A stretch of DNA of 23,160 nucleotides from a virus: positions 1 to 23,160 of IMG/VR virus record IMGVR_UViG_3300021963_000680; one strand, given 5' to 3'. A program made the position numbers and the translations under genes. How positions within the stretch are numbered: position 1 is the stretch's first letter; every line of letters starts with the position of its first letter. Under the pieces are notes generated by a model. That model had not been told where the DNA came from and did not search any database. It saw nothing but the letters and a program-made list of their open reading frames with translations. Shown in pieces: positions 1-23,160 of the stretch.

Positions 1-2
1 GG

Positions 3-602
3 CTTGTGGACTACGCTGAAAAGATGGGCGTTAAGATTAACATCCAAGAAGCGACGAGCTTAGTTAATACCTATCGCTCTTCATATGCTAAGGTTAAAGC
101 AGCATGGTCTGGTATGGAGGCAGCGGCCATTTCAGCCGTTAGGGAACCTGGTGTTGCGTTTAAGTACACCAAGATTAATTTCAAGTACGGCAAGAAAGCG
201 TTATGGATGAGACTACCGTCAGGCAGACTCATATGCTGGCAAGATCCATTGATCGAAAATGGATTAACTCCATGGGGTGATGTACGTGAGGGCATTACGG
301 TTAGAAACCAAAACACTTACACACGTAAATGGGGTAGAAATAAGTTAATCGGATCTTCGATATTCCAATCAGCTGTCCAAGGAACTGCACGTGACTTTTT
401 AGCCCATGCAGCGTTGACGCTGGATAGTTTGGGATTTGAAGTGATTAACTTAATCCACGATGAGATACTTATGATAGCTTTAGAATCTGAAGCTACACAA
501 GCAGAAAAAACGTTACTTCAAGTAATGTCTACACCACCGTCATGGGCAGAAGATTTTCCTCTAGCTGCCGAGACGTGGATAGATAAGCGTTATAGGAAGT
601 AA
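3..602 (+). CDS. Family A DNA polymerase, C-terminal part (partial at left edge)
   Basis: C-terminal end of a family A (Pol I/T7-type) DNA polymerase, the phage replicative enzyme that extends primers from dNTPs. The frame is open through the left edge (a Leu codon precedes the GTG at 6), so the GTG is internal and the exonuclease, motif A and most of motif B are off-window. Visible landmarks are an LPSGR segment at residues about 70-74 (counted from that GTG), typical between the O and P helices of phage family A enzymes; the SAVQGTARDFLAHAAL helix; and motif C, LIHDEIL, with His at 456-458, Asp at 459-461 and the catalytic Glu at 462-464. It is the only gene on the + strand and runs tail to tail into the - strand structural block. 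Family assignment is firm; which phage subfamily it belongs to cannot be told from this fragment. Confidence 0.93.
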   Translation, partial: LVDYAEKMGVKINIQEATSLVNTYRSSYAKVKAAWSGMEAAAISAVREPGVAFKYTKINFKYGKKALWMRLPSGRLICWQDPLIENGLTPWGDVREGITVRNQNTYTRKWGRNKLIGSSIFQSAVQGTARDFLAHAALTLDSLGFEVINLIHDEILMIALESEATQAEKTLLQVMSTPPSWAEDFPLAAETWIDKRYRK

Positions 603-730
603 GCTTTTAAGAAATTGCATAGATGAATAATTTCATCTAGCACGAAATTGATAACACGTTTAGCAACTTGTAAGACATGCGCTACAGGTTGCTTTACTTT
701 ATTTAAGATTGCTTTTAGTTTTTCGATCAT
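590..730 (-). CDS. Possible 46-residue protein at the end of the leftward operon
   Basis: Short frame encoding 46 residues, starting MIEKLKAILNKVKQP. Its ATG overlaps the TGA of the 803-residue gene as ATGA, the same coupling used at other junctions here, which is the main reason to believe it. Its last 13 bases overlap the end of the DNA polymerase gene on the opposite strand. The product is rich in Lys, Val, Ile and Leu and could form an amphipathic helix; I do not recognise it. Without this gene the 124-base convergent junction would be empty, which is longer than any other gap in the window. No strong ribosome binding site is visible apart from coupling. Confidence 0.5.
   Translation of the reverse strand: MIEKLKAILNKVKQPVAHVLQVAKRVINFVLDEIIHLCNFLKAYFL
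621..638. terminator. Weak inverted repeat at the convergent gene junction
   Basis: AGATGAA (621-627) and TTCATCT (632-638) form a 7 bp perfect stem with a 4-base loop between the ends of the convergent genes. It works equally on both strands and its position suits a bidirectional transcript end, but the stem is AU-rich and no T-run follows on either strand. It also lies within the possible 46-residue gene, so it may be chance. Confidence 0.2.
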
Positions 731-3138
731 ACAAGTCCACCTTTTCTCTTAGTTGTAGTAATTATTCCATTTCTCAATTCTGTGTTTGGAAATACTTCTT
801 TTACTAGATCTAAATATTCTTTTGTTGATTTATTGTGTTGGAATCCTTTTGATGTAGGTTTTCCAACACCCGTTTTATTTCCTTCATACACGCTAATATA
901 AGCTTTACCTTTTGGTTTCAAAGCGTTTTTAGCTTGATGTAATACTTTTAATTGATTATCTCTTTCAGCGATCACATTTAATACATTATTAATAGTAGCT
1001 GTGTCTGCTTTTCCATTAGCAATTTGATTAACTACATCCATGTTGTGTTCATAAGATCTATTGAAAGGATCAAACACATGGTTTTTAACATTTGCTTCTG
1101 CTAAAGCTTCTGTAGCATTATCAAATCGACCACCACCAATATCTATATTAACTGTATTAGGTTTGAATTCATTTTTATTTAATAATTTAGTAAACGCTGA
1201 TGGAAGCTTTTTATCATTAATTGATGTAGCAGCAGAATCATAAAGTTGTTTAGGAACAGCCCAAAGATCTTCCGGGATATTTCTTCCAATAGTACCAGCT
1301 AAACCAGCTAATGCACCTTTACTTGTCAATCCTTTAGCAGCTAATGCACCTAATCCTTTAATTGCTCCAGGTCCTAATAAATCATCCGGTGAGAACAGTG
1401 GAGCTTCTAGGCCTGGCTCTTCAGTAGCCAAGCCCGGATATTTTTTTGCTAGGGGAGTTCCTTCAACTACCCCGCCGGAATCATAATGAGCTAAACCACC
1501 TTGTTTTTGTTTAGGAGTAAAATCAGGATCATATTCACCTGAAGTATATCGTTCACCTGATGTTAAAGGTATGGCTTTTTCTTTTAATGTTTTGGCCGTT
1601 GCTCTTATAATGCCAGGATGAGATAAAAATAATGGTGATCCTAGAATACCGGCCCAAGTTAATGGACTTAGGAATGACGATCCTCTTACTGCAGTAGCTC
1701 CTAATTCACCCAACCCAATTATATTTCTAAATGTAGCATCTTGTCTTGGTAGAGCTTTTCTTAAATCACTAAACTGTTTGTATTTAGAATCTAATGAATT
1801 AAGTTTTTTAACAAAGCCTTCCGGCGCTTGTTTACCAATAGCATCTTTTGTATCTGCAATAATAGATTTAAGTTCTTTACCTAAATCATGATTACCAGAT
1901 TTATATGCTAATTCTTTTTGATCTTTAATCCACTTAAGCATAGCACCAACTTCTCTATTTTGTACTTTGGGCTGAGGGATATCAATGATTCGACTAGCTT
2001 CACCTGCGATATCTTCTGTACCTTTTACAACTGGAAATGGACTTGCTTCTTGAATAGTAGCTTTTATAGGAACTTCTTTAGTGTCATGAATAGTTCCTAC
2101 GTTTTTCTTTATGTAATCTGAAACTTTACGTAAAGTATTAGCATTTTCTAATGCGGTAGGATTACCAGTTTCACCTAATTCGTCAGCTCTTGTCTTAATA
2201 TTGTTTATTAGCTTTTCAGTATCATCGGTAGCTTTAACATCAAGACCTTTATAAAGATTATCATAGCCAGCGTCTAATTCAGCTTTAACTTTAGATATTG
2301 CTTTTTGTTGTTTCTTTTCAATAATTCCACCTGTAAATGGAACATATTTAGAAACACCACGTTCTAGTTTTTGAATTAATGGACTTTGAGATTGTTGTCC
2401 TAAAGTACCCATATTTCTTTCAACTAAAGTCTCACCAAGAGATCCGGCTTTAGGAGTTAGGGCAGTAGCTAGTTTATTAAATCCTCCACCAAGAACTGCA
2501 GCCGTCCCTAATTGCGCTGGATCTAATTTATTAGCTAAGTAATTATCTTGATGTTCTGGATTATAATCTGGAGCTATAAGAGATTGTTCAACACCAGTTA
2601 AAGCGCCGCGCGTTACATTAGGCGCAAAACTTGGAATTAACTTAGAAGCTTTTTCTGCAACAGGTGCGGCAAATTTAGATTTAGCAGCCCAAGATATAGG
2701 TGTTTGAGCTTCTCTAATAAATTGACCGGCTTTACCTAATTTACTTGCAGCGCCTGCAGCACCTACACCAGGAAAGAATAATGATCCAACAGTACCTAAT
2801 GCTCTAGAAACATCAGCTCCTTCACCACCTAAATCTTTTCTTAAAGATTGATATCCTTCTTCAATAGCATTTGGAATAGTTTGAGCGCCAGCGAGTTTGG
2901 CTAATCCTAAAATAGGATCAGCAACTGCACCATAAGCAGCACCTACAACGCCTCGAGCAGCACCTTTTACAACATCGCCTGCTGTAATAGATTCATCTTT
3001 TGGGGCAGTAGTTTGAGTGGGACTAGGTGCAGCTTGTTGTGAGCGAATATAGTCGGCTAATTGTTTAGCGCCTTCGACATCACCAGCAGCATCAGCGTTT
3101 TGAAGCGCCTTATATACTTGCGATAAATCTTGAGCCAT
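727..3138 (-). CDS. Probable ejection protein with C-terminal SAM methyltransferase-like domain
   Basis: 803 residues. The N-terminus (1-35) has a YKALQNADAAGD...AKQLADYIR pattern common at the start of large phage internal virion proteins. Residues about 45-240 are Ala/Gly-rich with amphipathic or hydrophobic stretches (KGAARGVVGAAYGAVADP, GSLFFPGVGAAGAASKLG), as expected for proteins injected into or through the host envelope. Residues about 270-490 look helical and coiled. A Gly-rich motif, GGLAHYDSGG, lies near residue 550. From about 655 to the end is a class I methyltransferase-like fold: motif I NIDIGGGRFD, acidic strand-2 end VFDPFNRS, then TINNVLNVI, then NALKPKGKAYISVYEGN. This set (DPFNR, NNVLNVI, vYEG) is typical of a methyltransferase-like domain in phage polyvalent proteins. 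The TAA of the preceding gene overlaps its ATG (TAATG). Role as ejection protein comes from size, composition and neighbours; substrate unknown. Confidence 0.75.
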   Translation of the reverse strand: MAQDLSQVYKALQNADAAGDVEGAKQLADYIRSQQAAPSPTQTTAPKDESITAGDVVKGAARGVVGAAYGAVADPILGLAKLAGAQTIPNAIEEGYQSLRKDLGGEGADVSRALGTVGSLFFPGVGAAGAASKLGKAGQFIREAQTPISWAAKSKFAAPVAEKASKLIPSFAPNVTRGALTGVEQSLIAPDYNPEHQDNYLANKLDPAQLGTAAVLGGGFNKLATALTPKAGSLGETLVERNMGTLGQQSQSPLIQKLERGVSKYVPFTGGIIEKKQQKAISKVKAELDAGYDNLYKGLDVKATDDTEKLINNIKTRADELGETGNPTALENANTLRKVSDYIKKNVGTIHDTKEVPIKATIQEASPFPVVKGTEDIAGEASRIIDIPQPKVQNREVGAMLKWIKDQKELAYKSGNHDLGKELKSIIADTKDAIGKQAPEGFVKKLNSLDSKYKQFSDLRKALPRQDATFRNIIGLGELGATAVRGSSFLSPLTWAGILGSPLFLSHPGIIRATAKTLKEKAIPLTSGERYTSGEYDPDFTPKQKQGGLAHYDSGGVVEGTPLAKKYPGLATEEPGLEAPLFSPDDLLGPGAIKGLGALAAKGLTSKGALAGLAGTIGRNIPEDLWAVPKQLYDSAATSINDKKLPSAFTKLLNKNEFKPNTVNIDIGGGRFDNATEALAEANVKNHVFDPFNRSYEHNMDVVNQIANGKADTATINNVLNVIAERDNQLKVLHQAKNALKPKGKAYISVYEGNKTGVGKPTSKGFQHNKSTKEYLDLVKEVFPNTELRNGIITTTKRKGGLV

Positions 3139-4418
3139 TATTTATATTTGTCCAATAAAGATTGAATGTTTTGTGGATGAGCTGATGGTGCAGCTGCAGG
3201 AGCTGGAGCCTCACCTTTTTTACGTTGAGCTCTATATTCTGATTTTGCAATTGTCGAATTTGCTAATTTTGGATCTGCAAAAACTTCAGCTCTGAATCGT
3301 TTGTAGGCTTTATCGCCTTCACCGTTTACCCATCGAGTGTCAGTTCCACCATTTGCAATGAATTCGGCTTTTGCTTTTAATGTTAAATCCGCTACTTTAT
3401 GAAGACCTATTTTAGATAGTAATGCATCTTCGTTTTCACCTAAATCACCAATGGTTGTTGCAAGAAGCTTAGCATCTCGATCAGAAGGATTAGCACCAAG
3501 AAGCTTAGCATCTGGTAAGATAAGTTTGTTAGCTAAACCATCATAAACTGCTTGAGCTGACGCCATACGTTCGGCTGAATCAGCACCTGGAATTAAAGCA
3601 CCAGTTAATTGAATAATTTTTCTACCAATAAAATTACCTTGGAAAGCACCTGATCCAAAATCAGGATCATTGATAATGTCAATTAAGGATTCAACTGTAC
3701 CTAAATTTTGAATAGAACCTGCAGCTTTTTCATTAGCAGTGTCTAATTGTTTGAGTTGTCTTTCTGTATTTAATTTACCACTTTGAACAGCAAGTTCTCT
3801 CGTTGTATCTAAATCAGATTTAATTTTATCCCTATCTGTATCTAATTGATTTTGGAGTGTTTTATCAAATTGAGATTTTGTTATATCAAATTTAGCTTTA
3901 ATACCTTCTTTATTTGCAAATGTACCTAAATCAAAATCAGAGCCTAATGTTTTTCTATATACATCTTCAGGAGATAATCCAGCAGCAATGTTTTCTTTTT
4001 GAGTATTTGTTAATTTAACATTCTCTCCACGGATCTCGGCAGCTTTCTTTAATGCTTCTTCAGGATTTTGTTGATATAGGGCTGATAATGATGCTGCAGT
4101 ATCCGCATCAAAACCTTGGAATAGGTTGCTCATTTGACCGCGTCTTGATTCTAATAAATTAGCTTGTGCTAATTGTTGACGCATATTAAATAAATCGGCA
4201 TAGTCTTTATTTTTAGTTTCTTGCATCATGGCTACATTTTGACCAATACTACCATACGGGCCCAAGTAAGCTGCACCTTCACCTAATCTATACGTATATG
4301 AGCCTAATTGGTTTGCTTTTCTAGCAATTTCATTTTCAAGATTAGCTTTAATCTCGTCACTACCTAGAGCGCCTTGAAATTTTGGATCAACTAAACCACC
4401 TGAATTAGTTGTTGCCAT
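3138..4418 (-). CDS. Probable ejection/internal virion protein, helical
   Basis: 426 residues, mostly alpha-helical in character with long charged, Gln-rich segments (about 145-250) that would suit coiled coils, and a C-terminal Ala/Pro tail before QNIQSLLDKYK. The start is the ATG at 4418: it has a strong GGAGG (4424-4428) 5 bases upstream, whereas the frame only extends to a TTG at 4430 without such support. The gene overlaps the end of the preceding gene by 14 bases and its stop overlaps the next start (TAATG). Position between two other low-complexity virion proteins and next to the nozzle module suggests one of a set of ejected proteins, as in other podoviruses. There is no recognisable catalytic domain. 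Confidence 0.7.
   Translation of the reverse strand: MATTNSGGLVDPKFQGALGSDEIKANLENEIARKANQLGSYTYRLGEGAAYLGPYGSIGQNVAMMQETKNKDYADLFNMRQQLAQANLLESRRGQMSNLFQGFDADTAASLSALYQQNPEEALKKAAEIRGENVKLTNTQKENIAAGLSPEDVYRKTLGSDFDLGTFANKEGIKAKFDITKSQFDKTLQNQLDTDRDKIKSDLDTTRELAVQSGKLNTERQLKQLDTANEKAAGSIQNLGTVESLIDIINDPDFGSGAFQGNFIGRKIIQLTGALIPGADSAERMASAQAVYDGLANKLILPDAKLLGANPSDRDAKLLATTIGDLGENEDALLSKIGLHKVADLTLKAKAEFIANGGTDTRWVNGEGDKAYKRFRAEVFADPKLANSTIAKSEYRAQRKKGEAPAPAAAPSAHPQNIQSLLDKYK
3461..3513. repeat. Two 17 bp direct copies within a coding region
   Basis: CAAGAAGCTTAGCATCT occurs at 3461-3477 and again at 3497-3513, 36 bases apart, which is exactly 12 codons. In the protein it gives two DAKLL segments in phase (DAKLLGAN and DAKLLATT). 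This is a small in-frame internal duplication, probably neutral. Confidence 0.6.
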
Positions 4419-5490
4419 TAGAACCTCCAAAAATTTGTTCTAAGATTGATGGGTTTGATGGGTTAGCCCCTAATGCTTTATTATTTATTAATGCATCACG
4501 GTTAGAGAAATTTAAACCTTGTTGCCTTTGATTTGCAAATTGAGCTCTACGATATGCTTCTTGATTACGACGATCCATTTCCATTTGTCTCATGCGATCA
4601 ATTTCTGATTGAGGTACTTCTCCCATTTGCATAGGACGTGGCCCTGTTGTAGGTAATCCACCACGTACTCGACGACCATCAGCATATCCAATACGACCAC
4701 CATGTTTAGCAAATACTGACTCTGTATCAGCTACAGGTTGTTGTTGGGTATTTGCTCCAAACGGAGCTGTTTGACCACTAAAGAATCCTGCAGTAGGGCC
4801 AAAATCTTTTTGAGTAGCTATGTATTGTTGATATGCAGAAGGTGTAGTGAATTGTGTTTTAGGAGTATTAACACTACCTAAAATATTAGCGTAGTTTGAA
4901 ATACCAGCCCATGGAGCATTTAAAAGATTAGCTTCCCCTGCAGTACCTACATTGGCTGCATTGACAGCACCAGTAGCTGCATTAATACCTGATTGTTGAG
5001 CTTGGTTCCAAGCATTAGCTTGATTCGTCGCCAATGTATTTACAGCATTACCACGTGCAATATTACTTGCTGTAAGACCACGAAGACCACCAAAGTTACC
5101 AGATGCTATACCAGCTGCATCAGCTTGTGCTTGAACATCTGGTAATTGAGCATTAAGTAAGTTTTGTTGGTTTTGGAATAAGTTACCTAATGGTGTTGCT
5201 GTATTAGCTTGACCATTTGGAAGCCATGGATTAGCAGCATTACCAGCAATAGTATTTAAAGTATTGACTGACTGACCTACAGCACCTTGTAATAAAGCAT
5301 TAGCATTTGTAGCACCTGTCGTTCCTTGATTAGCTTGTTGATTTAGTATTTGAGCGCCGTAGTTAGACAGTCCTTGAGTGGCTTGATTATACCATTCAGG
5401 TAATTGTGTGGTTGTGCTTTGTGAATAGTACGAACTAGGATCTGTGCCTAATGTTGTTGATTGTACCGGATTTCCAAATTCGATGGCCAT
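4405..5490 (-). CDS. Probable internal virion protein, Ala/Asn/Gln-rich
   Basis: 361 residues. The first 250 are dominated by Ala, Asn, Gln, Thr and Gly (for example ANQGTTGATNANALLQGAVG, NTLATNQANAWNQAQQSG) with heptad-like hydrophobic spacing, so a helical, coiled or low-complexity virion component is likely. The central ASGNFGGLRG segment resembles motifs seen in phage internal virion proteins. A basic linker with HGGRIGYADGRRVRGG sits at about 260-285, followed by a charged Arg/Met/Gln helix (about 290-320). TAATG coupling from the preceding gene, with AAGGAAG a few bases before the start. I infer an ejection or tail-interior role from composition and neighbours only; no enzymatic domain is visible. 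Confidence 0.65.
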   Translation of the reverse strand: MAIEFGNPVQSTTLGTDPSSYYSQSTTTQLPEWYNQATQGLSNYGAQILNQQANQGTTGATNANALLQGAVGQSVNTLNTIAGNAANPWLPNGQANTATPLGNLFQNQQNLLNAQLPDVQAQADAAGIASGNFGGLRGLTASNIARGNAVNTLATNQANAWNQAQQSGINAATGAVNAANVGTAGEANLLNAPWAGISNYANILGSVNTPKTQFTTPSAYQQYIATQKDFGPTAGFFSGQTAPFGANTQQQPVADTESVFAKHGGRIGYADGRRVRGGLPTTGPRPMQMGEVPQSEIDRMRQMEMDRRNQEAYRRAQFANQRQQGLNFSNRDALINNKALGANPSNPSILEQIFGGSNGNN

Positions 5491-6596
5491 TATGCTTCCT
5501 TAGCTTGTTTAATATATTCTAGAGGGCTTTTTGCATCTTCTGGCAATTCACCATCTGGGGATTGTCTATCATGTCTAACCATTTTTAAAAACTGATCTAG
5601 TCGTTTAGCGCCAGCTTCATTACTTCCATTACCTAATCCTGATACTACATCAGCAGGGATTACAAATTCACCATTAGATAACATAGCAGGTACTTCATCA
5701 GATGTACCGTCACCTTGACCGCCTACATATAAGTTTTGTAAACCACCTTGACTCATGAACTTTGGTTGTTGTGAAGGCTCATTATAACCAATGCCACCCA
5801 TAGGTTCCATCAAACCACCATCAGCTGCACGCGCTGAAATGAATTGAGGCATTTGAATTTGACGACCACGTGTTACACCAGTATCAAAAGGACTTCCACC
5901 AGGATATGTTAACTCTGATCCTGTATTGGAATCAGTTGGTGTGTTAGCTGTTGGAGCTGATGAAGTTCTAGGTGTTGGTGATGTACCTCCGCCTCCTCCT
6001 CCACTAGTGGTTGTTGAATATGGAGATTTATTTGAGGGATTAGTTGTAGGTGCAGGTGTAGGAGTGCTTGGATACACAGAACTTGCAGGATCATAAAAAT
6101 CAGCAGGATTATAAGTTGGAACAGCAGGCGCAAAATAGTCCCAATATGATGATTGAGTTCCTGGGTTCCAAGAATTATAATATTCATATGGTGATACAGC
6201 ACCAATATAGCTATAATCAGGCACATAGTTGCCATAAGTATCCCAAGATCCTGTATAAGGAGAATAGTTTTCGGTATTGTAATATGCAGGATCGAATTGA
6301 TTATTGTAGTAAGGATTATCTGCTAAATCAGCCGCATTATAATCAGGTTGATAGTAGTCATAAAAGCTACTATTACTGTAAATAGGATCATATGAATAAG
6401 TATCTCCTGTACTATAATCATATCCAGTACCTAAATCATAGCCATAGTTATTACCATAATAAGGAGTGTCGTAGCTTGATCCATAGCCATAATCGTTATA
6501 GTTAGTTGTGTAAAATGGGTCGGAATAGTCATATCCTGACCAGTCCCAAGTAGAACCCCCATCATCAAAGTACGATAAACCTGCTTTTTTCTTCAT
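5490..6596 (-). CDS. Virion protein with Tyr-rich low-complexity N-domain and conserved C-domain
   Basis: 368 residues with three parts. Residues about 9-175 are an extreme low-complexity region of Tyr, Asp, Asn, Ser, Gly and Pro, with about 39 Tyr by hand count (roughly one residue in five), in units such as GYDYS, NYGYD and FYDYY. Residues about 175-240 are a Thr/Ser/Pro/Gly linker with a run of six Gly. The C-terminal about 110 residues contain GGQGDGTSDEVPAMLSNGEF followed by VIPADVVSGLGNGSNEAGAK, a pattern I recognise from virion proteins encoded beside ejection proteins in many podovirus-like genomes. It follows a gap holding a promoter-like motif and has AAGGA at 6603-6607, 6 bases from the ATG. 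It heads the ejection-protein segment. The function of the conserved C-domain is not known to me. Confidence 0.7.
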   Translation of the reverse strand: MKKKAGLSYFDDGGSTWDWSGYDYSDPFYTTNYNDYGYGSSYDTPYYGNNYGYDLGTGYDYSTGDTYSYDPIYSNSSFYDYYQPDYNAADLADNPYYNNQFDPAYYNTENYSPYTGSWDTYGNYVPDYSYIGAVSPYEYYNSWNPGTQSSYWDYFAPAVPTYNPADFYDPASSVYPSTPTPAPTTNPSNKSPYSTTTSGGGGGGTSPTPRTSSAPTANTPTDSNTGSELTYPGGSPFDTGVTRGRQIQMPQFISARAADGGLMEPMGGIGYNEPSQQPKFMSQGGLQNLYVGGQGDGTSDEVPAMLSNGEFVIPADVVSGLGNGSNEAGAKRLDQFLKMVRHDRQSPDGELPEDAKSPLEYIKQAKEA

Positions 6597-6605
6597 ATGA
6601 AATCC

Positions 6606-6628
6606 TTATACTATATATCTAATTACAC
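6606..6628 (-). promoter_or_regulatory. Promoter- or operator-like motif upstream of the ejection-protein segment
   Basis: On the - strand, GTGTAATTAGA (6628-6618) is followed by TATA and then TAGTATAA (6613-6606), which runs directly into the ribosome binding site of the 368-residue gene. The same 11-mer and 8-mer occur, 2 bases closer together, at 21144-21164, in the only other sizeable gap of the block. It could be a phage RNA polymerase promoter, a host-type promoter (TTGCGT, 16 bases, TATAAG) or a regulator site. The shared, gap-restricted placement is the evidence; the kind of site is inference. Confidence 0.5.
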
Positions 6629-6634
6629 GCAAAA

Positions 6635-6892
6635 TCACCTAGTTTGTGCCCCATTTACTGCTAAAGTAAATGCACTTGCCCAATCTTCCCAGTTTTGAAA
6701 ACCGTCTCCTGATGGGACGTTATAAGATGACCAAACAGGGTTATTTACCAAAACATTAGCCACCGTAGCCCACTCTTCCTCAGGCAATATAGGAATGTGC
6801 TGTTGAGAGAAGTAGTGGACTAAGTTGGCATTCCATTGTTCCCAAGTCGAATGGCTTGGGATAAAGTCTAAATTAACGGGTACTCTAGGCAC
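6635..6892 (-). CDS. Small Trp-rich protein with GTG start, unknown function
   Basis: 85 residues, unrecognised. The start is assigned to the GTG at 6892 because an AGGAG at 6899-6903 lies 6 bases before it; the frame extends further to a TTG at 6913, but that codon has no ribosome binding site. With this start it overlaps the nozzle-like gene by 8 bases. The product is acidic to neutral and has six Trp (WEQWNANL, EEEWATV, NPVWSSY, NWEDWASAF) and no membrane segment. Lying between the nozzle-like gene and the ejection proteins, it may be a small tail or assembly component, but nothing in the sequence proves this. It ends the segment before the 38-base gap with the promoter-like motif. Confidence 0.7.
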   Translation of the reverse strand: MPRVPVNLDFIPSHSTWEQWNANLVHYFSQQHIPILPEEEWATVANVLVNNPVWSSYNVPSGDGFQNWEDWASAFTLAVNGAQTR

Positions 6893-9029
6893 GTTCGTCT
6901 CCTGGTTCAGCAATGATCAAAATACGACCCATTTGATAGGTACCATTTAAAGCGTCTGATGTAAAGATTAGCCTCATTTCACGGTTTTCTACTTTCAAAT
7001 CTACCTTGTCAGTTTCAGGGTAGAAGGTGTATTTTTCTGTGAACTGTTCAGGACCTCTAGCATAGGCACGACCAGCAACTTGAAGTTGCATAGGACCGTC
7101 TTGCACAAAGTCAGGCTCAACACGGAATAGCTTAATACGTCTATTTAAACCTACAGCTGTGTCTTGAGAAGGATCTCCACCAACAAAGCTGATGTCACAA
7201 GTTTCAATCGATGATCGGATCGCTGTAATAATGTCATAGAATACACGATCATAGCCATATTCATGCTGCCAAATAGGATATCCACCTAAGATTTGATAGA
7301 CCCTATCTCCTACAGAAGGTGCTGGATTAAAGGCTGAATCAAAAGTAAGCGTTGTTGTATTAGTATTATTAGCATAAGTATCAGAAAATAAACGTTTACC
7401 TCTTGTATCTGGGACTAGAGACATATAAGTACCAGGTAAATTAGGTAAGATAGCGCCATTAACGGCGAACGTTAAACCTGAAGTCACATTAGAAATGGTA
7501 TATGCAGTACCTGTTAAAAGCTCAAAATCATACCCTGCCATAATAGGATATGGAAATAGTTCTGCTTGCCAGCCACATGATCTACGGCATCCCATAGCAC
7601 TACCTAAGTCATACCAAATCTTATCTTTGGTATTGTAAATTACAACGTCAGTACATTCAGTAGCCGTACCTCTTGGATAGAACCACCACACTTCGTTATA
7701 TCGTTTGATAGAAATACCCCAAACTTTAGAACGCGCATTTTGGTTTAAGTTATCATAAACCCAGTTAATATTCTTATCATTTTGTAATGGTTGCACAGTA
7801 CCGTTGTATAGGTAGAACTGTTCTGTACCCATCCAATAATAAACACCATTTTGCTCAACTACGGCGTTCGGCGAAATTAGCGTACAATCGGTGGAGATCA
7901 AGTCATTTGACCAATATAAAGGTGCTGTACCTGTGAATGAAACACGGATTAAAGCATTAGTTGCCCAGAATAAGCCTGATGGTGAGTTAGTACCACCACG
8001 TACAGGAAGACCTTTTAAAATCTTACCTGCAGCCACGTTGATCTGGTTAGCTGTAGGACCATTCCAGTCAGTAAATGTAATCTCATTATACTTACCTGGA
8101 GTATCTGCATTAAAAGTAGATACATGGTTATTAGCAATAAAGCCATTAGAACCATATACAAAGATAAATGGATAGAGCACACAAACGCCACCATCTACAG
8201 AGATGGGAGCCCCTGTAGGTGCTGTACCTGTAGTGTCTCGTAACCCCGTCATATTCCATGTTTCAAATGAATTAGTAACAGTTGGAATTAAACTACCTGC
8301 ATAAACTTGAGATGGAGTTGTGTTATCTACGTTAGGTAGGTTTGGAGGTCCATGAGCAATTAAGTTATATGATGCACCTGATGGAGAATAGTTAATATCA
8401 AAGTTCCAAGAATACACATCGCTTGTACCTGTATAGCGATTTGCTTTATTAGCTAATACAATAGCAGGTGTAATTTGGCCTGTCGTTGGGGCACTTGCTA
8501 CAATCGTAGGAGATCCACTTACAGGGGATACAACAACTGTTGTTAAGCCTGTGCCTGATGAATAGATAGAACTAGTAATTGTATAATTATAATCTTGTTT
8601 AGCAGTTGTACTAAATACAATCAAAGTTCCCGCTGGAACAAATAAGTTAGTGCCAGTTGATGTTTGATCACCTTTTAAAGTTACGGTATTGTTTGCCGGT
8701 ATAGAATTTACAGCAACACTAAATGTTTCATTTCCTACAGTTACATTATAAGGACCATAACCAATACCTACCGTTGTAGTATTTGTAAAAGCATTAATGC
8801 CTCCAGCGTTACCTACAAAGGTATAGTTAGTACCGTTTGATGATTGAACAATTAATCCTCGAGGAGTGAAGGTAGGATCCGCAAACATCGAACGGTATCC
8901 ACCACACTTACGAGGACTACCTCGTTGAAAACGAGACCATTCGCCAGCTGTAAAATCTCTGGATTCGAATGACGTACCGTCTCGTTTGATACCAGGGGTC
9001 ACCTGGAGTGTGTATATTTTATCAGCCAT
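6885..9029 (-). CDS. Tail nozzle-like structural protein
   Basis: 714 residues. The N-terminus has LQVTPGIKRDGTSFESRDFT and GEWSRFQRGSPRKCGGYRSM, a pattern I associate with podovirus tail hub/nozzle proteins. The middle is a long beta-rich region with propeller-like repeats (for example GGVCVLYPFIFVYGSNGFIA, NGVYYWMGTEQFYLYNGT, NEVWWFYPRG...DVVIYNTKDKIWYDLG). The C-terminal about 130 residues (IRSSIETCDISF through LKVENREMRLIFTSDALNGT and GRILIIAEPGD) match the beta-sandwich end seen in nozzle-type proteins. An inserted Ig-like stretch of about 100 residues (about 85-190) is rich in Thr, Val and Ser. It is coupled to the upstream fibre gene by TAATG and followed by the GTG gene. It probably forms the distal tail tube in the virion. 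Assignment rests on pattern memory, not alignment. Confidence 0.7.
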   Translation of the reverse strand: MADKIYTLQVTPGIKRDGTSFESRDFTAGEWSRFQRGSPRKCGGYRSMFADPTFTPRGLIVQSSNGTNYTFVGNAGGINAFTNTTTVGIGYGPYNVTVGNETFSVAVNSIPANNTVTLKGDQTSTGTNLFVPAGTLIVFSTTAKQDYNYTITSSIYSSGTGLTTVVVSPVSGSPTIVASAPTTGQITPAIVLANKANRYTGTSDVYSWNFDINYSPSGASYNLIAHGPPNLPNVDNTTPSQVYAGSLIPTVTNSFETWNMTGLRDTTGTAPTGAPISVDGGVCVLYPFIFVYGSNGFIANNHVSTFNADTPGKYNEITFTDWNGPTANQINVAAGKILKGLPVRGGTNSPSGLFWATNALIRVSFTGTAPLYWSNDLISTDCTLISPNAVVEQNGVYYWMGTEQFYLYNGTVQPLQNDKNINWVYDNLNQNARSKVWGISIKRYNEVWWFYPRGTATECTDVVIYNTKDKIWYDLGSAMGCRRSCGWQAELFPYPIMAGYDFELLTGTAYTISNVTSGLTFAVNGAILPNLPGTYMSLVPDTRGKRLFSDTYANNTNTTTLTFDSAFNPAPSVGDRVYQILGGYPIWQHEYGYDRVFYDIITAIRSSIETCDISFVGGDPSQDTAVGLNRRIKLFRVEPDFVQDGPMQLQVAGRAYARGPEQFTEKYTFYPETDKVDLKVENREMRLIFTSDALNGTYQMGRILIIAEPGDERA

Positions 9030-10297
9030 TATGAAATGTATCCACCGTCTAAAGTTGTCACTACATTACCACCAGAGCCTGGTGTTAAATAGATGTTGTT
9101 TTGTTGAACTTCTAAATACGCAGCACCTGCATTCACAGTAATACCTGCGTAACCACTGTTTGCATAGAACCCTGTTTGTGCGCCAGAAATTTTTAACGCT
9201 GGAGCTGTTTTATCAGAGTTATTTAATGTTAAACCACCATATGGTACCACATTTGAAGCATAAATGTTAGTACCGTCACAAATTGCTGAAGCTGATGTAT
9301 TAGCTGCAACACCGACTGCATTACCCGCAGCAGGATTACCTACTTGGAAATTGATCGTTTGGTTAGTTGTGTTGATGATATAATACGTATTGGTATTAGG
9401 TGGTAAATAGACTGTCGTTGGTTGTGATGTACTAGATGCACGATAAGTTTGAATGATCGTAGCATATTGACGTAAGTCTAATGTAGCACCTGTTGTTGTA
9501 ATATCCCAAACAGCTGATGAGAAGTAGAAGTTAGTAAGTCTGTTTCTACCGATAGTTACAAAGTATCCTGTTGAAGATGTGGTTTGTTTGAATATAACAA
9601 ACGTTGATTCACCAGGTAATAATTGAACTGTAGCTACTCCATCAATTAAATAGCTATTAGTTGTAGCTAAAGTTAATTGACCTGTACCTGAATTTCGAAC
9701 TAATATAGTCCAAGCATCTTTAGAAGGCGCTGGAAGGGTGAACGTACCAGAACCTCCAGTCCAAACATAAGTATTACCCCAGCTTTGATCATTTAAAGTA
9801 GGGGCTACTGATGATGAATAAACAGGGAAACCTACGGCTAATTGAGAGTTAGTATCAACTTCAATACCACCGCCAGCTAGACCTGCAGCGTTTTGAGCTG
9901 AAACACCAGCACCAAATGTAACACTACGCCATACACCTGAATAAGTAGAGTTAGCAACTAAATAGAACCATTGAGCAACACCTGCAGGTACTGTAAAGTT
10001 ATTACCACCATTAGCATCCGTTACTACAAAAGGTGATGATCCTGTGTTTCTAATTAAAACATCAGCACCTAAAGAGCCTTGGATGCCTGGAGGTAGGGCT
10101 AATTGTAAATCGACACCAGTGGATGCAACGTCAAGAATACTAGCAAAATAATAAGTGTTGGTTGCTGGTACTGAAATTGAACCATAATCAGGCCATATTA
10201 AAGCACTGTTTTGGGTTAAGTTAATAAAGTTATAGGAGACATCATTAGGTACGGATAAATCCCCTGTAAACGGTGAGTTGTAATCTTGATTTGCCAT
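9029..10297 (-). CDS. Fibre-like virion protein, beta-rich
   Basis: 422 residues, almost entirely short beta-strand patterns in Thr, Ser, Asn, Gly and Val. Three segments look like diverged copies of a small beta module: about 40-130 (NTYYFASILDV...LPPGIQGSLGADVLIRNTGS...FTVPAGVAQWFYL), about 165-250 (GTFTLPAPSKDAWTILVRNS...QLLPGESTFVIF) and about 275-345 (TTVYLPPNTNTYYIINTTNQTINFQV). Each gives a 'LPP...I.N....V.AG' rhythm. The C-terminus (ALKISGAQTGFYANSG, AAYLEVQQNNIYLTPGSGG) resembles the distal end of phage tail fibres. There is a 2-base gap after the adaptor gene and AAGGAATT before the start. Likely a tail-associated fibre or appendage; whether it binds receptors cannot be told. Confidence 0.65.
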   Translation of the reverse strand: MANQDYNSPFTGDLSVPNDVSYNFINLTQNSALIWPDYGSISVPATNTYYFASILDVASTGVDLQLALPPGIQGSLGADVLIRNTGSSPFVVTDANGGNNFTVPAGVAQWFYLVANSTYSGVWRSVTFGAGVSAQNAAGLAGGGIEVDTNSQLAVGFPVYSSSVAPTLNDQSWGNTYVWTGGSGTFTLPAPSKDAWTILVRNSGTGQLTLATTNSYLIDGVATVQLLPGESTFVIFKQTTSSTGYFVTIGRNRLTNFYFSSAVWDITTTGATLDLRQYATIIQTYRASSTSQPTTVYLPPNTNTYYIINTTNQTINFQVGNPAAGNAVGVAANTSASAICDGTNIYASNVVPYGGLTLNNSDKTAPALKISGAQTGFYANSGYAGITVNAGAAYLEVQQNNIYLTPGSGGNVVTTLDGGYIS

Positions 10298-10299
10298 TG

Positions 10300-10950
10300 T
10301 TAAATTCCTTGTTCTCGTTTAGTATTTTTATCAATATATCTTGCTTGATCTTCAGCTTTTAGATCATCCATCGCTGTTTGATACATAGGTTGCCAGATTT
10401 GAAGCTTTTCAAAACTCTTCAAATATAGACAAGCTTCAATCATACAAGCATATAGTAATAATTGGGGACATTCCCTAGTGATTAAATTAACTTGGTTTTG
10501 TGAGTCAAGGGGTTGAATACGACCTTGATACACAACTTCTAAGTTGTATGCTTGATCTGGAAGTGGAGCTAATATCCAGTTATCATAATCCCAGTCACCA
10601 TAATAAACAGGTATGCCAGGGTTAGATTCTTGATTATAAAGAGATATAAATGTCTGATCTCTTAATAAAATGGGTGTTCCAGGGACTAAGTTATTTGAAG
10701 CCATAGGAGCTACTTTAAATGATAAAGTCTTTCTCCAACGCGGTGGCTTTGAAATAGCAAATTGCCCTGGATTAATAGTTGTGTTAAGAACGGTTGTTTC
10801 CCACAGTGTTTTTAACCCTGCAGCGATCTTTTGTTCTGCAAGTAAAATGAATGTGGGGATCTTAGCGATAAACGCTTCATCCGATCTTTCCGCGTAGGTT
10901 TGGATATCATCTACGAGGGAATTGTAGGTCATGGTTGCTGCGACGGCCAT
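10300..10950 (-). CDS. Head-tail adaptor protein, SU10-adaptor-like
   Basis: 216 residues. The N-terminal helical pattern TYNSLVDDIQTYAERSDEAF followed by FILLAEQKIAAGLKTLWETT, a middle beta part (PRWRKTLSFKV, PGIPVYYGDWDYDNWILAPL, EVVYQGRIQPL) and a C-terminal helical bundle (CPQLLLYACMIEACLYLKSF, EDQARYIDKNTKREQG) match the adaptor that sits between portal and nozzle in phage SU10-type podoviruses. The length suits that family. In the virion it would bind under the portal ring. AAGGAAA precedes the ATG. Its location two genes upstream of the nozzle-like gene is consistent with a head-to-tail connector module, although here a fibre-like gene lies between them. The family match is from recognition of the pattern, not a database search. 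Confidence 0.7.
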   Translation of the reverse strand: MAVAATMTYNSLVDDIQTYAERSDEAFIAKIPTFILLAEQKIAAGLKTLWETTVLNTTINPGQFAISKPPRWRKTLSFKVAPMASNNLVPGTPILLRDQTFISLYNQESNPGIPVYYGDWDYDNWILAPLPDQAYNLEVVYQGRIQPLDSQNQVNLITRECPQLLLYACMIEACLYLKSFEKLQIWQPMYQTAMDDLKAEDQARYIDKNTKREQGI

Positions 10951-10962
10951 AGTAATTTTCCT

Positions 10963-13908
10963 TTAATTAATAATAAGAATGTCTTTAATAGAACTCGGTT
11001 GATAAGCATTTCCAATTACAGCAGATGTATAATCAAATGCTGCAGTTGAATGCGTAAATGTTAAATTGTTAATATATCCATAGCTTGAATCTACATAAAC
11101 AGGACCTCCTAATGTGGCTCCCGGAATTTGCAATCTTGAAATTGCATTTGGTCCTGAAGATCCTCCTGTAGTAGTCATTGTTAAAGATCCTGAAGTTGGG
11201 TTTCCGGCATATAAAGTTAATGTGGATCCAGAAAATGATGTAGATCCTGTATCAAACATCAATATAGTATTATTAGAATTATCCGTTGTAATTGTATATG
11301 ACGTAGCCGCAGGACCATTCCAATTAGCTGTTAATACATCAGCGATGGCTTGAGCTCTATCCGAATTTAATTCATTAGGTTGAAGAACTAAATTAAGATT
11401 TAATGCAGTATAAGTAGTCGAAACAGGTCTAATAAAAGACCAATATGCTACTGGAGCAGGCGCTAAATTACTTCCTTGAGCTAATGTTGATACGTAATAT
11501 TGTAAAGTCCTTACATTATATTGACCAAGAACAATGGTGTATGTATTGTCATTATTTTGATTTACGTATTCCGGTACAAGAGGATTAGTTCCATAAGTAA
11601 ATCCTAAAACTTTATTTTGAGTAGTAGATCCATTATCCAAATAATATAAATAATTTTTTACGGGATCAGTAATAACATAATAATTTTCTTTTACAGTAAG
11701 TAATAATTTAGTGTCTGTTATCAATACATCAATTGTATATGGTCGTGTAACAGCTGGATCATCAATAGTTATGGTAAATGTTAAAGTATTTAAATCATAT
11801 ATAAAATAATTTCCTATAAACACAACAGTTGATCCCCAATTATAAAATCTAGCAACTGGAGTTTCATAATTATTTACTCTTGGATTTCCAGCACCAAGAT
11901 AAGGATTTGACGGAGGATAGGTAATAAACTCTGTACTGTTAGGATGAATAGCAAGTAATCCATAAACTAATGAAACATAATATGTATTATTTATATAACA
12001 ATTATATAAATAAAAAAGATTAGTATAAGGAGATAGTCCAGAATTCTCGTCTGAACGTATCACTTCCATTATTCTGACGGTAGTAGCGGGGGTGGTACTG
12101 AATCTTACATATTGAGGTGTATTACCAGCAACTCCTAACTTATTTGCTACAATATCATAAAAACTAAACTGACCAACATAGCCGGTAGGTGAAAAACCAT
12201 ACAAATAATATACATCATTACCAAGATAATAACTTTTACAAATAAGCGACTGTCCATATTTTACTGGAGTTCCATTTCTTGTAGTGACATAATATTTTCC
12301 AGCTTCTATTGTAACAGTAGACCCATCTGGAAACGTTGCACTGTAATTTTTAGTTACATAATATTGATCAACTCCTAGATTTAAATATATAGTTGTTCCT
12401 GCAGTAATAATAAGAGTTGATTCTGTTGTCACCATTGAGGTATTTACTCTAACTGTTTCTGTAGTTATCCCTGTTGAAGAATTCCAAGATATATCAGTTT
12501 TTGTAAACCAAGTCATGCCTTTTGCTGGAACGCTACCACTATCTGAATATCGAGAAGCAAGAGGAGCAGTAGGGCGTTCAAAATAGGCATTTAGTGTTCT
12601 TGAATACGATCCAGTTCCTGCTCCATTGGTAGTAAGGTTATAATTATAAGCTACTGGAGTCCATGTCATCGAAATCTCAATTATTTGAGACCCACTGAGT
12701 GGTTGTGGGGGTACAATAACATCAGCAGCAACAGTGGCTACTGCAACAAATGTAGTACCGGTTCCGGTTTCCCTAAATGAAAATTCACTAGAATAATTTA
12801 GATTAGGTGATTGATTTCCATGAAAATTCGGATCTGGATCTAAAGCTGCTGTTGTTGCATTTCGCAAACCCTTAGGTGGGGCATTTCCAGGTTGTGTTGT
12901 AACAAATGTACTAGAAGCACCAATTTGTAAATCACTTGAAAGATTAAATACTAAAGATTCTTTGGTATTGTCTCCGGCTGTCCAATTAATACTAGGTGGT
13001 CCGCCTCTATCTGCAGGATTTAAAGGGTCTTCATTTGTAGCACGTCTAAATTTTTGTGGTAAAGTAACACTATCACCCTTAGCATTAGTAATAACAATAT
13101 CAGAATCTACTGTAGGCGTATCTTCAGAAATAGAAAGTAAAATATCATTTTGAATTAGATCATGAGGTATGATATTAAGAATTGTTTGAGGCACACCCCC
13201 AATTGTTACAGAAATCGTAGCGGTTGTTTGAAGACTTAATAAATTAGAAATTTGAACTTGTTGTCCAGCTTCAGCTGCAGTTGCTGAAATAGTTCCATAC
13301 AAACTATAATTTATAGGATATCTTGCAAAATAGTTAGGTACAGAAAGGGGATATGATAATTCAGGACTATTAATGTATACTGTTGATCTATTATCTGCAT
13401 CATAGTTCATATTTCCTTGAACTACAAACTGTATATTTTGAGGATTAGTAGCTATGTTAGAAACTGTAATTCCATCAATCGTTACAGAAGAACATGTAAA
13501 CGTTCCTTGAGGACCATTCTTTGTAATAAGTGATCCCATACTAACTGTATTACCAATATATGCTGATTGAGCAGGAGTAATTTGTGCAATAACTACCGCC
13601 GTTGGAGGTATATTTCCATTTGTTGGTCTAGGATTTGGAATATCAGGAATTGGATCTCCTGAAGCTGGATTGTAATTTGTTGTTGTATAATAATCACTAA
13701 AATCGACAGGGTTGTTAGTACCAATTGTTGTTGGGATATTTAAATTGTATATAGTATTAGGAACATAGGATCCCCCTCTATTATATACAGAGATTAATAT
13801 TGAATTTCCTGGACCCCCATATACATTAGGAATAGAAGCATAACTAGGGTAGGCACCACCTAGTCCTAGTACAATCGGTCCTTGATTAGAAAATCTTAAA
13901 TTAGCCAT
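10963..13908 (-). CDS. Tail spike/fibre paralog A
   Basis: 981 residues, a close relative of the gene at 14802-17819. Residues 1-76 (NLRFSNQGPIVLGLGGAYPS..., VYNRGGSYVPNTIYN, DFSDYY) are nearly the same in both with no length change; this is probably the virion attachment part. Residues about 100-330 contain two Ig-like segments, the second resembling IPT/TIG domains (SDIVITNAKGDSVTLPQKFR). Residues about 330-825 are beta-rich and poorly conserved between the two, except short blocks such as ARFYNWGSTVVFI. Residues about 826-981 are again conserved (TYTALNL, RAQAIADVLTANWNGP, YTITTDNSNNT, VYVDSSYGYINN). No lyase or hydrolase active site is recognisable. Its start overlaps the stop of the 294-residue gene (TAATG). 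It likely helps in host attachment, which is inference from architecture. Confidence 0.75.
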   Translation of the reverse strand: MANLRFSNQGPIVLGLGGAYPSYASIPNVYGGPGNSILISVYNRGGSYVPNTIYNLNIPTTIGTNNPVDFSDYYTTTNYNPASGDPIPDIPNPRPTNGNIPPTAVVIAQITPAQSAYIGNTVSMGSLITKNGPQGTFTCSSVTIDGITVSNIATNPQNIQFVVQGNMNYDADNRSTVYINSPELSYPLSVPNYFARYPINYSLYGTISATAAEAGQQVQISNLLSLQTTATISVTIGGVPQTILNIIPHDLIQNDILLSISEDTPTVDSDIVITNAKGDSVTLPQKFRRATNEDPLNPADRGGPPSINWTAGDNTKESLVFNLSSDLQIGASSTFVTTQPGNAPPKGLRNATTAALDPDPNFHGNQSPNLNYSSEFSFRETGTGTTFVAVATVAADVIVPPQPLSGSQIIEISMTWTPVAYNYNLTTNGAGTGSYSRTLNAYFERPTAPLASRYSDSGSVPAKGMTWFTKTDISWNSSTGITTETVRVNTSMVTTESTLIITAGTTIYLNLGVDQYYVTKNYSATFPDGSTVTIEAGKYYVTTRNGTPVKYGQSLICKSYYLGNDVYYLYGFSPTGYVGQFSFYDIVANKLGVAGNTPQYVRFSTTPATTVRIMEVIRSDENSGLSPYTNLFYLYNCYINNTYYVSLVYGLLAIHPNSTEFITYPPSNPYLGAGNPRVNNYETPVARFYNWGSTVVFIGNYFIYDLNTLTFTITIDDPAVTRPYTIDVLITDTKLLLTVKENYYVITDPVKNYLYYLDNGSTTQNKVLGFTYGTNPLVPEYVNQNNDNTYTIVLGQYNVRTLQYYVSTLAQGSNLAPAPVAYWSFIRPVSTTYTALNLNLVLQPNELNSDRAQAIADVLTANWNGPAATSYTITTDNSNNTILMFDTGSTSFSGSTLTLYAGNPTSGSLTMTTTGGSSGPNAISRLQIPGATLGGPVYVDSSYGYINNLTFTHSTAAFDYTSAVIGNAYQPSSIKDILIIN
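13681..13908. repeat. Paralog repeat, copy A (5' end of spike gene A)
   Basis: These 228 bases align without a gap to 17592-17819. They encode residues 1-76 of the two spike paralogs and include identical stretches such as TAATCACTAAAATCGACAGG. The two copies lie in the same orientation about 3.9 kb apart and could support homologous exchange. Confidence 0.85.
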
Positions 13909-14792
13909 TAGCTAACACTCATTGAATATACATAGTTAGGACCAGATACCATGGTTAAACTACCATAGGAATCTATGCCTGTGACTGCAAAAGAATTCCA
14001 ATTAGATCGAGGTGTCATACCATCAGACTCAAAAGCAAATGGATTAGCCTTATAAGTAAACTGTGTGAAGTTACGAGTACCGGCAACCACAGGTAAAAGA
14101 TTAGGCCATCCAGATACACCAATAGAACTACCAGGAGCACTTGTACCCATTGGGAATACAAATACTCCTACTGAGGGTGAAGTCATTCCAGGTGCTGCTG
14201 TTTGAATAGAAGGTAACACCCAGTTATTAGAAATAGCTTGTGTTTGAGAATCTATAAAATAAGGTGTAGAAGATTCAGCTTTAGTACTTTGATTAAGTAC
14301 TGCAAAAGTACCATTAGTAGTCAACCATACTAAATCCTCCCAAACACCAAAACCTGTATCAGTTGCAGCTGATGTTTCTACACCTCGTAATCCTTGTTTA
14401 CAACTGGAAGCATTAGATAAACTAGGGTCAATCACATAAGAAGATCCTACAAGAACATCATTAATATATTGAAGTCTAATAAACATCATGCCTGACGATG
14501 CAGGCGTTGCAAAATATTTATATACGTTACCACCGGATGCAAAATAGCCTGCAAATAATAACGCAATGTTATTCGTTAAAAATGGGAATGTGGCAAACCC
14601 CGTAACAGTTTCTACATACGTTTGTGTGATTCCATTGCCATATGAAAAGCGTCCAGATTGATGCGTACAATAAACCGTACCGTCATTAGAGATAGTAAAA
14701 TCTACTACATCTGTGACATTAGAATATGTGGGAGCTGCTACAAAATTAGCTCTTGTAGATAGTCTTCCGTTTTCGTTAATAATAGTTGACAT
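13908..14792 (-). CDS. Beta-rich virion protein between the two spike paralogs
   Basis: 294 residues, not recognised. The sequence is strongly beta in pattern with repeated short blades (TISNDGTVYCTHQSGRFSYG, LTNNIALLFAGYF, NDVLVGSSYVIDPSLS, EDLVWLTTNGTFAVLNQSTK, NLLPVVAGTRNFTQFTYKAN), suggestive of a small propeller or beta-sandwich. It has two Cys at most and no signal or membrane segment. AAGGAAATATT precedes the ATG. It is sandwiched between two paralogous spike genes with one-base or ten-base junctions, so it may be a spike partner, assembly factor or adaptor, or a former part of the duplicated unit. The function is unknown. Confidence 0.65.
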   Translation of the reverse strand: MSTIINENGRLSTRANFVAAPTYSNVTDVVDFTISNDGTVYCTHQSGRFSYGNGITQTYVETVTGFATFPFLTNNIALLFAGYFASGGNVYKYFATPASSGMMFIRLQYINDVLVGSSYVIDPSLSNASSCKQGLRGVETSAATDTGFGVWEDLVWLTTNGTFAVLNQSTKAESSTPYFIDSQTQAISNNWVLPSIQTAAPGMTSPSVGVFVFPMGTSAPGSSIGVSGWPNLLPVVAGTRNFTQFTYKANPFAFESDGMTPRSNWNSFAVTGIDSYGSLTMVSGPNYVYSMSVS

Positions 14793-14801
14793 AATATTTC
14801 C

Positions 14802-17800
14802 TTAAATAAAAACTACATCTCGTTTAATAGAGGTTGGGGTATAATTATTTTGTACAACAGTTGATGTTGAATCAAAGCCATCATAGTCATGTGTAAATGT
14901 TAGAAAAAATGATCCATTATTCACATATCCATAAGACGCATCTATATATACCTGATTTTGAGCACCCATTACTGATAATCGAGTAATATTCGAATTAGTA
15001 CTAGAATTACCTCCTGAAGTAACCATTGTAAATGTACCCGCTGTAGTTGATCCTGTTTGAGCTAAAGTAGATCCTGATATTACAATGGAATTGGTGTTAA
15101 AATCCAATACAGTATTACCTGAGTTATCCGTTGTAATAGTATATGTTGGTGTAGTAGGTCCATTCCAATTAGACACTAATGCACTAGCTACAGATTGAGC
15201 TCTTTGAGCATTAGTGTCTGTAGGTGATAATGATATAGGTAAATTAAGTGCTGTGTATGTAGCAGACGCTGTTCTATTAAATGTCCAGGATACAGTAGGT
15301 GGATAGCTTAACAAATAATTAGACAATTTACCTGTAAGTGTTCCGCCTAGACTATAACTAAAAATAAGATCAGAAGTTGTGCTATTTGGATTTAATTTTA
15401 TAAAATATTGACCTAAATCTGGAAATGAAAAAGTAGGTACTTGAACCGGCGTAAATGATCCCGTATTAAGATAATATCCCACTGAACGGCCAATATTAGA
15501 GTCATAATTAGTAAATACTAATCTGTCATCATCTATAAAAGATGGGGTATAATCTTGTCCTGTAAAATAAGAGTTTCCAACAGTTAATTGATAATTTGTT
15601 AAAGTGCTTAAATCCGTGATATAAAATACGGTATTCCAAGATATAACAACAACTGTTGATCCCCATTGATAAAATTTTCCTGCATATCCAGTTTTACTAA
15701 ACACAGATGAAGTAGTAGCACTATAACTAGAACGTGTAAAACCTGTAAAACTATTATCTGTGTAATTAAATGGAAGACCATATGACGATATAAAAAATTT
15801 ATTATTATATGATACCGTAAATACACCCCAACTAGTTAAGGGTAATGCAGGACCACTAGAAGGATTCGTAGTGCTAGTAAATAAAACTGGAAGATTATAG
15901 TTAGTTAGATAATTTGTTGAAGCCCCAGCATTTATTCCATTATTCCATCTCATTACATAAGGACTTGGAGCTCCTGGTGTTGAAGACCCATTGTTTAATT
16001 TTGGTTTCCAAAACATTAAACAAGATTCTCCATTACCTAGATAATTAAATCCATATATAAGATAAGTTTCTGTGTCTGTACTTAAAGGATTAGTGTATTT
16101 AATTGCTCTTATTGGATAAAATCCAGTGTAATTTAATATAGGCACACCTTTATACGTAGCATATGATGTATAAGTTCCAACTGGTACTGTTCCAGGGGTA
16201 TAGACTGATCCTCCAAATCCATATGATATAGATACTCCATCAGAAAATGTATAAGGTCCAACAATATTATTTGGTGGAGCAGAATCTGTATAAGTTTGAA
16301 CAAACCAATAGACAGGAGTATTTACCGCAAATAATGTATAATCAAAAGTAATATTTGCAGGCAATGTTAAATTTGCGTCAAAATAGTTTTCATCCGAACC
16401 AGATAAATATCCTACAGTTGTTTTAGAAGCAACAGAATTGGAATATTTAACAGTACCAAAGGATGTTGAAGTCGATAAACTTGTTCCTGTAGCCGCATAT
16501 AAACCCACATACGCTGTTGAATAATCTATATTAGATGCTACATGAGATCTAAAATACATTCTTACAGCCCAAACACCAGCCATTGTTCCATTTGGAATAA
16601 TAACAGCTCTTGTCAAAACCCCTACTTGAACTAAAGATGTAGTATCAGCAGCACCTTGAAATGTCGTGTCAGCATCAAAAATTGTAGAGTTATTTACAAC
16701 TAAGAAATCATTACTGAGTGGCTGGGATTGTTGATTGCCATATCCGCCTCCAGGATCTAAATTAGATGATGTATAATTTCTTTGAGTTTGATTAACAGTA
16801 TACGTGGCTGATGGATACGATGTTCCATTTGTAAATGCTAAATTACTAGAAAATGTAAATATCAATCTTTCTGGCAATTGTTCTTGTGCTGTCCAATTAA
16901 TGTTTGGTGGAGGTCCACGATCAGTTGGATCTAATGGATTGTTTGTTGATCGTTTAAATTGTTGCGGTAAAGTGACACTATCACCTTTTGCATTAGTAAT
17001 TACTATATCAGATTCTTCAGTAGGGGTTGCTTCATTTATTACAATCAAAATATCGTTTTGAATATTATCATGCGGTGTAATACTTACAATCGTTTGAGCT
17101 ACACCACCAATAGTAATGGTTGGCTGTGGGTCAGTTTGAAGACTTAATAAATTAGATATAAGAACATTCTGTCCTGTCATAGCACTTGTATTAGATATGG
17201 TGCCATATAAGCTATAATTAATAGCGTATCTTGCAAACCACTTAGGTATATTATACCCTCCTGATAATCCAGTGATGTTTAATAATACATCAGATCGATT
17301 AGAAGGATCATAGTTCATACCACCTTGGACCACAAACTGTATGTTTTGCTGATTTACCGCCGTGTTAGCAGTTGTGATACCATCTACAGTTACTGACTGA
17401 CATGTATAAGGATTAGTAGATCCTACACCTTTTGTAGTCAAAGATCCTACATTTACTGTGTTGCCAATATATGCTGCCTGAGGGGCTGATATATTAGTAA
17501 CAAGGGTTGAATCAGGATGAGGATCTGGTGTTGGGGTAGGTCTTGGATTAGGTATAGGTGGTACAGGAGTTGGACCTGGATTATAATTGGATGTCGTATA
17601 ATAATCACTAAAATCGACAGGATTACCAGTGCTAATGGTGGTTGGTATGGTTTGGTTGTATATCGTATTAGGAACATAAGATCCTCCACGATTATATACC
17701 GAAATTAAGATTCCTTGAGTAGGTCCTCCAAATACGCTAGGTATAGACGCATAGCTAGGATAGGTTCCTCCTAATCCTAGCACTATAGGTCCTTGATTGG

Positions 17801-17819
17801 AGAATCTTAAGTCTGCCAT
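14802..17819 (-). CDS. Tail spike/fibre paralog B
   Basis: 1005 residues with the same plan as the gene at 10963-13908: attachment-like N-terminus (1-76), a Pro-rich linker (PGPTPVPPIPNPRPTPTP) longer than in A, Ig-like plus IPT/TIG-like segments to about 330 (SDIVITNAKGDSVTLPQQFK, PPPNINWTA), a divergent beta-rich middle (about 330-845), and a conserved C-terminus (845-1005: ATYTALNLPISL, RAQSVASALVSNWNGP, YIDASYGYVNN). In the middle only short blocks correspond, such as GKFYQWGSTVVVI. The different middles with fixed ends suggest that the two proteins occupy the same virion site type but recognise different surfaces. Coupled to the upstream beta-helix fibre gene by TAATG. No catalytic residues are identifiable. 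Confidence 0.75.
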   Translation of the reverse strand: MADLRFSNQGPIVLGLGGTYPSYASIPSVFGGPTQGILISVYNRGGSYVPNTIYNQTIPTTISTGNPVDFSDYYTTSNYNPGPTPVPPIPNPRPTPTPDPHPDSTLVTNISAPQAAYIGNTVNVGSLTTKGVGSTNPYTCQSVTVDGITTANTAVNQQNIQFVVQGGMNYDPSNRSDVLLNITGLSGGYNIPKWFARYAINYSLYGTISNTSAMTGQNVLISNLLSLQTDPQPTITIGGVAQTIVSITPHDNIQNDILIVINEATPTEESDIVITNAKGDSVTLPQQFKRSTNNPLDPTDRGPPPNINWTAQEQLPERLIFTFSSNLAFTNGTSYPSATYTVNQTQRNYTSSNLDPGGGYGNQQSQPLSNDFLVVNNSTIFDADTTFQGAADTTSLVQVGVLTRAVIIPNGTMAGVWAVRMYFRSHVASNIDYSTAYVGLYAATGTSLSTSTSFGTVKYSNSVASKTTVGYLSGSDENYFDANLTLPANITFDYTLFAVNTPVYWFVQTYTDSAPPNNIVGPYTFSDGVSISYGFGGSVYTPGTVPVGTYTSYATYKGVPILNYTGFYPIRAIKYTNPLSTDTETYLIYGFNYLGNGESCLMFWKPKLNNGSSTPGAPSPYVMRWNNGINAGASTNYLTNYNLPVLFTSTTNPSSGPALPLTSWGVFTVSYNNKFFISSYGLPFNYTDNSFTGFTRSSYSATTSSVFSKTGYAGKFYQWGSTVVVISWNTVFYITDLSTLTNYQLTVGNSYFTGQDYTPSFIDDDRLVFTNYDSNIGRSVGYYLNTGSFTPVQVPTFSFPDLGQYFIKLNPNSTTSDLIFSYSLGGTLTGKLSNYLLSYPPTVSWTFNRTASATYTALNLPISLSPTDTNAQRAQSVASALVSNWNGPTTPTYTITTDNSGNTVLDFNTNSIVISGSTLAQTGSTTAGTFTMVTSGGNSSTNSNITRLSVMGAQNQVYIDASYGYVNNGSFFLTFTHDYDGFDSTSTVVQNNYTPTSIKRDVVFI
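17592..17819. repeat. Paralog repeat, copy B (5' end of spike gene B)
   Basis: Gap-free counterpart of 13681-13908, same orientation. Differences are mostly at third codon positions, so the copies are not recent but remain similar enough for the protein ends to be nearly the same. Confidence 0.85.
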
Positions 17820-18733
17820 TAGCTTGTGGCAAACGCTGTAACGTCACCTTGACCTTTAATTGTACCTAATGATCCTGGGGTAATTGTAGAGCCAACTGCT
17901 AGAGCACCACGCACAGTAATGTTAGTAGTTGTTGTAAGAGAATTAATTGTAGGATTATTAGTGACATAAACCACACCATCCGCACCTAATACTAACACAC
18001 CTTGAATGCCAGCTGGAGGAGTTGTATTGGGCACACTTAAAGCTGTGATATACGCTGAAGGAACAGGACTTCCTTGTGTTCCTACAGTCCCACCAGAAAT
18101 AGTGGCACCAGTGATTGTACCGCCTACAATAGTGGGATTGTTAATTGTTGGGTTTGTAAATACAGCAGGTGCTGAAGCTGATGAAGCAATGGTGACCCCT
18201 GTTAAATTAACGCCAGATATATTACCTCCAGTGATATTAACAGCGTTGTGATCTTGAGGTGCTAATGAGCCTGTCACTTGAACCACTTCACCAGGACCTT
18301 CAGTTGCATCCCCTACATATAATCCACCACCTACTTCAATAGATGGATTAGCAAAGAATGTTACAGTTGTAGTAGCGCCTGATCCTGAAGATGATGGTAC
18401 ATTGATTGTACCCAATAATGTACCTGGAGGTACAGTAAATTCACCATAATCTACCACTGCAATTTGACTGATAGCGCCAGAAGTTACAGCTTGCACAACA
18501 ATTCTTAATGGTTGTAGTTGTGTACCACCAGTAAAAGTAACAGTACAAACTTTACCAATATCGTTAGAAGTATAGTTAGTACCGCCTGACGTAATCGCTA
18601 CGGATGATACATTATAGGCATTATATGTATTTATAAATAATTCGCGTTGAGATAGAGTATTTGTCGTAGGTACTCGATTGGCAGTATTAGTGCCATAAAG
18701 TTTGATGGTGGTTTGATTAGCGGTAGATGGCAT
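17819..18733 (-). CDS. Tail fibre-like protein with beta-helix repeats
   Basis: 304 residues. The N-terminus (IKLYGTNTANRVPTTNTLSQ then RELFINTYN) is the pattern found at the virion-binding end of many phage fibre proteins. Residues about 40-130 form a beta module (AITSGGTNYT, GGTQLQPLRIVVQAV, VVDYGEFTVPPGTLLG). Residues about 165-225 are short Asn/Gly/Thr/Ile repeats (NITGGNISGVNLTGVTIASS, PTINNPTIVGGTITGATISG) typical of a narrow triangular beta-helix. The end (TTNITVRGALAVGSTITPGS, GTIKGQGDVTAF) looks like a fibre-tip or trimerisation region. AAGGT sits 10 bases before the ATG, and the stop is coupled to spike paralog B. It may form a trimeric stalk. Confidence 0.7.
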   Translation of the reverse strand: MPSTANQTTIKLYGTNTANRVPTTNTLSQRELFINTYNAYNVSSVAITSGGTNYTSNDIGKVCTVTFTGGTQLQPLRIVVQAVTSGAISQIAVVDYGEFTVPPGTLLGTINVPSSSGSGATTTVTFFANPSIEVGGGLYVGDATEGPGEVVQVTGSLAPQDHNAVNITGGNISGVNLTGVTIASSASAPAVFTNPTINNPTIVGGTITGATISGGTVGTQGSPVPSAYITALSVPNTTPPAGIQGVLVLGADGVVYVTNNPTINSLTTTTNITVRGALAVGSTITPGSLGTIKGQGDVTAFATS

Positions 18734-18744
18734 AGTTGATTACC

Positions 18745-19794
18745 TTAAAGGGTGTAGTAAGAAATATTGGGTTGGAAATAGATAGGTGACTTATCTCGGT
18801 CTTCATCAGCTGCTTCAACAAAGAGTTCACGCGCCATGTTTTCAAGATACACGACTCTGTTTAAATCCGTACCATGAAGTTGAAGTGATAGAAGATGAGA
18901 TAGTTTAGCTTGAACGTATGGAATCCAACGATCAGGAATAGCTAATTGGTTTGTTAAAGTGCCAACATCATACATTTGATATTCAAGCACTAATTGGAAA
19001 ATCTGTGTATCGTCTTGTGGTACTGGCCAAATATCCATGATAGGAGTTAATTGGCGATCAAACCAATATTGTAAACCACGATCACTTACAAAGTCTTTAT
19101 TAGGAAGATTAAAATAATCATCACGGTTAAGTCTTGCCAATGGAATGTCTTGTTGCACATTAGCTAGATTTACAGCATAAGTTTTAACTGCTGTAGTTCC
19201 AGCATTTCTAAGTCTCCAATATGGTGTATTAGGAGATGAGTCAATTTGAATATAACCCCAGTTGTTTTGAGGAATGTTCTTAATAATGGTGCCAACAGAT
19301 GACCATGTCACATTATCATAACTTGCTTCTAATATAAGCTGATCTGTTGTGCTGTATGAATAAAAGCCTGCATTAAGAAGGGTTGTGTTTTCTGAATAAG
19401 TAGCTAATAATGATGCGCCAGGTAGAATTGTATAACTCACATCAGGCGTTACAGTTTGAACAGAGAATATATTATTAGGGTTTTGATTTGGTGTTGTAGG
19501 TGTTTGTAAACGGTAGTTCGCTTCTAAAACATCTGTCGTGCCAACAGGTAAGTAGAGTTGACGCGTATTACGCATACCACCCACCACTACATATTTAAGC
19601 AACCAAAGATTAACACCCTTATTTGATAACTGCATAAGCAAATAGAATAACGCTTGCTTAGCAGCTAACGTTAATTCAGGTGTGATCTCTTCAGCGTATC
19701 GACCTGCGTCACGAAACGCGTAGTCGATCATTTGTTGGACGTTGACTTTGGTTAAGCCAACGGTGCCGGATGTTCCAGTTAATGAACTTGCCAT
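18745..19794 (-). CDS. Adaptor/connector-like virion protein with inserted beta domain
   Basis: 349 residues. The first about 100 (QQMIDYAFRDAGRYAEEITP, LMQLSNKGVNLWLLKYVVVG, YLPVGTTDVLEANYRL) and last about 135 (LPNKDFVSDRGLQYWFDRQL, IMDIWPVPQDDTQIFQLVLE, IPDRWIPYVQAKLSHLLSLQ) together have the helix/beta/helix rhythm of head-tail adaptor or tail-tubular proteins. Between them, about 115-210, is a beta-sandwich-like insert (DQLILEASYDNVTWSSVG, NNWGYIQIDSSPNTPYWRLR) reminiscent of galactose-binding-like domains. The family is common in phage genomes as an uncharacterised virion protein. Coupled to the 49-residue gene by TAATG with AAGGAAAAAAT before the start. The connector role is inferred. 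Confidence 0.65.
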   Translation of the reverse strand: MASSLTGTSGTVGLTKVNVQQMIDYAFRDAGRYAEEITPELTLAAKQALFYLLMQLSNKGVNLWLLKYVVVGGMRNTRQLYLPVGTTDVLEANYRLQTPTTPNQNPNNIFSVQTVTPDVSYTILPGASLLATYSENTTLLNAGFYSYSTTDQLILEASYDNVTWSSVGTIIKNIPQNNWGYIQIDSSPNTPYWRLRNAGTTAVKTYAVNLANVQQDIPLARLNRDDYFNLPNKDFVSDRGLQYWFDRQLTPIMDIWPVPQDDTQIFQLVLEYQMYDVGTLTNQLAIPDRWIPYVQAKLSHLLSLQLHGTDLNRVVYLENMARELFVEAADEDRDKSPIYFQPNISYYTL

Positions 19795-19943
19795 TATTTT
19801 TTCCTTGCAGTTTTTGCCGCTTGTTTAAATTGAGCTGCGGTAGGTGCGCCTTTACTACCGGGCTTTCTCATATGTTCGCCTGAACCGGCTTTAATACGTT
19901 CGCGTTTAGCATGAATTGCATCATACAATCCTGGTTTTTTCAT
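19794..19943 (-). CDS. Small basic phage protein, 49 residues
   Basis: 49 residues: MKKPGLYDAIHAKRERIKAG, then SGEHMRKPGSKGAPTAAQFK, then QAAKTARKK. I recognise this as a widespread small phage protein type (LYxxIHAKRxRIxxGSGExMRKPGSKGAPTAxxF) of unknown function. It is very basic, with no hydrophobic core. Its ATG overlaps the TGA of the HNH gene (ATGA) and its TAA overlaps the ATG of the 349-residue virion gene (TAATG), so it belongs to the structural operon. It is short enough to be missed by standard gene callers. A nucleic acid or virion assembly role is possible but unproven. Confidence 0.85.
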   Translation of the reverse strand: MKKPGLYDAIHAKRERIKAGSGEHMRKPGSKGAPTAAQFKQAAKTARKK

Positions 19944-20437
19944 TTATAAGCCCCTACATTTAAATTTAATTGATCATCACCTAAAAATTTAGCAACCGAT
20001 GAACATAAATTATAAAAATCTTCATATTTAAAATTTGATTTCATTCTATTAATTGCTTGACATACTAAAATTGTATTATCTTTAGTATATCCAATGCCAC
20101 TATTTATTCTTTCTATGGATACAGTATTTAACTGTCCAGCTTCTAAAGTCATTTCTATTCCTGAATAAGCACAAGTTTGATATTGAGTATTCCAACAATT
20201 AACAACATCATCTATAGTTAAACTGAATTCATGATTTCTTTTAATAGCACTTTTTCTAGCATTTTGTAAAAAAACTCTAGCTCTTGTTTCTATTTTTGAG
20301 TTTGCTTTTGCTCTGGACTTAATATTTCCAATTGTACAACATGCTTTACACCAACTATGTAAACCATCTGGTGTTTGTGAATGTTTAAAAAACAAATCGG
20401 TAGACTTTGTTTCTTTACATTTAAAACAAGATTTCAT
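19940..20437 (-). CDS. HNH-type endonuclease, probably mobile
   Basis: 165 residues. An N-terminal zinc-finger-like CxxC-x22-CxxC (Cys 4, 7, 30, 33; SCFKCKE and SWCKACC) is followed by a basic helical linker (41-70) and an HNH-like core: CAYSGIEMTL (from 89), VSIERINSGIGYTKDNTILV (106-125), then CQAINRMKSNF. This layout matches phage HNH nucleases of the SIDRID...GYxxDN type, in which the first HNH His is not conserved; Asn 121 is the central residue. The start at 20437 is chosen because it gives an ATGA overlap with the previous stop and has GGAAG upstream; a longer frame begins at 20452 without a binding site. Much more AT-rich than its neighbours. It interrupts a chain of small basic genes, so a free-standing homing endonuclease is likely. 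Confidence 0.8.
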   Translation of the reverse strand: MKSCFKCKETKSTDLFFKHSQTPDGLHSWCKACCTIGNIKSRAKANSKIETRARVFLQNARKSAIKRNHEFSLTIDDVVNCWNTQYQTCAYSGIEMTLEAGQLNTVSIERINSGIGYTKDNTILVCQAINRMKSNFKYEDFYNLCSSVAKFLGDDQLNLNVGAYK

Positions 20438-20685
20438 GATCCACACTTCCATCTTTTTAATGATGCAGCCTTACGTGTAGGTTTACCATTCTCGTCTTTC
20501 ATAGGACCAGGCATACCAGACATTCTAGCGCAAAATGATTTCTTACGTGGACCACCTTCAGGTTGTGGAGCTTTTAAATTAGAACCTGTCTCGCGATTAT
20601 ACTTTGCTCGACCTTTAGCAGTCAAACCTGCACCTTTCGATGTTGGTAGTTTTTCACCACGACCTACAGATAATTTAACAGCCAT
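20434..20685 (-). CDS. Small basic phage protein (DUF6321-like)
   Basis: 83 residues with the pattern GAGLTAKGRAKYNRETGSNL, KAPQPEGGPRKKSFCARMSG, then GPMKDENGKPTRKAASLKRW. I recognise this as a common small phage protein family, which I believe is DUF6321; the name should be confirmed by search. The function is not known. It is basic, Gly-rich and has two Cys (SFCARM, KRWKC) that could bind metal. TAATG links it to the preceding 46-residue gene, with AAAGGTAAAT before the start; its TGA overlaps the HNH start. Its presence next to virion genes suggests a structural or packaging-related role. Confidence 0.85.
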   Translation of the reverse strand: MAVKLSVGRGEKLPTSKGAGLTAKGRAKYNRETGSNLKAPQPEGGPRKKSFCARMSGMPGPMKDENGKPTRKAASLKRWKCGS

Positions 20686-20825
20686 TATTTACCTTTCTTT
20701 TTAGCCGCTTCTCTTTTAACTGAGTACGCAATTGCCACGGCTTGTTTTTGGGGTTTACCAGCTTTTACTTCAGCACGAATGTTTTCAGAAAAAGCTTTCT
20801 TTGATGTTGATTTCTTTAAAGGCAT
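20685..20825 (-). CDS. Small Lys-rich phage protein, 46 residues
   Basis: 46 residues: MPLKKSTSKKAFSENIRAEV, then KAGKPQKQAVAIAYSVKREA, then AKKKGK. The core SENIxxEVKAGKPQKQAVAIAYSVKR is a frequent short phage protein of unknown function. It is strongly basic with a likely central amphipathic helix. TAATG overlaps on both sides (with the 100-residue gene before it and the 83-residue gene after it), plus GAGGAAAAAAT before the ATG, make it a real gene despite its size. Confidence 0.85.
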   Translation of the reverse strand: MPLKKSTSKKAFSENIRAEVKAGKPQKQAVAIAYSVKREAAKKKGK

Positions 20826-21127
20826 TATTTTTTCCTCGCTTTATATTTAGTAGCTTTGCCACCTTTTTTCATAGTGCAGCCACCAGATTTAAGATTCTTT
20901 AACTCAGTAGCTTTTTCGCCACCATGTTTAGCACGGTCATGTAATGTCATAGCTTTCTTAATAAGTTTCTTATCTTGAGCTACATCTTCTGACATAGCAA
21001 GACCACCTTTTTTAAAGCCTTGACCTTGTGATACACCAGGGTGGCTACCGCCCATACCTGGATCGATATCATCAACCTTTTTATTACCACCACGCTTATA
21101 TACTTTACCTGCGATGCATGCTGACAT
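20825..21127 (-). CDS. Small Gly/Lys-rich basic protein, 100 residues
   Basis: 100 residues, not assigned to a named family. Starts MSACIAGKVYKRGGNKKVDD, then a Gly-rich part (GMGGSHPGVSQGQGFKKGGL), a charged helix (EDVAQDKKLIKKAMTLHDRA), and a Lys/Gly-rich tail ending KKGGKATKYKARKK. Three Cys-bearing or Gly-rich spots (SACIAG, SGGCTMKKGG) suggest low-complexity or nucleic acid-binding character. AAGGAG lies 6 bases before the ATG. It is the first gene after the 58-base gap with the promoter-like motif, so it may lead the long structural transcript. The TAA is coupled to the 46-residue gene. Confidence 0.75.
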   Translation of the reverse strand: MSACIAGKVYKRGGNKKVDDIDPGMGGSHPGVSQGQGFKKGGLAMSEDVAQDKKLIKKAMTLHDRAKHGGEKATELKNLKSGGCTMKKGGKATKYKARKK

Positions 21128-21143
21128 GCTATTCTCCTTATTG

Positions 21144-21175
21144 TTATACTACTTCTAATTACACTCAAATTACAC
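21144..21175 (-). promoter_or_regulatory. Promoter- or operator-like motif with tandem 11-mers
   Basis: On the - strand, GTGTAATTTGA (21175-21165) and GTGTAATTAGA (21164-21154) are immediate tandem copies differing at one base, followed by AG and TAGTATAA (21151-21144), then the ribosome binding site of the 100-residue gene. The second 11-mer and the TAGTATAA are identical to those at 6606-6628. A G/C-rich patch and T-run (AGGCGCTTTTTT) lie just upstream at the end of the endolysin gene without a clear hairpin. This marks a likely transcription start or regulator-binding region for the structural operon. Confidence 0.55.
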
Positions 21176-21185
21176 AAAAAAGCGC

Positions 21186-21746
21186 CTATAATTGCCCTAA
21201 AAATAAAGCCTTTTCTGCTTGTCTTCTTGCTCTTAAACCTTTTTCTACTGCAGTTCCAGGGCTAATCCAACGACTTGCAGATTCAATAGCTCCATGATAG
21301 TCGCCACGATTAAGTTTCTTTAATGCGGTAGATGATAACCACTTTCCAGGGCCTAGATTATAAACCCAGCAAGTAAGTGCATCTTCTTGATTTTGATTTA
21401 AAGGTACTTTAACTGTTTTTAATAAAAACGCATTATATGGAATAAGCTGTTTTAATAAAAGACGATCGGCTGTTTCTCGATCAATGACTGTATCTTTTGT
21501 GACTGGATGTCCATCAATAGTTGTAAAACCCCAGCCTACAGTCCATAAAGGGGTATGACCATCTAGATATGCTTTAGATCTAAATCCTTCAAATCTCTTA
21601 ACTATATTGACACAGTTTTGGGAATACATAAGCTCATATGCTTCGTTTTGTAAGGCATCTTGCGCCAAAGAAATATGAAAGAACAAACCCAATAACGTCC
21701 ATAAACAGAGGAACCGCCAGTAATTCTGACTTGAATGCAGCTGCAT
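21186..21746 (-). CDS. Endolysin, GH24 lysozyme with signal peptide-like N-terminus
   Basis: 186 residues. Cleaves the peptidoglycan glycan chain to release progeny. The T4-type catalytic set is visible: Glu 53 (KRFEGFRSKAYLD), Asp 62 and Thr 69 (WTVGWGFT), with the usual spacing. Further family marks are LNQNQEDALTCWVYNLGPG and RRQAEKALFLGQL. Residues 10-28 (WRFLCLWTLLGLFFHISLA) form a hydrophobic segment with one Arg before it and a possible signal peptidase site after SLA, so export by Sec or a signal-anchor form is likely. The start at 21746 is backed by AGGAG (21756-21760, 9 bases away) although it overlaps the holin gene by 113 bases. Met 40 at 21629 lies just after the holin stop and could give a shorter cytoplasmic form. 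It is the last gene before the 58-base gap. Confidence 0.92.
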   Translation of the reverse strand: MQLHSSQNYWRFLCLWTLLGLFFHISLAQDALQNEAYELMYSQNCVNIVKRFEGFRSKAYLDGHTPLWTVGWGFTTIDGHPVTKDTVIDRETADRLLLKQLIPYNAFLLKTVKVPLNQNQEDALTCWVYNLGPGKWLSSTALKKLNRGDYHGAIESASRWISPGTAVEKGLRARRQAEKALFLGQL

Positions 21747-22041
21747 ATATGAAAACTCCTATCGAAAGATAAGCGATCACCGGTCTAACAGAAGCGTTTA
21801 GATTGATGATCCTTTGTCCTGCTTTAGATACAATTTGTGCATCAGCAGTAACTGTTGCTACTTGAATATTTGAATCAGCAGTAACTTCTGCTGTTGCTAG
21901 AGCCAATTTTCCTAATGAATCTGAATATTGCAAATTTAACTTTGCTAACTCAATTTCATGATCTCGATCTTGTTTATCTTTAAATAGATTGACAAGACCT
22001 GGAACTAGGCTACTAGCAAAACCTAGTATTAAACTAAGCAT
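21634..22041 (-). CDS. Holin, 3TM type (GTA-holin-like)
   Basis: 135 residues. A short hydrophobic N-terminus (2-20, LSLILGFASSLVPGLVNLF) is followed by a charged helix (21-75) and two TM segments, about 85-104 (VRPVIAYLSIGVFIYAAAF) and about 110-130 (VPLFMDVIGFVLSYFFG). NLNASVRPVIAYL matches the WRP/SVRP-type motif of the 3TM holin family found in phages and gene transfer agents (PF11351 by recall). It would form inner membrane lesions that time lysis. AAGGAG is 7 bases before the ATG. The gene overlaps the endolysin in another frame so that its third TM segment (110-130) shares bases with endolysin residues 11-32. Confidence 0.82.
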   Translation of the reverse strand: MLSLILGFASSLVPGLVNLFKDKQDRDHEIELAKLNLQYSDSLGKLALATAEVTADSNIQVATVTADAQIVSKAGQRIINLNASVRPVIAYLSIGVFIYAAAFKSELLAVPLFMDVIGFVLSYFFGARCLTKRSI

Positions 22042-22068
22042 GATTTAACTCCTTATTATAACGCATAT

Positions 22069-22263
22069 TTATAAGACCTTCAATATCATTTCTAAAATTT
22101 TAGGATTTAAAGCAACAACTAATACCATTACAATCATAAGCATACGTTCAACCTTATCGATTTTCTTTTGAAACCAATCTTGTCGTTCGATGATATGATT
22201 GTAACGCTCTACGCACACGGCTTCGTGTACGGAGAGCTTTTTATCAAGTTCCTCTAAGTTCAT
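22069..22263 (-). CDS. Small coiled-coil and membrane protein of the lysis cassette
   Basis: 64 residues. The first about 40 are a charged, heptad-like helix (LEELDKKLSVHEAVCVERYN, FQKKIDKVERM); residues about 41-58 are one TM segment (LMIVMVLVVALNPKILEM). This layout recalls XhlA-type lysis accessory proteins (N-terminal helix, C-terminal TM), which interact with holins. The similarity is in layout only. GGAG lies upstream within the end of the fibre gene, and one base separates the two genes. It may be an antiholin, second holin or spanin-like factor; the sequence does not decide. Confidence 0.7.
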   Translation of the reverse strand: MNLEELDKKLSVHEAVCVERYNHIIERQDWFQKKIDKVERMLMIVMVLVVALNPKILEMILKVL

Positions 22264-22264
22264 A

Positions 22265-23160
22265 TTACATCATCTCCACTACTTCAAGGCGCGTATTTTG
22301 ACCACCAAATGTAGCAGTACCAATGTTCCAAGAAGAAGTTGAATTAGCCCATGTATATGTTCGAATTGTGTCGTTGGCGGCTAAACGGAATGTCCACGAA
22401 GTTGTAATAAGTTGGGTAGCTGTAAGAGTTCCGAGTTTATTTTGTTGTGCATAACGCGTTCCTGTTCCAACTGCACCATTTTTAGAAATCCAAACATCAA
22501 ATTCAGTACATGAAGTTAAACTTGAAGCTGAAACAGATATAGATACCGAGATAGTTACTGCTCGGTTAGCGGTAATTATTCCACCTGAGTATGTACAAGC
22601 AGATAGTGTATTTGTTACTGAAGGGAAATTTAATAAAGTATCAGTGCTTCCAGCTATCACGGCTGATGATGTAAATGCTCCTAAGAAGGATCCTCCAGCA
22701 CTACCCCAATATGGCGTATTACCTGTACCTCGAGATATTAGTACTTGACCTGCAGTACCTGCTGTTGTTGTGGTTGGAGTTGAAGCATCTGCAGCAATCA
22801 ATGGGGCTGTATAGAAATTAGTTGGGCCTCCATCATATGAATCTAATCTTACACCACCTCTATGACGCGTAGCTGTTGATGACCAGAATGAGATTTCACC
22901 ATTGTTCTTAGGTTCAATAAGTAAGCCTACTGTAGTATCAGTTCCAGTAGGAGTCATAGTAACTATACTTCCTGCTGTTGCAGATCCAGTAATTTGTAAG
23001 TAGTTAGCAAATTGAGTACCAATTCTAACTGCGCCTGTACCTTTACCTGAAATATTTGTAACAATATTGGTGTCAGCTCCTGCTGCAGAATAGGTAGGTC
23101 CAAACGTTGTAGCTCCTCCAAAAACAGAAGCATAGTTAGTATAACTAGTAGCAAGATTAA
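22265..23160 (-). CDS. Tail fibre C-terminal region with jelly-roll-like head (partial at right edge)
   Basis: The frame is open to the right edge. An in-frame ATG at 22957 exists, but readable fibre-like sequence continues upstream (NYLQITGSATAGSIVTM, GTGAVRIGTQFA, YASVFGGATTFG), so this is a partial gene of at least 298 residues. The N-terminal visible part has the repeated short beta pattern of phage fibres; AGTAGQVLISRGTGNTPYWG is typical of fibre distal regions. The last about 140 residues (RAVTISVSISVSASSL, DVWISKNG, TTSWTFRLAANDTIRTYTWA, TRLEVVEMM) have a C1q/TNF-like beta-sandwich rhythm, a usual receptor-binding head. It precedes the lysis cassette by one base. Structural inference is from pattern, not alignment. 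Confidence 0.8.
   Translation of the reverse strand, partial: NLATSYTNYASVFGGATTFGPTYSAAGADTNIVTNISGKGTGAVRIGTQFANYLQITGSATAGSIVTMTPTGTDTTVGLLIEPKNNGEISFWSSTATRHRGGVRLDSYDGGPTNFYTAPLIAADASTPTTTTAGTAGQVLISRGTGNTPYWGSAGGSFLGAFTSSAVIAGSTDTLLNFPSVTNTLSACTYSGGIITANRAVTISVSISVSASSLTSCTEFDVWISKNGAVGTGTRYAQQNKLGTLTATQLITTSWTFRLAANDTIRTYTWANSTSSWNIGTATFGGQNTRLEVVEMM

Follow-up and report, generated by a model that had tools for sequence, protein, structure and literature searches.

Does a short-tailed phage bring a methyltransferase into its host together with its DNA? The question is raised by a gene for an 803-residue protein in virus record IMGVR_UViG_3300021963_000680, which is incomplete, has a GC content of 37% and was analysed over its 23,160 bases (hereafter the window). 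The original prediction described the protein as a probable ejected virion protein fused to a methyltransferase (MTase)-like domain.

Late operon and ejection slot

The source virus of the window is a short-tailed phage. Its late genes are located on the minus strand and comprise a lysozyme gene, a holin-like ORF, tail genes, an SU10-type adaptor, a gp10-like nozzle and four further ORFs of 368, 361, 430 and 803 aa, with the 803-aa ORF at the operon end (Table 1). The nozzle protein is 41% identical to a 'phage stabilization protein'. The 803-aa gene follows adaptor and nozzle as the third ejection gene, occupying the slot of P22 gp16. The TAATG overlap of its start with the stop of the 430-aa gene likely reflects translational coupling. 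The 430-aa protein shows weak similarity to its counterpart in MW202545, and no close relatives of it were found in viral_contigs or among phages.

Table 1 Features of the window, with the evidence for each assignment
Feature	Position	Strand	Basis
DNA polymerase A (family A), C-terminus	3..602	+	convergent with late operon, as in GB2A
803-aa gene, predicted gp16-type ejection protein with C-terminal MTase domain	727..3138	-	ORF list; last late-operon gene
Class I SAM-MTase domain, residues 623-803	730..1272	-	AF2, Foldseek, leave-one-out profile
Q767, second family-specific segment	838..840	-	invariant (48 sequences)
NNVLNVI, residues 717-723, motif IV position after beta-4	970..990	-	N718, L720, N721, V722 invariant (48)
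DPFNR, residues 690-694, beta-2 end	1057..1071	-	D690 invariant (48)
Motif I DIGGG, residues 666-670, predicted SAM-binding loop	1129..1143	-	G668, G670 invariant (48)
TSIN motif, residues 638-641, family-specific core lead-in	1216..1227	-	T and S at least 90% conserved (48)
Ala/Gly-rich scaffold, about residues 84-622	1273..2889	-	no viral_contigs relative
N-terminal segment common with P22-gp16-type ejection proteins, residues 1-83	2890..3138	-	tblastn, HMM, hhalign
TAATG overlap, 430-aa stop and 803-aa start	3136..3140	-	sequence
430-aa protein, gp20-like (second ejection) slot	3138..4430	-	gene order compared with GB2A and MW202545
361-aa protein, next ejection slot	4405..5490	-	E 0.001 to GB2A gp064c
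368-aa virion protein (predicted)	5490..6596	-	E 3e-12 to GB2A gp065c; hhalign 95.6%
P22 gp10-like nozzle/stabilisation protein	6885..9029	-	phrog_3287, E 2e-22
SU10-type adaptor protein	10300..10950	-	PF24175, E 5e-22

The late operon of Caulobacter phage GB2A is collinear with that of the window. It features an adaptor, a tail protein, a gp10-like protein, a small ORF and then ORFs of 580, 333, 435 and 722 aa, the last of which lies next to convergent genes including that of the DNA polymerase. The last ORF, gp062c, is organised like the window protein, with a scaffold of about 600 aa followed by a C-terminal enzyme, but carries an SLT transglycosylase in place of the MTase. An SLT domain also ends the last ORF of MW202545. 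Comparison of the 803-aa scaffold with gp062c yielded weak, collinear similarity. Near-identical gp062c proteins occur in phages RW, RLK and KcrB. A related protein, Sm_phiM5_31 of phage phiM5, is likewise encoded at the end of a collinear late operon and carries the note 'detected in phage particle proteome'.

The N-terminus of the window protein provides additional means to assign the slot. The first 45 residues alone matched the N-termini of gp16-type proteins of phiSG1 (E 1e-3), Vibrio phage 199E37-1 (2e-3), MW202879 (3e-3) and Emek (9e-3), followed by matches to P22-like Vibrio phages. In phiSG1, Emek, Vibrio 199E37-1 and 1.003.O, N-terminus was aligned to N-terminus, and the matched gene was always in the third ejection slot. 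At the loci that were read, ORF start and match start are no more than two codons apart, and the slot follows a gp20-type gene. Most annotated matches bear the names DNA transfer, injection or gp16 protein and are found in the same slot. An HMM of four gp16-type N-termini gave 51.8 bits on the window protein and 57.8 bits on its N-terminus, compared to a maximum of 13.3 bits among 5,000 shuffles; the sequences used to build it were first found via the window, and the independent points are the annotation names and the slot. With hhalign, residues 1-83 matched the gp16-type N-terminus at 96.6%, against 0.1% for a shuffled control.

The third ejection proteins SGPHI_0021 of phiSG1, gp13 of Emek and gp16 of Vibrio 199E37-1 share with the window protein the N-terminal motif ALxNADAAGDxEgAkxiA and a similar total size (636-803 aa). 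Their middle regions show no detectable similarity to the window protein, and the MTase end is a feature of the latter. No gp16 match was obtained past residue ~83, and residues 84-622 are without detectable relatives, so that the case for homology to gp16 is made by the first ~83 residues and by gene order. For residues 1-632, no close relatives were found in viral_contigs. The first ~625 residues are rich in Ala (12.8%) and Gly (11.2%), as had been pointed out; a single-sequence AF2 model of the full-length protein is all-helical over this part at a pLDDT of 40 and carries no weight.

Judged from sequence and gene order, the assignment of the 803-aa protein as a virion ejection protein is well supported. 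There is little chance that it is not ejected, being instead part of the tail, another minor structural protein, or a late product outside the virion whose gene merely adjoins the ejection genes. Such a reading draws on the incompleteness of the 23-kb record, but is opposed by the gp16-type N-terminus, the TAATG coupling to the upstream ejection-slot gene and the synteny with virion-detected proteins. The predicted ejection of an MTase-bearing virion protein is thus supported by N-terminus and slot, at the level of sequence.

Several minor observations were made in the window. Two tandem paralogues of 981 and 1005 aa (10963-13908 and 14802-17819, minus) are 54% identical over the first ~420 residues and unrelated in the remainder; they are likely duplicated tail or appendage proteins with differing tips. 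A 135-aa ORF (21634-22041, minus) overlaps the lysozyme gene and matches GTA_holin_3TM weakly (E 0.0012, below the cut-off). Also among the late genes, a 170-aa ORF without Pfam match (19940-20452, minus) contains CxxC pairs and is possibly a small zinc-binding or HNH-like protein. Short motifs of the KxGGL and YADGG type occur in the 361-, 368- and 803-aa proteins (4405-6596 and 727-3138, minus). Their enrichment compared to shuffles is just weak, and a role of the KxGGL motifs as packaging tag was set aside. Scans of positions 1-7000 for sigma-70 promoters and terminators found fewer sites than in shuffled sequences.

C-terminal methyltransferase domain

The C-terminal end of the 803-aa protein is formed by a domain of ~180 residues. 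A leave-one-out profile of 47 relatives, from which the window was excluded, scored 255.5 bits on this domain, whereas 2,000 shuffled versions of these residues reached 11.1 bits at most. The Pfam family Methyltransf_23 matched the 803-aa protein with an E-value of 1.8e-5 and 25 bits, 2 bits short of the cut-off of 27. An AF2 model of the domain, based on a 48-sequence alignment, reached a pLDDT of 92.7 and a pTM of 0.89. It contains strands that we assigned ourselves as beta-1, beta-2, beta-4, beta-5, beta-6 and beta-7 of a class I MTase; beta-3 was not seen in the model. The top Foldseek ranks are class I MTases, including Trm9, METTL6 and RPA2492 (3e23) with SAM.

The features that define class I SAM-dependent MTases are present, namely a Rossmann-like fold, a GxG loop after beta-1, an acidic residue after beta-2 and motif IV after beta-4. 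We conclude that the MTase fold is secure, while enzyme function is predicted from the model and the sequence. The class I SAM-MTase-like region of the original prediction is hence confirmed by profile, AF2 and Foldseek, and its motifs NIDIGGGRFD, VFDPFNRS, TINNVLNVI and KPKGKAYISVYEGN are all located at the C-terminus of the 803-aa ORF. The SAM-pocket motifs are intact; loss of this pocket in the predicted fold had been named as grounds for abandoning the reading. The placement at the C-terminus also held. The start was moved from residue 650 (nt 1190) to residue 623-625 (nt ~1272), because the conserved lead-in LWxxPxQ...SAxTSINxxKLP is part of the domain.

In the alignment of 48 sequences, which underlies all conservation figures, residues G668, G670, D690, N699, N718, L720, N721, V722 and Q767 are invariant, and T638, S639, N693, R694 and Y775 are nearly so. 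The acidic residue of DPFNR is expected to bind the ribose. Among 76 members, drawn from phages, Vibrio megaplasmids and bacterial genomes, motifs I and IV and the acid after beta-2 are retained. Purifying selection acts on the domain in a sister family, where its dN/dS is 0.06-0.42. A Rossmann module that has lost catalysis or is purely structural, e.g. for DNA binding or as a C-terminal folding plug, would fit the missing beta-3 and the allele at locus L034, which deviates at conserved positions in both flanking segments. Conservation of the motifs in the 76 members and dN/dS values below 1 speak against this explanation, which we consider improbable.

Family assignment and distribution

The PHROGs family phrog_14016, listed with 'unknown function', matches 45 of the 48 members. 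A stand-alone relative, ORF332 of Vibrio phage nt-1, belongs to the same domain family as the window MTase but is a free-standing protein of 215 aa. The original prediction held that the enzyme could modify incoming or host DNA, which the motifs disfavour: the amino-MTase motif IV, [DNS]PP[YFW], is found in none of the 76 domain sequences and the PC motif IV of C5-cytosine MTases in a single one (L064). Assignments as DarB-like N6-adenine DNA MTase (NPPY-type motif in 0/76 members) and as C5-cytosine DNA MTase (PC in 1/76) were therefore rejected.

DarB-type MTases are gamma-class N6-adenine enzymes with NPP(Y/F), an LPD36 lead-in and an SF2 helicase. NPP(Y/F) and the helicase were sought in the window protein and are absent, and Pfam yielded no match to LPD36 and no SF2 (SWI2/SNF2) helicase domain, which a distant relative (L076) does possess. 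The absence of the motifs (0/76 and 1/76) indicates that the polyvalent DNA-adenine MTases of Iyer et al. (PMC5512222) are a different family. From the Foldseek neighbours and the missing DNA-MTase motifs we infer that RNA, protein or a nucleotide-like small molecule is more likely to be the substrate than DNA adenine or cytosine. Membership in TIGR04096 or mad2, bacterial defence components that are MTases of Dnd phosphorothioation and MADS, was likewise considered. TIGR04096 gave weak matches in 3 of the 48 members (best 1.4e-5) and PADLOC mad2 a weak match (E 0.005); these are below confident homology and the assignment was rejected.

A domain scan detected 62 loci in viral contigs and 13 in genome contigs (L numbers denote such loci). 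Complete domain-bearing ORFs range from 161 to 4,251 aa, many exceeding 1,000 aa. In Pfam scans of about 20 of them, ART-PolyVal was found in the same ORF in L020, L065, L074 and L080, together with LPD23 in L080 and LPD3 in L074; further same-ORF domains are a zeta-toxin (L049), FtsK gamma (L044) and SNF2/helicase (L076). The co-occurrence of ART-PolyVal, LPD23 and LPD3 with the MTase in relatives bears out the suggested link to polyvalent proteins. No second enzymatic or effector domain was found by Pfam in the window protein, which is thus not polyvalent in itself, whereas many of its relatives are.

Stand-alone forms are found in nt-1 (ORF332, adjoining the late sigma factor gp55) and in the huge phage LR745208. 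The L013 type has another setting and adjoins a DNA-polymerase exonuclease subunit. In Vibrio plasmids of 882-939 kb, the domain is the C-terminus of a 341-aa protein, which at 5470-6495 of both L005 and L007 (plasmids of 882-925 kb) has a conserved neighbourhood.

The family recurs across podovirus lineages, both P22-like and T7-like. In L049, L067, L069 and L070 the MTase ORF is located downstream of T7 gp12, a region that in T7-like phages is the site of gp14-gp16. The order of these genes is gp14-gp15-gp16 (PMC8954989). The MTase ORF of L001 follows a gp10-like nozzle and is split by a frame break, either a sequencing error or real, into parts of 245 and 509 aa (6308-7045 and 6972-8498). 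MTase ORF and podovirus marker share the strand in all contigs with a marker (12/12).

Proposed delivery with the phage DNA

Because SAM is cytoplasmic, the MTase would work in one of two places, the cell that produces the virions or the cell into which they eject. The SLT at the same position in GB2A acts on peptidoglycan in the periplasm, a compartment without SAM, so the C-terminus of the window protein need not be cytoplasmic. Action after ejection is favoured, since several lineages have the domain fused to a polyvalent protein or to one in the ejection slot. These repeated fusions point to co-delivery. They weigh against the alternative that the fusion is a virion protein whose MTase does its work before packaging, for example by modifying phage proteins or nucleic acids during assembly, and is carried in the virion incidentally; an assembly enzyme has no need of fusion to a packaged protein. 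The gene does sit in the late operon, and stand-alone relatives such as nt-1 ORF332 beside gp55 need no delivery. Overall, we regard activity in the producing cell as rather unlikely.

On balance, we consider it probable that a third ejection protein in the P22-gp16 slot, with a C-terminal MTase, is ejected and that its target is methylated ahead of phage gene expression. The protein would be packed near the portal, with between a few and about a dozen copies per particle, and leave with the DNA, and the MTase would reach the cytoplasm, where SAM is available. Such early methylation might then aid host takeover or defeat a defence. In P22, ~12 copies of gp16 are packed per virion and exit with or before the DNA (PMC4992974).

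The original prediction considered the delivery setting to be the new part. Delivery of an MTase with the phage DNA has already been reported for P1 DarB (PMC12810830, PMC5512222) and predicted for polyvalent proteins (Iyer et al. 2017, PMC5512222), with which the window MTase shares the reading of virion carriage and entry with the DNA. A literature search for virion-packaged MTases under the phrase 'packaged methyltransferase' gave no result. The novelty lies in the MTase family itself, in the gp16-type protein that carries it and in its repeated occurrence among podovirus lineages.

Should the protein be both ejected and active, a phage enzyme would act on the host before any transcription takes place; by analogy with P22, about a dozen copies would be delivered. 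Ejection and activity would also provide phrog_14016 with a candidate function and extend the injected repertoire by a family of MTases that are not of the DarB type. They would further suggest that short-tailed phages use the gp16 slot for exchangeable cargo. The recurrence in P22-like and T7-like phages makes these expectations testable in laboratory podoviruses.

More speculatively, and with low confidence, the ejection slot of podoviruses can be viewed as a loading dock with swappable C-terminal enzymes (transglycosylase, MTase, polyvalent arrays). The MTase family may then be an unnamed injected effector whose host target is something other than DNA (RNA, protein or a signalling nucleotide) and is methylated in the first minutes, and the segments contacting this target may diversify by module exchange. 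Evolution of the MTase module as an exchangeable effector also belongs to the probable mechanism given above. Loci L017 (1506-3545) and L034 (1757-3796) encode the same 679-aa protein, of which codons 1-481 are identical bar one base. At the MTase module the two diverge sharply to 79% aa identity, with most differences in two segments flanking the Rossmann core. This one clear pair provides a lead that the MTase module was replaced on an otherwise identical protein.

Follow-up and report, generated by a model that had tools for sequence, protein, structure and literature searches.

Late transcription of phage T4 depends on gp55 and gp33, which were described as a split sigma (PMC2988020). The −10 reading part is carried by gp55, while gp33 sits at the place of region 4, and the host sigma is replaced; gp33 has no sequence-specific DNA binding, the late promoters are described by the −10 element only, and the sliding clamp serves as activator (PMC2988020). 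In Bacillus subtilis, SigO-RsoA is a two-subunit sigma with domains 2 and 4 on separate cooperating proteins (PMC8103513, PMC10141391), and these two reviews disagree on which subunit carries which domain.

We analyzed a linear virus record of 23,160 bases (hereafter, the window), a fragment without the early region. Its plus strand carries the 3′ end of a DNA polymerase gene, and its minus strand carries the late block with endolysin, virion structural and ejection-like proteins. The elements GTGTAATTAGA and TAGTATAA occurred together in exactly two copies in the whole window, both on the minus strand, and shuffled sequence gave 0.00 full motifs. Of the gaps in the leftward block, the two largest (6597-6634 and 21128-21185) contained one copy each. 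The original prediction had described these as the only sizeable gaps; a smaller third gap, of 27 bases, is found at 22042-22068. It had also stated that there was no other copy, which is correct for the full motif; a third box with one mismatch, GTGTAATTTGA, was overlooked at 21165-21175, where it adjoins the right copy, and the right site carries an 11-base tandem duplication. Comparison with related phages, described below, resolved the two sites into the following features.

6606-6628, minus strand: left copy of the motif, exact, GTGTAATTAGATATATAGTATAA
6644-6651, minus strand: left −35-like element GGGCACAA, with GGGC at 6648-6651, located within the 3′-terminal part of a 92-aa gene
6621-6628, minus strand: left −10-like element GTGTAATT, an exact copy of the box, from column comparison
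6614-6615, minus strand: TA after the left box, from column comparison across lineages; start predicted near 6613
6597-6613, minus strand: predicted left leader TAGTATAAGGATTTCAT, with an AAGGA ribosome binding site at 6603-6607
5490-6596, minus strand: gene that opens the ejection-like segment, with a 368-aa product whose C-terminus is homologous to a 1418-aa protein of the related contig G001
21144-21164, minus strand: right copy of the motif, exact, GTGTAATTAGAAGTAGTATAA
21190-21197, minus strand: right −35-like element GGGCAATT, with GGGC at 21194-21197, placed 22 bases ahead of the distal box
21179-21186, minus strand: weaker −35-like sequence GGCGCTTT, 22 bases upstream of the proximal box
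21168-21175, minus strand: right distal −10-like box GTGTAATT, overlooked in the original prediction
21157-21164, minus strand: right proximal −10-like box GTGTAATT, an exact copy, from column comparison
21150-21151, minus strand: TA after the proximal box, from column comparison; start predicted near 21149
21128-21149, minus strand: predicted right leader, with an AAGGAG ribosome binding site at 21134-21139
20825-21127, minus strand: first gene after the right promoter, 100 aa, with a homologue in relatives

Judged from sequence, these sites are probably late-operon promoters that would be read by host RNA polymerase with a two-protein phage factor of the sigma-70 family. The larger protein, with regions 1.2-3, would read the −10-like element, and a region-4-like protein of about 97 residues would read GGGC.

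The window virion proteins were approximately 42-54% identical to those of several IMG/VR contigs. One of these contigs, G001 (52.5 kb), has the motif as ATGGGTA-N8-TAGGA, with four copies that all lie in gaps. One copy follows the major capsid gene, two others precede the homologue of the 100-aa gene and the ejection gene, respectively, and the fourth stands on the opposite strand, ahead of a small terminase gene. A weight matrix added a fifth site after terL. Two of these sites are exactly the two positions of the window, thus the presence of only two copies in the window segment is what the relatives predict. The homologue of the 100-aa gene follows a matching promoter in G001, G006, G007, L011, G050 and others. 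Diverged IMG/VR phages had their own lineage-specific motif at the same two gene positions and also before other late operons. The argument for regulation, which was originally drawn from placement in gaps, is strongly supported by these lineage-specific versions of one architecture at the same positions in diverged phages. The 8.1-kb contig L003, from metagenome 3300021962, showed 98-100% protein identity to the right end of the window and has the same right promoter.

Scanning IMG/VR with the bare DNA pattern gave 28 stretches in 26 contigs. Besides G001, three contigs had the motif directly upstream of the homologue of the 100-aa gene, one of which (L113) was near-identical to G001; the remaining hits were about as many as expected by chance by our estimate. 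In G001, the product of the gene upstream of terS is a protein of 97 aa, and a search with its sequence gave 51 loci. Each of them carried GGGTAATT-N5-TAGG before terS, and none was found in reversed sequence. The five-base spacing was kept at the 97-aa-gene loci even when the pattern permitted three to eight bases.

The common architecture consists of a −35-like GGGC, 17-19 bases, a −10-like GNNTWAKT, five bases and usually a TA at the presumed start. The upstream GGGC belongs to the motif unit at both sites of the window, although it had been overlooked at first. When sites were aligned by the box, every one of the 22 distinct sites in the G001 lineage had GGGC at exactly 22 bases upstream; GGTC replaces it before many terS genes. 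GGGC also accompanied other boxes, namely TGCATAAGT in G043 and TGCATTAGT in L011, G049, G050 and G051. In the TGCAT lineages it was found at −22 in 29/76 box sites, where the next commonest offset had 8 and the background was 0.5% per position. As for the second element, TAGTATAA, its TA is fixed across relatives but the remainder is not conserved. The difference in spacing between the two copies (2 bases closer on the right) need not matter, because TA lies five bases after the box in ungapped register in both; a model of two elements with variable spacing was replaced by this fixed register. A terminator hairpin was also considered as a conserved element and rejected, since the seeming terminator stems beside the motif are partly the GGGC element itself.

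The consensus GG[GT]C-N17-19-GNNTWAKT, built without the window, matched the window only at 6651 and 21197, that is, in the two gaps. The shuffled window had on average 0.79 matches anywhere, and there was no match in the motif-less related phages W01 and W02. With a weight matrix trained without the window, the left site ranked first and the right site third among about 46,000 positions; the absolute scores of the window sites in the lineage-free matrix were not above the best shuffle scores. The lineage-A matrix did not detect the window sites, while the lineage-free model and the short consensus did. The shuffle comparison of absolute scores counts against the promoter reading, as do a left spacer that exceeds the usual length in the relatives by one base and the duplication at the right site. 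There, the distal box has the good GGGC and the proximal box the good TA, so that one of the boxes or both may be used.

The start would be located about seven bases after the box, near 6613 on the left and 21149 on the right. In the G001 lineage, TATA is followed directly by the ribosome binding site GGAG at several sites, therefore the start in this lineage is expected at or before GGAG. At terS, five phages have a hairpin that begins one to three bases past the predicted start, and its sequence differs from phage to phage. In L254, L255 and L258-L261, a tRNA-Thr (TGT) gene takes the place of the hairpin; it separates the late promoter from terS and starts a few bases past the predicted start. 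The hairpins and the tRNA gene, beginning right at the predicted start, support its position. The original prediction had objected that a host-type promoter would remove the ribosome binding site, which rested on taking TAGTATAA as the −10 element. Because the −10-like element is GTGTAATT instead, a left start near 6613 keeps AAGGA in the leader TAGTATAAGGATTTCAT, and this objection to a sigma-type promoter is removed.

Candidate readers of these sites were found in the relatives. A protein of the sigma-70 family that has regions 1.2, 2 and 3 but stops before region 4 is encoded by G015 and by 12 further contigs. Pfam Sigma70_r2 and r3 were above cut-off in G015, G049, G052, G043 and L259, and the G015 protein matched phrog_351 with an E-value of 1.2e-31. 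No match to region 4 reached the cut-off on the same chain, and the proteins end just after region 3. The truncated sigma was present in all lineages covering the place of its gene, including distant ones, in which it was 36-54% identical; most contigs of the clade members lacking a sigma match end at or near the expected place.

The 97-aa protein, with 370 relatives in IMG/VR, is the candidate partner. Weak matches to Sigma70_r4_2 were obtained in 9 of 17 diverse members (best E-value 0.0036, with no match shown to pass the cut-off). A first structural model had a pLDDT of 60 and its matches were set aside; in a second model, made from a more diverse alignment, the domain from about residue 40 had a mean pLDDT of 84-92 per block. 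Aligned with structures of sigma region 4, residues 35-97 of this model reached Z values as high as 9.0, and Z was 8.8 for sigma-E region 4 bound to −35 DNA, whereas Foldseek alone gave E-values above 0.1. As modelled, the partner of about 97 residues has a region-4 fold. Neither the truncated sigma nor the 97-aa partner was found in the complete genomes of W01 and W02, thus the motif and the sigma pair are present together in the clade and missing together outside it. The window, being without the early region, contains neither gene in its 23 kb, and its phage presumably encodes both. This counts against the proposed reading, as does the weak sequence similarity of the partner to region 4. 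No relative of the partner turned up among the genome contigs scanned, so no host is named here.

It is unlikely that host RNA polymerase reads the sites with sigma-70 or an alternative sigma of the host. A −35/−10 layout at 17-19 bases is of the kind read by bacterial sigma factors, and the outgroup G009 has sigma-70-like promoters. However, no TTGACA/TATAAT match at 16-18 bases was present on the coding (minus) strand at either site; the one host sigma-70 match, at 21121-21150 overlapping the right gap, is on the plus strand. Moreover, the box varies by lineage within one phage clade while the layout stays constant, and it co-occurs with the phage sigma.

It is very unlikely that the sites bind a phage activator or repressor and that the true promoter lies elsewhere. 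The tandem boxes of the right gap, at 11-base spacing, would suit a dimeric regulator, but GGGC, box and TA recur at fixed spacing in many copies. In addition, there is little room for another promoter between the terminator-like sequence that immediately precedes these elements in several relatives and the ribosome binding sites that immediately follow them.

The preference of the original prediction for a phage polymerase promoter was not supported, although the window is itself a fragment. A T7-like or N4-like polymerase of the single-subunit type, initiating immediately after TATA, could account for the compact motif of the G001 lineage, which ends in CTATAGGA and apparently has its start directly after TATA. 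The proposed search of the rest of the genome for such a polymerase or a sigma factor, carried out on relatives, yielded the sigma but not the polymerase: PF00940 was absent from G001, G015 and the other clade contigs searched, while the T7 positive control was detected. The five bases before TA differ between the copies, a −35-like element lies 22 bases upstream, and related promoters lack the CTATAGG ending, which makes this explanation highly improbable. A chance repeat in AT-rich gaps is scarcely credible, for although single boxes with two mismatches are frequent in the window, the full motif is absent from shuffles, the two positions are promoter sites in independent phages as well, and the consensus built without the window selects exactly these two gaps.

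Within the promoter reading with a two-protein phage sigma, two classes were distinguished. Promoters of G043, G049, G050 and G051 were assigned to genes with tblastn. GGGC was present in 17 of 17 promoters before the packaging, capsid-proximal, tail, ejection and terS operons. The box occurred without GGGC in 16 of 16 promoters before the genes of primase, exonuclease, ssDNA-binding protein and DNA polymerase and the partner-gene region; these include G049 8770, which is on the replication side with no assigned gene. For the difference between late and replication promoters the Fisher value was 8.6e-10, relatedness ignored. Two GGGC sites just past the polymerase gene in G050 and G051 were left out of both classes, and lysis promoters had GGGC in 0 of 3 cases. 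In G050, L273 and L277, a box-only promoter was located approximately 39 bases upstream of the partner match.

The presence of GGGC in 17/17 late but 0/16 replication promoters of the TGCAT lineages suggests a two-step sigma. The large subunit alone would drive −10-only promoters, those of the replication genes and of the region-4 gene itself. The region-4 protein, on arrival, would add −35 reading and turn on the late promoters that bear GGGC. Taken together, large subunit first and partner later, a sigma assembled in two steps might act as an infection clock, a tentative proposal for which we put the chances at somewhat below even.

Several other features of the window were noted. A host-type promoter match (TTGAAG-N17-TATAAT, 10/12) at 22055-22083 on the minus strand immediately precedes the genes of the holin-like protein and the endolysin; lysis might therefore be under a separate promoter. 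Two proteins of about 1000 aa (10963-13908 and 14802-17819, minus strand) share a nearly identical N-terminus, MA[ND]LRFSNQGPIVLGLGG; they had no PHROG match and by appearance are paralogues of an adhesin-like or appendage type. The late block also encodes, at 19794-20452 (minus strand), a small basic protein together with one that is HNH/endonuclease VII-like, and similar genes are located in the terS operon of G043 (14551-15209), as if the block had moved.

The intergenic repeat thus leads to a late-transcription system that can be put to the test, in a phage clade that is uncultivated and has hundreds of IMG/VR contigs, and provides predicted operon starts and a promoter consensus for annotation. 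It would also be a natural case for separating both the sigma halves and the promoter halves, by which the contribution of region 4 to promoter choice becomes directly testable.

Caulobacter phages RW, GB2A, RLK and KcrB and Caudoviricetes sp. MW202545 have homologous virion genes in the same order as the window. Unlike the motif-bearing relatives, RW and MW202545, the two that were searched, had neither the promoter consensus nor the sigma pair. In RW, two genes after the helicase (28942-29642) resemble, by eye, OmpR-type DNA-binding and GcrA-like proteins and sit at about the place of the G001 region-4 protein; they are possibly another late regulator.

No description of this sigma pair was found in the open-access literature searched. 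Compared by description only, SigO-RsoA is alike in that sigma domains are split over two proteins; unlike the phage pair, it is cellular and stress-related and is not a phage late switch. The likeness to gp55 and gp33 of T4 is that for late genes a pair of small phage proteins takes the place of the host sigma on the host polymerase, as we propose here. Unlike in T4, the late promoters of the clade carry a conserved −35-like GGGC at 22 bases upstream from the box; in addition, regions 1.2, 2 and 3 can be recognised in the large subunit, and the model of the partner shows a region-4 fold.
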